Part shown: positions 1 through 64,000 of the stretch, in pieces | Numbering within the stretch: the stretch's first letter is position 1 | Layout of the letters: every line of letters begins with the position of its first letter | Assembly: GCF_000513895.2 (NCBI RefSeq) | Contig: NZ_CP165785.1 | Location: 124,001 to 188,000, forward strand | Reading direction: 5' to 3' | DNA from: Ensifer sp. WSM1721 | GTDB taxonomy: Bacteria > Pseudomonadota > Alphaproteobacteria > Rhizobiales > Rhizobiaceae | DNA: 64,000 bases | Notes under the pieces: generated by a model | The model's database searches: none | What the model saw: the letters and a program-made list of their open reading frames with translations, nothing else | What the model was told of the DNA's origin: nothing | Position numbers and translations under genes: made by a program

Positions 1-1036
1 GCCGGCCAAGCGGCACCGTCCATTCGGAATAGTTGATGATCCCGTCCTTCCCGTGGGTCTTCAAATATTCGGGCTTGATCGCCAGCGTGCGAACCAGGTC
101 GTCCGGGCTACGGATGAAATGCGCCGAGCAGTCGAACTGAGCGCCGAGCCATTTGTGTGGGTTGAAGACGACGGAGTCGGCCTCCCCGACTCCGTCCCAC
201 AGAGGGCGGAACTCCTCGCAGATCATCGCCGCACCGGCCCAGGCCGCGTCCACATGCACGTAAAGACCGTGGGCATGGGCGATCCGAACCACTTCGGCGA
301 TATTGTCACACGCCCCGGTGCTTGTGCCGCCAGTGCAGGCGATGACACCGGCAGGCACATAGCCGGCCGCCTTGTCGCGGAGGATCGCCGCTTCAAGTGC
401 CGCACAATCCATCGAACGATATTCGCCCTGCACCGGAATTCGCACGAGATTGTCCTCGCCGATGCCGGAGACCCAGACGGCGCGATCGATCGACGTGTGG
501 ACCTGATCCGAGGAATAGACGCGCAGGCGTGGATTGGCGCTAAGCCCTGCCTTGTTGCCGTTCCAGGCAAGCGCGCGCTCGCGCATGACGAGGACGGCAG
601 AAAGCGTTGCCGAGGAGGCGGAATCCTGGATCACCCCGGCAAAGCCCTCGGGCAGGCCGATCGCCTGGCGCAGCCAGTCCAGAACCTTGGTTTCAAGCTC
701 GGTTGCGGCAGGCGAAGTCTGCCAGAGCATGCACTGGGCGGCGATTGCTGACACGAGATACTCGGCGACGACGGACACCGGCGCCGCGTTCGCCGGAAAA
801 TAGGCGAAGAAGCGCGGATGCTGCCAGTGTGTCATCCCAGGCATGATGATCCTCTCGAAATCGGCAAAGATCGCTTCCATGCTCTCACCGGCCTGCGGCG
901 GGGCGACTGGTAGCTGCGCGGCGATGTCGCCAGGCGCCGTTTGGGCGCGCACGGGGCGGTCGCGGAGCGACGCCCGGTAGGCGGCGCCCCATTCCGCGGC
1001 CTTTTTTGACCATTCGGCGAAGGTGGCTTCATCCAT
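1..1036 (-). CDS. Aromatic-L-amino-acid decarboxylase, PLP-dependent group II (partial, C-terminus off the left edge)
   Basis: The minus-strand frame starts MDEATFAEW at 1036 and stays open to base 1, giving about 345 of an expected ~470 residues. It has the hallmarks of the DOPA/tyrosine/tryptophan decarboxylase family: MTHWQHPRFFAYF near residue 70, HVDAAWAGA (the aspartate that pairs with the PLP pyridine nitrogen) and VVFNPHKWLGA, where the lysine forms the Schiff base. Expected reaction: decarboxylation of an aromatic amino acid to its amine in the cytoplasm. A GAGGAAA ribosome site lies just upstream of the start. It sits 77 bp downstream of the ring-cleavage dioxygenase on the same strand, so it is probably the last-transcribed visible gene of the hpa operon and may feed aromatic amines toward hydroxyphenylacetate. 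Substrate preference among Tyr, DOPA, Phe and Trp cannot be read from the sequence. Confidence 0.9.
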   Translation of the reverse strand, partial: MDEATFAEWSKKAAEWGAAYRASLRDRPVRAQTAPGDIAAQLPVAPPQAGESMEAIFADFERIIMPGMTHWQHPRFFAYFPANAAPVSVVAEYLVSAIAAQCMLWQTSPAATELETKVLDWLRQAIGLPEGFAGVIQDSASSATLSAVLVMRERALAWNGNKAGLSANPRLRVYSSDQVHTSIDRAVWVSGIGEDNLVRIPVQGEYRSMDCAALEAAILRDKAAGYVPAGVIACTGGTSTGACDNIAEVVRIAHAHGLYVHVDAAWAGAAMICEEFRPLWDGVGEADSVVFNPHKWLGAQFDCSAHFIRSPDDLVRTLAIKPEYLKTHGKDGIINYSEWTVPLGR

Positions 1037-1113
1037 CTCTTTGTTTCCTCGCGGACATTGCTGAATGTTTCGACGGGCGCGTGTTTTCGCCCGGCGCGCT
1101 GAGCGGCCGATCG

Positions 1114-2094
1114 TCAGGGTGCGATGATCGGCTGCGCCTCCAGCACGGAGTCCATCACGGCGGCCCCGGCGAATAGGCTGCCATGTTCAAACCAGGATTT
1201 CGGCGCCGGTGCGCCCCAGAGCGTCTGTCGCTGCGGGTCCTTCAGGTCCCACTTGATCGGCTCGAGGTCCGGATCGACCGTCTGGTAGTCAGAGCAGTAG
1301 ATCTCGATGCGGTGACCGTCCGGGTCGAGGATGTAAAGGAAGAAGGCGTTGGAGATGCCGTGGCGGCCGGGGCCGCGCTCGATGTTGGACACCCAGCCGG
1401 TCGTCGACATCAGATCGAGCAGGTCAATGATATTGAGCGGAGTTGGCACCCAGAAGGCAGTGTGATGCAGGCGGGGCCCGCGGCCGTTGGTGAAGGCGAT
1501 GTCGTGGACACCGCCCTTGCGGTGTGTCCAGGCGGCCCAGAGACGACCGGTTTCCTCGTCCTCGGTGTATTCGGTCACTCGGAAACCGAGCTCGTTGTAG
1601 AAGGCGACGCTCTCATCGACATCCGGCGAGAAGCAGTTGAAATGATCGATGCGGAGCGGCTTGACACCCCTGTAGAGCGCGTATTGCTGGTGGATCGGCG
1701 CCAGCCGGTCCATCTTCGAATAGAACTCGAGCGGAATGCCAAGGGGATCGCGGGTGCGAAAGCTGCGGGCCTGATAGGGACGCTCCACCCATTCGACCGG
1801 CAGGTCCTTGCCTTTGAAGAAATGTGCCGCCTTATCGAGGTCCTCCTCGCTGAAGACCTTGAAGCCGAGGTCGCGGGCCTCCGCCTTGTCGGATTTCTTC
1901 AAGACGATGCAATGGTGGCCGCGCTCCTCCATGGCGCGCAGATAGATCGTGTCCGAAGTCTCGTCGGTCACCTGCAGGCCGAGCGTGTCGACATAGAAGG
2001 CACGCGATTTGGCAAGGTCGGTCACCCCGAGCTCGACATGGGAGAGCCGCACGATGTTGAAGGGCGGGTAGAGATTGGGCTTGGGTATCGGCAT
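1114..2094 (-). CDS. hpaD: 3,4-dihydroxyphenylacetate 2,3-dioxygenase (homoprotocatechuate dioxygenase), VOC type
   Basis: A 326-aa extradiol dioxygenase that opens the ring of homoprotocatechuate to 5-carboxymethyl-2-hydroxymuconate semialdehyde. It has two tandem vicinal-oxygen-chelate modules: RLSHVELGVTDLAKSRAFY near the N-terminus and RIDHFNCFSPDVDESVAFY around residue 165. Likely metal ligands are the His of the second motif, the His in LHHTAFW and the Glu in HRIEIYCSD. This is the Brevibacterium/Arthrobacter HPCD type rather than the LigB-like enzyme of E. coli. The start at 2094 (MPIPKPNLYPPF) was chosen because a GGAGGAC ribosome site precedes it; the frame stays open upstream to 2304 but reads as non-coding. 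It lies 61 bp after hpaE on the same strand. Confidence 0.93.
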   Translation of the reverse strand: MPIPKPNLYPPFNIVRLSHVELGVTDLAKSRAFYVDTLGLQVTDETSDTIYLRAMEERGHHCIVLKKSDKAEARDLGFKVFSEEDLDKAAHFFKGKDLPVEWVERPYQARSFRTRDPLGIPLEFYSKMDRLAPIHQQYALYRGVKPLRIDHFNCFSPDVDESVAFYNELGFRVTEYTEDEETGRLWAAWTHRKGGVHDIAFTNGRGPRLHHTAFWVPTPLNIIDLLDLMSTTGWVSNIERGPGRHGISNAFFLYILDPDGHRIEIYCSDYQTVDPDLEPIKWDLKDPQRQTLWGAPAPKSWFEHGSLFAGAAVMDSVLEAQPIIAP

Positions 2095-2155
2095 CGGGTC
2101 CTCCTCCGGCCCGCTCGCCAAGGGCGGCGGGTATGTCTGTGATGATTGTTGCTCG

Positions 2156-3676
2156 TCAACCGCCCAGCTTCTGAATGGCGTGCGGCTTGGTCGCGAAGGC
2201 GATGTTTTTCGTCTCCATGTAGAAGTCGAAAGACCAGTCGCCGCCGTCGCGGCCGATGCCGGAGTTCTTGACGCCGCCGAAGGGGGTGGGCAGGTGACGG
2301 ACATTTTCCGAGTTCACCCAGATCATCCCGGCCTCAAGGTGATCGGTGAAGCGGAAGGCACGCGTGACGTCGGAGGTCCAGAGATAGCCGGTCAGGCCGT
2401 ACTGGACGTCGTTGGCGAGTGCCAGCGCCTCCTCTTCGTCCTTGAACGGGATGGCGGTCAGCACCGGTCCAAAGATCTCCTCCTGGGCGATGCGCATCTT
2501 GTTGTTGGCGGCGGTGAAGAGCGTCGGCGACACGTAGCAGCCGCCGCCCGCGCCGTCGAGCTTGGTACCGCCCGTGGCAACCTTGGCGCCTTCCGACCGG
2601 CCGATGGCGATATATTCGAGCACCTTCTTCTCATGTACCGGATGGATGAGCGGACCAACGACGGTCTCAGGATCGAGCGGATGCCCGACCTTGATGCGGC
2701 TCGCCTTTTCGGCGACCAGCGCGGTGAACTTCTCGTAAATGCTTTCCTCCACCAGCAGCCGCGACGACGAGGTGCAGCGTTCGCCGTTCAGCGAATAGAT
2801 CATGAAGACGGCGGCATCGGCGGCACGCTCGAGATCGGCATCGGCGAAGACGATCACCGGGTTCTTGCCGCCGAGTTCGAAATGCACGCGCTTCAGCGTC
2901 TCGGCACCCTGGCGCATGATCATCGAGCCGGTGCGGCTTTCGCCGACAAAGCCGATCGCCTTGATCAGCGGATGCTCGGTCAGCGCCTTGCCGGCATCCT
3001 CGCCGAAGCCGTTGACGAGGTTCCAGACGCCTTTCGGCAGGCCGGCTTCCTCGGCGATCTCGACCAGCAGGCGAGCCGTTAGCGGCGAGAATTCCGCCGG
3101 CTTGTGAACGATGGTGCAGCCAGCGGCGAGGGCCGGGGCGATCTTCCAGGTCGACAGCATGAAGGGCGTATTCCACGGCGTGATCACGCCGACTGGACCG
3201 ATCGGCGCGCGGGTCGTGAGGTTCACCTGGCCGTCGGCGCGGAGCGACTTGCCGTCGCGAGCTTCCGGGGCGCGATCGGCGAAGAAGCGGAAGTTTTCAG
3301 CACCACGCAGGGCTGCCTTGGCCATGAACTTCAGCGACTGCCCGGTATCCACGCATTCGACGAAGGCGATCTCCTCGGCACGCGCCACGATCGCATCGGC
3401 GACCTTGTGCAGGAGCTTCTTGCGCGCCTCGCCCGGCATGACAGCCCATTCGGCGAAGGCCGCCTTCGCTGCCCTGGCGGCGCGGTCGATGTCCTCTGCC
3501 TTGCCACGAGCGACTGTCGCAAGCGGCTTCAAGTCGACAGGCGAGATGGTCTCGTAGGTCGAGCCGTCCGCTGCCGCGACATCCTTGCCATCGATTCGGT
3601 TCAGCACTCCGTTCTTCTTGAAACGGGCGAGATAATCCTCGGCCTTGGCAATGTTTTCCTGCAATTTCGACATCAT
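2156..3676 (-). CDS. hpaE: 5-carboxymethyl-2-hydroxymuconate semialdehyde dehydrogenase
   Basis: A 506-aa NAD-dependent aldehyde dehydrogenase, full length for the family. Visible motifs are GVITPWNTPFMLSTWK (cofactor-binding loop with catalytic Asn), HKPAEFSPLTA, GFVGES, FELGGKNPV with the general-base Glu, and GERCTSSSR, in which the Cys near residue 300 is the nucleophile. It oxidises the ring-cleavage semialdehyde made by the neighbouring dioxygenase. Two adjacent ATG codons (3676 and 3673) are possible starts after AGGGATT; the first is given. It lies in the hpaF-hpaE-hpaD block transcribed leftward. Assignment as HpaE rather than another ALDH relies on both sequence feel and the unambiguous hpa neighbours. 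Confidence 0.92.
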   Translation of the reverse strand: MMSKLQENIAKAEDYLARFKKNGVLNRIDGKDVAAADGSTYETISPVDLKPLATVARGKAEDIDRAARAAKAAFAEWAVMPGEARKKLLHKVADAIVARAEEIAFVECVDTGQSLKFMAKAALRGAENFRFFADRAPEARDGKSLRADGQVNLTTRAPIGPVGVITPWNTPFMLSTWKIAPALAAGCTIVHKPAEFSPLTARLLVEIAEEAGLPKGVWNLVNGFGEDAGKALTEHPLIKAIGFVGESRTGSMIMRQGAETLKRVHFELGGKNPVIVFADADLERAADAAVFMIYSLNGERCTSSSRLLVEESIYEKFTALVAEKASRIKVGHPLDPETVVGPLIHPVHEKKVLEYIAIGRSEGAKVATGGTKLDGAGGGCYVSPTLFTAANNKMRIAQEEIFGPVLTAIPFKDEEEALALANDVQYGLTGYLWTSDVTRAFRFTDHLEAGMIWVNSENVRHLPTPFGGVKNSGIGRDGGDWSFDFYMETKNIAFATKPHAIQKLGG

Positions 3677-3715
3677 CTAATCCCTGGCGTTACGTTTTTC
3701 CGGCTCCCGGGGTGA

Positions 3716-4102
3716 CTATTGACCGCGAACACGCGGATGGATCGCGTTTCTTTTCCAGCTCAGATCCGGATCAATCTCGCGAATTTCGAGTGAGAGCGCG
3801 AAATGCGGCGTCCCGAACAAGGGCGCGAGCGCCTCGCTTGCCGCCGCGAAGATCGCTTCGCCGGCGCGTTTCTTTTCCTCCGGCGAGCGGCCGGTGCCGA
3901 TGCGGAAGCTGAGGTCGACAAAGGCATTCTCCGGCAGTTGGTCGGCGATTGCATAATCAGCGCATCGAACTGCACGGACGCGCACGGCGCCGACTTCGAA
4001 AAGCCCGGTCGACACCACCGCCTTCAGCAAGCCGCGGCAGAACGCGGCGATATCGGCCCGCCCGTCGAGATTGGCGGAGTATTCCACAGTGAGATGCGGC
4101 AT
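3716..4102 (-). CDS. hpaF: 5-carboxymethyl-2-hydroxymuconate delta-isomerase
   Basis: A 128-aa protein of the tautomerase superfamily, typical in length for HpaF. It begins MPHLTVEYSANLD, so removal of the initiator Met exposes Pro1, the catalytic base of this family. FVDLSFRIGTGRSPEEKKRAGEAIFAA matches the conserved core. It isomerises the product of hpaE in the homoprotocatechuate meta pathway. It is the first gene after a 95-bp gap that holds a perfect palindrome at 4130-4141, so it may head its own transcript (hpaF-hpaE-hpaD-decarboxylase). The following steps (decarboxylase, hydratase, aldolase) are absent from the window. Confidence 0.9.
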   Translation of the reverse strand: MPHLTVEYSANLDGRADIAAFCRGLLKAVVSTGLFEVGAVRVRAVRCADYAIADQLPENAFVDLSFRIGTGRSPEEKKRAGEAIFAAASEALAPLFGTPHFALSLEIREIDPDLSWKRNAIHPRVRGQ

Positions 4103-4129
4103 CGGTCCTCCCGCGCGCTCCGACTTTTA

Positions 4130-4141
4130 TTAACATGTTAA
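4130..4141. promoter_or_regulatory. Palindromic operator candidate upstream of hpaF
   Basis: TTAACATGTTAA is a perfect 12-bp palindrome in an AT-rich patch of the hpaF-hpaC gap, 28 bp upstream of the hpaF start. A TTGACA hexamer on the minus strand (4155-4160) lies just upstream of it. The symmetry and size suit a winged-helix regulator such as the MarR-type HpaR or a GntR protein, but no such gene is in the window. Binding is inferred, not shown. Confidence 0.45.
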
Positions 4142-4197
4142 ATAATGACGACGCTGTCAAGTGGCATTTCGCGAGCGGACGGATTGGCGCCCGCCTG

Positions 4198-4710
4198 TCA
4201 GCCGCCGAAGCTGCCCGCCTGTGTGGGCACATGCACGTAGTTGCGGTCGAAATAGAGCAGCGCGTGGCCATCCTTGCGGGTGCGGATTTCCACCGCCTCG
4301 CCGATGAAGATATTGTGCGTGCCGACAAGGCGCGCCTCGACCAGACGGCAGTCGAAGGAGACGATGGCATCGGCGAGCGCCTGGTTGCCGGACTTAAGAT
4401 CGATCCACTCCGCGGCCGCATACCGGGCGTCCATGTCCGCCTGCTGGCCGGCAAAGCAGGCGGCGAGGTCCTTGTGCTCGCCCGTCAGCACATTGACGCA
4501 GAAACGGCGGTTCTCGACAAAGAGGCCGGTCTGGGCCGAACGACTGTTCATACAGACGAGTAGCGTCGGCGGCTCGTCGGTGACCGAACACATGGCGGTT
4601 GCGGTGAACCCGCCGCGCCCGGCAGGTCCGTTGGTGGTGATGACGTTGACGGGGGCGCAGACCCGCGCCATGGCGTCGCGGAACTCGGTCTTTGAAACGG
4701 CGGTTTCCAT
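4198..4710 (-). CDS. hpaC: 4-hydroxyphenylacetate 3-monooxygenase, flavin reductase component
   Basis: A 170-aa NAD(P)H:flavin oxidoreductase of the short-chain FMN-binding split-barrel family. Typical motifs: FRDAMARVCAPVNVITTNGPAGRGGFTATAMCSVTDEPPTLLVCMN at the N-terminus, NVLTGEHKDLAACFAG in the middle, and LLYFDRNYV at the end. It supplies reduced FAD to the HpaB oxygenase, whose gene lies immediately upstream on the same strand with only 9 bp between them. A second reductase of the same family occurs at 41041-41568. Confidence 0.92.
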   Translation of the reverse strand: METAVSKTEFRDAMARVCAPVNVITTNGPAGRGGFTATAMCSVTDEPPTLLVCMNSRSAQTGLFVENRRFCVNVLTGEHKDLAACFAGQQADMDARYAAAEWIDLKSGNQALADAIVSFDCRLVEARLVGTHNIFIGEAVEIRTRKDGHALLYFDRNYVHVPTQAGSFGG

Positions 4711-4719
4711 GGCATGCCC

Positions 4720-6282
4720 TCACTCGGCCGCTTTGCGGATGGCAGCAGCGTCGTCGAGCGGCGGCAGCCAGGTGTCGCTCGTCCAGCCGTTCTCGTCGTA
4801 GTCGGCCATGCACTGGTCGACGAGCGCTTCCATCTCCTTCAGCCGCCCGCCACGCTCGGCCCCTTTCAGCACCTGCAAGCGAACTTCTTCCGGCGCGCCG
4901 GCATAGTTCAACTCGTAGAGCGCGTGGCGGCCGCCGAATTCAGTGCCGGTCGCATCCCAGAGCAGCTTCATGATCTTGATGCGCTCGATATGACCCATGT
5001 CGTTCGAGCCACGGACATATTGCGCCAGATAGCGGTCGATCTCCGGATTGGCGAAGTCCTTGGCCGACGAGGGGAGATAGATGAGGCCGGATGCGACGAC
5101 CTTGCGGACGGTTTCAATGACCCGTGGATAGGCTTCCGACATAAAGGTCCGGTAGGAGAGCGCCGCTTCGAGGTTCGGCAGGACGGCACCATTGGCCCAG
5201 GGAATGGGGTTATGGGCCATCGCATTCGAGAAGCTCCAGAACATGTGCCGCAAGGCAATGACTTCGCCGAGTGCGGCCTGATTGCCGCGGAAGGCATCGC
5301 CGCCTGTGGCGCGCAACGCCTTGGCCAGCAGACCGGCGAGGAAATCGAGCTTGACGGCAAAGCGCGTGCAGCCCTGGAAGCAGTAGCCGTGCATGAAGCC
5401 CGAGGCCGGGTGGAAGGAAAGGATCTTCGCCGCGTCGCGCAGCACCAGAACGTCCTCCCAGGGCACGAAAACGTTGTCGAGCACGAGGATCGCGTCGTTC
5501 TCGTCGAAGCGCGACGACAGCGGATAGTCGAACGGATGGCCGGCGCTGTTGGCGGTCTGCTCGTAGGAGACGCGGCAGAACATCTTGATGCCCGGGGCAT
5601 TCATCGGAACGATGAACATCACCGAGAGCGACGGGTCCTCGGTGACCGTCGCCGAGCTCTGGGCGAGGAAGTTGTAATGCGTCAGCGCCGAGGAGGTGGC
5701 GACTACCTTCGCGCCGGAAACGTAGATCCCCGCATCCGTTTCCTTCGTGATATGGACGAAGACGTCCTTCACCGCGTCGGCCGGTTTGTGGCGATCGATC
5801 GGCGGATTGACGATCGCGTGGTTCATGAAGAGAACTGATTCCTGCGCGCGGCTGTGCCAGGAAAGCGCGTTCTCCTTGAAGGGGCCGTACCAGTCGGCAT
5901 TCGCCCCGAGCGTGTTCATCAGCGCCGCCTTGTAGTCCGCTGTCCGGCCCATCCAGCCGTAAGACATGCGCGCCCAGTCGGCGATCGCACCCTGCTGTGC
6001 AGCGAGTTCAGTGGAGGATTTCGCAACGCGGAAATATTTGTGGGTGTAGCCGCCCGATCCGGTATCGGTCGGCGCGGTCAGGCGGGCCTTCGTCTTCTCG
6101 TCATGCAGCGCGTCATACATTCGGGCGATCGACCGGGCCGAGTTGCGCATCGACGGATGGGCCGTGACGTCGGCGATGCGTTCGCCGTTGATATAGACCT
6201 CCCGCCCGTCGCGCAGGCTTGCCAGATATTCGGCTCCGGTAAACGGACGGGTCCTTTCGGCACGGTGATCTTCGGCTCGCAT
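4720..6282 (-). CDS. hpaB: 4-hydroxyphenylacetate 3-monooxygenase, oxygenase component
   Basis: A 520-aa FADH2-dependent monooxygenase of the HpaB/acyl-CoA-dehydrogenase-like fold that ortho-hydroxylates 4-hydroxyphenylacetate. Markers: TGAEYLASLRDGREVYINGERI at the N-terminus, [51 protein letters not shown], and [12 protein letters not shown] near the C-terminus. The start at 6282 (MRAEDHRAERTRPF) follows a GGGAGGAA ribosome site; an upstream in-frame TTG at 6312 is less attractive. It heads the leftward operon, divergent from an AraC-type regulator with 96 bp between the genes. A paralogue with the same motifs is at 38642-40219. Confidence 0.94.
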   Translation of the reverse strand: MRAEDHRAERTRPFTGAEYLASLRDGREVYINGERIADVTAHPSMRNSARSIARMYDALHDEKTKARLTAPTDTGSGGYTHKYFRVAKSSTELAAQQGAIADWARMSYGWMGRTADYKAALMNTLGANADWYGPFKENALSWHSRAQESVLFMNHAIVNPPIDRHKPADAVKDVFVHITKETDAGIYVSGAKVVATSSALTHYNFLAQSSATVTEDPSLSVMFIVPMNAPGIKMFCRVSYEQTANSAGHPFDYPLSSRFDENDAILVLDNVFVPWEDVLVLRDAAKILSFHPASGFMHGYCFQGCTRFAVKLDFLAGLLAKALRATGGDAFRGNQAALGEVIALRHMFWSFSNAMAHNPIPWANGAVLPNLEAALSYRTFMSEAYPRVIETVRKVVASGLIYLPSSAKDFANPEIDRYLAQYVRGSNDMGHIERIKIMKLLWDATGTEFGGRHALYELNYAGAPEEVRLQVLKGAERGGRLKEMEALVDQCMADYDENGWTSDTWLPPLDDAAAIRKAAE

Positions 6283-6378
6283 CTTGAAATTCCTCCCTTG
6301 AAATCTTGACAAAAGCTAAGACGGGAGGGGATTGCAGACCATGGACAAAGAAGACAATTCGCTGGTACTTTTTTCGGT
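6283..6378. promoter_or_regulatory. Divergent promoter region between hpaB and the AraC-type regulator
   Basis: These 96 bp separate the two divergent starts and must hold both promoters and the presumed AraC-type regulator site. I see the hpaB ribosome site (GGGAGGAA on the minus strand) and AT-rich stretches, but no clean -35/-10 pair or dyad that I would assign. Confidence 0.5.
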
Positions 6379-7254
6379 ATGACCATGAGAAATGATGTTC
6401 CTTCCTTCTTCGTCTACGGCGAGCCCAGCCGTGAACTCGACGTCGGATTCCTGCATGTCGAGACGGTTATGGAGCGCAAAAGCGTGCATCTCGGCCATGT
6501 TGCGCCGCATAAGCACCCGCTTATGGGGCAGATTACCTATTGGTTCGAGGGAGGCGGCACCTACCGGATCGAGGATAAGACTTGGAATTTTTCGGCTCCC
6601 GCCATCGGTTTCGTGCCGAGCAGCGTGGTACATGGTTTCGATGTCGGCGAGCGATCGGATGCCATCGTCGTCTCGATGTCGGACGACCTCCTACGGGCGA
6701 TGGCGGAGCAGGTGGACCTGGGACTCGACGTGCCTGTTCTGCTTACGAGCGATAAACCCGACGCCAACTGGGCGAAGATCGGCTCGCTTCTGGCGATGAT
6801 TGCCGAGGAGTACCGTGCCGGTGCGACTGCCAGCGAGAAGGTGCTTGTTGGACTGGTGTCCGTCGTGCTTTCGCTGATGGCGCGCCTTGGCGGGACCAGC
6901 GGCCCGGACGCTGCGTCACCGGCGGTCTCGCTGGGCATGGCGCTCCGCCGCGCCATCGATCACCATTACAAGGAGGATTGGCCGGTCGGACGCTATGTTG
7001 ATCTTCTGGCGACGACGCCGCATCTGCTCGACAAGGCGGCCCGCGAAGTCTTCGGGCAAACGGTCAAGGAGATGCTGCTCGACCGCCGGCTTCTCGAAGC
7101 CAAGCGGTTGTTGAAGTTTACCATCCGCCCCGTGGAGGATATCGGCCGCGAGATCGGCTTCGAAGATCCCGCTTATTTTTCGCGTTTCTTCCGCAAGCGC
7201 ACCGGCGACGCGCCGGCTGCGTGGCGCCGCCGCCAGCTGGAGGCCAATAGCTGA
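6379..7254 (+). CDS. AraC-family regulator of the hpa genes (HpaA/PobR-like)
   Basis: A 291-aa regulator with an N-terminal cupin sensor (HVAPHKHPLMGQITYWFEGGG near residue 35, GFVPSSVVHGFDV near residue 75) and a C-terminal AraC DNA-binding domain (KEMLLDRRLLEAKRLL, then IGREIGFEDPAYFSRFFRKRTGDAPAAWR, the canonical second helix-turn-helix). This layout fits HpaA-type activators that sense 4-hydroxyphenylacetate. Divergence from hpaB supports that role. Starts at 6379 and 6385 (MTM) are both possible. The ligand is inferred from context. Confidence 0.88.
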   Translation: MTMRNDVPSFFVYGEPSRELDVGFLHVETVMERKSVHLGHVAPHKHPLMGQITYWFEGGGTYRIEDKTWNFSAPAIGFVPSSVVHGFDVGERSDAIVVSMSDDLLRAMAEQVDLGLDVPVLLTSDKPDANWAKIGSLLAMIAEEYRAGATASEKVLVGLVSVVLSLMARLGGTSGPDAASPAVSLGMALRRAIDHHYKEDWPVGRYVDLLATTPHLLDKAAREVFGQTVKEMLLDRRLLEAKRLLKFTIRPVEDIGREIGFEDPAYFSRFFRKRTGDAPAAWRRRQLEANS

Positions 7255-7345
7255 CGTTGGCCCAGGCGCGATTCGCACTGCCAAGTTTCGCGCATGTCGA
7301 CGTCTTGAGGGCAAACCCGAACAGCGGGACGGACGGTGCCGGCCT

Positions 7346-8362
7346 TTAACATGGGATATGAAGAAGCTCGTCGGCGATTTCCAGCGCTTCGGTGAGATAC
7401 CGTGCCTGTCGTTCTTGTGCGTCAGGCGTAGCTGGTCGGCTGCCGATCCAGCCGATATAGGTGAGGCTCCTCAGCAGCAGGAAAAGCGGCAGTGTTTCGA
7501 GCGATGCATCCGACAATGAACGGCGCCTCCGATAGCCCGCTATGAGAGCCCCTTGGATCAAGTCGAAATGCGCTTCGCGGCGGTTTCTGAGGAGCGTTGT
7601 CGCGATGTCGAACATGCGCCAGCCGTAGCCGGCATCGTCGAAATCGATGAGTTCAACATGCCCAGCTCCGACGAGCACGTTCTCGCGCACCAGGTCCGCA
7701 TGGATGAGGCCATAGTCGAGGCCGAGGCGCTCGGCCGCTCTCAAGCGCTCTGCGAGGAGCGGCCTTAGCGCCGCGAGCCGCCTTGCCGCACCAAGTTCCA
7801 AACCCGGGGAATCCCAGAAACGGCCCCAGAAGGGATTTTCCCCGAGCAGTCCGTCGAAGTCCCATGCCGGACGGACGAAGGATGCCGGCGGACTCCAGCG
7901 GTCGGAGATATTGTGGAGCTCGGCCATCGCCTCGCCAAGTTGTCCAAAGATCTCCGTCAGCCGCTCGGGCGCCTGGCGGAGCGGCTCGCCCGAGCGGCCG
8001 AGCTCTTCACCGTGCATCCAACTGACGATGTCGGCATGCTGGCTCGCGAAAGTCGAAGTGGCCGGCAAGGTCACGAGATCGCGGCCGTCAAGCGTCGGGA
8101 CCGGCGCCGGAACATGGAGCCCGCCGGCCTTAAGCGCCGTCATCCACTGCAGCTCGGAAGCCAGCGCGCGGTCGTCGTGATAGCCGGGGCGATGCAGCCG
8201 AAGGGCGGCGGGCGCGCCACCGGCCAGGCGTACCCGGAATACCGCGTTCTCTCGGAATTTCAGCAGCTCCGGCGTCTGATCGGCCAGGCCCCAATGGAAA
8301 AGCGCCTGCAGCGCTCGCCCGACAAGGGTCGCCATCGGCAATTCGGTTCTGTTCTCGTCCAT
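7346..8362 (-). CDS. APH/choline-kinase-like phosphotransferase (small-molecule kinase)
   Basis: A 338-aa kinase of the APH/homoserine-kinase-II superfamily. Catalytic-loop motif GLIHADLVRENVLV (Brenner HxD) and metal-binding LIDFDDAGYGW lie about residues 220-250; the N-lobe has FRENAVFRVRL and AALRLHRPGYHDD. It should transfer phosphate from ATP or GTP to a hydroxyl of a small amino compound. It overlaps or touches the downstream end of the adjacent PLP enzyme gene (stop at 8371), so the two are co-translated or nearly so. In animals an APH-type hydroxylysine kinase works with a class-III phospho-lyase, and this pairing suggests the same logic. The start at 8362 (MDENRTELPMATL) is preferred to 8464. 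The substrate is unknown. Confidence 0.8.
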   Translation of the reverse strand: MDENRTELPMATLVGRALQALFHWGLADQTPELLKFRENAVFRVRLAGGAPAALRLHRPGYHDDRALASELQWMTALKAGGLHVPAPVPTLDGRDLVTLPATSTFASQHADIVSWMHGEELGRSGEPLRQAPERLTEIFGQLGEAMAELHNISDRWSPPASFVRPAWDFDGLLGENPFWGRFWDSPGLELGAARRLAALRPLLAERLRAAERLGLDYGLIHADLVRENVLVGAGHVELIDFDDAGYGWRMFDIATTLLRNRREAHFDLIQGALIAGYRRRRSLSDASLETLPLFLLLRSLTYIGWIGSRPATPDAQERQARYLTEALEIADELLHIPC

Positions 8363-8370
8363 CGCGCCGC

Positions 8371-9654
8371 TCACAGGCCGGACAAGACGTCGTCGAAGGT
8401 CGACAGCATCAGGTCGGCATTCTCCTTCGAGAACGGCATTGGCGGCCTGATCTTGGTGCTGCACTCGTGCACGCCGATCTTGCCCATCAGCACGCCGCGC
8501 TCGCGCATCGCGTTGACGATCCTGGTGGCGAGGTCGGGTGCGGGCTCTTTCGTTCCCCGGTCCAGAACGAATTCGGTGCCCATGAAAAGACCGCTGCCGC
8601 GCACGTCACCAATGATTGAATGCTTCTCGGCGAGTTTTTTGAAGGCCGCTCGGGTGTATTCGCCGACGTCACGGGCATTTTCGATGAGCTTCTCATCTTC
8701 GATCACGTCGAGCACGGCCATCGCAGCGGCGCAGGAGACCGGGTTGCCGCCGAAAGTGTTGAAATAGCGAAAGGCCTTGCGGAAGGCGTTCATCGTATCG
8801 ATGTTCGCGACGACGCCGCCGACCGGATGGCCGTTGCCCATCGGCTTGCCGAGCGTCACGACATCCGGAACGATGCCGGCACGCTGGTAGCCCCACATAT
8901 GTGAACCGATGCGGCCGAAACCCGGCTGGACCTCGTCGGCGATGACGAGACCGCCGGCCTTGCGTACGGCGGCAACCGTCTTGTCGAGGAAGCCGGACGG
9001 CAGGTCGGGAAAGCCCTCATTCGCGAAAAAGGGATCGATGATCAGGGCAGAAAAGCCGTGCGGGCTGTTTGCGAGCGAGGCGATCGCCTTCTCCACCTCC
9101 GCGGCGAAGGCGGACGCGAAGGCCTCGCCGGGCTCGCCGCCGAGCGGCCGGTAGCTGTCAGGCGCCGGCACATGCCGCACATGGCCGCCATAGCCGCCGA
9201 CCGGCGGCATGCGGGTGGAGAGCTGCGACACCGCGGCCGTATTGCCGTGATAGGTGTGGTTGGTGGCGATCACCCCCGTCCTGCCGGTCACCGCCTGGGC
9301 CATCCGCAGCGCGATGTCGTTCGCCTCGCTGCCGGTGCAGGTCAGGATCGCCGCATTGAGCGAGTGATCGAAGGTTGCCGTCAGGCGCTCGACATAATCG
9401 AGAATGCCCTCGTGCAGATAGCGGGTGTGGGTGTTGAGGGTCGAAGCCTGACGGGCGATCGCCTCGACGACGCGCGGATGGCAATGGCCGACATGCGGCA
9501 CGTTGTTGTAGCAGTCGAGGTAGCGCCTTCCATCAGCATCAAAGAGCCAGACGCCCTCACCGCGGACGAGGTGGACCGGATCCTGATAGAAGAGCGACAT
9601 GTTCCGGCCGAGCAGGCGTTCTCGGCGGGCGAGCAATGCGGCCTTGTCGGACAT
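8371..9654 (-). CDS. Class-III PLP enzyme resembling ethanolamine-phosphate / phosphohydroxylysine phospho-lyase
   Basis: A 427-aa class-III aminotransferase-fold enzyme. The strip YLDCYNNVPHVGHCHPRVV near residue 50 and the following NTHTRYLHEGILDYVERL closely resemble what I recall of animal ETNPPL/PHYKPL, which eliminate phosphate and ammonia from phosphoethanolamine or 5-phosphohydroxylysine rather than transaminating. Other PLP motifs: TCTGSEANDIALRMA, LVIADEVQPGFGR (Asp to pyridine N), and VTLGKPMGNGHP with the Schiff-base Lys. Start at 9654 (MSDKAALLARRERLL). The adjacent kinase would supply the phosphorylated substrate. A plain aminotransferase remains possible. Confidence 0.75.
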   Translation of the reverse strand: MSDKAALLARRERLLGRNMSLFYQDPVHLVRGEGVWLFDADGRRYLDCYNNVPHVGHCHPRVVEAIARQASTLNTHTRYLHEGILDYVERLTATFDHSLNAAILTCTGSEANDIALRMAQAVTGRTGVIATNHTYHGNTAAVSQLSTRMPPVGGYGGHVRHVPAPDSYRPLGGEPGEAFASAFAAEVEKAIASLANSPHGFSALIIDPFFANEGFPDLPSGFLDKTVAAVRKAGGLVIADEVQPGFGRIGSHMWGYQRAGIVPDVVTLGKPMGNGHPVGGVVANIDTMNAFRKAFRYFNTFGGNPVSCAAAMAVLDVIEDEKLIENARDVGEYTRAAFKKLAEKHSIIGDVRGSGLFMGTEFVLDRGTKEPAPDLATRIVNAMRERGVLMGKIGVHECSTKIRPPMPFSKENADLMLSTFDDVLSGL

Positions 9655-9655
9655 T

Positions 9656-11014
9656 TCATCGTCCTCCGGCGGCGGCAAGACCTGCATCGAGCGCGTCGAT
9701 GATGCGAGCGACATCCTTGGCGGTGATGACCAGCGGCGGCGACAGGATGACATTTGGCCCGGAGGTGCGCACCAGGACGCCGGCCTCGTAAGTGGCATCC
9801 TGAACCTTCTGCAGGACTTCCTTGCCCGCGGGGGTCTTTTTCTCGCGATTGCTCACAAGTTCGAGCGCGCACATCAGCCCCTTGCCGCGAACATCGCCGA
9901 CAAGCTCGTGCTTGTTCTCAAGGTTATGGAGGCCGCGCAACAGCTCCTCTCCGCGTGCGGCGGCATTGGCGGCAACATTCAGCCGCTTGGTTTCCTTGAG
10001 CGTCGCGAGAGCCGCGGCAGCGCCGACGGGATGGCCGGAATAGGTGTAGCCATGGCCGATCGTGCCGACGGCATTCCTGTTGCTTTCGAACACCTCGGCG
10101 ACCTTCTCGCTGATCATCACCGCGCCGAATGGAAAATAACCGTTGGTGATCGCTTTGGCGGTGGACATGAGATCGGGCTTCACGCCCCAGAGGCGCGACC
10201 CGGTCCAGGCGCCGGTGCGTCCGAAGGCGGTGATGACTTCGTCGGCGATCAGCAGGATGCCGTGCCGGTCGCAGATCTCGCGCATCAGCGGCAGGAAGGT
10301 TGCGTGCGGAACGATGACGCCGCCCGCGCCAAGCACCGGTTCGACGATCAAGGCCGCGATCGTGTCTGCGCCCTGGAAAGCAATCTCCTCTTCGAACAGG
10401 CGCCCAATCGCCGCCGCGATCTCCGCCCCGTCGCTTGCGCCGAAGGGGTTGCGGTAGGTCCAGGGCGCCGGCAGGTGGAAGACTCCCGGCAGCAGCGGCT
10501 CGTAGTTGCGGCGGAAATTCTGGTTGCCGTTCACCGATGCGCCGCCGAAATGGGTCCCGTGATAGCCCTTTTTCAGGGCGATGAACTTGGTGCGCTCTGG
10601 CTGGCCGTTGATCTTGTGATATTGCCGCGCCAAGCGCAGGCAGGTCTCGACCGAGTCCGAGCCGCCGGACGTGAAGAAAGAGCGGGTGAGGCCATCCTCC
10701 TTGAACCACCCAGCAAGCTCGTAGGAGAGCTCGATCAGCGGCGAGTTGGTGGTGCCTCGGAACGTCGAATAATAGGGCAGCTCGCCCAACTGGTCGCAGA
10801 TCGCCTTTTTTACCGGCTCACAGGAATAGCCGAGATTGACGTTCCAAAGGCCCCCAACCGCGTCCAGCACCTTCTTGCCGTGGATATCGACGATCTCGAC
10901 ACCTTCGGCCGCATTGACGATGCGGGGCGGATGGGCCTGCATCTCGGCCGGATGCGCCATCGGGTGCCACAGGTGGCGGGCGTTGTTCTCGATCAGAAAG
11001 TTGGTCTCACGCAT
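9656..11014 (-). CDS. Class-III omega-aminotransferase
   Basis: A 452-aa PLP aminotransferase: LWHPMAHPAEMQAHPPRIV near the N-terminus, GLWNVNLGYS, FTSGGSDSVETCLRLARQYH, LLIADEVITAFGRTG, and STAKAITNGYFPFGAV with the catalytic lysine. It belongs with the beta-alanine/putrescine/4-aminobutyrate:pyruvate group. The start at 11014 (MRETNFLIENNARH) follows AGAGGAAAT. Its stop lies 1 bp from the phospho-lyase-like start, so these genes are translationally linked. In a hydroxylysine-type route it could transaminate 2-aminoadipate; in another route it could deaminate a primary amine. The exact donor cannot be told. Confidence 0.85.
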   Translation of the reverse strand: MRETNFLIENNARHLWHPMAHPAEMQAHPPRIVNAAEGVEIVDIHGKKVLDAVGGLWNVNLGYSCEPVKKAICDQLGELPYYSTFRGTTNSPLIELSYELAGWFKEDGLTRSFFTSGGSDSVETCLRLARQYHKINGQPERTKFIALKKGYHGTHFGGASVNGNQNFRRNYEPLLPGVFHLPAPWTYRNPFGASDGAEIAAAIGRLFEEEIAFQGADTIAALIVEPVLGAGGVIVPHATFLPLMREICDRHGILLIADEVITAFGRTGAWTGSRLWGVKPDLMSTAKAITNGYFPFGAVMISEKVAEVFESNRNAVGTIGHGYTYSGHPVGAAAALATLKETKRLNVAANAAARGEELLRGLHNLENKHELVGDVRGKGLMCALELVSNREKKTPAGKEVLQKVQDATYEAGVLVRTSGPNVILSPPLVITAKDVARIIDALDAGLAAAGGR

Positions 11015-11030
11015 CGGTATTTCCTCTTGT

Positions 11031-11681
11031 TCAGAGCCCAAGCATGCCAAGCGCGCGGGCATAGCCCTCGGCGGGGCGAGTAACGTCGAAATGCACGTAA
11101 GGCAGGCGCACTGCATCGGCGCCTTCGATGTTCTTCTTCTGGTCGTCGACGAAGACGCAGGCTTCGCGAGGGAGGCCGAGCTCGGAAAGAACGAGCTCGT
11201 AAGCGCGCGGATCGGGCTTCAGTATTTTCGTATAGGTGGCATCGACGATGACGTCGAAGAGCTCGATCAACGGAAAGCGCTGGCGGAATTCGACGCCGTA
11301 GAAGAGGTCGAGCTCGTTCGACAGGATGGCAAGCTTCAATCCGGCGGCCTTCGCTTTCACGATCGCGTCGCGGGCTTCCGGACGGAGAACCAGCTCCGGT
11401 TCGGCGCCGCGGGCCCGGCGCACGAAGGTCTGCATCTCGGTCCATTCCTCGCCCAGCATCCGGCCAACCTCGCCTGTGCGGGCGAGCCAATAGTCGCGTT
11501 CGGTGATCTCGCGGTTCTGCATCGCCATCCAGAGCGGGTCGTTTGCAGGATCGAAGGGTCCCCGCCAGGTGAGGGACCCCGGCGGCAATCCCAGGGTCCG
11601 TTCGGTGATGTCGTGGGTTTCGAACAGCGTGCGGGTCACCACGCCGCCGAAGTCGAGAATTAGCGCACGATCGCCTGTCAT
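11031..11681 (-). CDS. HAD-superfamily hydrolase (subclass IA), probable phosphatase
   Basis: A 216-aa HAD-like protein. Motif I is DFGGVV near residue 10 (nucleophile Asp; the +2 position is Gly instead of the usual Asp, which weakens a phosphatase assignment). Motif II is AILSNE around residue 110, motif III is the Lys in TKILKPDPRAYE, and motif IV is VFVDDQKKNIEGA. It resembles the epoxide-hydrolase N-domain/YihX branch. Start at 11681 (MTGDRALILDFGG). It overlaps the upstream Tm-1-like gene by 4 bp (ATGA), so it is part of the operon. The usual motif-I DxD is DFG here, so catalytic activity should not be assumed. Confidence 0.78.
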   Translation of the reverse strand: MTGDRALILDFGGVVTRTLFETHDITERTLGLPPGSLTWRGPFDPANDPLWMAMQNREITERDYWLARTGEVGRMLGEEWTEMQTFVRRARGAEPELVLRPEARDAIVKAKAAGLKLAILSNELDLFYGVEFRQRFPLIELFDVIVDATYTKILKPDPRAYELVLSELGLPREACVFVDDQKKNIEGADAVRLPYVHFDVTRPAEGYARALGMLGL

Positions 11682-12931
11682 GGCCGTCCTTCCGGAACGA
11701 TGCCTTCGCCAACCCAAGCATCGAAGATTTCGAGCGCTTTCTCAGAGAACGCCGAGGCATTGATATGGGCTTCGACCTCTTGCAGGGTGACGGTCGCCGG
11801 CAGCGCCTTGCGGATTTCGTCCAAAAAGGCGTCGAGCCCTTCAGGATCGTGCAACGGTTCCTCAGGCCTGTCCCATTCCTGCAGGCCTTCGATCGGTAGC
11901 AGGAAGGCGACATTCGCTTCGGCAGTGGCGAGTTTTCGCCCGACGAGCCGGGCAATCTCACGCCGGCCTTCCGGCGAGCTGGTGACCGATCCGATCAGCC
12001 GGTTATGGGCATGGTAGGGGCGGTCCGCAAAGATGGCGGGCAGGTCCTGCCATGCCTGAAGATCGACCATGTCGACGGCGCCGGGGGCGACGATCTGCGG
12101 AATGCCGGCGCGCCCGGCGTTCTCCAGCCGGTCCGGCCCGGAGGTGACGACGGTGCCGTAATGGTGGTTGCTGACCTCCTGGATGCAGAGATCGAAAACC
12201 GCCGCGAAGCCTTTCTGCGCGGCGATCGCCTCGAAGGCGCGCCCGCCCATGCCCGTCGAATGGAAGACGGCAACGTCATAGCCGCGCTTCTCGAGCTCCG
12301 GTTTGAGATGTTTCATATATTTGAGGCAGGAGGAGCCAAGTGAGGTCATGCCGATGAGCGGCCGCTCGCCCTCCGGCTTCATGCCGTGTTTCGCCGCTCC
12401 GACCACTGCGCCGCAGGCTTGCGACAGGGCGGACCGGCAGATGCCGTTCAGTCCATAGAGCCCGCCCGCCCAAAGGATCATCATCAGATCCGGCGCGATA
12501 CGCTCCGGCGGGATGAGGTGAGAATAGGCGATCGTCGAAATGACGAATTTAGGTATGCCGAGCGGCAGCACAGCGGCAACGTCGAGGGCCAGATCCGTTC
12601 CCATGGAGCCGCCCAGCATGACCACGCCCTCCATCAGGCCAGCATCGTAGAGACCGCGAGTGAGGGTGGCTGCACCTTTCGCCATCAGGGCCATGGCGCT
12701 GTTCTCGTCGCCGCTTGCGACGATCGCCTCGATGGTTGTTCCGGCCGCTTTGGCGACGTCGTGTTTTGAGTAGTCGGGGGCATAGGGCGGATCGTCCAGA
12801 ATGCTGACGTCGACCATCACCGGCAGGCCTCCCGCTTCATCGATGACCGACGCCATGAACTGCAGTTCGTCGCTTTTGGTGTCACCGGTCCCGATGACGA
12901 CTATCCTTGGCAAAGGCGCCGCAGGGCTCAT
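11678..12931 (-). CDS. Tm-1-like / UPF0261 family protein
   Basis: A 417-aa protein of the UPF0261 family, whose N-terminal half resembles the ATP-binding domain of the tomato Tm-1 resistance protein. Visible: IVVIGTGDTKSDELQFM at the N-terminus (phosphate-binding loop), GLMEGVVMLGGSMGTDLAL, then GMTSLGSSCLKYM, FHSTGMGGRAFE near residue 225 and APGAVDMVDL. Family members occur in catabolic clusters; their reaction is not settled to my knowledge. It overlaps the IclR gene by a 1-bp start/stop junction and the HAD gene by 4 bp, showing strong translational coupling. Function here unknown, probably an auxiliary step of the amino-compound pathway. Confidence 0.8.
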   Translation of the reverse strand: MSPAAPLPRIVVIGTGDTKSDELQFMASVIDEAGGLPVMVDVSILDDPPYAPDYSKHDVAKAAGTTIEAIVASGDENSAMALMAKGAATLTRGLYDAGLMEGVVMLGGSMGTDLALDVAAVLPLGIPKFVISTIAYSHLIPPERIAPDLMMILWAGGLYGLNGICRSALSQACGAVVGAAKHGMKPEGERPLIGMTSLGSSCLKYMKHLKPELEKRGYDVAVFHSTGMGGRAFEAIAAQKGFAAVFDLCIQEVSNHHYGTVVTSGPDRLENAGRAGIPQIVAPGAVDMVDLQAWQDLPAIFADRPYHAHNRLIGSVTSSPEGRREIARLVGRKLATAEANVAFLLPIEGLQEWDRPEEPLHDPEGLDAFLDEIRKALPATVTLQEVEAHINASAFSEKALEIFDAWVGEGIVPEGRP

Positions 12932-13716
12932 CAGCCTGTCCTCCTGATTTGCGCACTGGTTCCCGCGGGCTTTTCTGACCCGTAGTATTTTTCCGAAATT
13001 GCGTTGGCCGCGGCGACTACTTGCGCACCGAATTCCATGAGTCCCGCCTGGTCGGCCCTGACCATCGGCGCTGCGATCGCGACGCAGCCGATCGGATGGC
13101 CGCCAGGTGCGCGGATCGGCGCAGCCGTGCTCACGACGCCGGCCTCGATGCCCTGGTGGTTTATGGAAAAGCCGCGCGCCACCGTTTCATCAAGAAGGCC
13201 GCGCACCACTGCGGGATCGACGATCGTGTATTCGGTGACCCTTTCGAGCGGCTTCGAGAGGGCGGCGTCGATTTCGTCTGGGGGGCAGAAGGCAAGATAG
13301 GCGAGACCTGAGGCGGTTGCATGAAAGGGCAGCAGTGTGCCGACCTCTACGTTGACGCGGTGCGCGCGCGGGGAATCCTCGACATGGATTGTGGACAGAC
13401 GGCTGCCGGAAAACTCAGAAAGATGCACCGTTTCCGTCGACGCTTCCGCGAGCGCCTTGATGAATGGAACGGCGACGCGCAGGAACGGGTACCGCGCCTC
13501 GCGGATCCGCGCCAGCCGGACAGGCGCCGATCCAATTCGGTATTTGCGGTTTTCCGGATCCTGCTCGACGAAGCCGTGCTTCTCCAGCTCGACCAGAAAG
13601 CGGCGTGCCGTCGCCTTGTCGAGTCCGCACAGACGGGCGATGTGGGTCAGCCCGGCTTCCTTCTCCAGTCGCGAAACCGTGTCCAGCAATGAAAGCGCTT
13701 TGCCTATCGTGCTCAT
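12931..13716 (-). CDS. IclR-family transcriptional regulator
   Basis: A 261-aa regulator. The N-terminal winged helix reads TIGKALSLLDTVSRLEKEAGLTHIARLCGLDKATARRFLVELEKHGFV; the C-terminal effector domain holds HATASGLAYLAFCP, GFSINHQGIEAGVVSTAAPIRAPGGHPIGCVAIA, typical of IclR. The start at 13716 follows GAGGAGG. It is the first gene of the leftward operon and is divergent from the APC permease, so it probably controls both sides. Its ligand is likely the substrate of this pathway or an intermediate. Confidence 0.92.
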   Translation of the reverse strand: MSTIGKALSLLDTVSRLEKEAGLTHIARLCGLDKATARRFLVELEKHGFVEQDPENRKYRIGSAPVRLARIREARYPFLRVAVPFIKALAEASTETVHLSEFSGSRLSTIHVEDSPRAHRVNVEVGTLLPFHATASGLAYLAFCPPDEIDAALSKPLERVTEYTIVDPAVVRGLLDETVARGFSINHQGIEAGVVSTAAPIRAPGGHPIGCVAIAAPMVRADQAGLMEFGAQVVAAANAISEKYYGSEKPAGTSAQIRRTG

Positions 13717-14003
13717 CGATCCTCCTCTTGAGCCCCTTTCTTCGCTGCTACGTCGGGCTTGTGCCCGCTTCGCATTGCTTCCCCGCGGCGCCAAGATACT
13801 TAACATGAGAAATAAGTTGACAGACGCGGGGTTTGTTTGCAAGTCTATATTTGAAGCATGGGTGCAAATATTGAACCGCATGCGCTGAAGGGTTCGCGAT
13901 CAATAACAAGCAAGAGGCGCCGCTTCAGTCCGAATAGGTGGAGGTCGCATGCGGGCGTTCCGCAGCGATGGTCGGATACATTCAACAAGGGGAACGAACG
14001 CTT
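13717..14003. promoter_or_regulatory. Divergent control region between IclR gene and APC permease
   Basis: A 287-bp region, AT-rich in its centre. It holds an inverted repeat ATATTTG (13847-13853) / CAAATAT (13865-13871) with an 11-bp spacer, and a TTGACA hexamer at 13817-13822. The dyad is a fair candidate for the IclR operator. No other gene is seen here. Confidence 0.5.
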
Positions 14004-15458
14004 ATGGATACTCACAACTCACCCGGCGCAGGTCAGAACCAGCTGCGCAAGAACAGCCTCGGGGTCGGCGCCGTGACATTCCTCGTGGTCTCCGCGGCCG
14101 CGCCGCTGACGGCAGTGGCGGGCGGCGTACCGCTCTCCATGCTGCTCGGCAATGGTGCAGGCATTCCGCTGACCTTTCTGCTGGTTACGGCGCTGCTACT
14201 GCTTTTTTCGGTCGGCTACGTCGCCATGGCCCGCCACATCCGCAACGCAGGCGCATTCTACGCCTATACCGCACAAGGCCTCGGTGGCCTCATGGGAGGG
14301 GCGGCAGCACTCATAGCAATCCTCGCCTACAATGCGATGCAGATTGGGGTTTTCGGCCTGTTCGGCGCAGCGACATCCGGCTTCTTCGCACAACAAGTCG
14401 GTCTCGTTCTTCCCTGGTGGGTCTGGACCTATATCGGTATTGCCGCTGTCGCCGTGTTTGGTTATCGCCGCGTCGACCTCTCGGCCAAGGTGCTGACCGT
14501 GCTGGTGGTCCTCGAATATCTGGTCGTCCTGGTCATCGATGCGGCGATCCTCTTCACCGGCGGCGACAGTGGCCTTTCCGCCGCCCCGTTCACGCCGACC
14601 GCCTTCTGGGGCGGCACGCCGGCGATCGGCATCCTCTTCTGCTTCGCTGCCTTCATCGGCTTCGAGGCAACCACCATCTACAGTGAGGAGGCCCGCGAAC
14701 CGCAGAAGACAGTTCCGCGTGCCACCTATATCTCGGTGCTCACTATCGGTCTTTTCTACATGCTGACCTCCTGGCTGATGGTGAATGGCGCCGGCGTCGA
14801 CAAGCTCGTTCCGGAACTGCAAGGCCTTGCCGATCCGACCACCTTCCTCTTCGGCCTCGCCGAACGCTATGTCGGCCATGGGATCACCGTCGTGATGAGC
14901 ATTCTCTTCATCACCAGCCTGTTCGCCGGAGTGCTCGCCTTCCACAACGGCGTGGCCCGCTACATGTACGTGGCCGGCCGTGAGGGCCTGCTGCCGAAAT
15001 CGGTCGGCGTCACGCATCCGGAATTCCAGAGCCCGCATGTCGGCTCGGCGATCCAGACGATCATCGCCGTACTCGTCGTGGCGATCTTTGCCTTCACTGG
15101 GCAGGACCCGGTTCTGGCGCTCTTTTCCTGGCTTACCAATGTCGGCACGTTGGCAATCATCCTGCTCATGGCGTTCACCGCCTTCGCCATCGTCGCCTTC
15201 TTCGGCCGCAATCCGGGCCTCGAAAGCAATATCCTGGTGACCAAGATCCTTCCCGTCGTGACCGGCGTGATCCTCCTGGGGCTGGTTTACTATATCGCCG
15301 TGAACTTCGGTGCGATCGCCGGAGCCAACGGTGTTCTCGCCGTGCTGCTGCCGGGCCTCGTGCTGGTTGCCGCACTCATCGGCTTCGTCGCTGCGGCGCG
15401 CTTGAAGTCTGCCGATGTGGTGGGCTTTGCACGGCTGGGTGCCGGGCAGGAAGCCTGA
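14004..15458 (+). CDS. APC-family amino acid/amine permease
   Basis: A 484-aa inner-membrane transporter with about 12 hydrophobic helices. The first, from KNSLGVGAVTFLVVSAAAPLTAV to about residue 50, matches the APC superfamily N-terminus; GFEATTIYSEEAREPQKTVPRATY around residue 225 is the conserved helix 6/loop signature. Start at 14004 (MDTHNSPGAGQNQLRKN) after AAGGGGA; the reading frame extends upstream to 13938 without a good ribosome site. It is the first gene of the rightward arm, followed 62 bp later by an aldehyde dehydrogenase, and likely imports the amino compound processed by the leftward arm. Confidence 0.9.
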   Translation: MDTHNSPGAGQNQLRKNSLGVGAVTFLVVSAAAPLTAVAGGVPLSMLLGNGAGIPLTFLLVTALLLLFSVGYVAMARHIRNAGAFYAYTAQGLGGLMGGAAALIAILAYNAMQIGVFGLFGAATSGFFAQQVGLVLPWWVWTYIGIAAVAVFGYRRVDLSAKVLTVLVVLEYLVVLVIDAAILFTGGDSGLSAAPFTPTAFWGGTPAIGILFCFAAFIGFEATTIYSEEAREPQKTVPRATYISVLTIGLFYMLTSWLMVNGAGVDKLVPELQGLADPTTFLFGLAERYVGHGITVVMSILFITSLFAGVLAFHNGVARYMYVAGREGLLPKSVGVTHPEFQSPHVGSAIQTIIAVLVVAIFAFTGQDPVLALFSWLTNVGTLAIILLMAFTAFAIVAFFGRNPGLESNILVTKILPVVTGVILLGLVYYIAVNFGAIAGANGVLAVLLPGLVLVAALIGFVAAARLKSADVVGFARLGAGQEA

Positions 15459-15520
15459 TAGTAATTGGATCATGATGGCGGGCATCTCGCCCGCCATACT
15501 TTCTCAAGGGACGCCGGACC

Positions 15521-16999
15521 ATGCAGGACAAGATCGACCAACTCCGAACATTGCCTGTCGCGCCCCAATCACTTTTCATCGGCGGCGCATGGCGAGAACC
15601 GATCGGCGGCGCTGTCATTGAGGTCATCTCTCCGATCGACGGCAGCAAGCTGACGACCATCGCCGATGCGGGCGCCGAGGATGTGGACCTCGCCGCCCAA
15701 GCGGCGCGAGCCGCCTTCGAAAAGGGTACCTGGTCGAAGGCAGCACCCGCGGAGCGCAAGAAGGTCCTCCTTAGGATTGCCGAACTGATCGAGAAGAACG
15801 CTTTGGAAATCGCAGTCCTCGGCGTCCGCGACAATGGCACCGAGATCTCGATGGCGCTGAAGGCCGAGCCGGGAAGCGCCGCAGCCACTTTCCGCTACTA
15901 TGCCGAGGCGATCGACAAGGTCTATGGCGAGATCGCGCCGACGCCCGCAAACGTCCTGGGACTGGTCCACCGCGAGCCGGTTGGCGTCGTCGCGGCGATC
16001 GTGCCTTGGAATTTCCCGATGATGATCGGCGCCTGGAAAATCGCCCCGGCGCTTGCTGTGGGCAATTCGGTGGTGCTGAAACCTGCCGAGGGCGCCTCCC
16101 TGAGCCTGCTGAAATTGGCGTCCCTCTGCGCCGAGGCCGGGCTACCGGCAGGGGTGCTCAACGTCGTCACCGGCCGCGGCGCGACGACGGGCGAGGCGAT
16201 CGGCCTGCACAGGGATATCGACGTGCTGACCTTCACCGGCTCCGGTAGCGTCGGTCGTCGCCTGCTTGAATATTCGGCGCGTTCCAACCTCAAGCGCGTC
16301 TACCTCGAACTCGGCGGCAAGTCGCCCAATATCGTCTTTGCCGATGCGCCGGATCTCGACCAGGCGGCTAGGGTCAGCGCCCACGGCATCTTCCGCAACT
16401 CCGGACAGGTCTGCGTCGCCGGTTCGCGGCTGCTTGTGGAAAAAGCAATTCACGAAGAGTTCTCCGCGACGGTGGCGAGGATCGCCGCCAACATCAAGGT
16501 CGGTGATCCACTCCAACTCTCAACTGAAGCCGGCGCCATCGCAAGCGAACTCCAGCTCGAGAAGGATTTGAGGTACGCCGAGCAGGCGCTTGCCGAGGGC
16601 GCTGCTTTGCGTACCGGCGGCAGTCGGATTCATGAGGACACCGGGGGGTATTACATGCAGCCGACCGTCTTCGACGTGAAGCCGGAAATGACCCTTGCGA
16701 GAGAGGAGGTCTTTGGACCCATCCTGGCCGTCATTCCCTTCGAAACCGAAGCGGAGGCACTGCATATTGCCAATGCCACCGACCACGGCCTCGCGTCAGC
16801 CGTCTGGACGTCCAATCTCTCCCTTGCGCACCGAATGGTCGGGGGCATCCGTGCGGGTGTCGTGCACGTCAACACTTATGGCGGCGCGGACAACACCGTT
16901 CCGCTTGGTGGCGTCAAGCAGTCTGGCAACGGCCATGACAAGTCGCTTCACGCGCTCGACAAATATGTCGATCTGAAGACCGCATGGATCCACCTCTAG
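15521..16999 (+). CDS. Aldehyde dehydrogenase (PuuC/BetB-like, amino-aldehyde type)
   Basis: A 492-aa NAD(P)-dependent aldehyde dehydrogenase of usual length. Motifs: AIVPWNFPMMIGAWK, LKPAEGASLSLLKLA, FTGSGSVGRRL, LELGGKSPNIVF (general-base Glu), GQVCVAGSRL (catalytic Cys near 290) and FGPILAVIPF. It resembles enzymes acting on 4-aminobutyraldehyde and related amino-aldehydes. Being with the permease under the IclR control region, it could oxidise the aldehyde released by the phospho-lyase-like enzyme. Ribosome site AAGGGACG lies upstream of 15521. Confidence 0.88.
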   Translation: MQDKIDQLRTLPVAPQSLFIGGAWREPIGGAVIEVISPIDGSKLTTIADAGAEDVDLAAQAARAAFEKGTWSKAAPAERKKVLLRIAELIEKNALEIAVLGVRDNGTEISMALKAEPGSAAATFRYYAEAIDKVYGEIAPTPANVLGLVHREPVGVVAAIVPWNFPMMIGAWKIAPALAVGNSVVLKPAEGASLSLLKLASLCAEAGLPAGVLNVVTGRGATTGEAIGLHRDIDVLTFTGSGSVGRRLLEYSARSNLKRVYLELGGKSPNIVFADAPDLDQAARVSAHGIFRNSGQVCVAGSRLLVEKAIHEEFSATVARIAANIKVGDPLQLSTEAGAIASELQLEKDLRYAEQALAEGAALRTGGSRIHEDTGGYYMQPTVFDVKPEMTLAREEVFGPILAVIPFETEAEALHIANATDHGLASAVWTSNLSLAHRMVGGIRAGVVHVNTYGGADNTVPLGGVKQSGNGHDKSLHALDKYVDLKTAWIHL

Positions 17000-17332
17000 T
17001 AGCCGTCTCTTGTTCCGGCCGACGCAGGTCAGATCCGGAGACCGTTCGTGTGTGTTACCACGAGCGCGCGAGTCAGCATGGTGTACCGAACGCTTTTTCA
17101 CTCGCGCATTCGCGAAAAGACCGCCTCTGCGGATGGCTTGAGTTCCTGGGCAGAGCGGCCTTTCGACTTCGTCGCAGGACAGTCTCCTTTGGGTCCGATT
17201 GAAGACCGACAAGGCTATTTTGCCAAGCAATATTTGGTCGCCAGCATCGCCGCCAGTTCCCCCGGCAGTCGACGAGCGGACCGACGTCGTGGCGTGCCTT
17301 TGCAATCGCCATGGCAGCGGGATAGGCGGCAA
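17000..17332. other. Intergenic stretch without a recognisable gene
   Basis: About 330 bp after the aldehyde dehydrogenase. The frames here do not resemble a family I know. It may include the eroded 3' part of the TetR pseudogene that follows. Confidence 0.4.
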
Positions 17333-17725
17333 TTACGAGCGTTGCGAGGCTGCTCGGATTGACGTCGCGTGTGCGTTTTTTTGCACGTCCGTCTGAAAAC
17401 TTCCCAGATAGCGCCTCGTGTCAGGAACGGTAAGCCCCGCTGAGAGCATCGCGCATTTCCGGGTCATGGTGAGAGACTTCCATTGCCAATGCAGCGGTTC
17501 GATCCACGTTTGCCGGACGGCTTCGGCCACCCGATCGCGGATGACCACCAGCCAAGTTCGCGCTTCGCCGGGAAATGATGCGCCATTGCACCGCCGGACA
17601 CTGAAGCCCTTTCGCGGAGCTCCAACATTCCAGTGGCGATGTATCCCTGGCTGAAAAAGGCGCTGTAGGCCGTGTCAACGATCCGGCGACGCACGCCCTG
17701 GGGTCATTGGTTCTTCTGTTCTCGG
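17333..17725 (-). pseudogene. TetR-family regulator, frameshifted remnant
   Basis: The minus strand begins MTENRRTNDP, then in another frame RRRIVDTAYSAFFSQGYIATGM and RASVSGGAMAHHFPAKREL (a standard TetR helix-turn-helix). It continues in a second frame as VVIRDRVAEAVRQTWIEPL and in a third as LAMEVSHHDPEMRDAL, all in the order expected of one TetR protein. At least two or three frameshifts therefore break it. No single frame is long enough for a working protein. It lies beside a broken MarR gene, suggesting an eroding region. Confidence 0.75.
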
Positions 17726-18008
17726 TCATGGGAGCCGGCTGCGATCTACACCGACGACAATAGCATCTTACGCTGAGGGAGGCGAATTCTCGATCCAACG
17801 CTGTCATTCGCAGATAGCGCCCGCAATTCCGGTGCGGCTTGGCGACCTCGGTGCTGGCGGCGGCGTCCATGAAGAAGCGTGAGTGCCTAGCGGCCCTCCG
17901 CCGGCGCCGCTTCAAGGGCGGCAAAGAGCCGTCCGACGGACTAGGCCAACCGGCTGATCCTCTCGGGACGATGTATCGGCCAACAGGCCGAATGGATCAA
18001 AGGGTTTA

Positions 18009-18499
18009 ATGAAGTCTATATCAGCGGCACAGCGCCGGCGAACGCCAGCGGGAACCGCCTTGACCGATCTGATTTCTCGACTTGTTCCGGCTCAACAATC
18101 GCATGCTCGCGGCAGGCGACAGGCTGGTCGCGGGCCTTGGCCTGACGAGCGCCCGCTGGCAGGTCCTCGGCACGATCGTCGCGGCGGAGCGGCCACAGCC
18201 GGTGGCGTGGCTTGAGCGCGACATGGGTGCCAACCGCCAGAACGTCCAGCGCATCGTCAATGATTTGGAGAAGGAGGGGCTCGTCGCCTTCGAGCCCAAC
18301 CCGCATCACCGGCGGGCCCAACTCGTCGTTCTGACCGACAAGGGAAGCACGCCTACGATGCCGCCATGCGCCTGCAGGCGCCTTGGTCAACGAGCTCTCG
18401 GAGGGGCTTCTGGTCGAAGTCCTCGAAACGATGCGCGGCGTCATGTCGGCGCTGCGCCGGAAACTGGAAGGAAACGGGGATGCTGAAGAGCAACCGTGA
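18009..18499 (+). pseudogene. MarR-family regulator, frameshifted
   Basis: The first frame gives MKSISAAQRRRTPAGTALTDLIS, a MarR-like N-terminus; near 18080 the reading moves to RLFRLNNRMLAAGDRLVAGLGLTSARWQVLGTI, then a winged helix WLERDMGANRQNVQRIVNDLEKEGLV and HHRRAQLVVLTDKG. After about 18350 a further shift restores YDAAMRLQAPW-like and LLVEVLETMRGVMSALRRKLEGNG, ending at a TGA at 18499. Two frameshifts are thus needed to read the full ~160-aa protein. The 3' end overlaps the cytochrome b561 start by about 20 bp, so the two were an operon. Confidence 0.75.
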
Positions 18500-19013
18500 C
18501 CGCTATGGCGCGGTGGCGGTCTCCATTCATTGGCTGACCGCGATCCTGATCCTGGTCCTGCTCGGCTCCGGCTTCCAAGCCGCGAACGCCGTGGATGCGG
18601 CGGTCAAGACGCCGTTCCTTCGCGTTCACATTTCGGTGGCGATCGTCGTGCTGGTTCTTACGGTCTTTCGCATCGTCTGGTGGTGGCTGTTCGATCTCAA
18701 GCCGCTTCCCGTGGAGGGATCGCCCGCCTGGCAGGAACGGATCGCAAGCTGGGTACATTTGGGCTTCTACATCGTGGTGCTTGGGATGGCCGCCAGCGGC
18801 ATCGGGATGATGATCCTGAGCGGCGCGGCCCCTGCGGTCTTTGGCCCGCCTGGCGCGGCACTGCCGAACTTCACCGACTATCCCCCGCGCGTGCCGCATG
18901 GCTTGGGCGGCCGGCTGCTCGCGCGGCTGTTGGCGTTCCACGCCGGGGCAGCGCTATACCATCATTTTATTCGGCGTGACGGGCTGCTACGCCGGATGTG
19001 GTACGGTCGCTGA
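18480..19013 (+). CDS. Cytochrome b561 family membrane protein
   Basis: A 177-aa protein with four predicted membrane helices. Heme-ligating His candidates sit in SIHWLTAILILVLLGSG, RVHISVAIVVLVLTVFRI, WVHLGFYIVVLGMAASGIG and FHAGAALYHHFIRRDGLL, matching the YodB/YceJ-type cytochrome b561 pattern of electron transfer to quinone or superoxide. The start at 18480 overlaps the end of the MarR remnant, suggesting it was once regulated by that protein. It appears intact. Confidence 0.87.
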   Translation: MLKSNRDRYGAVAVSIHWLTAILILVLLGSGFQAANAVDAAVKTPFLRVHISVAIVVLVLTVFRIVWWWLFDLKPLPVEGSPAWQERIASWVHLGFYIVVLGMAASGIGMMILSGAAPAVFGPPGAALPNFTDYPPRVPHGLGGRLLARLLAFHAGAALYHHFIRRDGLLRRMWYGR

Positions 19014-19419
19014 GCAAGGCCGCACCACGCTTGTCACCGACTTCCCCTGGGGATCGAAGGCAGTTGGCCAATCGGCCCTTCTCGGCCTTTCAAGTTCGAC
19101 AAGCAACGACGTAACCCCACCGGGAATGAGAAGGTCAGCGCGGCGTCCGTCTTGTGTTCGCGATTTGATCTCCCTTGGCGTTGTTTAGGGGGAAACCAAC
19201 GCTATGTCCTCTACTTGGATGGCATTCTCGAATTTTTGACGTCGCCTCCTACCTGGGGCGGAGTCCTCCGCGCACGGACCCGCCTCGAGTGGAACAAGGT
19301 ATAAAGTGAGCGGTTGGTATGGAAGCTCACCGCCCATAGAGCGTCGACGCGCGTCACGTGAGCCGATCAAGGTTGCGGCTCCCGCTTTCCTTGGGGCGCT
19401 CGAACTACGAGGTCTCGCC
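19014..19419. other. Intergenic region upstream of the YihY/BrkB gene
   Basis: About 400 bp with no convincing gene. A GTG at 19306 opens the same frame as the next gene, but the intervening 38 codons do not look like family sequence, so the region is treated as a leader/promoter. Confidence 0.4.
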
Positions 19420-20409
19420 ATGAATTCCCACGAAAACCAAGAAGAAGCAGCGGCACGGGACGAGCCGGGGAGAGGACGGACCGCTACCACCCCCGGCGAC
19501 ATCCCGGCGCGTGGATTGAGAGACGTTTTCTGGCGCGTGGTCTCACAGGTCAGCGAAGACCGGGTGCCGCTCATCGCAGCCGGCGTCACCTTCTATATTC
19601 TTCTCGCCCTGTTTCCGGCACTGACCTCGCTGGTGTCAATCTACGGCCTCATTTCCGATCCGGCGGGCATTGGTGAGCAGATCACCTTCCTGGCGGGCGT
19701 CCTGCCGAAGCAGTCGCTTCAGTTGGTGACGGACCAATTGCAGGCGATCTCGTCGCAGAAGGCCTCCAGTCTGAGTATCGGCTTCATTGCTGGGCTACTC
19801 ATCGCACTCTGGAGCGCGCGTAACGGGGTGGCAGCACTCTTCGAGGCCATGAACATCGCCTATGACGAAGTTGAGGAGCGAGGCTTCATCCGGCTGACGC
19901 TGCTTATCCTTGGCTTTACGGCGGGTGGTCTCCTGATCACGGCTGTACTGATCGCTGCCATCGCGGTTTTGCCGGCAGTCCTTGCCTTTCTGCCGCTCGA
20001 CCAATGGCTGGAGAGGCTTGCAAGGATTGCGCGCTGGCCCGTGCTCTTGCTCCTGATTGGCGCTGCCATCGCCTTGGTTTACCGTTACGGGCCCGATCGA
20101 GATCCACCGAAGCTGAGGTGGCTCACTTGGGGCGCAGCGTTCAGCACGCTCTGCTGGTTCCCCGCGTCGCTTCTGTTCTCATTCTACATCGACAACTTCG
20201 CGGACTATAACGCCACCTACGGCGCAATGGGCGCATTGATCGGCTTCATGCTCTGGATTTGGGTATCGACGATGATCATCATCGTGGGCGCGGAGCTTAA
20301 CGCAGAGCTGGAGCACCAGACGACGCGCGATTCCACGACCGGTCCGCCCAAGAAAATGGGCAAGCGCGACGCCCACGTGGCTGACACCATAGGCAAGTCC
20401 AGCGATTGA
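19420..20409 (+). CDS. YihY/virulence factor BrkB family membrane protein
   Basis: A 329-aa inner-membrane protein with about six transmembrane helices and the family motifs DRVPLIAAGVTFYILLALFPALTSLVSIYGL near residue 50, GLLIALWSARNGVAALFEAMNIAYDE, RFL-like RWLTWGAAFSTLCWF and YNATYGAMGALIGFMLWIWVSTMIIIVGAELNAELE at the C-terminal end. The family was once called ribonuclease BN in error; its function is uncertain. Start at 19420 (MNSHENQEEAAARDEPG) gives a charged cytosolic N-tail. It stands alone, followed by a GC-rich inverted repeat. Confidence 0.88.
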   Translation: MNSHENQEEAAARDEPGRGRTATTPGDIPARGLRDVFWRVVSQVSEDRVPLIAAGVTFYILLALFPALTSLVSIYGLISDPAGIGEQITFLAGVLPKQSLQLVTDQLQAISSQKASSLSIGFIAGLLIALWSARNGVAALFEAMNIAYDEVEERGFIRLTLLILGFTAGGLLITAVLIAAIAVLPAVLAFLPLDQWLERLARIARWPVLLLLIGAAIALVYRYGPDRDPPKLRWLTWGAAFSTLCWFPASLLFSFYIDNFADYNATYGAMGALIGFMLWIWVSTMIIIVGAELNAELEHQTTRDSTTGPPKKMGKRDAHVADTIGKSSD

Positions 20410-20448
20410 GTGCGCCGGCGCCGTCCTGACTCCCAGCGGCCGGCGCAC
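20410..20448 (+). terminator. GC-rich inverted repeat after the YihY/BrkB gene
   Basis: Arms GTGCGCCGGC (20410-20419) and GCCGGCGCAC (20439-20448) pair perfectly over 10 bp with a 19-base loop, directly after the stop codon. There is no T-run, so this may be a transcript-stabilising hairpin or weak terminator. Confidence 0.4.
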
Positions 20449-20769
20449 CTGGCTCGTGCCTAGCGCCAACACATGCGTCTCAGAATGCGGCCCGCGGCCG
20501 CAAAAATCTGAAAAATAAAAAGTCTCGTTGGGACTTGAGCGGAAGCTCGTCGGACGAGATTCACGCCAATGTCAGACGGCGTCCTTCATCACTCCCCCGG
20601 TGAGTAGTTGCCCTTGTGATCTAGCGCGATTTTCGATTCACCGTCCACCTCCGATCGACGCACCAGGATCCCTGATGGCGTTTCCGGGTGCTTTGAAATA
20701 AGTTCCCGTCGAACGGGTAATCTGGTGGGGCAAGGGATGAAGATCGTTCTGTCGAAATATCAGCGGTAC

Positions 20770-20850
20770 GCCGCTCTGGCAGGGTGCTCGGCGAGCGGGC
20801 GAGAACGTCAGCAAGCCATGCTGCGGATCGATGTCGTTGAGCTTGGCCGC
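20770..20850 (-). mobile_element. IS66-type transposase C-terminal scar
   Basis: On the minus strand, 20821-20850 reads AAKLNDIDPQ and, after a one-base loss, AWLADVLAR, which together match a conserved strip near the C-terminus of IS66 TnpC transposases. The flanking sequence does not continue the match, so this is a short decayed scar. The rest of 20449-21147 (about 700 bp) holds no gene I recognise. Confidence 0.4.
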
Positions 20851-21147
20851 TGGACGGCAACTCGTCTCTCGCCTACGGGCTAAGCGCGCCTTGTCGATCA
20901 CGACACGACACTCCGCAACACCTTTCGGAGAAGCGAATGATCCAATAAGCTCGCTGTTCGCCGCTGCGGCAGCGCGCCCGATCGCGCATCTCCGAATACC
21001 CTTCAGAAGTGAAGTGCAGCGGAGACCGCGGGAAGGTCGCGAGTGGGTAGTGAGCGGCCGTTCCTTGTCGCTCGCCTGCGAGTGCCGGCGCTCTACGGCC
21101 GGCAGACCACCGGCGGCGTCCAGCAAGACAGGCGGCTCAGGCGTTCC

Positions 21148-22473
21148 TCACTGTGTCAGCGTGTTCTTGTAGATGACGCCGTCCTTCATGATGATTTTGA
21201 AGTGGTTCGCAGGATCAGCCACCAGGTCGATGTTCTCCAGCGGATTGCCTTCGACGAGCAGGAGGTCCGCGAGTGCGCCTTCCTCGATCACGCCGAGCTT
21301 TCCCGGATAGGGGTTGCGCTGGCCCGACAGCGCCAGCAACTCGGCATTGGTCCCGGTGGCCATGACCAGCGCTTCGGCAGGCGTGTACCAACGCACGAGC
21401 GAGGCCAGAATTGCCCCCTGCTGCTTCGCCAGCGCACGGGAGAACAGGACGTCCGTACCCCAGGCCGTCTTGATCTTGTACTTCTTTGCCAGTCCGTATG
21501 TCCTGCCGATGCCTGGCCACACCTCATCGGCCTTGGCGCGCTCGACCGAACCCTGCCGGAGGCCTGTCCTCATCAACTCGGGAAGCGGCTGCAAGCTCAG
21601 CCAAACGTCCTTTTCGGCGATCAGCCTGGCGGTTGCCTCGTCCATGAGAAAGCCGTGTTCGATGCACTTCACACCAGCCGCGATAGCCTTCCGGATCGCA
21701 TCCGAGGTGAAGGCGTGCGCGGCGACGTAGGTGCCCCAATTCTCGGCAATCTCAACGGCGGCCCTCAGTTCGGGCTCGGTGAAGGTGGTGACGTCGAGCG
21801 GGCTGTGGGGCGACGACACTCCGCCGCCCGCTGTCAACTTCAGCAGCGCGGCCCCCTGCATGAACTGCTCGCGGGCACGCAAACGCACCTCGTCGGGGCT
21901 GTCCACGACGATGCTGCCGCCGTTCCTCTCCATGGGGGTGAACACGCCGCCGATCGTCCGAGGCAAGTCGCTGAGCTGGCGGAAATCCCCATGCCCGCTG
22001 GTCACAGTGATCATGGCTCCAGACGGATAGATGCGCGGTCCCGCGATGATGCCCTGATCTATCGCGCGCTTGAGGCCGAACGCCGGCCCGCCCACGTCGC
22101 GAACGGTGGTGAAGCCGCGCATCAGCGTATCCGTCGCCTCGTCGCCGGCCGCGAGATTGGCGAAGCCGACGTCGCCCATCGCCTCTGCCGGGGTGGACGC
22201 TATCAGCATTGCGTGCCAGTGCGCATCGATCAGCCCCGGCATCAGCGTTCGCCCGTCGCCGGCAATGCGCTCAGCGCCTTCGGCCTCGATGGGGCTTGCC
22301 GATATCACCGCGATCACATTGCCCTTGACCAGCACATTCGACGGAGCCGAAAGAGCAGCACCTTTTCCGTCGAAGATGCGGACGTCTTCGAAAAGCACGT
22401 CATCGGCGCTTGCGGTGGCGCAAAGTCCGAGCAGGAGAGCCGCCGCAAGCATTTCTCTGCCAGAGCGAAGCAT
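21148..22473 (-). CDS. Secreted/periplasmic amidohydrolase (imidazolonepropionase/prolidase-like)
   Basis: A 441-aa metal-dependent amidohydrolase. The N-terminus MLRSGREMLAAALLLGLCATASA is a Sec-type signal peptide ending ASA-DD. The TIM-barrel follows: PGLIDAHWH (HxH metal pair; the first His of the usual DxHxH is retained), GFTTVRDVGG, LLKLTAGGGVSS with a likely metal Lys, AAHAFTSDAIRKAI, CIEHGFLM and AWGTDVL with the catalytic Asp. ALADLLLVEGNPLENI is the C-terminal composite-domain signature. Members cleave Xaa-Pro/Xaa-Arg dipeptides or similar. Start at 22473 follows GGAG; a longer frame from 22575 is less likely. No operon partners. Confidence 0.85.
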   Translation of the reverse strand: MLRSGREMLAAALLLGLCATASADDVLFEDVRIFDGKGAALSAPSNVLVKGNVIAVISASPIEAEGAERIAGDGRTLMPGLIDAHWHAMLIASTPAEAMGDVGFANLAAGDEATDTLMRGFTTVRDVGGPAFGLKRAIDQGIIAGPRIYPSGAMITVTSGHGDFRQLSDLPRTIGGVFTPMERNGGSIVVDSPDEVRLRAREQFMQGAALLKLTAGGGVSSPHSPLDVTTFTEPELRAAVEIAENWGTYVAAHAFTSDAIRKAIAAGVKCIEHGFLMDEATARLIAEKDVWLSLQPLPELMRTGLRQGSVERAKADEVWPGIGRTYGLAKKYKIKTAWGTDVLFSRALAKQQGAILASLVRWYTPAEALVMATGTNAELLALSGQRNPYPGKLGVIEEGALADLLLVEGNPLENIDLVADPANHFKIIMKDGVIYKNTLTQ

Positions 22474-22949
22474 CGTGAAAACTCCGCGCGCAAGAAAGAA
22501 CAACGCTGCGGCGCAGGACACGGCATGCGCCACAACCTTTGCCAGCTTCTGCGATCCGAAGGATTTTTGACACATGACGATTATCCCGCTTCAGGAGGAG
22601 AGATGATCACTGCGCAAGGACAAGTTGTAGCTTATACGGCGTCGGCGTCAAGAAGCGTTCCAGCCCAGTCTCTTCGCCGTGAAGGGCCGTGTCGAAAGTC
22701 AAGCCCTCCGCGATGATATCAGGGTTAGCAGTGCAACGTTCCCTTAGGAAGCGAGCAGACGATTCTGACGAGGCGCCGCCTACGGGTCTTGCGTGTAAGA
22801 ATTCGGCCGAGGGATTTCCGCTTTGGGGGTCGAAGGGAGCCATTCTTCACGAGCCCTGTACACGCCTGTTGCGAGGATGTTCACCTTCTGGGCCAAGAAG
22901 ATCGCAATGTATCAACGGGAACGGCGGAGATTGCCGGCAGCGCGGGTTC
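22474..22949. other. Intergenic region between amidohydrolase and a small hypothetical gene
   Basis: About 475 bp. A plus-strand AGGAGGAG followed by ATG at 22603 opens a 37-codon frame, and a 78-codon minus-strand frame runs 22843-22607; neither has recognisable content. I treat both as unsupported. Confidence 0.35.
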
Positions 22950-23258
22950 TTAAATCCCTGACCCGTAGAGTTCTTGGTCGTCATCGCCTTCCCAGGGTAA
23001 GGGCATGGAGGTGCGATTGAGATTGGCTGACGGCATCGGCATCCAGCACTTTAATTCGGGTTCGGCGTATTCGATGATGCGGCCGGGCGAGGAATCAGCG
23101 GCGCGCCAGCCTTCTGGGCCGAACCGATCGCCATTCGACCAGTACGCGAGGTCAACTTCGGCCGCCCCCTGTTCGGACGGGCGGATCGTGACGAGGATCC
23201 GACTGCCGTCTTTCGGCGCGCTTGCCATGTGGCGCCAGTAGTCTGGCTCGGCCATCAT
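22950..23258 (-). CDS. Small conserved hypothetical protein (WxxMxxAPKDG type)
   Basis: A 102-aa protein starting MMAEPDYWRHMASAPKDGSRILVTIRPS after a good GGAGG site. The pattern of a tryptophan, Met, then APKDG and ILV, with a later YWSNGDRFGPEGWRAAD, is recurrent in small rhizobial and phage-associated proteins of unknown role. No signal peptide or membrane segment. It is monocistronic, with the next gene divergent 341 bp away. Confidence 0.7.
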   Translation of the reverse strand: MMAEPDYWRHMASAPKDGSRILVTIRPSEQGAAEVDLAYWSNGDRFGPEGWRAADSSPGRIIEYAEPELKCWMPMPSANLNRTSMPLPWEGDDDQELYGSGI

Positions 23259-23599
23259 TTTTCCTCCTGCCCTTGCTGCACGTCGCAAGTGTCGCCTTGC
23301 CATCGAAAACGGTCAACTCAAACCTTGCACGACCGATCGTCTATCGCTTGAGTGAGTCGCGTCCCACAGGTGGTGAATTGGGTGGTAGCGAATCCGCTCG
23401 AGTGCGTCTCGACGGCGCCGTAGCGATCGAGCGGCGGTGCCGAGAAAGGGTATCTTTTTTTCACAGGTTTTCGGGCATTCTAGCTTGTGTGTCCTGTTCT
23501 GCCGACCTCATTCGCATTGCCAGAGGCTCCCTCGGTTTCTATCCTGACGCATCATCCGCACCGCACTGGTGCGCCGAAGCCCGAGGACACTAAAAGCCG
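23259..23599. other. Divergent intergenic region
   Basis: About 340 bp between divergent starts at 23258 and 23600. It holds a T-rich tract near 23455-23465 but no clear operator or small gene. Confidence 0.35.
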
Positions 23600-24577
23600 A
23601 TGGCATCTCAGCTGGATATGTTTGCCTCGCCGCCTGAGCCAGGCGATGATGTCGTAGTAAAGCTGCGGGGACCGTTGAAGCTGCGGCGACGGACGCCACT
23701 CGATGACGAGGGTATGGCCCGGCTTTTGGAGGAGAGCGGCAGCTATCGCGTCCTGCGCAAGCTTGTCGGCCGCCAGATCGTCGATATACCACGGCCGGGA
23801 TTTCCTCGCATCGGAGTGATCGTCGACACCGAGACGACGGGCCTTGACCACAGCAAGGACGAGATCATCGAAATCGGCGCAGTTGCGTTCACCTTTGACG
23901 ACGACGGCCATATCGGCGATGTCACGGGCGTTTACGGCGGCCTGCAGCAGCCGACCGTCCCGATCCCCCCTGAAATCACCCGACTCACAGGAATGACCGA
24001 CGAGATGGTTGCCGGGCAGCTGATCGATGTCGGGTCGCTTCGAGCGTTGCTCGACCCGGCCGATCTGGTGATCGCCCACAATGCCGGCTTCGATCGTCCT
24101 TTCTGCGAGGCGTTCTCAAGCATGTTTTCCGACAAGGCATGGGCCTGTTCCGTCAAGGAGGTCGATTGGGCGACGCGCGGTTTCGAGGGCACGAAGCTCG
24201 GCTATCTGATTGGTCAAAGTGGCTATTTCCACGATGGCCATCGCGCCGTCGACGACTGTTTTGCTCTGCTCGAGGTGCTCGCCGGCGGCGACGGGGCGAC
24301 GCAACCAAGCGCTTTTGCGGAACTTCTCAAGACAAGTCAGCGCTCGCGCGTGCGCATCTTCGCCGAGCACAGTCCGTTCGACATGAAAGATCATCTGAAG
24401 GCTCGGGGATACCGCTGGTCGGATGGCAGCGACGGCCGTCCGAAATCCTGGTGGATCGAAATCGACGAGGAGCACCTCGCCGCGGAGCTCGCTTTTTTGA
24501 GGTCAGAGATCTACCGGTGGGAAGAGGCCGACCCACCGGTCAAAAGGCTGACGGCGTTTGATCGGTACAAGGCTTGA
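23600..24577 (+). CDS. DnaQ-like 3'-5' exonuclease (DEDDh)
   Basis: A 325-aa protein with an RNase-T/DnaQ exonuclease domain from about residue 70 to 235. Exo I is VIVDTETTGLD, Exo II is LVIAHNAGFDRPFCE, and Exo III is GHRAVDDCFALLEV, giving the full DEDDh set. A short N-terminal extension (residues 1-70) and a C-terminal ~80-residue part (IFAEHSPFDMKDHLKARGYRW, then WWIEIDEEHL) that resembles DUF-type tails of plasmid/phage-encoded epsilon homologues flank it. It is probably a DNA-processing nuclease rather than the replicative epsilon subunit, which is usually ~240 aa. Confidence 0.85.
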   Translation: MASQLDMFASPPEPGDDVVVKLRGPLKLRRRTPLDDEGMARLLEESGSYRVLRKLVGRQIVDIPRPGFPRIGVIVDTETTGLDHSKDEIIEIGAVAFTFDDDGHIGDVTGVYGGLQQPTVPIPPEITRLTGMTDEMVAGQLIDVGSLRALLDPADLVIAHNAGFDRPFCEAFSSMFSDKAWACSVKEVDWATRGFEGTKLGYLIGQSGYFHDGHRAVDDCFALLEVLAGGDGATQPSAFAELLKTSQRSRVRIFAEHSPFDMKDHLKARGYRWSDGSDGRPKSWWIEIDEEHLAAELAFLRSEIYRWEEADPPVKRLTAFDRYKA

Positions 24578-24714
24578 TGGGAGGGCCTTGCCACATGGGC
24601 CGAGGCAAGCGGTTGCGCAGGCTCGTTACCGCGATGGTATTGCCGTCTCGAAACGTGTGAGGAAGCAACAGCTGCAGCAGGATCGCAATCCGGCATGCTC
24701 AAGGTGGGAACACT

Positions 24715-25317
24715 ATGAAGACACCGTGGAAATTCCTTACCCGATTGACGTCGCGGCGACCATCGGCGAAAGCGCAAGGGAGTTCGATCGGGAATGGCAC
24801 CGATCCCAAGGCTCTCGAGAGCGAAGTGGATAGGTCCGCGCATCTGACCAGTTTGACGGTAGCTGCCAGTCCACCTGCGCACGATGAGGACCTCTCGGCG
24901 GATCAAGGGTCGGTGGCATCGGTTAAGGCGAATAGCGATGACGATGTCGCACAGGCGTCAAAACCGCCGATCCATACAGAATTGGCTGAAACAACTGTGC
25001 GACATGAAGCCGACCATTCGGGTGCCGAAGCGAGTTCGTTAGCTCCGAAAAGAGCGACAAGCACAAAGTCGCAGAGCAAACCGCTGGTCAAGCGTCGAGA
25101 ACGCAGGAAGAGAGCCAAGCCCCACGTGGCTGCCCAGAGAGCCGTCGCCCCAACACATCATCAAAGTTTGCAGCCCTCGTCTTCACGTGACTTGTTCTTC
25201 CAGGAAGTGGGAACACTTGAAGAAGAAATCAAAATGCTGAGGACCCAGCTCGCTCGAAAGCTTCATCTCCAGAACGTTCAGCTAAAGAAGATGCTCGAGC
25301 GCTTCGACGTTTCGTGA
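24715..25317 (+). CDS. SyrB-related coiled-coil protein (copy 1)
   Basis: A 200-aa basic, low-complexity protein. It starts MKTPWKFLTR, is rich in Ala/Ser/Asp in the middle with a Lys/Arg patch (KRRERRKRAKPH), and ends in a short leucine-heptad coiled coil, LEEEIKMLRTQLARKLHLQNVQLKKMLERFD. The same C-terminal pattern occurs at 28549-29160, which also starts MKTP, and in SyrB at 27832-28287. It is probably a divergent relative of the SyrB regulators of rhizobia. Ribosome site AAGGTGGG precedes 24715. Function is inferred by resemblance only. Confidence 0.65.
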   Translation: MKTPWKFLTRLTSRRPSAKAQGSSIGNGTDPKALESEVDRSAHLTSLTVAASPPAHDEDLSADQGSVASVKANSDDDVAQASKPPIHTELAETTVRHEADHSGAEASSLAPKRATSTKSQSKPLVKRRERRKRAKPHVAAQRAVAPTHHQSLQPSSSRDLFFQEVGTLEEEIKMLRTQLARKLHLQNVQLKKMLERFDVS

Positions 25318-25457
25318 GCTTGGCAGCGCGCCCTACAAGCGCTCACTCGCGTAGTCTGGCAAAGCCTCGCCGCCACTGAATTGAATGAGTGTGAGGCCTT
25401 GCTGAGCAGGCGGGCCGTCAACCCGCTCAGCGCATATTCGCCGATGCACGCTGCGCT

Positions 25458-25667
25458 TCAGGACAGCCCAGCGACAATGCTCAAGCCTAGGTCGTCGCGA
25501 ATCCCTGTTTGATAAGCGCTGATCAGGTCAGCGGCGAGCGCTTCAGCTTCTTCAGACTTGCGTGACAAAGCTCTTCTTTGCAGCTCGTCTTGGAAGGCCT
25601 TTCCGATCATTTCCAACTCGTCAGGCCCAATTGGATTGAAACTCATGGTTTGAGCTAAACTCATCAT
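25458..25667 (-). CDS. Small hypothetical protein
   Basis: A 69-aa frame starting MMSLAQTMSFNPIGPDELEMIGKAFQDEL after a strong GGAGGGAGGG site. It is helical and acidic, with no membrane segment (EEAEALAADLISAYQTGIRD), and resembles short conserved rhizobial proteins of unknown function. It stands alone between the SyrB-related gene and a tiny membrane-protein frame. Confidence 0.6.
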   Translation of the reverse strand: MMSLAQTMSFNPIGPDELEMIGKAFQDELQRRALSRKSEEAEALAADLISAYQTGIRDDLGLSIVAGLS

Positions 25668-25753
25668 TCGCCCTCCCTCCACCCGATGCGGCGGAAGCCC
25701 TTTCGTGCCCTTCGCGTTTCAGTCTGATTCGGGGGCGCAGCTTCGCTGGAGAT

Positions 25754-25912
25754 CTATCGATGGTGAGCCGTCCTTACGGCCCGACCATGCGTATCGGTCC
25801 ACTGCAGTGCCGCAATGGCGGAGCTGAATAGCAGGGCAGGTATAGCCAGAGCTCCCATGAACTTGAGCATTTGGAGCCGACGTGTGCGTTTTCCATCCCA
25901 GTCGTAAGCCAT
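25754..25912 (-). CDS. Very small membrane protein candidate
   Basis: A 52-codon frame too short for routine calling: MAYDWDGKRTRRLQMLKFMG, then a hydrophobic stretch ALAIPALLFSSAIAAL and a short tail WTDTHGRAVRTAHHR before TAG. The charged N-terminus plus one helix suits a single-pass inner-membrane microprotein; an AAGGGTG lies upstream. I have a vague sense of similar YDWDG-starting small proteins in rhizobia, which I cannot verify. Confidence 0.45.
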   Translation of the reverse strand: MAYDWDGKRTRRLQMLKFMGALAIPALLFSSAIAALQWTDTHGRAVRTAHHR

Positions 25913-26127
25913 TCGCTACACCCTTGCTACTGGAAACAGTATGTCAAGATAGAACCAGAGAACGATTTTCCGGTCGAGTCTATTTTCAAGTATTACTTTT
26001 AAGCGAATTTCATGTGCGGAATTTATATTAGGCGTCCAACGGGCGCCGGTAGAAAATGAGAAGTAGAGGTGGCCAAGCAATTGAAGCATGACGATCACCT
26101 TTGCAGTGATGGGCGGCGTGATCTCTA

Positions 26128-26185
26128 GGCTCAGGACTCATTGCTTAGAACCAGAAGATGACGGTTGACGATGCAGATCACCGAC
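26128..26185. mobile_element. Solo end of the same IS427-type element
   Basis: GGCTCAGGACTCAT at 26128, followed by TAGAACCAGAAGATGACGG, matches the left end of the element at 26739 (GGCTCAGGGCTCAT ... CAGAGCCAGAAGATGACGG) with a few differences. It is also preceded by CTA, as at the intact element's flanks. No transposase follows, so it is a one-ended relic from an older insertion. Confidence 0.65.
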
Positions 26186-26265
26186 TTTGAATCTGATTTG
26201 CAGCCCTTGGAAATCCCTTCGATTCAAGACAAGATCATCACGCTCTAGTGTTTGGGGAGACTCCG

Positions 26266-26739
26266 ATGGAAAACCACGAGCCGTTTTTGCGCGAGGCGAT
26301 CGCACTCTCGAAATCCGCGATGGAAGGCGGCGACGAACCGTTTGGCTCGGTGCTGGTGAAGGAAGGCGAAGTCATCCTGCGGGCCGAAAACAGCGTCTTC
26401 ACCGGCCACGATATGACGAACCACGCCGAGATGAACTTGGTCAAACTGGCGGCGCAGCACTACGACACGGCTTTTCTCGCTGACTGCACGCTTTACACGA
26501 GCACAGAGCCGTGCGCCATGTGCTCCGGGGCGATTTACTGGTCGGGTATCGGACGTATGGTGTTTGCGTGCTCCGAAACGCGGCTTGGCGAGATCGCGGG
26601 GATCGGGTTGAACGTGCCGAGCCGGGCGGTGTTGCAAACCGGCGCGCGCAACGTCACTGTGGTTGGCCCGACGAACCTCGAAGACGAAGCCGCCGAAGTC
26701 CACCAGGAATTCTGGCCGAAGCATCTGGGCAAGGTTTAG
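26266..26739 (+). CDS. Nucleoside/guanine deaminase, cytidine-deaminase fold
   Basis: A 157-aa zinc-dependent deaminase. The zinc site is NHAEMNL (His plus catalytic Glu, about residue 53) and TEPCAMCSGAIYW (two Cys, about residue 85), and GGDEPFGSVLV marks the family's N-terminal strand. Length and motifs suit guanine deaminase or a TadA-like nucleoside deaminase. Start at 26266 (MENHEPFLREAI) follows GGGGAGA. Its TAG stop overlaps the left boundary of the IS427-type element, but reconstructing the empty target site still gives TAG, so the insertion did not truncate it. Confidence 0.85.
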   Translation: MENHEPFLREAIALSKSAMEGGDEPFGSVLVKEGEVILRAENSVFTGHDMTNHAEMNLVKLAAQHYDTAFLADCTLYTSTEPCAMCSGAIYWSGIGRMVFACSETRLGEIAGIGLNVPSRAVLQTGARNVTVVGPTNLEDEAAEVHQEFWPKHLGKV

Positions 26740-27563
26740 GCTCAGGGCTCATCGATCAGAGCCAGAAGATGACGGCGGCTGCGATGCAGATGGCCGAGAA
26801 GAAGGTGTGGGCGCATCTGTCGTAGCGGGTGGCGATGCGCCGCCAATCCTTGAGCTTTGCGGTTCTCAACCTTGTGGCGTTGACGATAGAGGGCGGTGTC
26901 GTAGGCGTATGGGACTTTTCGGCTTCGGCTCGACGGGATGCAAGGTTCGATACCCCTGGCTTCGAGTTCCTCTCGGAACCAGGCGCTGTCATAACAGCGA
27001 TCGGCGATCAGATGAGAGGCCGGTGGGAGCGCGCCGAGCACGATACGGGCGCCCTTGTGGTCGCTCATCTGGCCTTCCGACAGGAGCAGGATGATCGGCC
27101 TGCCTTCGCCGTCGCAAACGGTGTGAAGCTTCGAGTTCAGACCGCCCTTTGTTCGCCCGATACGACGGGGACATCCCCTTTTTAAAAGGCTCGCCGCGGT
27201 GCGGTGGGCCTTCAGATGCGTCGCATCGATCATGATACGCTCGGGTCTCGGCCCTTCGCCGGCGAGCCCGGCGAAGATGCGGTCGAAAACACCCATCCGG
27301 CTCCAGCGGATGAAGCGGTTATAGAGCGTCTTGTGCGGACCGTAGCCAGTCGGCGCGTCCTTCCACTGCAGACCATTGCGGATCACATAGACGATGCCGC
27401 TCACGACTCGCCGGTCATCGACCCGCGGCATCCCGCGCGACAGGGGAAAGAACGGCGATATCCGCACCATCTGGCGCTCGCTCAGCAAAAACAAATCACC
27501 CATCGCAGCCTCCTTTTGGAAGCCGTGAATCACATCTCAATCGGAATTAATAGGTCCTGAGCC
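26739..27563 (-). mobile_element. IS5-family (IS427-group) insertion sequence, 825 bp
   Basis: The element begins GGCTCAGGGC at 26739 and ends CCTGAGCC at 27563, so the first eight bases are perfect inverted repeats. Both flanks carry a TA dinucleotide (TTTA before, TAGA after), fitting the short TA-type target duplication of the IS427 group. It encodes one DDE transposase on the minus strand, which is frameshifted. Confidence 0.8.
26756..27503 (-). pseudogene. IS5-family transposase, frameshifted
   Basis: Starts MGDLFLLSERQMVRISPFFP after AGGAGG and shows the IS427-group pattern PRVDDRRVVSGIVYVIRNGLQWKDAP, MIDATHLKAHRTA (first catalytic Asp), LIADRCYDS (second Asp) and RQRHKVEN (catalytic Glu). 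Right after KVEN the frame breaks: the expected LKDWRRIATRYDRCAHTF and AICIAAAVIFW appear in a different frame ending at 26756. A small deletion near 26895 that also removed the usual residues after the Glu explains this. The transposase is probably inactive unless rescued by another copy. Confidence 0.8.
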
Positions 27564-27831
27564 TAGAAGGCGGTGCCCTGCTTCATCATACTGTGATGCC
27601 GCTCGCGCCGAACCTGTGTCGACCTGTAGGGGTCGCCACGATCGGTGAATTGGAGATAGTCGTAAGCAGGCCGCTTGGTTCGGGTGATAGCGGGGCGCCT
27701 TTGACCGTCAATCGCCAGGCCCGAGGCACAAGCCAAACATCAACTATCCGTAAAGCAGGACTCTAATGGTCGTGTTGACTCTGTGGAGCACTCAGCCGAA
27801 AACAGGCGATGACTAAAGGAGGGAATTGCTG

Positions 27832-28287
27832 ATGGCTGACGAGAGTAACGCAGGACCAGTTGCTGAGGCTGCAGCGGCGGACGCAGAAGTGAAAGCACCA
27901 ACGGCTAAGAAGCGGAGGTCGCCACGGCCTCAGAAGGCGGCTTCCGAACCAGCTCAATCAAAGACGCCGGCCGCTAAACGCAGGGCGTATACCGAGCAAG
28001 AGAAGAGCGAGAAGTTGAGGCTGATCGCGACGCAAGTCAGCGATGGCAGCACCCTCAAGGACGCTATCAAGGGCGCCGGCATATCAGAGCAAACCTACTA
28101 TCATTGGAAAGGTGCTGCGAAGCCTGCCGAGCAAAAGGACACTACGGGTAGCAAGCCCCTACCGGCCGGCGATGAGTTGGCAGATCTTGTCCAGCTCGAA
28201 GAGGAAAACCAGCGGCTCCGTAAGCTCCTGGCGGAGAAGCTGCGAGCGGAGAATGCCGACTTGCGCAAGAGGCTCGGTCTGGACTAG
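27832..28287 (+). CDS. syrB: SyrB-type transcriptional regulator
   Basis: A 151-aa protein closely resembling Sinorhizobium meliloti SyrB, a negative regulator of the symbiotic activator syrM. Layout: an Ala/Lys/Pro-rich N-terminus (KKRRSPRPQK), a helix-turn-helix-like centre (YTEQEKSEKLRLIATQVSDG, then KDAIKGAGISEQTYYHWK, the transposase-like HTH), and a C-terminal leucine heptad EENQRLRKLLAEKLRAENADL. The start at 27832 follows AAAGGAGGG. It lies between the IS427 element and a second SyrB-related gene. The targets of this copy are unknown; no syrM is seen here. Confidence 0.85.
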   Translation: MADESNAGPVAEAAAADAEVKAPTAKKRRSPRPQKAASEPAQSKTPAAKRRAYTEQEKSEKLRLIATQVSDGSTLKDAIKGAGISEQTYYHWKGAAKPAEQKDTTGSKPLPAGDELADLVQLEEENQRLRKLLAEKLRAENADLRKRLGLD

Positions 28288-28548
28288 CCAAAGGACCGGG
28301 AATGCGCCGGGCGATGTTTCTTCGGCGTCCTCCGTGTTACGCCGAAGCTTATATTTGCTCCCCATTTGGCATTGGCGCGGCAAACGAAGCCCTGCTGTGT
28401 CCCCGCTCTTGCCGGGTGAAAAGCGCGCCAGCTGCGTGGTTGGTGAGCGGTTGAAGCGCGCGAGGAAGGGCTGTATTGGTGCGCCAGCAGGAATGCAGCG
28501 GCGCCGATCGGCGTTGCATCTTTTACGGTTGCTTGGGATCGAAAGTAG

Positions 28549-29160
28549 ATGAAGACGCCACAAGGGAGATTCGTTGTTGAATTCAAGTCGAGGCGACGAC
28601 AGCCAAAAGCCCAACCGAACTCAATCTGGGGAGACACAGATCTAAAGGCCTTGGCCAGGGAAGTGGAAGATACGGCGCCGCATCTCTTCGATTCAAATGA
28701 AGGACCTGGAACGCCTGAGTCGGGTGAGATTGGGCCGACCGATCCGATCAATGCAGAGGCTGTCAACGAACGCCCCAACGACGTCGACGTTACACCAGCA
28801 GCGACACCATTTGCCAACGGCGCAGAGGTCGAAATCTCGAAGCACCATGTGGCCGATCATCCAGCTGAAGCGGTTGTGCAAGCACAGGGGAGCCAACCGG
28901 CGTCGCAGACTCGAACGACATCAACCGGCACTCCTCGAAAGCGCGCCGAGCGCGCCCCCGCCCAGACGATCGCGAGAATGGAGAAGGTTGGGGACGAGGA
29001 TCGAAAGGCGCAGACCGGGACTGTCGGCGATCCGATCTCCCTCGACGAGCTTGCCGCCCTGGACGCAGACAACAAGCGCCTCAAGGGGTTACTGGCTGAA
29101 CAGCTTCGTGCACAGAACCTTTGGCTCAAGAAGATGCTTGAACGATTCGATGCCGAATAG
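28549..29160 (+). CDS. SyrB-related coiled-coil protein (copy 2)
   Basis: A 203-aa protein starting MKTPQGRFVVEFKSRRRQPKAQ and ending LDELAALDADNKRLKGLLAEQLRAQNLWLKKMLERFDAE. The last ~35 residues align with SyrB and with copy 1 at 24715-25317 (both end KKMLERFD), and the long middle is acidic/low-complexity. It lacks the helix-turn-helix seen in SyrB, so it may act as a dimerisation partner or antagonist; this is inference. The gene starts 261 bp after syrB stops and is probably a separate transcript. Confidence 0.65.
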   Translation: MKTPQGRFVVEFKSRRRQPKAQPNSIWGDTDLKALAREVEDTAPHLFDSNEGPGTPESGEIGPTDPINAEAVNERPNDVDVTPAATPFANGAEVEISKHHVADHPAEAVVQAQGSQPASQTRTTSTGTPRKRAERAPAQTIARMEKVGDEDRKAQTGTVGDPISLDELAALDADNKRLKGLLAEQLRAQNLWLKKMLERFDAE

Positions 29161-29286
29161 GTCGCACTGGTGTCGGGTCCAAGAAACCTGCTGAGGCGCG
29201 AGTTCCGCGGATAGCCGCGTGGACGCGGAAACAACTGCCTGGCGCTCGAGCCTCAAACACAGTCTACGTGCTCGCGTTTCGCAAGT

Positions 29287-30516
29287 TCAGGAAAAGCTCG
29301 CCGCCTGCTGGCAGATCCTGATCGCAACTTCCAACGACCTTACGAAGGCTGGTACCGGCAGAAACTCATAGCGTGAATGGAAGTTGTAGGCGCCGGTGAA
29401 GAAGTTCGGTGTCGGTATTCCTCTGGCGGAGAGGACCGCGCCGTCCGTACCGCCGCGCATCGGGATTAGTTTTTTCTCGATTCCGAGTTGCTCCATGGCC
29501 TTGAATAGAAGAGCGACGGCGAGATCGTCGCGAGCGAGGCTCCTGGAGATGTTTCGATAGGTGTCGGTGATCTGGTACCGAACATTCCCGGTGGGATAAC
29601 GTGATCGCATTCGTTCTGCGACCTCGGCGATCCGACGTTTGCGCCGATTGAAGGCATCTGTGTCGAAATCCCGTATCAATGCGGTCAATATTGCCTCGCT
29701 GTCGTTGGCGACGAGGTCCTTGAACCAGAAAAAGCCCTGGCGTTCCTCCGTGCATTCAGGCGTATCCTTGCGGTCGAAGTCAGAGATGAAGTCCATTGCC
29801 ATCAGCAGCGGATTTACTAGTATCTCTTTAGCAGACATCGGGTGCGCGCTGACGCCAGTGAAGACGATCTCGCAAGATGCGGCATTGAACGTTTCTAGCA
29901 CCACCTCGCCGAGTTCGCAGCAATCGATCGTGTAGGCAAAATCACAGGGGAAGCGCGAGAGGTCCAGCGCCTTGGCGCCACGCAATCCGATTTCTTCGTC
30001 CGGCACGAAGGCGACGAAGACGTCGCCGTGGCCGTCCTGCTGATCGAGCCGGGCCAGAAGTGTCATGATCACCGCGATGGCGGCCTTGTTGTCCGCACCA
30101 AGCACGCTGGTGCCGTCGCTGACGATTATGTCGTCCCCAATCCATTCAAGAATTTCGGGATGTTCGGCGACCCATAACCAGATGCCCTCCTGGTCGTTGA
30201 GGCAAAGATCCTTGCCTTCGAAGCGAAGGACTTGCGGGCGGACGGAGGGCGAGAGGCCGACGTCCACTGTGTCGAGATGCGCGATAAAGCCGATCGGTGG
30301 AGCCTGTGGCCTGTTGCCACGTTTGACGCCGGTGACGATCGCATGCTCGTCAACGAGGACGTCTTCCAGGCCAAGCCCGCGCATTTCGTCTGCCAGCAGG
30401 GCGGCGAGCGCCGCTTGTCCGGACGATGAGGGCAGGGAATTCGCGCGGCCATTGCTTTGACTCTCGATCGCGGCATAGCGGAAGAAGCGGCTGATGAGTT
30501 CCTGGCGGACGTCCAT
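29287..30516 (-). CDS. pepT: Peptidase T-like tripeptide aminopeptidase (M20B)
   Basis: A 409-aa zinc metallopeptidase of the M20 family, length usual for PepT. Metal and catalytic motifs: GFIAHLDTVDV (His and Asp), LGADNKAAIAVIM (bridging Asp), FVPDEEIGLRGA (catalytic Glu then metal Glu), TIDCCELGEV, and RGGTDGAVLSARGIPTPNFFTGAYNFHSRYE (C-terminal His). It should cleave N-terminal residues from tripeptides in the cytoplasm. It is the last gene of a leftward operon containing a Dpp/Opp-type importer and a CapA-like protein, so it probably digests the imported peptide. Confidence 0.9.
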   Translation of the reverse strand: MDVRQELISRFFRYAAIESQSNGRANSLPSSSGQAALAALLADEMRGLGLEDVLVDEHAIVTGVKRGNRPQAPPIGFIAHLDTVDVGLSPSVRPQVLRFEGKDLCLNDQEGIWLWVAEHPEILEWIGDDIIVSDGTSVLGADNKAAIAVIMTLLARLDQQDGHGDVFVAFVPDEEIGLRGAKALDLSRFPCDFAYTIDCCELGEVVLETFNAASCEIVFTGVSAHPMSAKEILVNPLLMAMDFISDFDRKDTPECTEERQGFFWFKDLVANDSEAILTALIRDFDTDAFNRRKRRIAEVAERMRSRYPTGNVRYQITDTYRNISRSLARDDLAVALLFKAMEQLGIEKKLIPMRGGTDGAVLSARGIPTPNFFTGAYNFHSRYEFLPVPAFVRSLEVAIRICQQAASFS

Positions 30517-30578
30517 GATATTCCCTATGTGGAGGATGCGGCCTCGCCGGCCCGTTTCGTGGTCGGGTGGGTGGCCGG

Positions 30579-31814
30579 TTAGACCTGGATGATGCCGACA
30601 CCATCGGAGACGTGGATCTCGACGCCGAGCTCCTCCGACTGTTCTGACAGCCGCCGTAAGATCCGCTTGGCGCTCTCACCGGTCGCAAGATGCGGCGCCA
30701 GGCGCCGCTCCAGCACGCCGTCCTGCAATGCCGCCTCGCCGCCGATGACGACCGGATGAAGCGTGATCTTGACGAGACGGTTGTCAGCGCCGAACCCGCA
30801 GACGCCGATGACGCTCTCCCAGACTTCCGGTGCAGTCCAGGTCGACTTCTCTGAACGCACATGGAAGATGAAGTTGCCAAGGCTGTAGAAGATCGGCCGG
30901 GCATGATAGATCTCGATCGGCTGGAGGACGGGGGCTCCGTGGCTGACGAACAGGGCGGCGCCCGCGTCTATGCACGCTTTGGCGACACCACTCACCCAAT
31001 CCGGCACCTGGTACCAGTCCGACGCCCAATGATGATGGTGCAGATAAGCGATTACCAGGGATCCCTCGCTCGCCGCGACCCCGATTGACGCAAGGTTCCT
31101 TTGAAGATCCGCTTCATCGATGCGGACGCTGCGCCCGCACCGGTCCGAGCGCTTGAACACCGCGCGTGCAATGGCGATCTCGGTTTCTGGCTCGAGGCGA
31201 GGGCGATCGTCCGGCTGGCTGTCATTGGCGAGATCGATCGCGGTGTAGCCGACCTTGTCACGAATGGTGGCAAGCTGCTCGAATGCGGCTCCGTCCAACT
31301 CGATCCTTTGCGTGATCCGCAGCCGGTTGACGCCAGGTCGTGCCGGGCGGTGGTCATCGCCATCGGCGGCATACATGAAATCCGGGCCAGGGCCTCCGTC
31401 CATCGCTACGATTGCGACCCGCCGCCCGCCGATCACAGCCGAGCTCGCTCGCGAGACTTGCGCGTGGTTGCGGCCAAGACCGGCATGGAGAAAGCCGCGC
31501 TTCTCCACCTCCTCAAGCGTCGAGAGCACGCCAGAGGGGCCGAGGTCGAAGGCATGGTTGTTCGAGAGCGACAGCGCCTGGAAGCCAATGTCCTTGAGGG
31601 TATCAAGAACGACCGGGTCGCTGCAGCCAAAGAACGAGCCTTTGAGTGGCCAGCCGCCGTGATTGCCGAGGATCGTGCTTTCGAAGTTGGTGAAGGAGAG
31701 ATCGACTTCCTGAAGCAGCGACCGAACCTTGCCGTATGCCGGAGCGTCGATGTCGCGGATGTCATGCTTGATCAGCGATTGGCCAGTGACGGCCAGAGCG
31801 AACCTGTCATTCAT
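30579..31814 (-). CDS. CapA-family (poly-gamma-glutamate-synthesis-type) metallophosphatase-like protein
   Basis: A 411-aa protein of the CapA/PgsA family with the calcineurin-like fold: FALAVTGQSLI, then FTNFESTILGNHGGWPLKG, ALSLSNNHAFDLGPSGV (NxHxxD), AYLHHHHWASDW, and LFVSHGAPVLQPIEIYHARPIFYSLGNFIF. No signal peptide is apparent on the chosen start (31814, MNDRFALAVTGQSLIKHD), unlike membrane-anchored CapA, so a cytoplasmic hydrolase acting on gamma-glutamyl or similar peptides is possible. It lies between the ABC ATPase and pepT genes. The substrate is inferred from context. Confidence 0.8.
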   Translation of the reverse strand: MNDRFALAVTGQSLIKHDIRDIDAPAYGKVRSLLQEVDLSFTNFESTILGNHGGWPLKGSFFGCSDPVVLDTLKDIGFQALSLSNNHAFDLGPSGVLSTLEEVEKRGFLHAGLGRNHAQVSRASSAVIGGRRVAIVAMDGGPGPDFMYAADGDDHRPARPGVNRLRITQRIELDGAAFEQLATIRDKVGYTAIDLANDSQPDDRPRLEPETEIAIARAVFKRSDRCGRSVRIDEADLQRNLASIGVAASEGSLVIAYLHHHHWASDWYQVPDWVSGVAKACIDAGAALFVSHGAPVLQPIEIYHARPIFYSLGNFIFHVRSEKSTWTAPEVWESVIGVCGFGADNRLVKITLHPVVIGGEAALQDGVLERRLAPHLATGESAKRILRRLSEQSEELGVEIHVSDGVGIIQV

Positions 31815-31903
31815 TGAAGTGACCTTCCGTGGCGATGCACGCCATTTGTTTCGAGAGTCGGCCGTGCCGGTGTGGACCCGGCCGCAGGGGTGTACTCCAC
31901 AGT

Positions 31904-33577
31904 TCAGCATATGAAGCGCTGCGGTCGGGCGTTGATGAGGGTGCGGGTGTAGAGATTGTCGGATCGGGAGAAGATGAAGTCGGACGAGCCGTAATCCTCG
32001 ACCCGGCCGTCCTTGAAGATGTAAACCGCGCTGCACATCGCCTGGACGATGGCGAGGTCATGGGAGATGAAGATCATCGTGATGCCCTTGTCAGCGATGG
32101 TATCCTTCAGCAGACTGACGATCTCGGCCTGGACAGACACGTCGAGCGCCGACGTCGGCTCGTCTGCAACGATGATCTCGGGAGCCGCAAGAAGCGCGCG
32201 GGCGATGCAAACCCTCTGCTTCTGTCCGCCCGAGAGCTGATGCGGATGGCGGGCAAGCAGGCTTTTAGCAAGACGGAGCCTCTCCATCATCGCTGCAACG
32301 TCCGCCGGCCTGTTCTCGGAACCGGCCCTAGCGCCGAAACGGATGCTTTCGTCCAGTGTCTCGCCAATGGTCATGCGCGGGTTCAAGGAGACGGAAGGAT
32401 CCTGGAATATCATCTGGACGCGGCCGAGAAGACCGCTGCGGCGGGCGCTCCTTGAAACGTCGAATGTCCGTTCCCCGATTCTGATCCTGCCGGCCGACGC
32501 GGTGTCGAGGCCGGCGAGGATACGACCGAAGGTAGTCTTTCCGCTTCCGCTCTCGCCGACGATCCCAGTGATCGATCCGCGCGGCAGCCGGATCCCGACG
32601 TCGCGCAGGCCGAATCTTGGCTTGTTCCGGCCAAGGCCCCAGACAAAACCCTGCGGCGCGAACTGTTTCGAAACGCCTTCCGCCACGAGAAGCAGGCTTT
32701 GGTCACTGTCGATGCCGAGACCGACCTTCTGGTCGCCATCGTTTCCCGTGTTGGCAGTCGCTGTCGGGATGCGAAGCCTCGGAACCGCAGCAAGCAGCTT
32801 CTTCGTGTAGTCGTGGCGGGGCTGATCGAGAATGGCCGCCGTCCGGTCCTGCTCCACCACCTGCCCCTTGTGCATGACGAGAACGCGGTCGGTGATTTCG
32901 GAGATCACGCCCATGTCGTGGGTGACGAGAATGACCGAGACACCAGTTTCGTCGACAAGGGTCTTTAGAAGTTGCAGAACCTGCTTCTGGACAGTCCCGT
33001 CGAGCGCCGATGTCGGCTCGTCGGCGATAATGATGTCAGGAGCGCCGGCAAGAGCAATGGCGATGACGACGCGTTGCCTCTGCCCGCCCGAGAACTGGTG
33101 CGGGTAATTGCGGTATCGCCGCTCCGGTTCCGGAATGCCGACACGGGCAAGCAGATCGATCGCGCGGGCGCGGGCTTCGCGTCTCGAAAGGGAACTGTCG
33201 ACCGCAAGGCAGGTTTCCTGAACTTGCGCGCCGACGCTCATCAACGGATCGAGCGAGGCGGTGTGATCCTGGAAGATCGCCGATATTCGCCGCCCGCGAT
33301 GGGCTTCCCGCTCGCCGGCCGTCATGGCGTCCAACGCCTTGCCGTCGAAGGTGATCGTTCCGGACGTCTGCTGGAACTCAGGCGAAAGCAGGCCAAGGAT
33401 GGCATTGCCGATGGTCGACTTTCCAGCTCCAGACTCGCCGATAATACCGAGGATCTCGCCGCGCCCGAGTTCGAAGCTCACATCCGACAAGATCGTCGTT
33501 GAGCCGGCCTTGGAAACATATCGAAGGACAAGGTTCTGCACCCGCAGCAGGGGTGTCGTCACGCATTCCACTGTCAT
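31904..33577 (-). CDS. Peptide ABC transporter, two fused ATP-binding domains (DppD-DppF type)
   Basis: A 557-aa protein carrying two complete ABC cassettes. Domain 1: Walker A GESGAGKST near residue 50, signature QFSGGQRQR, Walker B IIIADEPTSALD. Domain 2: Walker A GESGSGKTT near 350, signature LSGGQKQR, Walker B IIVADEPTSALD. This is the fused form of the DppD and DppF ATPases that power Opp/Dpp-type importers. Its start at 33577 overlaps the permease stop by 4 bp (ATGA), so they are co-translated. The frame extends upstream without family content. Confidence 0.92.
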   Translation of the reverse strand: MTVECVTTPLLRVQNLVLRYVSKAGSTTILSDVSFELGRGEILGIIGESGAGKSTIGNAILGLLSPEFQQTSGTITFDGKALDAMTAGEREAHRGRRISAIFQDHTASLDPLMSVGAQVQETCLAVDSSLSRREARARAIDLLARVGIPEPERRYRNYPHQFSGGQRQRVVIAIALAGAPDIIIADEPTSALDGTVQKQVLQLLKTLVDETGVSVILVTHDMGVISEITDRVLVMHKGQVVEQDRTAAILDQPRHDYTKKLLAAVPRLRIPTATANTGNDGDQKVGLGIDSDQSLLLVAEGVSKQFAPQGFVWGLGRNKPRFGLRDVGIRLPRGSITGIVGESGSGKTTFGRILAGLDTASAGRIRIGERTFDVSRSARRSGLLGRVQMIFQDPSVSLNPRMTIGETLDESIRFGARAGSENRPADVAAMMERLRLAKSLLARHPHQLSGGQKQRVCIARALLAAPEIIVADEPTSALDVSVQAEIVSLLKDTIADKGITMIFISHDLAIVQAMCSAVYIFKDGRVEDYGSSDFIFSRSDNLYTRTLINARPQRFIC

Positions 33578-34449
33578 ATCGCATGGTTCCTTGGATCGAG
33601 GCTGCGTCGAACGTCTTCGCCGACGAGATTGATGCTGGCGATCAGGCCGAAGAGCGCGAGGCCCGGGAACAGGCTGATCCAGTATTGGCCGGTCAGTAGG
33701 TACTGGAAGCCGTTTGCGACCGCGGAGCCGAGCGAGGGCTTGTCGATCGGAACGCCCAAACCCAGGAAGGAGAGGGTTGCCTCGAGTGCGACGGCATGGC
33801 CGACCTCTATCGGTATTAAGGTGATGGCGGGCGCGATGCTGTTCGGCAAAAGGTGACGGAAGACGATCCGGGAGGTCGGCAGCCGCATCAAGCGGGCCGC
33901 GTCCATGTAGGGCTTGCTTGCCTCGCTCAAGGCTACGCCGCGCGCGATCCGTGCATAGGTCGCCCATTGAGCGATGATCAAGGCCAGAATGATCCGGTCT
34001 ATGCCCGGCCCGAGCGTGACGATGGCGATGAGCGCAATCAGGATCGTCGGCAGGCTCAGCTGCAGGTCGACGAGCCGCATGATCGCAACATCCACCCACT
34101 TCCCAAAATAGGCAGCACTGACGCCGGCGGTCAGCCCGATCAGGGCGGCGATCGCGCTACTTACGATCGACACCACCAGGCTGATGCGAAGACCATAGAG
34201 GACGGTGCTGATGATATCGCGGCCGAGCCCGTCGGTTCCGAGCAGGTAGTGATAGCCACCGCTGCCAAGCGTGCCGGGCGGGGAGGACGCCTCCCAGCCG
34301 TAGATCTGCAGCGGATCGTAGGGATTTTGTGGTGCGATCAGCGGAGCGGCGACGGCAACCAGGATGTAGCTAACCAGCAGCACCTTGGACGCGGTGAGGA
34401 CCGGTCGATGTGGGCGCTTTTTCAGCGCGCTTAGGATTTGGGCTTTCAT
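33574..34449 (-). CDS. Peptide ABC transporter permease (DppC-like)
   Basis: A 291-aa membrane protein with about six helices. The DppC-type N-terminal part (LLVSYILVAVAAPLIAPQNPYDP) and LLGTDGLGRDIISTVLYGLRISL are followed by the ABC-permease cytoplasmic loop VALSEASKPYMDAARLMRLPTSRIVFRHLLPN with the EAA-like motif. It pairs with the DppB-like protein encoded 13 bp upstream. Both lie between the binding protein and the ATPase genes. Confidence 0.92.
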   Translation of the reverse strand: MKAQILSALKKRPHRPVLTASKVLLVSYILVAVAAPLIAPQNPYDPLQIYGWEASSPPGTLGSGGYHYLLGTDGLGRDIISTVLYGLRISLVVSIVSSAIAALIGLTAGVSAAYFGKWVDVAIMRLVDLQLSLPTILIALIAIVTLGPGIDRIILALIIAQWATYARIARGVALSEASKPYMDAARLMRLPTSRIVFRHLLPNSIAPAITLIPIEVGHAVALEATLSFLGLGVPIDKPSLGSAVANGFQYLLTGQYWISLFPGLALFGLIASINLVGEDVRRSLDPRNHAI

Positions 34450-34462
34450 GACGGGTCATCTT

Positions 34463-35440
34463 TCATGAAGACAGGCGCACGCGCGGGTCGAGCACGGCGT
34501 AGAAGAGGTCGACAAGGGCGTTGAGCACGACGAAGGCGACCGCGATGAAGGTCAGGGTCGCCATCACCACCGGCCGGTCGAGCAACTGGATGGAGTCGAT
34601 CAGGAGCTTGCCGACGCCCGGCCACGAGAAGATTGATTCCACCACTACGGCAAAGGCGAGCATGCCGCCGAACTGCAGACCGATGATTGTCACGATCGGC
34701 ACGCTGATGTTCGGAAGCGTGTGGCGGAGCAAGATCCTTTGCGAGGAAAGCCCCTTGGCACGGCAGAACCGCGTGTAATCCAGGTTTTCGACCTCAATCG
34801 TGCCCGATCGCGACAGGCGGGCGATCAGGGCGATGTTCGGTATCGCCAGCGCCAGGGCCGGAAGCACGAGGTGCCACAATCCGTTTGCAGTCAGAAAACT
34901 CCATTCCTGCCCCAGGAAGCTTGCAGTCGCGCCGCGGCCGCCGGACGGGAACCAGCCGGTCAGGATGGCGCCTACGAGGATAAGCATCATCGCCAGCCAG
35001 AAGGAAGGGATGCTCAGCGCAGACACGCTCGCCTTGAGCATGGTTCTGTCGAACAGGCTACCGCTCCGTCGGCCAGCAACCAGGCCGAGTCCAGTTCCGA
35101 GTGGCGCCGCAATGAGCATCGCGATGGAGGCGAGCTCCAGCGTCGCCGGCAGTTTGCTCATCACCAGATCGAAGGCCGGCAGGTGATAGATGTAGGAGAT
35201 GCCGAAGTTCCCGCTGACGACATTGCCGATAAAGACGAGGTACTGGCGCCAGATCGGCTGATTGAGACCGAGCGCGATCGTTGCAGCCCGAATGTCCTCG
35301 GGCGTCGCGGTTTCGACGTTGACGACGTTGAAGACCGGATTGCCGACGCTGTGGATGCCGATGAAACCAATCAGCGACATGGCGATGAGGAGCAGGAAGG
35401 CTTGGGACAACCTTCCCAATGCAACCGAAATCATGCCCAT
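34463..35440 (-). CDS. Peptide ABC transporter permease (DppB-like)
   Basis: A 325-aa membrane protein with roughly six helices. It has LLLIAMSLIGFIGIHSVGNPVF in helix 1, then ATPEDIRAATIALGLNQPIWRQYLVFIGNVVSGNFG, a DppB hallmark, and the EAA loop LDYTRFCRAKGLSSQRILLRHTLPN. Helices near the end include FIAVAFVVLNALVDLFYAVLDPRVRL. It starts 6 bp after the binding-protein stop, consistent with one transcript. Confidence 0.93.
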   Translation of the reverse strand: MGMISVALGRLSQAFLLLIAMSLIGFIGIHSVGNPVFNVVNVETATPEDIRAATIALGLNQPIWRQYLVFIGNVVSGNFGISYIYHLPAFDLVMSKLPATLELASIAMLIAAPLGTGLGLVAGRRSGSLFDRTMLKASVSALSIPSFWLAMMLILVGAILTGWFPSGGRGATASFLGQEWSFLTANGLWHLVLPALALAIPNIALIARLSRSGTIEVENLDYTRFCRAKGLSSQRILLRHTLPNISVPIVTIIGLQFGGMLAFAVVVESIFSWPGVGKLLIDSIQLLDRPVVMATLTFIAVAFVVLNALVDLFYAVLDPRVRLSS

Positions 35441-35446
35441 GACCGC

Positions 35447-37048
35447 TTACTCCGCCGCCGCAAGCGTCTGCATCGCGGTCGTCCAGCCGCGGGGGTGCAT
35501 CACATAGGAGCCGATCCGCGGGCCGTATCCGACGATGTGGTGGAAATGGTAGAGCGGTATGATCGGCTGGTCGGCCATTACGAACTCCGTCGCCTGCGCG
35601 AGCGCCGCGTTCCGCCCCGGTCCCGCCTCAACGCTCTCTGCCTTTGCCAGCATCCCGTCGAAGGCAGCGTTCTGATATTTCCCGAAGTTCAACGCACCGG
35701 TCCCGCGCTCGGAATTCGGAGAAGCGAGCAGCGTATGGAGAATGATGTCGACCGCCTCGCCGGAGGTGCCGCCGTACCAGACACCATAGTCGCCAGCCGC
35801 TCGCTTGGTGTTGAAGACCGAGAACGGTGCGGCTGCAGGCTGGGCGTTTACGCCGATGCGGGCCCAGCTTTGGGCGATCGCCTGAAGACTTTCGGCGTCA
35901 CCCGGGTAACGGCCCGCCGGCCCAGCGAGAACAAGGTTGAAACCATCCGGGAACCCGGCCTTCGAAAGAAGGGTTTTTGCCTCTTCGTAGTTGGGCGCCT
36001 CGGGCAGGAGTTTCGCCGAGGTGCCCGGCAGGCTGTTGGGAAAGACCTGAGCAGCAGCCGTGCCATAGCCCGCGAGGATCTTGTCGACGAGAATGCCCCG
36101 GTCCGTAGCCAACGCAAGCGCCCGGCGGACCAGCGGGTTCTTGAAGGGATTGGCGATCGGTTCACCCGATTTGTCGGTCACGCCCGGAAGCGTCTCACGC
36201 GCAACGTCGAACTGTACGAAGTTAACACGTGCAGCACCCACGCTCGCGATTTTGGCGCCGCGCTGCTCCAAGGAGGCGACGTCGCGGGCCGGGATTGCGT
36301 CGGCCACATCGACCTCTCCCGTGCTGAGCGCCGCCACGCGCGCTGCCGGGTTCTCGATGACCCGGAAGGTAACCTTGGACCAGACAGGCTCGCCGCCCCA
36401 GTAGTCGTCGTTCCGGGCAAGCCTCAGGCTCTCGCCGGAACTCCACCTCTCGAATCTGTAAGGGCCAGTACCGACAGGCGGGCGTCCGGCGTTGAGGTCC
36501 TCGGTCGTCACGAACCCCTCAGAGGGCCGGTTCATCACAAAAATGGAGGAGAAAGAGAGGGGCAGATTGGGGACTGCGCCGTTCGTCTCGATAAGGACGG
36601 TAAGGGGATCGGGTGCCGAGACCGACTTGATGCCGCTCACATAGGAGCGAAAGCCGCCGCTCGGCGGTTTCAGGACGTCCCGAATGCGCTCGATCGTGTA
36701 GACGACATCGTCTGCGTCAAACGCCGAGCCGTCATGGAACCGGACATTTTCGCGGAGCTTGAACTCCCATTGGCTATCGGACAGAGGCCGCCAGGAGGTG
36801 GCGAGGCCAGGCTTCAACTCAAGATTCTCATCCTGATAGACGAGCCGTTCATAAATATGGGAGAGAAGTGACGTGTTCTCGTTCAGGTTGGCATACTGCG
36901 GATCGAGCGTCATCAGCTTGTAGGACGTAGCGATCCGAAGCTCTCCCCGTTCCTGTGCCTGGGCCGGCGTCGCCGGAGCACTCCCGAGAAAGATGGAGAT
37001 CAGAAGCGCCGAAAGCAGGCGTGGCCGAAATGGGCTTCCCAGTTTCAT
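35447..37048 (-). CDS. Peptide ABC transporter substrate-binding protein (DppA/OppA-like, SBP family 5)
   Basis: A 533-aa periplasmic binding protein. A cleavable signal peptide runs MKLGSPFRPRLLSALLISIFLGS with APATPAQA-QE as the cleavage site. The mature protein shows family-5 motifs: TLDPQYANLNENTSLLSHIYERLVYQD, GLATSWRPLSDSQWEFKLRENVRFHDG and AFDADDVVYTIERI. It is the first gene of the dpp-like/capA/pepT operon. The ligand could be a di- or oligopeptide, opine or gamma-glutamyl compound; the accompanying CapA and PepT homologues favour a peptide. Confidence 0.92.
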   Translation of the reverse strand: MKLGSPFRPRLLSALLISIFLGSAPATPAQAQERGELRIATSYKLMTLDPQYANLNENTSLLSHIYERLVYQDENLELKPGLATSWRPLSDSQWEFKLRENVRFHDGSAFDADDVVYTIERIRDVLKPPSGGFRSYVSGIKSVSAPDPLTVLIETNGAVPNLPLSFSSIFVMNRPSEGFVTTEDLNAGRPPVGTGPYRFERWSSGESLRLARNDDYWGGEPVWSKVTFRVIENPAARVAALSTGEVDVADAIPARDVASLEQRGAKIASVGAARVNFVQFDVARETLPGVTDKSGEPIANPFKNPLVRRALALATDRGILVDKILAGYGTAAAQVFPNSLPGTSAKLLPEAPNYEEAKTLLSKAGFPDGFNLVLAGPAGRYPGDAESLQAIAQSWARIGVNAQPAAAPFSVFNTKRAAGDYGVWYGGTSGEAVDIILHTLLASPNSERGTGALNFGKYQNAAFDGMLAKAESVEAGPGRNAALAQATEFVMADQPIIPLYHFHHIVGYGPRIGSYVMHPRGWTTAMQTLAAAE

Positions 37049-37082
37049 TCGAAGTTCCTTGTTTTAGTTTTTTGGTAGAGTC

Positions 37083-37120
37083 GGAACGTCGCGTTGGAGC
37101 AGTTCTCAACGCGGGGTTCC
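37083..37120. repeat. Two-part inverted repeat upstream of the peptide operon
   Basis: Outer arms GGAAC (37083-37087) and GTTCC (37116-37120) and inner arms CGCGTTG (37090-37096) and CAACGCG (37107-37113) pair around a 10-base loop, with a 2x2 internal mismatch. It lies about 35 bp upstream of the binding-protein start. It could be an operator, a leader hairpin or the terminator of the upstream small gene; it lacks a T-run on the minus strand. Confidence 0.4.
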
Positions 37121-37205
37121 ACGGCAATGCATGCAAGGGCGCGTTTGCGCATGTCATGTGAAGTTGAGCCGAGGCCGGAACCGCGCGTACTCCGCCGTCG
37201 CCCGT

Positions 37206-37763
37206 TCAACTGCTTTGAAACTCGGGTTGGAGTTCGGGCGTCGACAGGCGATTTCGTCCGCTTGCAACTGAGGCCATATCGATCTGCAGGAGGTCGGCGA
37301 TGACGATACGGATTTGCGGCCAAGGCTCTTCCTGGCTTGTGGGGGAGGGCTGCCATTTGGTCATGGCGGCATGGAGTTTGGCGGCGGCGCCCGCGACCGA
37401 CACCGCCGGCGTCTCCCACAAGGTTTCCGCGGCCCGCTCCTCCGCGATGGATGCACGATCCTCAGCTTCGAGGGCCTCGCTGTAGGTTCGCGAGCCTGCG
37501 CCTTGCTCGAGCGGTGGTGGCAAACAAACCGGAAAGAGCGATCTTTCGAGCTGCTGCTGGCGCAAGTTTGATTCGCATAAGCGCTGCCAGGCGGCGCACC
37601 ATTGGTGCCAAAGTGCGAGCGCGTGATCTTCGCCGCGCGGATCGGAAGACCGGCTCTTTGTGATGGCAAGCTCTGGAGGTGTGGGTAAGGACGCCGCCAC
37701 GAAGGAATGGAAATCTCCTCGGGTGACCGTAGACAAAGTTCTGCTATTGTCGGAATCAGCCAT
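37206..37763 (-). CDS. Hypothetical protein (helical, rhizobial)
   Basis: A 185-aa protein starting MADSDNSRTLSTVTRGDFHSFVAASLPTPP. The middle is rich in Glu/Ala (EDHALALWHQWCAAWQRLCE, then YSEALEAEDRASIAEERAAETLWETPA) and suggests helical bundles; VAGAAAKLHAAMTKWQPSPTSQEEPWPQIRIVIADLLQID follows near the C-terminus. It resembles a family of orphan rhizobial proteins, often several per genome. No catalytic motif or membrane helix is seen. It is transcribed leftward 157 bp upstream of the peptide operon and divergent from a small HTH gene. Confidence 0.7.
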   Translation of the reverse strand: MADSDNSRTLSTVTRGDFHSFVAASLPTPPELAITKSRSSDPRGEDHALALWHQWCAAWQRLCESNLRQQQLERSLFPVCLPPPLEQGAGSRTYSEALEAEDRASIAEERAAETLWETPAVSVAGAAAKLHAAMTKWQPSPTSQEEPWPQIRIVIADLLQIDMASVASGRNRLSTPELQPEFQSS

Positions 37764-37903
37764 GATCCGAGCTCCCGTAAGCTTGGTTGTGGTCAGGCTG
37801 TATTCGGTGTTCCCGCACCGGATGCAGCCGCAGTTCCCTTGATGCCGCCATTCGAGAGTGAACTGCAGTCTCAAGTAACGTCTAGGTAGCACACGAGATC
37901 AGA

Positions 37904-38167
37904 TTGATCAATTCGAAATCATATGATGCCAACGAAATCACGGGTGCGCAGATACGTGCGGCCCGCGCGTTGATCCGTTGGAGCGCAAAAGAGCTTGCAA
38001 AAGCAGCTGGTATTGGTGTCGCAACGGTGAGCCGTGCGGAAGTTGAGGATGGGACCACATCCCTTACGAGTGCAAACCTAAACGCCATTCGACTGGCTTT
38101 GGAAAGCGCCGGCATCGAGTTCATCCCTGAAAACGGTGGCGGCGTGGGTGTTCGTCTAAAGAAATAG
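37904..38167 (+). CDS. Small XRE-type helix-turn-helix regulator
   Basis: An 87-aa protein that is nearly all helix-turn-helix: ITGAQIRAARALIRWSAKELAKAAGIGVATVSRAEVEDG, then ALESAGIEFIPENGGGVGVRL, a tail typical of short rhizobial XRE proteins. The only in-frame start near the beginning is a TTG at 37904 with a weak ribosome site, so the start is uncertain. It is divergent from the hypothetical gene at 37206-37763. Confidence 0.75.
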   Translation: MINSKSYDANEITGAQIRAARALIRWSAKELAKAAGIGVATVSRAEVEDGTTSLTSANLNAIRLALESAGIEFIPENGGGVGVRLKK

Positions 38168-38567
38168 TCGCAGCGCGCTGTTCGTGGCCGAACTGGTCAC
38201 AGGTCTTCGCAGCAGAGCGCGGCGGCAGCAACCTGTCCGCCGGGCACGGGGTTTGCCGTGCACAATGAGGTGAGTGGGCTCAGGCACTGCGCCTATCCAG
38301 TTGCGCAAGCAAGGAGAGGCTTGTTGATGGAAGCCTGCCGCTTGGCACCCGGCGCAGACTTCTTTTTTTGGGTGGAAGACGGCCCTTCAGCTTGCTCATC
38401 TGAACGAGCAAGTTGCGGACTTTCAAGACGTTCGGATGCGCGGCTGGTTTGGACGAGGTCGGACCCGTTGCTGCCGTTGCCGTCCGGTACGATGAACGGC
38501 GGGTTTGAGCTCATCCCAGCCATACGGCAACGGCACGTATGGAAAAACAGAACGGTGGCAAAGAAAT
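38168..38567. other. Intergenic region downstream of the second HpaB-like gene
   Basis: About 400 bp. Minus-strand frames from 38514 or 38685 to 38293 include SDEQAEGPSSTQKKKSAPGAKRQ, a low-complexity basic sequence reminiscent of the SyrB-type N-terminal style but without the coiled coil. I do not call a gene. Confidence 0.35.
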
Positions 38568-38598
38568 GCCTCCAACCCTGATCCAAAGGGTTGGAGGC
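38568..38598 (-). terminator. Rho-independent terminator of the second HpaB-like gene
   Basis: GCCTCCAACCCT (38568-38579) and AGGGTTGGAGGC (38587-38598) form a perfect 12-bp stem with a 7-base loop, 43 bp after the hpaB-like stop in the minus direction. A T-rich tract (ATTTCTTTG) follows on the minus strand. Confidence 0.8.
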
Positions 38599-38641
38599 TT
38601 CTGGAGCTACGATAAGGCGAAGCCGAACCGCAGTGGAACCA

Positions 38642-40219
38642 CTAAGCTGCTTGGACGGAACCTCGGCCCACGAGGCTGATGTCATCCGGATTTATCAGAT
38701 CAGAACCCGTCCATCCGGAGAGGTCGTACTCGCTCATGCAGGCCTTCACCAAGGACTGCATGGACGCGAGATCGCCGGTGACCGTCGCCGCTCCTAAGGT
38801 CTCGATCCGAAGGTTTTCATAGTTACCCGCATAATTGCGCTCATACAGTTCGTGGCGACCGCCGAACTCGGTGCCGATGGCATCCCACAGAAGCTTCAAG
38901 AGCTTCACCCGGTCCAGCGCGGCATAGCCGTTCGAGCCACGTACGAAGCGGTCAAGATAAGGACGGATCGCCTCACTTTCGAAATCGGCAGCACTCGACG
39001 GCAGATAGATAAGGCCGCTCGCAACGTGACGCTCGATCAGCTCCTTGATCCGCGGGTAGGCCATCGGCGCCAACACGCGGTAGGCAAGACCGGCATTGAG
39101 GTTCGGCAGGTTGTAGCCTTCGGTTCCCTGCCAAGGAACCGGCGACTTCACCATCGCATCACCGAGTGCATGAAACGTGTTGCGCCAAGCGATGACCTCG
39201 CCGACGCCGGCCTGGACGCCGCGAAAATCCTTCGAGCCCGTTGCCTCGACAGCCATCGAGAAGAGACCGGCGATGAAGTCGAGTTTCACCGACAGGCGCG
39301 TAAGGCCGTGCAGCGTAAAGCGTGGGACGAAGCCCGATGCTGGGAAGAACTGATTGATCTTGTCGACGTCTCCGTAGATGAACACGTTCTCCCAAGGCAC
39401 CAATACCTTGTCGAAGACGAGAATGGAGTCGTTCTCGTCCAGGCGGCTGGAAAGCGGGTAGTCAAAAGGCGATCCGGTCGCGGCCGCATTGAACTCGTAC
39501 GACGAGCGGGCAATGAGCTTGATGCCAGGCGAGTCCATTGGCGCGGTAAAGATTAGCGCAAAGGACCTGTCCTTGATTGGAATGCCATAGTGGGCGATGA
39601 AATTGTAGTGCGTGAGAGCCGAACCCGTCGCGACGACCTTGGCTCCCGAGACAATGAGCCCCTTGTCCGTCTCCTTCTCGACATGCATGAAGACGTCGCG
39701 CACCTCCTCGATCGGGCGGTCACGATCGATCGGCGGATTGACGATGGCGTGATTCCAGTAGTCGAGCCGCTCCTGCGTGCGGGCGTACCAGGTGCGCGCA
39801 TTCTCGGCATATTCGCCGTAGAAGGCCGAATTGGCACCCAGTGTTCCCAAGAACGAGGCCTTGTAGTCCGGGGACCGGCCCATCCACCCGTAGGAGACCT
39901 TCTGCAGCTCGGCAATCGCGTCCCGCGACTTGATCAGATCCTCGCTCGTCTTCGATCCCAGGAAGAAGGGATGCGTCAGCTTATCCGAGCCGGTATCGGT
40001 CAGCACGCCGATTTCATTCTTCTTTTCGTGGAACCGATCGTACCAGCGCGCCACCATTCGCGCGGAATTCCGAAATGCCGGATGCTCGGTGACGTTTTTG
40101 ACGCGCTCACCGTAAATATAGATCTCGCGGCCGTCCTGAATGCTCTCCAGGAACTCCGAGCCCGTGTAAGCGTCGGTCGCGGTTTCTTTTTCCTCGGACG
40201 CGATAGCCAGATTGTTCAT
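38642..40219 (-). CDS. Second HpaB-like two-component flavin monooxygenase, oxygenase component
   Basis: A 525-aa paralogue of hpaB with the same landmarks: [82 protein letters not shown] and [17 protein letters not shown]. It should hydroxylate a phenolic substrate with reduced FAD. It is transcribed alone, divergent from the reductase/dioxygenase operon 229 bp away, and ends in a strong hairpin. The intradiol-dioxygenase neighbours indicate an ortho-cleaved catechol product rather than homoprotocatechuate, so its phenol is likely different from 4-hydroxyphenylacetate. Ribosome site GGAGGAG precedes 40219. Confidence 0.9.
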
Positions 40220-40448
40220 TTCGGGTCACTCCTCCATTTAGCCGGACAAGCTGCCTGCCCGGCGGGCGCCTAAATCCGAAAGGGCGCCTCCTCCCTTTCC
40301 GAGGCAACAAACTATGCGCTGAAGAAGAGCGATTGATAGGTATCATGCGATACCAGTTCAGGCATCGCAGCGTGTGCCATCAGCCGCTAGGCTTGCGTCA
40401 TTGATGGCACTGGAGAAGTCGCCATGGTTGGGAACATGGGAGGAGACC
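40220..40448. promoter_or_regulatory. Divergent promoter region, monooxygenase versus ortho-cleavage operon
   Basis: A 229-bp region that should bind the LysR regulator encoded at the operon end. I see GATTGATAGGTATCATGCGATACC near 40330, where GGTATCATGCGATACC is a nearly symmetrical 16-mer (GGTATC / GATACC, 4-bp centre) and contains a T-N11-A arrangement, as LysR sites do. Confidence 0.5.
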
Positions 40449-41054
40449 ATGGATCATCACCCCCGCATTCATACGCAGATTCACGACGACACCGGATTGA
40501 CGCTTTCCGGGTCGGCCCTGACGATCGGAGCCTTTGATGGCGTCCACAGCGGCCACCAGGCGTTGATCCGGTCGACCGTGCTCAGTGCGCAAAGACTCGG
40601 GGTTCCCTCGGTCGTCTACACGTTCGATCCGCCTCCCAAGGCTCTGCTGTGCGGTGCCCGTCCGCTCACTTCGATTGGCGAGAAAGTCGCGCGGATAAGC
40701 GCACTTGGCCCCGACCACATCGTCGTCGCCCGTTTCGATGCGGCCTATCGGGCCCGCACAGCCACCGATTTCATCCAGGATGTCGGTCGGGTCGCGCCGC
40801 TGGTCATCTGGATCGGCTCCGATTTCCGCTTCGGTTCCTGCAAGAAAGGGACTCCGGAGTTGCTCGCCAGCTACTTCGATACGCGGATCCTTCCAGCCGT
40901 ATGCTGCGAATCCGGCGAGGTCGTATCGAGCACACGCATTCGCGCCCTTAGGGCCGCAGGACGTGTCCTGGAGGCAGAACGGCTGGAAGGATGGTCGGAG
41001 CTTCTGCCGTTTCGACCGTCCAGTGACAATGGAGGACACCATGCGACTGCTTGA
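40449..41054 (+). CDS. FAD synthetase-like nucleotidyltransferase (RibF N-domain only)
   Basis: A 201-aa protein matching the FMN adenylyltransferase half of bacterial RibF: ALTIGAFDGVHSGHQALI (HxGH nucleotide site) near residue 25, VVYTFDPPPKALL, and IGSDFRFGSCKKGTPELL with EVVSSTRIRALRAAGRVLEAERLEGW. The riboflavin-kinase C-terminal domain of RibF (normally ~310 aa) is missing. It should turn FMN into FAD. Start at 40449 (MDHHPRIHTQIHDD) follows GGGAGGAG. Its last 14 bp overlap the flavin reductase gene. A dedicated FAD-maker beside a flavin monooxygenase is unusual. Confidence 0.85.
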   Translation: MDHHPRIHTQIHDDTGLTLSGSALTIGAFDGVHSGHQALIRSTVLSAQRLGVPSVVYTFDPPPKALLCGARPLTSIGEKVARISALGPDHIVVARFDAAYRARTATDFIQDVGRVAPLVIWIGSDFRFGSCKKGTPELLASYFDTRILPAVCCESGEVVSSTRIRALRAAGRVLEAERLEGWSELLPFRPSSDNGGHHATA

Positions 41055-41568
41055 CCCCCGTACGTTTCGCGACGCCTGCGGTGTCTTCGCGACTGGTGTT
41101 AATGTCATTACCACACATAGCGACGGCCACGATCACGGCATGACTGCGAATGCGTTCATGTCGATTTCGCTCGATCCGCCACTGATTGCCATCTCAATCG
41201 CCGAGAAGGCGCGAATGCTCGAGAAAATCCAGAAGTCGGGGCGTTTCGCCGTCAGCGTTCTTGCTTGCGGAATGGACTCTGTTGCTTGGCACTTCGCAGG
41301 CAAGCCAAACGCTGACCTGCATGATTTGTTCGACACACTCGATGGCCTTCCAGTGATCCGCGGCGCGCTTGTCACGTTCTCGGCCATCGTCCACGACGAA
41401 ATCCTCGCCGGCGATCACACGATCTTCGTCGGCCGTGTCCAGTCGCTCGCGAGAAGCGACGGCGATGAACCGCTGCTTTTCTTCAAAGGCAAATTCGGCG
41501 TCGTGGAAAATACGCGAAAGGCTGCGTCAGTCGACAGGCTTGAGGTCGAGACCGAGTTCATGTGGTGA
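41041..41568 (+). CDS. Flavin reductase of the HpaC/split-barrel family
   Basis: A 175-aa flavin:NAD(P)H reductase: FRDACGVFATGVNVITT, GMTANAFMSISLDPPLIAISI, FAVSVLACGMDSVAWHFAGK and FVGRVQSL follow the HpaC-type pattern, with a C-terminal PLLFFKGKFG. It is expected to supply FADH2 to the divergent HpaB-like oxygenase. The start at 41041 follows GGAGGACACC and overlaps the FAD synthetase-like gene, so translation is coupled. Confidence 0.9.
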   Translation: MRLLDPRTFRDACGVFATGVNVITTHSDGHDHGMTANAFMSISLDPPLIAISIAEKARMLEKIQKSGRFAVSVLACGMDSVAWHFAGKPNADLHDLFDTLDGLPVIRGALVTFSAIVHDEILAGDHTIFVGRVQSLARSDGDEPLLFFKGKFGVVENTRKAASVDRLEVETEFMW

Positions 41569-41608
41569 GGACGGAACCGCCCACCTACGCATTTGCAAGG
41601 AGGAGAAA

Positions 41609-42478
41609 ATGCGAAACGTAAGCCAGCAAAATATTTCGGATGTCGTAATCGCCGCACTGTCGCCGGATATTCCGGCCCGCAACCGGCAGATTCTCGCAAG
41701 CCTCATCCGCCACATCCACGCCTTCTGTATCGAGGCGAAGATCACCCATGCGGAGCTGATTGAAGCCTGTCAATTCCTCGTCCGCGCCGGACACATTTCA
41801 GATCACGCACGCAACGAGTTCATCCTGCTTGCCGACATCCTGGGCGTCGAAGTCCTTGTCGACATGCTCGACCACGCGGTGACCGATGGCGAGAGCGAAT
41901 CCACCGTCCTCGGACCGTTCTATCGCGAAAACCCGCCCGTTTTGCCGAAGGGCGCCTCGATTGTTCAGAAGAGCTTCGAAGGCTCCGAGACAGTGCGTGT
42001 CCGCGGAGTGGTGCGCGACACGGCAGGACGCCCCATTCCTGGCGTGACGGTCGACGTTTGGGAGGACGCCCCGAACGGCCTCTATGAACAGCAGGATCCG
42101 GATCAGCCCGATTACAATCTTCGCGGCCGCTTCCTGACCGACGAAAAAGGCGAATACGAATTCGTCGGAATTCGGCCGGTTCCCTATCCGATCCCCTACG
42201 ACGGCGCCGCCGGCGAATTGCTGAACTATATGGGGCACCACCCGTGGCGCCCTGGCCATATCCACTTCATGCTCAAGAAGGATGGCTATTCAAGCCTTGT
42301 CTCGCAGATCTATGACGCGGACACCGAGTATCTCGACAACGACGCGGTCTTCGCGGTTAAGGAAAGCCTGATTGGCAAGATGGGCAAGGCCGGAGCTGGC
42401 GCGGATACGGATCTCGTCATGGAATTCGATTTCAAGCTCAAGCCGGCCAAGGGCACCATAGCTGTCGCCGCCGAGTAA
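41609..42478 (+). CDS. Intradiol ring-cleavage dioxygenase (catechol / hydroxyquinol 1,2-dioxygenase type)
   Basis: A 289-aa non-heme Fe(III) dioxygenase of usual length. An N-terminal helical dimerisation region (about 1-100) precedes TVLGPFYRENPP, then the iron ligands: Tyr in NGLYEQQD, Tyr in PYPIPYDGAAG, and two His in HPWRPGHIHFML. It opens a catechol between the hydroxyls to a cis,cis-muconate or, for hydroxyquinol, to maleylacetate. The next gene encodes a muconate-cycloisomerase-like enzyme, favouring catechol or a substituted catechol. AAGGAGGAG precedes 41609. Confidence 0.9.
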   Translation: MRNVSQQNISDVVIAALSPDIPARNRQILASLIRHIHAFCIEAKITHAELIEACQFLVRAGHISDHARNEFILLADILGVEVLVDMLDHAVTDGESESTVLGPFYRENPPVLPKGASIVQKSFEGSETVRVRGVVRDTAGRPIPGVTVDVWEDAPNGLYEQQDPDQPDYNLRGRFLTDEKGEYEFVGIRPVPYPIPYDGAAGELLNYMGHHPWRPGHIHFMLKKDGYSSLVSQIYDADTEYLDNDAVFAVKESLIGKMGKAGAGADTDLVMEFDFKLKPAKGTIAVAAE

Positions 42479-42552
42479 TCACCGCAGCAGCATTCAAGCA
42501 TCGATCCGCCGAGCGGCGTCTCTGGCGGATCAGCTCGAAAGGCAATAGGAAC

Positions 42553-43740
42553 ATGCCCCTCGCCATCGCTGAACCATCCTCAACTCCTGACCATTCCGCG
42601 GCCAGTACGCGGGACACGCGGATTCGGTCCATAGCAGCGACCATCCTCGAGGCTCCTACCGTTCGCCGGCACAAGCTTTCGAACACGGAGATCGCCCATC
42701 AGGGATTTGTTCTCGTGCGGGTTCTGCTTGAGAACGGTGTGACGGGCATCGGCGAGGCTTCTACGCTCGGCGGGCCGCGTTGGGCCGAGGAGAGTGTTGA
42801 GTCAATACAGGCGGTCATCGAGAAATATCTCGCCCCCGCCCTCGCCGATCAGAATGCCATGCTGTTCGAGGCCAATGCCGTGCGCATGTCAAAGGCGGCC
42901 ACGCGCAATTTCGCTGCAAAGGCGGCCGTCGAGTCGGCACTATTTGATGCCGTCGGCCGCACGCTCGGCCTGCCCGCCAGTGCCTTGCTCGGCGGGCAGG
43001 TCCGCGACAGAATCGGCGTGATCTGGGCGCTCGCCTCGGGCGACGCCGAACAGGAGCTGGAGGAAGCGCGCGAGAAGCTTCGTCTGCGTCAGCACAAGGA
43101 CTTCAAGATCAAACTCGGCTTCAACGCGCCGGATGCCGACGTGAGGCGCCTGCAACATTTGCGCGCTGGCTTGGGCGACGACGTGAGGCTGATCGTCGAC
43201 GTCAATCAAGCGTGGACGGAAGCACTATGCATCAGGCTCTTTCCCGCGCTCGAGGAACTCGGCGTGGCACTGATCGAGCAACCGGTTCCGGCATCCCAAC
43301 GCGACGCCATGGCGCGCGTCGCTTCGCGGACCCGTATCCCGCTCCTCATCGACGAGGCGGCCTTCACCAACACGGAACTGGCGAGTGTCGCCTCGCGCGC
43401 CTGCGGAAGCGTTTATTCCCTCAAGCTGGTGAAAAGCGGCGGGCTTCTTGAGCTCAAGCGAGCGGCCGGCATCGCGCAGGCATTCGGTATCGAGCTTTAT
43501 GGCGGGTGCCTGCTGGAAAGCAGCATCGGCGCAGCAGCGCACATGGCTGTGTTTTCGACGCTCCCCAAGCTCGAATGGGGAAGCGAGCACTTCGGGCCAC
43601 GTATTCTCGTGGACGACCTGGTCGCGGCGCCGCTGGTCTTCGAGGAGTTCGAGATCCATGTACCGAGCGGCCCTGGGCTCGGCATGATCCTCGACGAAGA
43701 TAAGGTGCGCTTTATGGCGCGGAAGGCAGGAAGCAAATGA
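42553..43740 (+). CDS. Muconate/chloromuconate cycloisomerase-like enolase-superfamily enzyme
   Basis: A 395-aa enzyme of the muconate lactonising subgroup of the enolase superfamily: ASTLGGPRWAEESVESIQ near residue 75, KIKLGF with the catalytic Lys pair near 178, LIVDVNQAW (metal Asp), LIEQPVPA (metal Glu), PLLIDEA (metal Asp) and LKLVKSGG with the second base Lys. It would convert a cis,cis-muconate to a muconolactone. It follows the dioxygenase and overlaps the next gene by 4 bp (ATGA). An extra N-terminal part (about 30 residues) precedes the usual family start; an internal start is possible. Confidence 0.87.
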   Translation: MPLAIAEPSSTPDHSAASTRDTRIRSIAATILEAPTVRRHKLSNTEIAHQGFVLVRVLLENGVTGIGEASTLGGPRWAEESVESIQAVIEKYLAPALADQNAMLFEANAVRMSKAATRNFAAKAAVESALFDAVGRTLGLPASALLGGQVRDRIGVIWALASGDAEQELEEAREKLRLRQHKDFKIKLGFNAPDADVRRLQHLRAGLGDDVRLIVDVNQAWTEALCIRLFPALEELGVALIEQPVPASQRDAMARVASRTRIPLLIDEAAFTNTELASVASRACGSVYSLKLVKSGGLLELKRAAGIAQAFGIELYGGCLLESSIGAAAHMAVFSTLPKLEWGSEHFGPRILVDDLVAAPLVFEEFEIHVPSGPGLGMILDEDKVRFMARKAGSK

Positions 43741-44138
43741 CGCCTGGAACGCCGCACACTGTACATCGCTCCAAACTCGATCACATGGCGGAGAGACTCG
43801 ACGCGACGCCTCATCTCCTGCGCCTCGGGCGCCTGTTCAATGAAACGGTGCTGATCGAGATCGACCAGGATGAGTTTTACCTCACCTTCGAGAAGGGCCG
43901 CGTCGCAGAGATCAAAGAAGGTCCAAGCAAGAAACTGCCCTGGCGCTTCGCGCTCAGGGCCAAAGGTGAGGCGCTGGACAAATTCTGGCATCCGATACCG
44001 GAGCCCGGCTTCCATGACATTTTCGGTCTTGTGAAATATGGGCATGGCCGCATCGACGGAGATATTCTGACGCTCGTGAAAAACCTGCGCTACTTCAAGG
44101 AATTCATGGCATTGGGACGGCGGGAGGAAAGCCAATGA
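43737..44138 (+). CDS. Unknown protein, possibly SCP2-like
   Basis: A 133-aa protein without a confident family. VLIEIDQDEFYLTFEKGRVAEI, then FALRAKGEALDKFW and GHGRIDGDILTLVKNLRYFKEFM resembles the beta-sheet/helix order of sterol-carrier-protein-2-like domains, which bind small hydrophobic ligands. No signal peptide. It overlaps the cycloisomerase gene and the following hydrolase gene by ATGA junctions, so it is made stoichiometrically with pathway enzymes. It could be a ligand carrier or an unrecognised isomerase in place of muconolactone isomerase; this is inference. Confidence 0.6.
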   Translation: MTPGTPHTVHRSKLDHMAERLDATPHLLRLGRLFNETVLIEIDQDEFYLTFEKGRVAEIKEGPSKKLPWRFALRAKGEALDKFWHPIPEPGFHDIFGLVKYGHGRIDGDILTLVKNLRYFKEFMALGRREESQ

Positions 44139-45004
44139 CATCGTCGATCGAGCCGATCACCGGCCGATATATCCGCCTGACCGTCGATGGCACACCATTG
44201 CGGGTCTACTTCGAAGAAGCCGGCCGAGGCCGTCCGGTGGTCTGCCTGCATACGGCCGGGGCCGATACGCGCCAATGGCGGTTCATTCTCAACGACGAGG
44301 TTTTCACCAGTTCGCACCGCTTCCTGGCATTCGACATGCCCTGGCACGGCAAGTCTTTGCCGCCGCAAGGATTCGAGACTGCGGAATACCTTCTGACCAC
44401 CGGAACCTACATCGAAACAGTGCTCTCGTTTTGCAACGCGCTGGGCCTGGAGAAGCCGCTGCTCGCGGGGTGCTCAATGGGGGGTCGGATCGCTCTGCAA
44501 CTGGCAGCGCTGCATCCCGATCGTTTTGCCGGCTTCATCGCCGTCGAGGCGTCCGATTTCCAGCCGGCGTGGTATGACATTGATTGGTTTCATCGTCCCG
44601 ACGCCCATGGCGGCGAGATGGGCGCCGCCCTAGTGTCGGCCAATATTGCGCCTCAGGCGCCCCCCGTCGAACGCTGGAACACCCAGTGGATGTTCATGCA
44701 ATCGGGGCCAGGGGTGTTCCGCGGCGATCTCAGTTTCTACACGAAGGATGACAGCCTCGTCGGCAGGCTGGGAATGATCGACACGAGACAGACGCCGGTG
44801 CATATCATGTGCGGCGAATACGACATGACCTGCACACCCGAGGACGCCCGTCGGACCGCGGAGGCCATTGACGGCGCCACCCTTGCCATCATGAAGGATC
44901 TTGGACATTTTCCGATGAGCGAGAACCCCGCCGCCTTCCGGTCCTATTTTCAGGAGGCGCTGGAGCTTATGAGACACTCCCATGCGGAGCTAACTCATGC
45001 CTGA
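44135..45004 (+). CDS. Alpha/beta hydrolase (enol-lactone-hydrolase-like)
   Basis: A 289-aa serine hydrolase: VVCLHTAGADTRQWRFI (oxyanion region), GCSMGGRIALQLAAL (nucleophile elbow, Ser near residue 111), CGEYDMTCTP (acid) and DLGHFPMSENP (His). It belongs with MhpC/enol-lactonase-type hydrolases. In an ortho pathway a beta-ketoadipate enol-lactone hydrolase is expected, but no muconolactone isomerase gene is seen. Coupled by ATGA to the upstream gene. Confidence 0.82.
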   Translation: MTSSIEPITGRYIRLTVDGTPLRVYFEEAGRGRPVVCLHTAGADTRQWRFILNDEVFTSSHRFLAFDMPWHGKSLPPQGFETAEYLLTTGTYIETVLSFCNALGLEKPLLAGCSMGGRIALQLAALHPDRFAGFIAVEASDFQPAWYDIDWFHRPDAHGGEMGAALVSANIAPQAPPVERWNTQWMFMQSGPGVFRGDLSFYTKDDSLVGRLGMIDTRQTPVHIMCGEYDMTCTPEDARRTAEAIDGATLAIMKDLGHFPMSENPAAFRSYFQEALELMRHSHAELTHA

Positions 45005-45010
45005 CGGACG

Positions 45011-45895
45011 ATGATGGACTTCAAACGGCTGAGCTATTTTCTGGCGGTGGCGGAAGAGCTGCATTTCGGAAGGGCGTCCGCGCGGCTCGGCATTGCCCAA
45101 CCTCCGCTCAGTCGCCAGATAGCTCAGTTCGAAAAGGAGATCGGGGCAATCCTGTTCGATCGCAGCCGCAGCCAGATCAGGCTCACCCAAGCGGGCGAAC
45201 TGCTTCAGGAACGGGCAAGAGAAATATTGGAGCGCGTTGACCAGACGGAGCGCGAGGTGAAACGCATCGGCGAAGGGGTTGCAGGTCGTCTGCGGATCGC
45301 CTTCGTCGGCACCGCCACGTTCGGAGTCCTGCCCAACATCATCAAGGCATTTCGAGTTGCCAATCCGGACATCGAGTTGGCACTGTCTGCCATGAACAAC
45401 GCTGAGCTGAAGCGCGCCCTGATCCAGAGGGAGATCGATATTGCTGCTGCGCGTCCGGCCATCGAGGATTCGGAGCTGAAAGCCGAGACGTTGATCCAGG
45501 AGCCGCTGGTCCTTGCGCTGCCAGACGTATACGCCGACTTCCAAGGTCCGATGAAGCTCGAAGAACTGCGAGAAACGCCGTTCGTGCTTTTCCCGCGCCG
45601 ACCGAGGCCGAGCTACGCGGACTACGTCCTCGACGTCTGCAAGCGGAACGGCTTCATCCCTGCTTCACAGGTTATGGCTCAGGACTTTTTGACCGCTATC
45701 AGTCTCGTCTCGGTCGGCGTGGGTGTGTGTGTCGTGCCCCAGTCGGTCGCCCTCAACGAGCGGACCGGGGTCGTCTACCGGAATTTTGAAGGGTTCAATC
45801 CGGGCACCAAACTCTCGCTAAACTATCGACGCGACAACCGCTCGCCACACCTGTTCCGGTTTCTGGCGCTCGCGCGGAAATTGGCCCGCATGTAA
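45011..45895 (+). CDS. LysR-type regulator of the ortho-cleavage operon
   Basis: A 294-aa LysR protein: LSYFLAVAEELHFGRASARLGIAQPPLSRQIAQFEKEIGAILFDRS is the winged HTH, followed by a standard effector-binding domain (RLRIAFVGTATFGVLPNIIKAFR and SLVSVGVGVCVVPQS). The HTH linker resembles CatR/BenM regulators, which sense muconate. It is the last gene of the operon on the same strand, 6 bp after the hydrolase, which is less usual than a divergent LysR gene; its target probably lies at 40220-40448. Confidence 0.9.
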   Translation: MMDFKRLSYFLAVAEELHFGRASARLGIAQPPLSRQIAQFEKEIGAILFDRSRSQIRLTQAGELLQERAREILERVDQTEREVKRIGEGVAGRLRIAFVGTATFGVLPNIIKAFRVANPDIELALSAMNNAELKRALIQREIDIAAARPAIEDSELKAETLIQEPLVLALPDVYADFQGPMKLEELRETPFVLFPRRPRPSYADYVLDVCKRNGFIPASQVMAQDFLTAISLVSVGVGVCVVPQSVALNERTGVVYRNFEGFNPGTKLSLNYRRDNRSPHLFRFLALARKLARM

Positions 45896-46140
45896 TTCCA
45901 GATTGCTGGTGTTCCACTCGGAGCGACGATTGGAACACCAGCGTCCAAACTTCCACAACAGGGTGCACTGCAGACGTTCATCGCCCTCGAGGGGACTTCC
46001 GCTCACCACCCCACCTGTGCCGCCGACGGCGACACCTGGAAGGACCGGATTGGGCTCAATCGAGCCGTTCGTCGTGTCCGACGCCAATGACAGCAACGGG
46101 GTCGAAACCGGCATTTCGGCTCCGGTCGCAAGCTTAGCCA

Positions 46141-46725
46141 TTACTTCAAGCGCAGTACCATGACCAGCTCGTCGTTCTCGGTGCCGTGGCCCAGGAAGCC
46201 GTTTGGAATGCGGCCAACTTCTACGAAACCGTGGCGTTCATAGAAGCGTATCGCTGCTGAATTCTCTGCACTGACCGCGAGCTCCAGCTGCAGAACGCCG
46301 CAGTCTCGTGCATGCTCTGCAACTTCGTGCAAAAGGGTTGCAGCAAGCCCGGTTCCGCGTTCGCTTTTCCGCACATAGACACTGACAAGTCTCGCGCGAT
46401 GGGTCATTTTTCTAGCACGCTCCAACCTGAGCGCCATCATGCCGACGGGCTGCCCACTTAGGAACGCAACAAACACCGGCTGAGCCAGATGTTGGCGCCA
46501 TTCGCGGGCAGAGAGATGGACCCAATCACCAAAGACACTCGCAAACGAAATCGGTTCGTGTGACAGCGCCTCCAGACGTATGCGGCGAAACACGTCTACG
46601 TCCTTGACCGATAGGCGCCGGATCACCGCTCCTCTTTCAATCACACGTCGATCTCCAGCACGCGCTTCTATGCCGGGCATCTGATCGGATGCACGTAGAC
46701 GCTCCAGCATTGAAGCGCTCGGCAT
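46141..46725 (-). CDS. GNAT-family N-acetyltransferase
   Basis: A 194-aa acetyltransferase: IRRLSVKDVDVFRRIRLEALSHEP, LVSVYVRKSERGTGLAATLLHEVAEHAR (acetyl-CoA motif Q/RxxGxG/A) and LELAVSAENSAAIRFYERHGFVEVG are textbook GNAT. The start could be 46725 or a later Met (46710, 46680). It is the last gene in the methyltransferase / 467-aa / GNAT run, with only 6 bp between it and the previous gene, so it should be read as part of the LuxR-linked operon. It does not look like LuxI, although LuxI folds similarly. Confidence 0.85.
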   Translation of the reverse strand: MPSASMLERLRASDQMPGIEARAGDRRVIERGAVIRRLSVKDVDVFRRIRLEALSHEPISFASVFGDWVHLSAREWRQHLAQPVFVAFLSGQPVGMMALRLERARKMTHRARLVSVYVRKSERGTGLAATLLHEVAEHARDCGVLQLELAVSAENSAAIRFYERHGFVEVGRIPNGFLGHGTENDELVMVLRLK

Positions 46726-46731
46726 CCGTTT

Positions 46732-48135
46732 TCACGGACGAGACCACTGCCATTCGACCGCCCCCGAGTTGATGAACCCGTTGGCGATGTGCTTCGACAG
46801 CTCCGCCCAGATCGGATCCCGGGTGAAACTTCCGAGATCACCGCTCGACTGCACCAAAGGCATCTCCGCGTATTCTGAAAGGGGCCTCGGGGCCTCGCCG
46901 AAAAGCTCCTGGAAGGGATAGCCGCCCGCAGGCTTCAAGACACGATGCCCCCAGAGCGCGGGTCGATCGTCCCCACGCAGCTCGGTCAAGAGATCGAAAT
47001 TACCCGATTGCTCAAGGCCAACCGCGGTTAGATAGCGCATAAGCGGGTAGTAGATTGTCTGGCGACATCCCCCAAGTGCCCTCACGCCGGGCAGGATGGA
47101 TGTCACCAGGAACACTGTATAGAGGCTGGGCACGATCGCTCGTTGCCGAAGCGCCGCTGCGATACTGTTCGGCCGGAACTTCACTTCGAAACTGGACGGG
47201 GCAGCAGCCCTGAGGGCGTTGTCCTGGAGGCGGAGCGGAACAATCCTACCCTTTTCCATGCGCCAGAACAGATCGGTCGTTCTGCGTACCCAACCCTGCC
47301 AGGGTCCAACGTTCAGGCGATCCATGGCGTGCAGGATGCTCTCGGCAGCCTTTCCGTCTCCGATGAAACCAGCCGACATCCAGGATCCCGCGTCGTCGAG
47401 ATGATCGGCGACCAGGTCTGCGATGTCGAAATCGTCGAGCTGAAGTAGCTTGATGGGGGAGGGGAGCTTGCCGTGCCAGAGGGTTTGATTGGCCGCCCTG
47501 ATTGCGTCGACCGCAGAAGCAAATTCATCAGACGGCAGTTCGGCGAGGAGAAGGGCGGCCGCGTCATTCGGTGCTGGATCGCCTTTGGCATTGGAGAAAG
47601 CGAAACGATAGGGACCATTCAGAGCGCAGATGCTGAATGAATCCATCCGGCTCCGGGGTAAGCCAAAGACGTTGAGGGGCTCGCCTTCAAGCCAGAGCCA
47701 TCCGGGACCCTTCTTTGCCTTTTCCGCGAAACTGACCGTTGAGGCGTGATACGTGATGTACCATTCGCGGCTATTGGCGTTCAGGCCCAACAGGCTGAAC
47801 AGATGCGTGTAGAACGCATCCGGTTCGATCAGCAGCAGGCAATGCGGACCGGTCTGCAGCACCGGCGATGCCACCAACTGAAGGCTGGCGCTTCGAGCTT
47901 CCTCAGGCTTGTAACCGGACCTGCGCGCCGCTCGTTCGATGCAACCGCGGAGCAGCTCCATTGCATGACGGCGCGCGCAACACTTGGCGTGGAAGTTTTC
48001 AACGTCGTGGGCAAACGAAGCGTAATCTCGAAGCGGACGCTCCCAATAGGAGGTAAGATGCGGCATCAATGCAGACAACGCGCGTTGCACCTCGGCTGCG
48101 CTGCAATGCTTGTTTGCTATGGGTGGTGCCGTCAT
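46732..48135 (-). CDS. Unrecognised 467-aa protein of the LuxR-linked operon
   Basis: I do not recognise a family. It is 467 aa and soluble, with no signal peptide. Notable parts: an N-terminal helical section with Cys-Cys (FHAKCCARRHAMELLRGC), CLLLIEPDAFYTHLFSLLGLNANSREWYITYH, GPGWLWLEGEPLNVFGLPR, DDFDIADLVADHLDDAGSW, VFLVTSILPGVRALGGCRQTIYYPLM and GHRVLKPAGGYPFQELFG. No Walker, Rossmann or catalytic-triad signature is obvious. The start lies 1 bp after the methyltransferase stop. It is one of the better candidates in this window for a new enzyme or ligand-synthesis protein. Confidence 0.8.
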   Translation of the reverse strand: MTAPPIANKHCSAAEVQRALSALMPHLTSYWERPLRDYASFAHDVENFHAKCCARRHAMELLRGCIERAARRSGYKPEEARSASLQLVASPVLQTGPHCLLLIEPDAFYTHLFSLLGLNANSREWYITYHASTVSFAEKAKKGPGWLWLEGEPLNVFGLPRSRMDSFSICALNGPYRFAFSNAKGDPAPNDAAALLLAELPSDEFASAVDAIRAANQTLWHGKLPSPIKLLQLDDFDIADLVADHLDDAGSWMSAGFIGDGKAAESILHAMDRLNVGPWQGWVRRTTDLFWRMEKGRIVPLRLQDNALRAAAPSSFEVKFRPNSIAAALRQRAIVPSLYTVFLVTSILPGVRALGGCRQTIYYPLMRYLTAVGLEQSGNFDLLTELRGDDRPALWGHRVLKPAGGYPFQELFGEAPRPLSEYAEMPLVQSSGDLGSFTRDPIWAELSKHIANGFINSGAVEWQWSRP

Positions 48136-48136
48136 T

Positions 48137-49204
48137 TCACGATGCCAGACGCCTTGGCGCGAGCAGCGTCATGGTATTCGCGCCGCGCCACTTCAAATCA
48201 GGGGCCAACGCCTCTACCTCGGTATCGACGATCGCGGCTGGCAAACGTTCGTAGCAATAGCCTGGTGGAATTGCCGGCTTCACCATCAGCGAAATCAGTT
48301 CCAACACGGAAGCCCGGGAGTTGGATGACACGATCGTGTAGAAGTTCCCGCTGTTCCAGGTTAGCACCGAGTATCGGAAAAACGCCCCCAGAGCGGCTAC
48401 CGTAGTCGCCAGATCGACTTGAAGATCTGTCATCGTGTTGAGAACTTCATCCTTTTTCTTGGATATGTGGCCTGTCGAGAAGAACCGGGACTTGAAAAGC
48501 TCGTCCTTTTGCCGCTCTCGCTGCTCATAGATGTCGCGGTCTTCATGTGCGAGCTTCTGCACCTGCACGAGAAGACCGCCAGGCCGTATGCGAGGAACGA
48601 CGAACTCCAGCTGCTTTAGCCGATCGCGGTCGTACATCTGAAACGTCGTGTCCTCAAATAGCACGTCAAATCCGCCTCGAAATGGGAGAAGATCGTCGTC
48701 GGTCGCGTATCGGTCGTCGTCCAACTCAAAGAACGGGCCGTGGAAGAAGTGCGCGTGCTCGCTTCCCCGGTTCGCAAAGAATGATGCCCGGTTGGCTGCC
48801 GTTGGGCTGCAGCAGAGCGCCGCGATGCGACCATTGCCAAGCGTGGCAAGCGTGCGCGCAAGGCAACCAGTGCCCGTGCCCAGAGTGTATATTGTCGTTG
48901 GGGAGGCGCTGCGCGTCCAGGTCCTCAGGCCGAAGGAAAGTATCGCAGCACCCAGGCGGCACTCCTCTTCGAGCCTGTAGGGAATGCTGGCAAAGTAATG
49001 GCTGTCAAAATGGCCCCAAAGACGCCGATGTGTATCCGCGAAAACTGCGCCCTCGAGGTCGAAGTCGAGCAGGCTCATGTCGAGTTGCGGTTCGGCAAGG
49101 TCCGGTGCTCCACCTTCTCCGCTTGCGGTCCTTTCGAAGAACGCTGCGAACGATGTAAGCCTGGGAGCGTTTCGCCAGTGTTCAATCGTCAGTCGATCCA
49201 CCAT
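48137..49204 (-). CDS. SAM-dependent methyltransferase-like protein of the LuxR-linked operon
   Basis: A 355-aa protein with a class-I methyltransferase-like core: TTIYTLGTGTGCLARTLATLGNGRIAALCC (a GxGxG SAM loop, about residue 100) and GGFDVLFEDTTFQMYDRDRLKQLEFVVPRIRPGGLLVQVQ, which fits motif III-IV then post-I regions. An N-terminal ~90 residues and a C-terminal ~130 residues are extra. Start at 49204 (MVDRLTIEHWRNAPRL) follows GGGAG. It is the first gene after the 24-bp palindrome and heads the operon. Its target molecule is unknown. Confidence 0.75.
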   Translation of the reverse strand: MVDRLTIEHWRNAPRLTSFAAFFERTASGEGGAPDLAEPQLDMSLLDFDLEGAVFADTHRRLWGHFDSHYFASIPYRLEEECRLGAAILSFGLRTWTRSASPTTIYTLGTGTGCLARTLATLGNGRIAALCCSPTAANRASFFANRGSEHAHFFHGPFFELDDDRYATDDDLLPFRGGFDVLFEDTTFQMYDRDRLKQLEFVVPRIRPGGLLVQVQKLAHEDRDIYEQRERQKDELFKSRFFSTGHISKKKDEVLNTMTDLQVDLATTVAALGAFFRYSVLTWNSGNFYTIVSSNSRASVLELISLMVKPAIPPGYCYERLPAAIVDTEVEALAPDLKWRGANTMTLLAPRRLAS

Positions 49205-49333
49205 AGCCATCTCCCAAATACCATCGGCGGAGGCGCGCTTCATCTCAGCTCTCATCGAGATGTTTGGGCTGCGCCAGCATCCCCCGTGTGTGACTTTGTG
49301 AGTGCCATGTGTGGACCCTGGCGAGGGGGCAGC

Positions 49334-49357
49334 CAATCTACCGAATTCGGTAGATTG
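49334..49357. promoter_or_regulatory. Perfect 24-bp palindrome, probable LuxR (lux-box) operator
   Basis: Halves CAATCTACCGAA (49334-49345) and TTCGGTAGATTG (49346-49357) are exact reverse complements. It sits 130 bp upstream of the methyltransferase start and 50 bp downstream of the LuxR gene's stop. Length, perfection and context fit a binding site for an AHL-responsive LuxR dimer. Confidence 0.7.
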
Positions 49358-49406
49358 ATGTTGTTGGGAAAGCCCAACGGAGACTCGAAGCTGCGATCGA
49401 GCGCGG

Positions 49407-50189
49407 TCAGACCTTGATCAATTCGAGGAAGCTCGCCTTGGCAACGGCGTGATGACTTGTTGCGGCACCCAATTTGAGCCTTGCCGATCGCAGGTACAAC
49501 TTCACGGAATTTTCAGAGATGCCCAGGTCCGCTGCTATCTGTTTGGCAATCCGACCTGTCGCAAGTAATTGAAGACATTGGCCTTCGCGCCTGGAGAGGT
49601 CTCTATAGCGGCCGACCTCTCGAAGGCCGGTGGTAGAAAACACCGTCTCATGAAGATAGTGTGACAGGATCTGCAGCTCGTGAATGCTCGAAGCGCGTAG
49701 CCGCGACCAATCGCGCTTGGGTAGGTTCGAGGTCACGGAAAAGAGACAGCGTTCGCCTTTTGGACCTCGGATAGGGATCGTGAGGCCATTCGGACCGATG
49801 TCGTAGGAACGCGCTTCTTTAAATACACGGGAGGCCCGTGCTGACCGCCGATCGAGAGAGGACCAATCCACCGGCATGAAACCCCACCGAACGACGTCAA
49901 TCACCGGGTCTATGTCGAAATAGCGCTTGTCGACGTAGATCTCTGCCCATGCTTCTGGATAGGTCGTGCAGTAATAGGGGTATGAGTCTGACCTGCCTCC
50001 GCTGCAAACCACGAGGAATGTCATGTGCGACAAGCCGTATCGCACGCAAAGTTCGTCCAGTGCAGGGAGAAGCTCCTCCCGATGCTTCGCTGCCTGCAGC
50101 GTTCTGAGCGACCGTGACAGTCGACGGTGATCGAATATGGGGAGAATGCTTCGGTTTGCTGCCATTTTGCTCTGTGGTTCGACCGTCAC
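49407..50189 (-). CDS. LuxR-family quorum-sensing regulator (AHL-binding type, no LuxI in window)
   Basis: A 260-aa LuxR protein with an autoinducer-binding domain (about 30-185) and a C-terminal LuxR HTH. AHL-contact residues are in the expected spacing: W81, Y85, D94 and W109 correspond to TraR W57, Y61, D70 and W85 by a constant offset of 24. HTH residues E202, L206 and G212 correspond to TraR E178, L182 and G188. GPNGLTIPI precedes the last autoinducer segment. It is a canonical AHL sensor rather than a plant-signal-type variant. The cognate synthase is not in the window. The gene lies upstream of the palindrome and of the operon it probably controls. Confidence 0.9.
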   Translation of the reverse strand: MTVEPQSKMAANRSILPIFDHRRLSRSLRTLQAAKHREELLPALDELCVRYGLSHMTFLVVCSGGRSDSYPYYCTTYPEAWAEIYVDKRYFDIDPVIDVVRWGFMPVDWSSLDRRSARASRVFKEARSYDIGPNGLTIPIRGPKGERCLFSVTSNLPKRDWSRLRASSIHELQILSHYLHETVFSTTGLREVGRYRDLSRREGQCLQLLATGRIAKQIAADLGISENSVKLYLRSARLKLGAATSHHAVAKASFLELIKV

Positions 50190-50397
50190 TCTTCAGATCG
50201 GAGAACCGGATCCTATCGGCAGCGTTTCGCCAGCGAAATTGTAGGAAATACAAGCGGCCAACCGGGGAAGGAATGCACAAGCCGGTGAGGCTGGGATCGC
50301 TCGTATCGCCAGTGGCCTCGGCGTTATGTGTCGTAGAAAATTTCGTCATGTAATCGTTGACATTCGCGCGATATGCCGTTTGTATACGTTAACATTG

Positions 50398-50574
50398 TTC
50401 TTCTTGGAGCGTTTTGAAGCGGCTTATCTTGCTGAGATGCGGCACTTTGTCGAAGCTGTTGCCAGTGGCCAGAAGCCACAGCCAGATGCGCAGGATGGCC
50501 TTCGTGCACAGCTCATCGCAGATGCAGCGACCCAGTCTTGGCGTGAAGGTCGCTCGATCAAGATAGGGAACTAG
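50398..50574 (+). pseudogene. C-terminal remnant of a Gfo/Idh/MocA oxidoreductase
   Basis: FLERFEAAYLAEMRHFVEAV, then GQKPQPDAQDGLRAQLIADAATQSWREGRSIKI before the stop, is the typical C-terminal helix set of an inositol-2-dehydrogenase-like protein. No catalytic or NAD-binding part precedes it. An intact oxidoreductase of the same superfamily begins 44 bp later. Confidence 0.75.
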
Positions 50575-50618
50575 GTGCCCTCTCTCATTAGGTTCAGCAT
50601 TACAAAATAGGTTACGCC

Positions 50619-51581
50619 ATGAAAGTTGCGATCATAGGACTGGGTAAGGTTGCCGAGCTTCACGTCGAGGCAATTCGGGAACTCGGCCAACACCGTTTCG
50701 TCGGTGGATGGTCTCGAGCTGCCGCTAAAGCGGCGGGTTTCTGCGAACGCTTTGGTGGAACAGCCTACTCAACGTTGGAAGAACTCCTAAACGATCAAGA
50801 AGTCGATGCCGTGCTGGTGGCCACTGGCTCGGACTCGCACTTTGAATATGCAAAGCGTTCGCTGACGGCGGGGAAACATGTTCTTCTTGAAAAGCCACTT
50901 TCGCCGATCGCGTCGCAAATTCGAGAGCTTGCCAAGATTGCAAAAGCGCATAATCGCACTTGTATGCCGTCGCATAACTATGTCTACGCAGAGAGCATGA
51001 GACGGTTGAACGCGCATATCAAGTCTGGAAGGCTTGGGCAAATCGTAAACTTTTGGGCAATCTACAATAAACGACACGACGCGTCGACTGGTGGACCCGA
51101 TCTCACGATGCGTGAACTCATGGTGCATCATGCTTACTGCATGCTGTACTTCTTGGGGCGCCCATCTCACGTATATGCAACCGGCACAAACGTGCATTTC
51201 ACCGACCAGGCCGCCGATGACCAATTGATGATTACAGCGGAGTATCCAGACGGCAAAATTGCGAATCTCTGGGGTAGCTTCTCTGCTGATGATCGAAGCC
51301 GTGAGCCCTGGTCTTGTTATTTCAAGGTTATAGGTATGAAGGGTAGCGGTGTCATCCCTTGGGATGTCACCAAATTCGATGGTGCCCCAATACCATTCTG
51401 GGACGACGGCACCTACTGGGACAGTTTCGTCCAGGTTCAAAGTTATTTTCTCAATGACTGCCTGACGGGCCAGCTGGCGCCGCTTTCGACCCTTGAAGAT
51501 GCATATGATGCCGCGGTGATTCTGGATGCAGCGCGTCAGTCTTTAGCGGAGAAGCGGCGTGTAGAGATCGACTATTCGTGA
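50619..51581 (+). CDS. Gfo/Idh/MocA-family NAD(P)-dependent oxidoreductase
   Basis: A 320-aa dehydrogenase: N-terminal Rossmann IIGLGKVAELHVEAIREL, then DAVLVATGSDSHFEYAKRSLTAGKHVLLEKPLSP with the EKP motif, and a C-terminal substrate domain (MRELMVHHAYCMLYFLGRPSHVYATG, AADDQLMITAEYPDGKIANLWGSF) whose HH motif suits the family. Substrates are usually sugars or inositols. Base composition in this gene is visibly more AT-rich than in neighbouring operons, suggesting separate acquisition. It stands alone among gene remnants. Confidence 0.85.
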   Translation: MKVAIIGLGKVAELHVEAIRELGQHRFVGGWSRAAAKAAGFCERFGGTAYSTLEELLNDQEVDAVLVATGSDSHFEYAKRSLTAGKHVLLEKPLSPIASQIRELAKIAKAHNRTCMPSHNYVYAESMRRLNAHIKSGRLGQIVNFWAIYNKRHDASTGGPDLTMRELMVHHAYCMLYFLGRPSHVYATGTNVHFTDQAADDQLMITAEYPDGKIANLWGSFSADDRSREPWSCYFKVIGMKGSGVIPWDVTKFDGAPIPFWDDGTYWDSFVQVQSYFLNDCLTGQLAPLSTLEDAYDAAVILDAARQSLAEKRRVEIDYS

Positions 51582-51795
51582 GGCTAGATTCGTTGGTCCA
51601 GGCGCGTGTTCGCGTCTGAGTCCGCAAAATGTTCCTCCCGGAGAGCGCGGAGCGGGTGTGAGGTCTCAGATTTCAACTGTCTGCTCCGCGCCGACCTTTT
51701 GCCTCAACAGTGGCTTTTCGCGGAGTTTTGGCACCGAGCCATTTGCCGTGCGAAGAAATTCTCCCCGTCAGATTTGTGTTCTTGAAGGGACACGC

Positions 51796-52330
51796 ATGAG
51801 AATAGGTACTCCGAAAGAAACCTCCGCGGGCGAAGCGCGTAGCGATAACTCCGGAAAGCGCGTTGCAGCTACAACAGCTTGGTCATGCGTGTTTCGTTGA
51901 GGCTGGTGCGGGCGCGGGGGCGGGAGTTTCGGACGACGCCTATCGGGCGGTCGGCGTGGCGGTGGTCGAGGGGGCCGCGGCGCTGTTTGCCGAGACGGAT
52001 GTGATCGTCAAGGTCCGCCCGAAGCTGCTGAAGTCGAAGGTCTTTCCTCCGGCAAGACACTAATCTCGTTCTTCTATCCGGCCCAGAATAAGGAGCTTCT
52101 CGAGCTTGTCCGGGCGAAAGGCGTGAATATCATTGCCATGGACATGGTGCCGCGCATTTCTCGCGCCCAGAAGATGGATGCACTGTCCTCCATGGCCACA
52201 TCGCGGGCTACCGCGCGATGATCGAGGCGGGCAACAATTTCGGTCGCTTCTTCACCGGCCAGGTAACGGCTGCCGGCAAGGTCCCGCCGGATGGCCGGTT
52301 GCCGGATCCCTTATCCGAGATGCGTCGGGC
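51796..52330 (+). pseudogene. pntA: NAD(P) transhydrogenase alpha-subunit / alanine-dehydrogenase-like remnant
   Basis: The start MRIGTPKETSAGEARS is followed in another frame by LQQLGHACFVEAGAGAGAGVSDDAY and AETDVIVKVRP, then by [47 protein letters not shown] and [29 protein letters not shown] after further frameshifts. Together these follow the N-terminal half of PntA in order. Several frame breaks and loss of the rest make it non-functional. Confidence 0.8.
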
Positions 52331-52506
52331 GGGTGACGACCGTTACTCGACCCGACTGATCAGATAGTCGGCTTTCGTATTCGAAGGTCGGGCAGCAAGG
52401 AGGCATGGGAGTCTGCCGATCATCGCGGTCCTTTTGTGACGGGCGCGGCACAGACGAAGCGTTCGTCGTTGCGCAGGTAAAATGTGCGGAGGAATTAAAT
52501 CTCCAC

Positions 52507-52552
52507 TGGATCACATGATCCAATTGACATGGATTGGGATCATACTGTTTAC
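52507..52552 (+). promoter_or_regulatory. Operator/promoter copy 1 (duplicated upstream region of the broken aminotransferase)
   Basis: TGGATCACATGATCCA at 52507-52522 is an interrupted palindrome (7-bp arms, 2-bp centre), followed by TTGACA at 52524-52529. The same elements precede the intact aminotransferase at 61574-61619, so this is a duplicate. Confidence 0.55.
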
Positions 52553-52585
52553 TGGCACTAGTCAAGATCGGACTAGAGGGGGGAG

Positions 52586-52850
52586 ATGAAGCTCGGTCCG
52601 GGGCGCAACGGCGATGTTGTGGGAGCAGTTATTGCCTAGCGCACCAAGGCTGCAGCAGGGAGCGGGAGTTGTCCCGGGCGGATCGACGCGCGCGACCTGC
52701 TGGTTCCAGCCGCATGCTCAAAGTCGCGCGTGGAAAAGGCTGCTGGGCCGTCGATAGGGATGGACGGCTCCTCCTGGACCGCACCAACAACTACTTCTGG
52801 CTCATACACGGCCATGCCCTTGGCCCCGTTCTCGACGCCGCGTCGGCTTG
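52586..52850 (+). pseudogene. Broken 5' copy of the GSA-like aminotransferase
   Basis: Starts MKLGPGRNGDVVGAV and hits a stop after 16 codons, but in another frame continues RMLKVARGKGCWAVDRDGRLLLDRTNNYFWLIHGHALGPVLDA. This matches residues about 50-90 of the intact protein at 61654-63024 (GEGCWVVDIDGRRLLDCANNFFSLIHGHAFGPVLDA). It ends before the PLP site. Upstream it shares the palindrome and promoter, so the whole 5' region was duplicated and then decayed. Confidence 0.75.
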
Positions 52851-53016
52851 ACGCGGACTAGGCGATCCTCGGCAATGCTGGCGCGCTTGGAAGGGCCGTC
52901 CAGACTGCGTCGAATACAGAATTACAAGAAGACTACGAAGCAAAGACGGCCTGTCAGAGGTCGGCAGGGTACGGCAAACTTGTGTTGTTGAACCATAATC
53001 AAAGGGGAACTAAAGG

Positions 53017-54126
53017 ATGACAAAGATAGTTTCACAGTCCATCAAGCGTCGCTCCTTCCTTAAAGCTGGCAGTGCTTTCGCCGCAAGTACGCTATTTGCC
53101 CCATCTATTATAGGTCGAGCGGCGGCGGCGGAGACGATCACTCTCCTTACTTGGGAGACCTATCAGGAACCAGAGTGGGTAAAGGAGTGGGAAGCAGCTA
53201 ATGAAGGCGTCAAGCTTAAACCGGTAATCATTTCTTCCCTTGACGAAGTATTTGCACAACTCCAATCCGGGGCCATAAAGCCGGACGTTATTTATTCAGA
53301 GGCTTCTACAGCCGGACGTCTCAAGAAAGCCGGCCAAATCGAAGCTTTCGATATCGCAAAAGTTCCGCACATTGCGAACGTCCTCCCAGCGCTAAACTGG
53401 AAGGATCCGCTGAGCGTGGATGGGGTTCTGATGGGCATCCCCCTGCACTGGGGCACGCAGCCGCTCATGTATAACGCCGATACGCTTAAGGAGCCCCCGA
53501 TGACCTGGGCGGCGCTTTGGGATAAATCCTATCAGGGCAAGGTCAGCACCTTCGACGACGCCACCGTTAACATCCCGATGGTCGCGTTATACGTGGGGGC
53601 GAAAGATCCGTTCAATCTGACCGAGGAGGAGTTCACCCGCGTCACCGACGCGTTGCGGGAGCTTCGCTCGCAGGTGCGGGTGATCACGCGCGGCTTCGAT
53701 GACGCTACCAACCTCTACGCGTCGGGCGAGGCGGTCATCGGTTATTGCCATCTTGTCTCGGTTGTCAATTCGCTCAAAAAGAAGAAACTCAATTTCGCAT
53801 ACACCTTGCCCAAGGAAGGCACGCCGTCCTGGATCGAAGGTACATACGTAACCCCGCAGGGTCAGCGCGACATCGTCTATAAATTCCTCAACGACACCAT
53901 GTCGCTGGAATGGCAGGCGAGATTCATGGAGTTCTCGGGGAGCAATGGCATTCTGACGTCGGAGGGAGCTCGCAAAGCCGGACTTTCCGAGGAATTTCTT
54001 CAGACCACCAACATCCTTGATGCGGATAGCCCGGCTCTCAAGGAAAACCTCGTTTTCTTCAAGGAGCCGGAGGATGTAGAGCGTCGGATCCAGATCTGGA
54101 ATGATTTCTTAGCCGGCACACTTTGA
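53017..54126 (+). CDS. Polyamine/organic-cation ABC substrate-binding protein (PotD/PotF-like)
   Basis: A 369-aa periplasmic binding protein. The N-terminus has a Tat-type signal (KRRSFLKAGSAFAASTLF, cut near RAAAAE). The mature part shows ITLLTWETYQEPEWVKEWEAAN, then WGTQPLMYNADTLKEPPMTWAALWDKSYQGKVSTFDD, characteristic of spermidine/putrescine-type binding proteins. It is the first gene of a + strand ABC operon. The ligand is probably a polyamine or similar amino compound; the aminotransferase, dehydrogenase and hydantoinase later in the cluster would fit. Confidence 0.88.
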   Translation: MTKIVSQSIKRRSFLKAGSAFAASTLFAPSIIGRAAAAETITLLTWETYQEPEWVKEWEAANEGVKLKPVIISSLDEVFAQLQSGAIKPDVIYSEASTAGRLKKAGQIEAFDIAKVPHIANVLPALNWKDPLSVDGVLMGIPLHWGTQPLMYNADTLKEPPMTWAALWDKSYQGKVSTFDDATVNIPMVALYVGAKDPFNLTEEEFTRVTDALRELRSQVRVITRGFDDATNLYASGEAVIGYCHLVSVVNSLKKKKLNFAYTLPKEGTPSWIEGTYVTPQGQRDIVYKFLNDTMSLEWQARFMEFSGSNGILTSEGARKAGLSEEFLQTTNILDADSPALKENLVFFKEPEDVERRIQIWNDFLAGTL

Positions 54127-54158
54127 TATCGGCTCGAAATTAGCTCTGGAGACTGGCC

Positions 54159-55244
54159 ATGGGAACACTCGAAACCGGCCCGGTACTTTCACTTGCAGGG
54201 GTGTCGAAAACTTACGAGGGCGCAGAAAAACCGGCGCTCGACAAGGTATCTTTCTCGGTGAAGCCTGGAGAGTTTTTTTCGATACTTGGGCCAAGTGGAT
54301 CAGGCAAAACTACGATCCTGAGAACCGTCGCCGGTTTCGAAAGGCCGGACAAGGGCGAAATAGTCATGGGTGGCGACGTGGTGAATGCTGTCCCCGCCTT
54401 CAAACGGGACGTGCGCACGGTATTCCAGAGCTATGCCTTGTTCCCGCACCTCACGGTGCGGGAAAATGTCGAATATCCTCTCCGCATGCGAGGCGAGCCG
54501 AAGGCGAGCCGCCACAAGAAGGCGGAAGAAGCCTTGGCGCTCGTCGAATTGTCTGCATTTTCGGTGAGACTTCCGCACCAGCTTTCCGGGGGCCAGCGTC
54601 AACGTGCCGCCTTGGCTCGATCCATCGTCTCGCGGCCAAAGCTTCTGCTGCTCGACGAGCCGCTTGCCGCACTCGATCTGCGGCTGCGCCAGCAAATGCA
54701 GCACACGTTGGTAGCCCTCCAGAAGGAGCTCGGCATAGCCTTCATGTATGTCACGCATGACCAGGGCGAAGCGCTGTCCATGTCGGATCGCGTCGTGGTT
54801 CTGCACGAGGGCAAGATCGCCCAGCTTGCCACGCCGCGGGAGATCTACTTCGCGCCAGAGAATGAGTTTGTTTCGCGATTTGTCGGGCGCTCCAACCTTA
54901 TCGCAGTGGATTTCAGGTCTGCGGGCAACAGCTTTGTCGGGACCGTCGAGGGAACTACAATACCGGGCCTCGTTTCCCAAAGAGGTGGCGTCGCGCGGAT
55001 GGCGATCCGATACGAGGCGGTTCAAATCAAGCCCATCCGTGATGTGATGCCTCCGCAGGACGCGCTTCAGGGCACTGTTGATGACGTCCTTTTCCTGGGA
55101 ACGAATTGTGAGGTGAATGTTCGCTGTGGAGCGGGCCTGCACGTGATCGGAACTGTGCCCACCTCGCGCGAAATGACCTTCTTCAAAGGACAACCGGTGC
55201 AGGTTGGCTTCGATCTCGAGCACACGCAGGTATTCTATGGCTGA
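54159..55244 (+). CDS. ABC transporter ATP-binding protein (PotA-like)
   Basis: A 361-aa ATPase: Walker A GPSGSGKTT near residue 48, Q-loop FQSYALFPHLTVRENVEYPLRM, signature LSGGQRQRAALARSI, Walker B LLLLDEPLAALD, H-loop THDQGEALSMSD. The C-terminal TOBE-type domain follows (MAIRYEAVQIKPIRD). Matches PotA/FbpC-type polyamine or iron ATPases. It lies 32 bp after the binding protein and overlaps the permease gene by 8 bp. Confidence 0.93.
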   Translation: MGTLETGPVLSLAGVSKTYEGAEKPALDKVSFSVKPGEFFSILGPSGSGKTTILRTVAGFERPDKGEIVMGGDVVNAVPAFKRDVRTVFQSYALFPHLTVRENVEYPLRMRGEPKASRHKKAEEALALVELSAFSVRLPHQLSGGQRQRAALARSIVSRPKLLLLDEPLAALDLRLRQQMQHTLVALQKELGIAFMYVTHDQGEALSMSDRVVVLHEGKIAQLATPREIYFAPENEFVSRFVGRSNLIAVDFRSAGNSFVGTVEGTTIPGLVSQRGGVARMAIRYEAVQIKPIRDVMPPQDALQGTVDDVLFLGTNCEVNVRCGAGLHVIGTVPTSREMTFFKGQPVQVGFDLEHTQVFYG

Positions 55245-56964
55245 CAGCTTGGCGCCTGCGATGGATACTGCGATTGGTGCGCTGAGGAAGCGCTTCTCAC
55301 TGAAGCTCAGCCTCAGCAGCATACCGGTGCTTGCTTGGCTGGTTCTGATTGTGCTCCTGCCGAACTTGCTCCTTATCGGAACGAGCTTTTTGAAGTCATC
55401 TGCGGGTGTGATGCTCTTTGAGCCCTCGCTCGCCAATTATGCGCGTATTTGGAACTCGGTAGGCTTCTGGGTTTTGCTGGGGCGCACGCTGTCGTTCAGC
55501 TTTATTGCATGTGTGGTGGCAACCGTCATCGCCTATCCGCTTGCCTTCTATGTCGGCAGGGTTGTGCGGCAGCACAAGGCGCTGTTTACAATCCTAGTCG
55601 TGATACCCCTTTGGATCAGCCTGCTCATGCGAATATTCGCATGGCGCGTGATTCTAGGCCAATCGGGCGTGTTGAACGCGTTTCTGGTTTCGAGCGGCAT
55701 TTTGGACGGGCCGTCCGACGCTTTCCTCTACAGCCCGAGCTCCGTTGTCATAGTCTTTGCATATATCTCCGTGCCGTTCATCTTCATTTCGACGATGGGC
55801 GCCTTCGAGAAAATCCCTCGCGATCTCATCGAGGCATCGCAAGACTCCGGCGCTACGGCGCTTCAGACCTTCATTCACCTGATTTGGCCGCTGACACGCC
55901 GCAACCTGGCCATTGGCTTTTCGCTGGCGTTTCTTGTGACCGTCGGTGATTTCGTGACGCCGGCCATGATCGGCGGCATCGATGGCACGACACTTGGCGT
56001 CGTGGTGTCCACACAATTCGGCTTTGCCAATAATTGGCCCTATGGTTCCGCCGTTGCCGTCGCCCTCATGCTAAGCGTCGCGGTGCTGCTCGGCATCATT
56101 ATCGCACTGACCCCGAGCCGCGGCGTCATGGTGGGAGGAGAGGCTGAGCACTCAACCGAGCCGTCCGCAGCTTCGAGCCGCTGGGGCCGCCGGCTCGGTG
56201 CCGTGGGCTATGCTGCCGGGATCGCTTATCTTTACGCACCGCTCGCAATCATCGTGCTGTTCTCGTTCAATGCGGCGAATTTGCAGACTTTCCCACTCGA
56301 TGGCCTGACGCTGCAATGGTATCGCGAGCTTGTGCAGGACCAGTCGCTGCTGGAAGCGGCTCAACGTTCCGTCATTGTCGCTACCTGCGTCGTATCGGTA
56401 TCCGTCACGGTCGGCGCGGCATTTGCCCTGATCATTCACTATGGCAGATTGAAGGGCACCCGTTTCTACGAGATGGCCTTTGCGCTTCCAATAGCAACCC
56501 CCGGCGTGGTCCTAGGTATCGAAATGGTGCTCGGTACAGAGCTCTTTGGGATTCCATCTGGCGTTACGCGCATCGTTTTCGGTCAGATGAGCTTCGTGAT
56601 GCCTGTAACGCTTCTGCTGTTGCTAGTGCGACTGAGGCGTCTCGATCCGAGCCTCATGGAGGCGTCGCTGGACCTCGGAGCGAACCGCTGGCAGAGCTTT
56701 GCATATGTCCTCTTCCCGATAATCAGGGGCACCATCGTCGCCAGCGCGTTTCTTGGCCTCACTCTCTCCGCCGATGACGTCATGGTGACCCTGTTTCTCT
56801 CAGGCGGCTCGCCAACCTTGCCGATCTGGGTCTTTAACCAAATGCGGTTTGGCTTCACGCCATCCGTCAACGCAGTCTTCTCGATCCTGTTGATCGCATG
56901 CTTGCTCGTCGTCACCGTCGCACATTGGAGAGCAACTCGAAAAGCGGGAAAGGCGCCGAGCTGA
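55237..56964 (+). CDS. ABC transporter permease, fused PotB-PotC type (two permease domains in one chain)
   Basis: A 575-aa protein with about 12 membrane helices and two ABC permease domains. Domain 1 carries EKIPRDLIEASQDSGATALQTFIHLIWPLTRRNL (EAA-loop) around residue 200, and domain 2 carries LRRLDPSLMEASLDLGANRWQSFAYVLFPIIRG around 460. Usually PotB and PotC are separate ~280-aa proteins; here one chain does both. The hydrophilic linker (GGEAEHSTEPSAASSRWGRR) joins them. Start at 55237 (MADSLAPAMD) overlaps the ATPase stop. Confidence 0.88.
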   Translation: MADSLAPAMDTAIGALRKRFSLKLSLSSIPVLAWLVLIVLLPNLLLIGTSFLKSSAGVMLFEPSLANYARIWNSVGFWVLLGRTLSFSFIACVVATVIAYPLAFYVGRVVRQHKALFTILVVIPLWISLLMRIFAWRVILGQSGVLNAFLVSSGILDGPSDAFLYSPSSVVIVFAYISVPFIFISTMGAFEKIPRDLIEASQDSGATALQTFIHLIWPLTRRNLAIGFSLAFLVTVGDFVTPAMIGGIDGTTLGVVVSTQFGFANNWPYGSAVAVALMLSVAVLLGIIIALTPSRGVMVGGEAEHSTEPSAASSRWGRRLGAVGYAAGIAYLYAPLAIIVLFSFNAANLQTFPLDGLTLQWYRELVQDQSLLEAAQRSVIVATCVVSVSVTVGAAFALIIHYGRLKGTRFYEMAFALPIATPGVVLGIEMVLGTELFGIPSGVTRIVFGQMSFVMPVTLLLLLVRLRRLDPSLMEASLDLGANRWQSFAYVLFPIIRGTIVASAFLGLTLSADDVMVTLFLSGGSPTLPIWVFNQMRFGFTPSVNAVFSILLIACLLVVTVAHWRATRKAGKAPS

Positions 56965-57172
56965 AATGCAAAATCTTCAGGCATGCCGATGCTCTGACAA
57001 TGCAATCAGAAGAAATTGTCAGTGGCAGGTCGAACGCTCGATGAAACTCATGCCTTGCATGTCCTCAGCACACAAACACCGGGTTTGACTTTGCAAGAGT
57101 TTCCAGCCTGTGGATTTGCAACGGAACAAGAGATGCTGGTGTTGCGAGATAAATAGTTGAAAGGAAAAGACG

Positions 57173-57583
57173 ATGAGCGAGCCGAAGTTTCGCGTTATGC
57201 ACACGATGGTGCGGGTAAAAGACCTTAACAGGTCCATCGATTTTTACACGCGTCTCCTGGGTATGGAATTGTTGCGCAAGATGGATTTCCCCGAGGGCAA
57301 GTTCACGCTCGCTTTTGTCGGCTATGGACCGGAAGACTCCCAAGCGGTCGTAGAGTTGACCCATAACTGGGATCAAGAAACCCCTTACGACCTTGGTACA
57401 GGCTATGGCCACATCGCCCTCGGCGTGAGGAATATCTATAGCATCTGTGAGGAGCTGGAAGCGAGCGGTGCTCGGATTCCGCGTCCGCCCGGGCCTATGA
57501 AGCATGGTACCACCGTGATCGCATTCGTGGAGGACCCCGACGGGTACAAGATCGAGCTCATCGACCTCGACACAATGAGCTGA
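57173..57583 (+). CDS. Glyoxalase I-like lactoylglutathione lyase
   Basis: A 136-aa VOC protein: [31 protein letters not shown] (metal His), VVELTHNWD (metal Glu), [12 protein letters not shown] (metal His) and [19 protein letters not shown] (metal Glu). The length and four metal ligands fit GloA, which isomerises the hemithioacetal of methylglyoxal and glutathione. Ribosome site AAAGGAAAAG precedes 57173. Presence in this cluster suggests the pathway makes a 2-oxoaldehyde or related toxic aldehyde. Confidence 0.88.
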
Positions 57584-57716
57584 CGTTCGTCCGGCAAATC
57601 AGCGTTCTCGCGATCGAATATAGGCTGCGGGCGCGCAAAACGGAGACGCCTCGCGCATCCGTACGCTCGAACGTGATCGCGTCGAAATAAGTTTTGTCAA
57701 ACACGGAGAGTTGAAG

Positions 57717-58670
57717 ATGACGGTTGCAAAAGAGGCTGGGATTATCTTGATCGCCCCCCACCGCTTCCCGAACCTCAATAGGGAGCGGGCACTGGCTGAA
57801 AGCTTCGGTCGCGAGATGGTGGCGGCGGAAGATCAGGCGTCATTTCGCAGCCGGATGGCAGAGGCCGAGGTTGTGATGGTCACGCCCTATGCCAAGATGA
57901 CTGCCGACGAGTTTGGGCTGTTGCGACGCTGCAAGGCAGTTGTGCGTTATGGCGTTGGCTACGATAATATTGATATTGCAGCGGCATCGCGGGTAGGGGT
58001 GCCGGTGACGATCGTTCCCGATACGGCATCCGAAGAAGTGGCGTCGCACGCCTTGGCGATGGGATTGAGTCTAGCGAGGCGGATTCCGCAGGGCCAGTCG
58101 GCTATCCGTTCGGGCGAGTGGGCAGGAGTCATTGGTCTGGATGCGCCCAAGCTATCGCGCCTCCAAGTTGGTGTAGTTGGAATGGGCCGCATTGGACGAC
58201 TAGTCGCGAAATGGTGGGCTGCTATTGGTGCGAAGGTCCATGCATTCGACCCTTTGGCAACGTTCTCCGAAGTCCCCATGGCGACATTGAAACAAGTTCT
58301 GGAGGAGTCGGATGTTCTCTCTCTTCATGTGCCCCTCAGCGAGGAGACACACCACCTCATTTCGGCCGAGGTGCTGAGGCGGATGCGGCGCAACTCGGTC
58401 ATAGTGAACGTGTCGCGTGGTGGACTTATCGACGAGGAAGCGTTGGCATCTGCCCTACGCTCCGGACACATCGCAGGCGCAGGGCTCGACACGTTCGCGC
58501 AGGAACCCTTGCCCGCCGCCCATCCGCTCCGCGACGCACCCAATACAGTTTTCACGCCTCACGTTGCTTGGCGCTCCAACACTTCTCTGGACGCGTTGCA
58601 AGAGCAAGCCGTTGAAAGGGCGCGGCGTGCTCTGACGGGCGAAGCGCTTCCGGATCTCGTGACTGGCTGA
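57717..58670 (+). CDS. D-isomer-specific 2-hydroxyacid dehydrogenase
   Basis: A 317-aa NAD-dependent dehydrogenase: CKAVVRYGVGYDNIDIAAASRVGVPVTIVPD, then VGVVGMGRIGRLVAKWWAAIGAKVHAFDP (Rossmann loop GMGRIG), LHVPLSEETHHLI with the catalytic Arg region NVSRGGLID, LDTFAQEPLP (catalytic Glu) and FTPHVAWRS (catalytic His). It resembles phosphoglycerate or hydroxyisocaproate dehydrogenase. Start at 57717 follows GGAGAG. It is preceded by the glyoxalase-like gene, so the pair might process a 2-oxo/hydroxy acid made in the pathway. Confidence 0.88.
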   Translation: MTVAKEAGIILIAPHRFPNLNRERALAESFGREMVAAEDQASFRSRMAEAEVVMVTPYAKMTADEFGLLRRCKAVVRYGVGYDNIDIAAASRVGVPVTIVPDTASEEVASHALAMGLSLARRIPQGQSAIRSGEWAGVIGLDAPKLSRLQVGVVGMGRIGRLVAKWWAAIGAKVHAFDPLATFSEVPMATLKQVLEESDVLSLHVPLSEETHHLISAEVLRRMRRNSVIVNVSRGGLIDEEALASALRSGHIAGAGLDTFAQEPLPAAHPLRDAPNTVFTPHVAWRSNTSLDALQEQAVERARRALTGEALPDLVTG

Positions 58671-58833
58671 CGGACGCTATGCTCCGTATAGACACATCGG
58701 ATCATCACAATGAAACGTGGCCGTGCAGTGCTTCCTTGGTCTAGTCAGAAACTGCAAGGCCTGCATCGTTCGAGACTCCATCACGGAAGTCGCCGCAGGG
58801 AACACACTCCGAAAAACATAAGGGTTCGAATAG

Positions 58834-60492
58834 ATGACGAATGAAAGCCGACCGACCGTGTACGACGTCGTGATCGTCGGCGCCGGCCCATCCGGGGCGG
58901 TGGCCGCAAAACGATTGGCAGAAGAAGGAATGTCCGTCATCTGTCTTGAGCAAGGCGGCTACCCCGACTACACGAAGCTTCGACACTCTGGTCTTGAGTT
59001 CGAGCTCACGAAACAGCAGTATTTTGCTGCAAATCCAAATCGACGCAAGGCGCCCTCAGACTATCCGATCAACGTCAGCGATTCAGATATTGAGCCATTG
59101 ATGTGGAATGGGGTTGGCGGGAGTTCGGTTCTTTATGCTGCTGCATGGCATCGGCTGAAGCCGAGTGATTTCCGAGTGCGGACGGTTGACGGGATCGCGG
59201 ACGACTGGCCTCTGAATTATGCGGAGCTTGAACCTTTTTATGCGCGGGTTGAGAACGATTTCGCGGTTTCCGGGGTAGGGGGCGATCCAGCCTATCCGCC
59301 AGGCTTCGACATCCCGCTGCCACCGTTTCCTTTAGGGGCGATGGAACGGAAATTCGCTGCGGCCCATGATCGTCTTGGCTGGCATTGGTGGCCAGGCAGC
59401 AATTCGATTGCGACTGTCAAGCACAAAGGGCTCTTGCCCTGCGTGCGACGTGGTGCATGTGTATGGGGTTGCTTCGATGGTGCGAAGGCTTCAGTCGACC
59501 GTACGCATTGGCCGACATGTATCAAGCTTGGCGTGAAACTCGTCCAGAACGCGCGAGTTTTACGCGTCGAGACAGGGTCCGACGGTCTCGCCACCGGCGT
59601 CACTTATGTGGATCGGGACACGGGCCTGGCACATTTTCAGCCCGGGCGGATCGTTATAGTTTCGGCGAACGGCCTCGGCACGCCCAGGCTGCTTTTGAAT
59701 TCCGCTTCGAACGACCATCCCAACGGGTTGGCTAACTCCTCCGGCTTGGTCGGCAAGCGGCTGATGATGCACCCGTATGGGACTGTGAGCGGCCTGTTCG
59801 ACGACTTCTTTGAAAATTGGCAGGGACCGTACGGTCAGCGGGCTTACTCCCTGGAATTCGCTGAAACGCGGAAGGAAACAAATTTCTACCGCGGTGCAAA
59901 ATGGCAACTCATGGGGATGGGAGGTCCGCTCGCGTCTGTGGGCACTTGGCCATGGGGCAGCAACAGTGATGTGTGGGGTGAGAACTTCCATGCAACGGTG
60001 CAAAAGCGCTTCGGTCGTTCCGCATATTGGGGGATCATGGCAGAGGACCTTCCGAGCGAAGACAACATGGTCTCTCTTGACCCTGCCGTGACCGATGCTG
60101 AAGGTATGCCCGCTGTGAAAATCACATACAAGGCATCTCAAAACACAATGGATCTCTTGGACTTCAACTTGGCGCGCGCCGCTGAGTCCATGAAGGAAGC
60201 AGGCGCATATGAAGTCTCGGGGACGCCACTGATGCGGGAAACCGGTTGGCATATCCTGGGGACGGTGCGTATGGGCAACGATCCACGCACTTCCGTCGTT
60301 GACTCTTTTGGCCGGTCGCACGACGTATCAAACCTCTTCATCATGGACGGAAGCGTGATGCCAACCTCCGGCGCGGTTAATCCAACCGGCACCGTTACCG
60401 CCCTGGCGCTGCGCAATTCAGAAGCGATTATTGAAAACAGGCGCTTACAGCCGGTCAGTACGGCTGCTGAAGCGCTAAAAGTTGGACTGTAA
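58834..60492 (+). CDS. GMC-type FAD oxidoreductase (gluconate/sorbose dehydrogenase-like)
   Basis: A 552-aa flavoprotein: GXGXXG loop VIVGAGPSGAVAAKRLAEEG near residue 13, MWNGVGGSSVLYAAAWHRLKP (FAD-contact), SANGLGTPRLLLNS, and C-terminal GWHILGTVRMGNDPRTSVVD with NLFIMDGSVMPTSGAVNPTGTVTAL, where the His and Asn/His act on the substrate alcohol. No signal peptide, so it may be cytoplasmic or exported with the partner. The next gene encodes a small gluconate-dehydrogenase-gamma-like protein, supporting a complex. The electron acceptor is unknown and no cytochrome c is nearby. Confidence 0.88.
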   Translation: MTNESRPTVYDVVIVGAGPSGAVAAKRLAEEGMSVICLEQGGYPDYTKLRHSGLEFELTKQQYFAANPNRRKAPSDYPINVSDSDIEPLMWNGVGGSSVLYAAAWHRLKPSDFRVRTVDGIADDWPLNYAELEPFYARVENDFAVSGVGGDPAYPPGFDIPLPPFPLGAMERKFAAAHDRLGWHWWPGSNSIATVKHKGLLPCVRRGACVWGCFDGAKASVDRTHWPTCIKLGVKLVQNARVLRVETGSDGLATGVTYVDRDTGLAHFQPGRIVIVSANGLGTPRLLLNSASNDHPNGLANSSGLVGKRLMMHPYGTVSGLFDDFFENWQGPYGQRAYSLEFAETRKETNFYRGAKWQLMGMGGPLASVGTWPWGSNSDVWGENFHATVQKRFGRSAYWGIMAEDLPSEDNMVSLDPAVTDAEGMPAVKITYKASQNTMDLLDFNLARAAESMKEAGAYEVSGTPLMRETGWHILGTVRMGNDPRTSVVDSFGRSHDVSNLFIMDGSVMPTSGAVNPTGTVTALALRNSEAIIENRRLQPVSTAAEALKVGL

Positions 60493-60496
60493 GCCC

Positions 60497-60931
60497 ATGA
60501 CTTACAACATCGATGACTTTCAAACCCGGATCGCGTGGGTCGCGGACACCCTAATCCCTTCAGACGCCAAGTCCGGAATGCCCTCCGCTACAGAGGCCGG
60601 CGTGCCCGAACGTCTGCTGCCTCGTGCCTTGAAAGAGCGTGATGATTTGGCACCGTCTTTTTTCAGGGCATTGTCGCGCCTGCCCGAAACCCAACCAGAA
60701 GATCCCATGGACGCGATCTGCGCTTTGGGCGGCGATGACTTCCACACGATTTCCTTCCTGATCGCGGGCGCCTATTTCTTGGACGAGGAAATCAACCGAA
60801 AATTACGCTATCCGGGGCAGGAAGCTCTTCACGAGACACCGGATTACGACGAGATAATGGAAACGATCGAGCGGGTGCAATCAAGAGGACCGGTTTACGT
60901 GGACGTCCCGGACAATCCCGAATCTGTCTAG
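60497..60931 (+). CDS. Gluconate-2-dehydrogenase-gamma-like small subunit
   Basis: A 144-aa protein: FQTRIAWVADTLIPSDAKSGMPSATEAGVPERLLPRALKERDDL matches the small subunit that accompanies GMC dehydrogenases (the DTLIPSD/GMPSA pattern). FHTISFLIAGAYFLDEEINRKLRYPGQEALHE follows. It has no Tat signal, unlike typical periplasmic gamma subunits. The start is 5 bp after the GMC stop, so it is translationally linked. Likely needed for folding or export of the flavoprotein. Confidence 0.8.
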   Translation: MTYNIDDFQTRIAWVADTLIPSDAKSGMPSATEAGVPERLLPRALKERDDLAPSFFRALSRLPETQPEDPMDAICALGGDDFHTISFLIAGAYFLDEEINRKLRYPGQEALHETPDYDEIMETIERVQSRGPVYVDVPDNPESV

Positions 60932-61571
60932 ACATCCCTATACTGAGAGGGTGCTTTCGCAACCCTCACCAGACAGGCCAGCCATCGGAGCGCCAGACGA
61001 AGCTAGCGTGGCCCAACGTGTGGTAGCCGAGTCCGGGCGGGGCCGAGACCGTTAACGGTGTCAAAGGCACTGTGCGGTGCGCTATGCGAGGCACTGACGC
61101 ATGCTGGACTGGCTTCGTTCAGTCTCAGCCGCTTCACAGCAATGGGCCTTGTTTGTGCAGAGCCATCGCTCGACATCACGACCAGAATTGAACTATTTTG
61201 TGGTTGGGCGTGCGGGTAGACTGATACGGTCGATACATCGCGTTGCAGTTCTGCCAAGACATCCAAAATGTTGACGCTATGCGAACTTGTGGCGCGCCTC
61301 AGCCACCGCTGTGCAGCGCCACGCCGCTCCCTGTTGCAGGCTGGAACATCTTACAACTCCCGTTGAGGGGCAGCGTCCGTTGGACGCTTGACAAAGACGG
61401 TATCGAGTTCCAGGTCGCGCCGATACCGTCGCTTGCCACACAAAGCGGGGTCCTAACCCAAACACAGGCCGTTGCTTTAGGCGAGACCGTTCCGCAGGTG
61501 AACCCTTCTGCGTGAGCTTAGTCACGGAATCTAGGTAACCCTCCACCAACATGCACACGGCACAAATCTCG
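60932..61571. other. Long intergenic region
   Basis: About 640 bp with no recognisable gene. A 90-codon plus-strand frame at 61243-61515 has no family resemblance. Confidence 0.35.
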
Positions 61572-61573
61572 TC

Positions 61574-61619
61574 TGGATCACATGATCCAATTGACAATGA
61601 TTGGGATCATGTGTTTATT
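61574..61619 (+). promoter_or_regulatory. Operator/promoter of the GSA-like aminotransferase (copy 2)
   Basis: TGGATCACATGATCCA (61574-61589) has 7-bp palindromic arms with a 2-bp centre. It is followed by TTGACA (61591-61596), a 17-bp spacer and TTTATT (61614-61619), a plausible sigma-70-type promoter overlapping the operator. A matching copy occurs at 52507. Confidence 0.65.
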
Positions 61620-61653
61620 GATCTCGTCTTAAGCGGTTTTTTGGGGGGGCGAG

Positions 61654-63024
61654 ATGACGCTGGGTCCAGCGCAAGACAGCGATGTAGCCGGGGCAAGTAC
61701 CGGCAAACGATCCGAGGCGGCGTTCCTGCGGGAGCGGAAGGTTGTGCCAGGCGGGTCAATGCGCGCTGCCTCTTGGTTCCAGCCGCATCCGCCCTATGCT
61801 GCACGTGGTGAAGGGTGCTGGGTCGTCGACATTGATGGACGGCGCCTTCTTGATTGCGCGAACAACTTCTTCTCGCTAATTCACGGTCATGCTTTTGGTC
61901 CCGTTCTCGATGCCGTGCGTGAGGCGATGACCAAAGGAACGGCGTTTGGCATGCCGACCGAGAGCGAGATCCTGCTAGCCGAAGCGTTGGCTGCCAGGAG
62001 TCCGCGGATGGAGCAGACGCGTTTCTGTAATTCCGGGACCGAGGCGGTTCTGGCCGCAGTGAAAGGCGCGCGCGCATTAACCGGTCGGCATAGGATAGCA
62101 AAGTTCGAGGGCTGTTATCACGGCGCCTACGATTGGGTTGAGGTCAGTCTCGATCCAGCGCCTGCCAATTGGGACGATGAGAACGGTAACCCCGCATCGG
62201 TTCGCTGCAATGCCGGAACACCGGACTCCGTGCTGCGCGAGACGGTCGTTCTTCCGTACGACGATCCTCAGCGCTGCGCCGACATCCTGCGACGCGAAGG
62301 TCGCTCGCTGGCCGCGGTCATCGTCGATCCTCACGCCTCGCGGGCCGGCACTGTGCCGATGACGAAGGAAACTGCCACCGTTGTGCAGGCGGCCTGCCGT
62401 CGGGACGGAATCATGCTGATCGCCGACGAGGTAATCAGCTTTCGGCTCTCGTTTGAAGGTGCTTCGCCGCTCTTTGGCCTCGAACCGGATCTGGTGACAA
62501 CGGCCAAGATCATTGGCGGCGGATTGCCCATCGGCGCGGTTTCCGGACCAGCCGATCGCATGTCGGTCTTCGACCATTCTACTGGGAAGCCCAAGGTGTC
62601 GATGGGTGGGACATTCAGCGCCAATCCGCTCAGCATGGCGGCGGGCTTGGCCTCGCTTGCACACTATTGCCAATCGGCTGTAGATCGAATGAACGGACTC
62701 GGCGACAGACTTCGGCAGGAGGTTCGCAACGGGTTCGCCAAGGCCGGTGTGGCTGCGACCGTGACGGGAATGGGGTCATTGTTCCGGCTTCACTTGGGTC
62801 CAGATGAAGTGACTGGCTACCGAAGCGCGTTTGCGAATGCCGAAAAGGCGAAGCTAACTCGCCGGATCCACTTGGCAATGTTGAATGAAAGCATCCTCCT
62901 TACGCCCAACTGCTCAGGGGCGCTTTCCACTCCCATGACCGGAGCTGAGGTTCTTTCGATTGCGGACAAACTCGTACACGTCGTCGAAAGAGAGCTTAGC
63001 GCTCGCCAGGGCGTAGCAGGCTAG
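61654..63024 (+). CDS. Class-III aminotransferase (glutamate-1-semialdehyde-aminomutase-like)
   Basis: A 456-aa PLP enzyme of the GSA/omega-aminotransferase group: RRLLDCANNFFSLIHGHAFGPVLDAV, TRFCNSGTEAVLAAVKGAR (PLP phosphate site), FEGCYHGAYDW, MLIADEVISFRLSFEG (Asp) and TTAKIIGGGLPIGAVSGP with the Schiff-base Lys. It is not HemL by context, since no heme genes are near; it probably transaminates an aldehyde or oxo-acid substrate of the pathway. The frame upstream begins at 61654 after a G-rich stretch. A broken copy of its first ~90 codons is at 52586. Confidence 0.85.
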   Translation: MTLGPAQDSDVAGASTGKRSEAAFLRERKVVPGGSMRAASWFQPHPPYAARGEGCWVVDIDGRRLLDCANNFFSLIHGHAFGPVLDAVREAMTKGTAFGMPTESEILLAEALAARSPRMEQTRFCNSGTEAVLAAVKGARALTGRHRIAKFEGCYHGAYDWVEVSLDPAPANWDDENGNPASVRCNAGTPDSVLRETVVLPYDDPQRCADILRREGRSLAAVIVDPHASRAGTVPMTKETATVVQAACRRDGIMLIADEVISFRLSFEGASPLFGLEPDLVTTAKIIGGGLPIGAVSGPADRMSVFDHSTGKPKVSMGGTFSANPLSMAAGLASLAHYCQSAVDRMNGLGDRLRQEVRNGFAKAGVAATVTGMGSLFRLHLGPDEVTGYRSAFANAEKAKLTRRIHLAMLNESILLTPNCSGALSTPMTGAEVLSIADKLVHVVERELSARQGVAG

Positions 63025-63085
63025 AGGTGGAGAGTGTCGCTAAAACGTTGATGAGTTTGACGCATATAGCAAAGACAAACCAGGG

Positions 63086-64000
63086 ATGAGTGGACGGCCA
63101 ATGTTAGTTACACCTTACCGAGTGGGAGTTGATATCGGCGGCACTTTTACCGACCTGGTCATGGTCGATGCCAGAGGCGCCGTACGCGCGTTCAAAGCGC
63201 CTTCGGTGCCGTCCGATCCGACGGAGGGTGTGCTATCCGCAGTACGACTGGCGGCCGACTCGTTGGGAATTGATGTCCAGTCGTTCCTCTCCAATACCGA
63301 ACTATTTGTGCACGGTTCGACCATTGCTACGAACACGCTGCTCGAAAAGAAGGGCGCGAAGGTCGGGCTTCTCGTCACGGAAGGCTTCCGAGACTCGCTG
63401 GAGATCAGGAGATCCATCCGCGAGAATGTGTGGGATCATCGACGGCCGTTTCCACAGGTACTGGTTCCCCGTTACTTGCGCCTACCGGTGACTGAGCGAA
63501 TCGAGCACGATGGCACAGTGCGGATCCCTTTCAATCCGGATTCCGTTGCCGCGGCGGCGCGCGTTTTTGCAGAGGAAGGTGTCGAGGCAGTCGCGATCTG
63601 CCTACTGCATTCCTATGCCAACCCAGCACACGAGAGCGCAGCGAAGGCCGAGCTTAAGAGACATCTTCCCGATATCTGGGTCACCGCTTCGTCGGACATC
63701 GCGCCGACAATCGGCGAGTACGAGAGAACGTCCACGACAGTTGTCAACGCCTATGTCTCGCGACGGGTCGTCCCCTATCTCGAGAGCCTGGCTTGGCGGC
63801 TCGCAGCGTTAGGACTGCCGCGCAAGCTCTTGATGATCCAATCAAACGGCGGAGCGATCTCGATTGACGAAATCGGCCATGCGCCCGCGAGCCTCGTTCT
63901 CTCGGGGCCTGCAGCCGGCGTCGGTTCGCTGAAGTTCTTTGGCCAGGATACCGGATCGGATCACCTGATCTCGATCGAGGTTGGCGGAACGAGCTGCGAC
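63086..64000 (+). CDS. N-methylhydantoinase A / 5-oxoprolinase family, HyuA-type subunit (partial)
   Basis: An open frame running off the right edge, about 305 residues of an expected ~690. It begins MSGRPMLVTPYRVGVDIGGTFTDLVMVD, the ATP-binding DIGGTFTD hallmark of hydantoinase A/oxoprolinase, followed by TELFVHGSTIATNTLLEKKGAKVGLLVTEGFRDSLEIRR, YERTSTTVVNAYVS, and LMIQSNGGAI, then VLSGPAAGVGSLKF. ATP-dependent ring opening of a hydantoin- or oxoproline-like compound is expected. A start at 63101 (MLVTPYRVG) is also possible. Its position behind the ABC importer, GMC dehydrogenase and aminotransferase suggests a common catabolic pathway. Confidence 0.9.
   Translation, partial: MSGRPMLVTPYRVGVDIGGTFTDLVMVDARGAVRAFKAPSVPSDPTEGVLSAVRLAADSLGIDVQSFLSNTELFVHGSTIATNTLLEKKGAKVGLLVTEGFRDSLEIRRSIRENVWDHRRPFPQVLVPRYLRLPVTERIEHDGTVRIPFNPDSVAAAARVFAEEGVEAVAICLLHSYANPAHESAAKAELKRHLPDIWVTASSDIAPTIGEYERTSTTVVNAYVSRRVVPYLESLAWRLAALGLPRKLLMIQSNGGAISIDEIGHAPASLVLSGPAAGVGSLKFFGQDTGSDHLISIEVGGTSCD

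Follow-up and report, generated by a model that had tools for sequence, protein, structure and literature searches.

The locus described here lies in a stretch of 64 kb (C4:124001-188000; hereafter the window, whose own positions are used below) of a 6.33-Mb genome of four contigs. The replicon that carries it, C4, is 354,666 bp long. A regulator gene, a palindromic site and three enzyme genes follow one another there:

49407 to 50189, minus strand: luxR, an AHL-type LuxR regulator (Pfam Autoind_bind and GerE)
49334 to 49357, no strand: 24-bp lux-type box, the perfect palindrome CAATCTACCGAATTCGGTAGATTG, centred 142 bp upstream of the MT start
48137 to 49204, minus strand: MT, a class I SAM-dependent transferase of 355 aa with a predicted CmoA/CysG-like fold
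46732 to 48135, minus strand: U467, a protein of 467 aa with a predicted BshC / class I LysRS-like fold, a probable amino-acid ligase
46141 to 46725, minus strand: accessory GNAT-family acyltransferase (Acetyltransf_1, E 1.1e-18)

The LuxR protein exceeds the Pfam cut-off for both of its domains (Autoind_bind, E 4.9e-31; GerE, E 7.1e-13). Its start is either GTG 50189 or ATG 50165, and the reading frame of a close homologue in locus L005 also begins at the latter. The preliminary description of this DNA had mapped the protein to TraR with a constant offset of 24. In the alignment with TraR (1h0m), residues 74-252 fall on 50-228, an offset of 24 at either end. If the TraR pocket is numbered, as we assume, W57, Y61, D70, P71, W85 and G113, the equivalents of the first five lie at +24 as well, but the offset is not strictly constant, since glycine 135, taken for G113, lies at +22. 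Six conserved positions of the AHL pocket and core are invariant in all 37 LuxRs aligned (those of the window and L104, 33 linked to the operon and two other LuxRs of L017; the minus-strand proteins of L024, L032 and L044 were excluded). Many rhizobial LuxR solos have, to our knowledge, no known target or ligand.

The LuxR gene stands directly before a perfect 24-bp palindrome, as had been claimed. A TTG start for MT at 49336, giving an ORF of 399 aa, was ruled out; it lies inside the palindrome, and homologues start with 'MVD', which corresponds to ATG 49204. With MT starting at this ATG, the box falls in the promoter region. It is the sole perfect palindrome of at least 20 bp within the window; in 20 first-order Markov sequences, palindromes of 20 bp and 22 bp averaged 0.15 and 0.05, and none reached 24 bp.

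The same arrangement is found in many other rhizobia. An alignment of 52 sequences (U467 and 51 relatives, taken from 120 relatives listed) led to 41 loci on genome contigs, from Sinorhizobium/Ensifer, Rhizobium, Agrobacterium, Neorhizobium, Phyllobacterium and others; the closest named U467 proteins are from Sinorhizobium/Ensifer. MT precedes U467 in all 41, and GNAT follows it in 23 and is missing in 18. In 33 loci a related LuxR gene with the orientation of MT stands upstream of it, mostly adjoining MT and up to about 3 kb off in L009; eight loci show none there. The MT or U467 frames seem interrupted in five loci (L019, L027, L033, L041 and L042). A box was called where the highest-scoring site in the interval from 40 to 260 bp upstream of MT had at least 10 of 12 arm positions correct. 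By this rule it is present in 40 of 42 loci (the 41 and the window), 98-165 bp from the start; in L013 and L038, both also without an upstream LuxR, the best site scores 8.

As the best site per region was taken, the independent tests of the box are the genome-wide scans. On both strands of the 6.33-Mb genome the full pattern occurs once, with three further places at two mismatches and none closer. Allowing up to three mismatches gives 31 matches, compared with 21 for the reversed pattern; in this genome, then, the perfect site alone is distinctive. Among 297 Rhizobiaceae genomes, the strict box was found at seven sites in six genomes and the reversed control at none, and about one chance match is expected by our estimate from the base count. 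Five of these sites precede the operon (this genome, two in G019, G896 and G859), and one precedes a luxI gene (G965; the same contig site as in G800). The remaining site, in G997 (L107:6638-6661), precedes the ATG of an ORF of 192 aa by 4 bp; neither the MT operon nor luxI lies within the surrounding 14 kb, and the site is possibly a chance occurrence.

Further evidence connects the box with AHL synthesis. Loci L011 and L037 contain a second above-threshold box, each directly upstream of a luxI homologue. In G800 (L011 and L104), the order is MT-U467-ABC importer-CapA, followed by the box, luxI (220 aa) and luxR. The LuxR encoded in L104 is 43% identical to that of the window and 37-50% to the operon-linked LuxRs, compared with 22-28% to two unrelated LuxRs. 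In G801 (L105) luxI is shorter, encoding 179 aa, and a search of the 11 kb beyond the gene revealed no member of this LuxR family. With box, luxI and luxR beside the operon, the circuit seems to have been retained in full in G800, and the window would represent a solo-LuxR form of it. Quorum control of the operon, which the preliminary description had proposed, is well supported by this comparison between genomes, in which the box is conserved and, in another genome, precedes a luxI-luxR pair whose LuxR belongs to the same family.

The earlier statement that the window holds no LuxI was borne out, as tblastn with the LuxI of the same genome detected no homologue in the 64 kb. The genome has three luxI genes, one of them on the same replicon (C4:353806-354330) and followed by a gene which we take to resemble trbB. 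All three are candidate AHL sources; no box-like site with up to three mismatches was found near them. A second luxI gene, on contig C3 (L001:1501-2034), has as its neighbour a gene with 80% identity to the trbB-like one of C4. In Allorhizobium borbori (L017), another luxR-luxI pair (3413-4824) is located upstream of the operon's own LuxR.

The junctions within the operon measure 1 bp (MT/U467) and 6 bp (U467/GNAT), as first reported. U467 had been described as a protein of no known family. At the sequence level this holds, with no Pfam family matched, but the predicted fold is BshC-like. The BshC profile PF10079 was not detected in any of the 52 U467 members at E 1, in this genome at E 10, or in 398 genomes of the phylum, in a search whose own controls gave a signal in 3 of 14 genomes. 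Comparison with hhalign was not significant for BshC (probability 0.05%, E 0.8, with only three BshC sequences), nor for class I LysRS or for a group of frames from other class I synthetases. A sequence-profile search against PDB chains gave a best E of 0.044, to an unrelated protein. The connection of U467 to BshC is therefore one of predicted fold, as hhalign was not significant and PF10079 gave no match. The bacillithiol cysteine-adding enzyme BshC itself (PDB 4wbd) is about 10% identical to U467 and has other gene partners. The class I lysyl-tRNA synthetase (PDB 1irx) is like the predicted fold of U467 but gave no significant hhalign match, and its profile PF01921 gave only partial matches in this genome, inside frames of 617-981 aa.

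A distant U467 relative (L053; 544 aa, E 4e-16) overlaps an aminotransferase gene in an alphaproteobacterial genome of 1.6 Mb, and the pair may form a pathway of two genes within the same ligase superfamily. A search through L053 for a wider U467 family gave one near-identical protein and reached no wider family. The coordinates recorded for this relative are L053:1414-3048 and L054:11162-12490, both on the minus strand.

Profile searches did not place the three genes in a known primary-metabolism cluster, an outcome that the preliminary description had named as telling against its reading: U467 has no family, and the only Pfam match of MT is generic to methyltransferases and below threshold. 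MT has the seven-strand SAM-binding fold in its predicted structure. CmoA-like enzymes are capable of SAM chemistry other than methyl transfer. The likeness of MT to CmoA and to the cystargolide/belactosin O-methyltransferases CysG and BelI is that of the predicted SAM-enzyme fold, whereas MT has 355 aa against about 210-260 for these proteins. Its sequence-profile search against PDB chains gave a best E of 0.0034 to an unrelated protein and 0.16 to CmoA. NmbA was also weighed as a parallel, from the available part of its description (PMC12719100); it is not among the 50 matches listed for MT, which excludes nothing. The GNAT scores 68 bits with Acetyltransf_1, against a cut-off of 20.7.

The operon is patchily distributed and largely plasmid-borne. 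U467 was found in 7 of 60 genomes (this one and relatives), all seven of the same genus, and 385 genomes of the class gave two matches, in this genome and the distant one of L053. PLSDB contains 145 plasmid records with U467, of which 121 are predicted to be conjugative. The operon is carried mostly by predicted conjugative plasmids of legume symbionts and their soil relatives, including Sinorhizobium meliloti and S. medicae. The dN/dS ratios of the four genes, LuxR included, are 0.12-0.21 against L006 and 0.15-0.44 against L004; comparison with L027 was unusable for LuxR and U467, synonymous sites being saturated. These data describe a real, conserved and quorum-linked operon with a BshC-like orphan enzyme.

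A transporter module accompanies the operon in many genomes. In the window it stands apart from it, at 30579-37763:

37206 to 37763, minus strand: x197, which opens the module (no Pfam match; 57% identity over 174 aa to the L028 counterpart)
35447 to 37048, minus strand: SBP5-type periplasmic binding protein of an ABC importer (SBP_bac_5, E 2e-79; 79% identical to that of L022)
34463 to 35440, minus strand: ABC permease 1 (an ORF; the L039 counterpart is BPD_transp_1)
33574 to 34449, minus strand: ABC permease 2, inferred from ORF position, length and order
31904 to 33577, minus strand: ABC ATPase of 557 aa, apparently with two ATP-binding halves (an ORF with inferred start; the L039 counterpart is ABC_tran)
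30579 to 31814, minus strand: CapA-family (PGA_cap) protein (E 2.4e-48)

Flanks extended to at most 8 kb, so the neighbour counts in the 41 loci are lower bounds. Downstream of the operon, the SBP5-type importer is present in at least 20 loci, x197 in at least 13 and CapA in at least 7; upstream, an oppositely oriented MFS gene occurs in at least 9 and tra genes in at least 13. CapA at 49% identity or more, a threshold chosen after the hits were known, accompanies U467 in 7 of 7 positive genomes and occurs in 2 of the 53 negative ones of the same 60, and relatives at E 0.001 occur in 28 of the 60. The two genes are 15-67 kb apart on one contig in four genomes and on separate contigs in three, which argues against adjacency as the sole cause of their co-occurrence, although the count is weakened by plasmid linkage and the relatedness of the genomes. 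The importer, for its part, may be a neighbour independent of the operon.

Between the operon and the module (38642-45895) lies a block resembling aromatic catabolism, with what are presumably a flavin monooxygenase, a flavin reductase, an intradiol dioxygenase, cycloisomerase-like and lactonase-like proteins and a LysR regulator, named by likeness and recall save those with a Pfam match. An M20-family peptidase gene (29287-30516) directly follows CapA, and other genes follow CapA in L104 and L046.

The class I synthetase-like and CmoA-like features of U467 and MT could also mean that both act on tRNA or another macromolecule instead of a diffusible metabolite. This is very improbable, as the box, the patchy occurrence on plasmids and the co-occurring importer better fit a secreted small molecule, and CmoA, which makes the cofactor carboxy-SAM, does not itself act on tRNA.

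The main rival of a biosynthetic role is one in plasmid conjugation, with LuxR as a second TraR-like regulator and the enzymes modifying a transfer component or signal. C4 is probably a conjugative plasmid, because it carries traB/traH homologues, a second LuxR gene (a partial-length match to the window's LuxR at 31% identity) and luxI with the trbB-like gene. Together with the large share of predicted conjugative plasmids among those with U467, this speaks for the rival, as do the traB/traH-type genes upstream of the operon in 13 of the 41 loci, 10 of these also with traA. In L045, from a Rhizobium lusitanum plasmid, the last 4 bp of traA are shared with MT, and the annotation of the stretch shows no LuxR; the enzymes can thus be linked to transfer genes as well. 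However, 28 of the 41 loci have no such tra gene in their flanks of up to 8 kb, U467 of this genome lies about 170 kb from traB/traH (C4:170.7 against 340 kb), rhizobial plasmids are often conjugative anyway, and the predicted folds are those of small-molecule enzymes. A conjugative role is accordingly considered rather unlikely. In L045 (15753-28913), where MT-U467-GNAT come directly after traA, a radical-SAM / peptidase-domain ABC transporter cluster adjoins.

RcgA and RcgR, from group I-C rhizobial plasmids, are described in the available parts of PMC9601222 and PMC13055273 as a predicted membrane protein and a protein with an alpha/beta-hydrolase domain, respectively. They share with the present genes a hypothetical status and a place near tra genes on rhizobial plasmids, but MT, U467 and GNAT, compared by these partial descriptions, resemble neither, and Pfam gave no alpha/beta-hydrolase match in the three. 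The published descriptions, as far as their available parts go, rule out that the present genes are RcgA/RcgR or the pRet42a genes RHE_PA00163-165.

The reading preferred here, to which we assign a probability of roughly 60%, is that the window holds a biosynthetic unit, borne on a plasmid and controlled by AHL, in its solo-LuxR form. LuxR, with an AHL from one of the three LuxI proteins encoded elsewhere in the genome or from neighbouring cells, would bind the box and activate MT-U467-GNAT. U467, whose predicted fold resembles those of BshC and class I aminoacyl-tRNA synthetases, would bind or activate an amino acid and join it to an amine-bearing partner, MT would methylate the substrate or an intermediate with SAM, and GNAT, where present, would acylate a free amine. 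The small product might be released, then taken up via the SBP5 importer and processed with CapA. Each of these steps, from LuxR-AHL activation through ligation, methylation and optional acylation to uptake, is inferred. The suggestion in the preliminary description of a route to a modified small molecule is in part supported, as the best reading of the predicted enzyme folds and the co-occurring importer module. The three enzymes together probably make a small molecule, in a unit common to many rhizobia.

A more specific proposal is tentative: U467 might found a new family of BshC-fold ligases outside bacillithiol synthesis, making an aminoacyl-type metabolite under AHL control. A dedicated SBP5 transporter would bring this metabolite back into the cell, CapA would take part in its processing, and the compound would serve, downstream of quorum sensing, as a plasmid-borne signal of a second tier or as a private nutrient. 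Comparison has pinned the target operon, the exact operator and, in another genome, the probable cognate luxI, so ligand and output are directly testable. In organisms with no detectable BshC, a predicted BshC-like fold is moreover found together with a SAM enzyme, an acyltransferase and an importer, which points to a small-molecule pathway missed by the profile libraries used.

No printed description of the operon was found in the open-licence literature, judged by titles and abstract starts. The word 'transferase' occurs zero times in the main text of a paper on Rhizobium quorum sensing (PMC13133039) and zero times in one on S. fredii HH103, a strain with a recorded U467 relative (PMC7022240). 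Among LuxR-linked biosynthetic clusters of Proteobacteria, NRPS and PKS are the most common types according to the available part of PMC5872303. The present unit shares with those clusters a pathway-specific LuxR beside biosynthetic genes and differs from them, as described in that part, in having neither NRPS nor PKS and in being three genes long.
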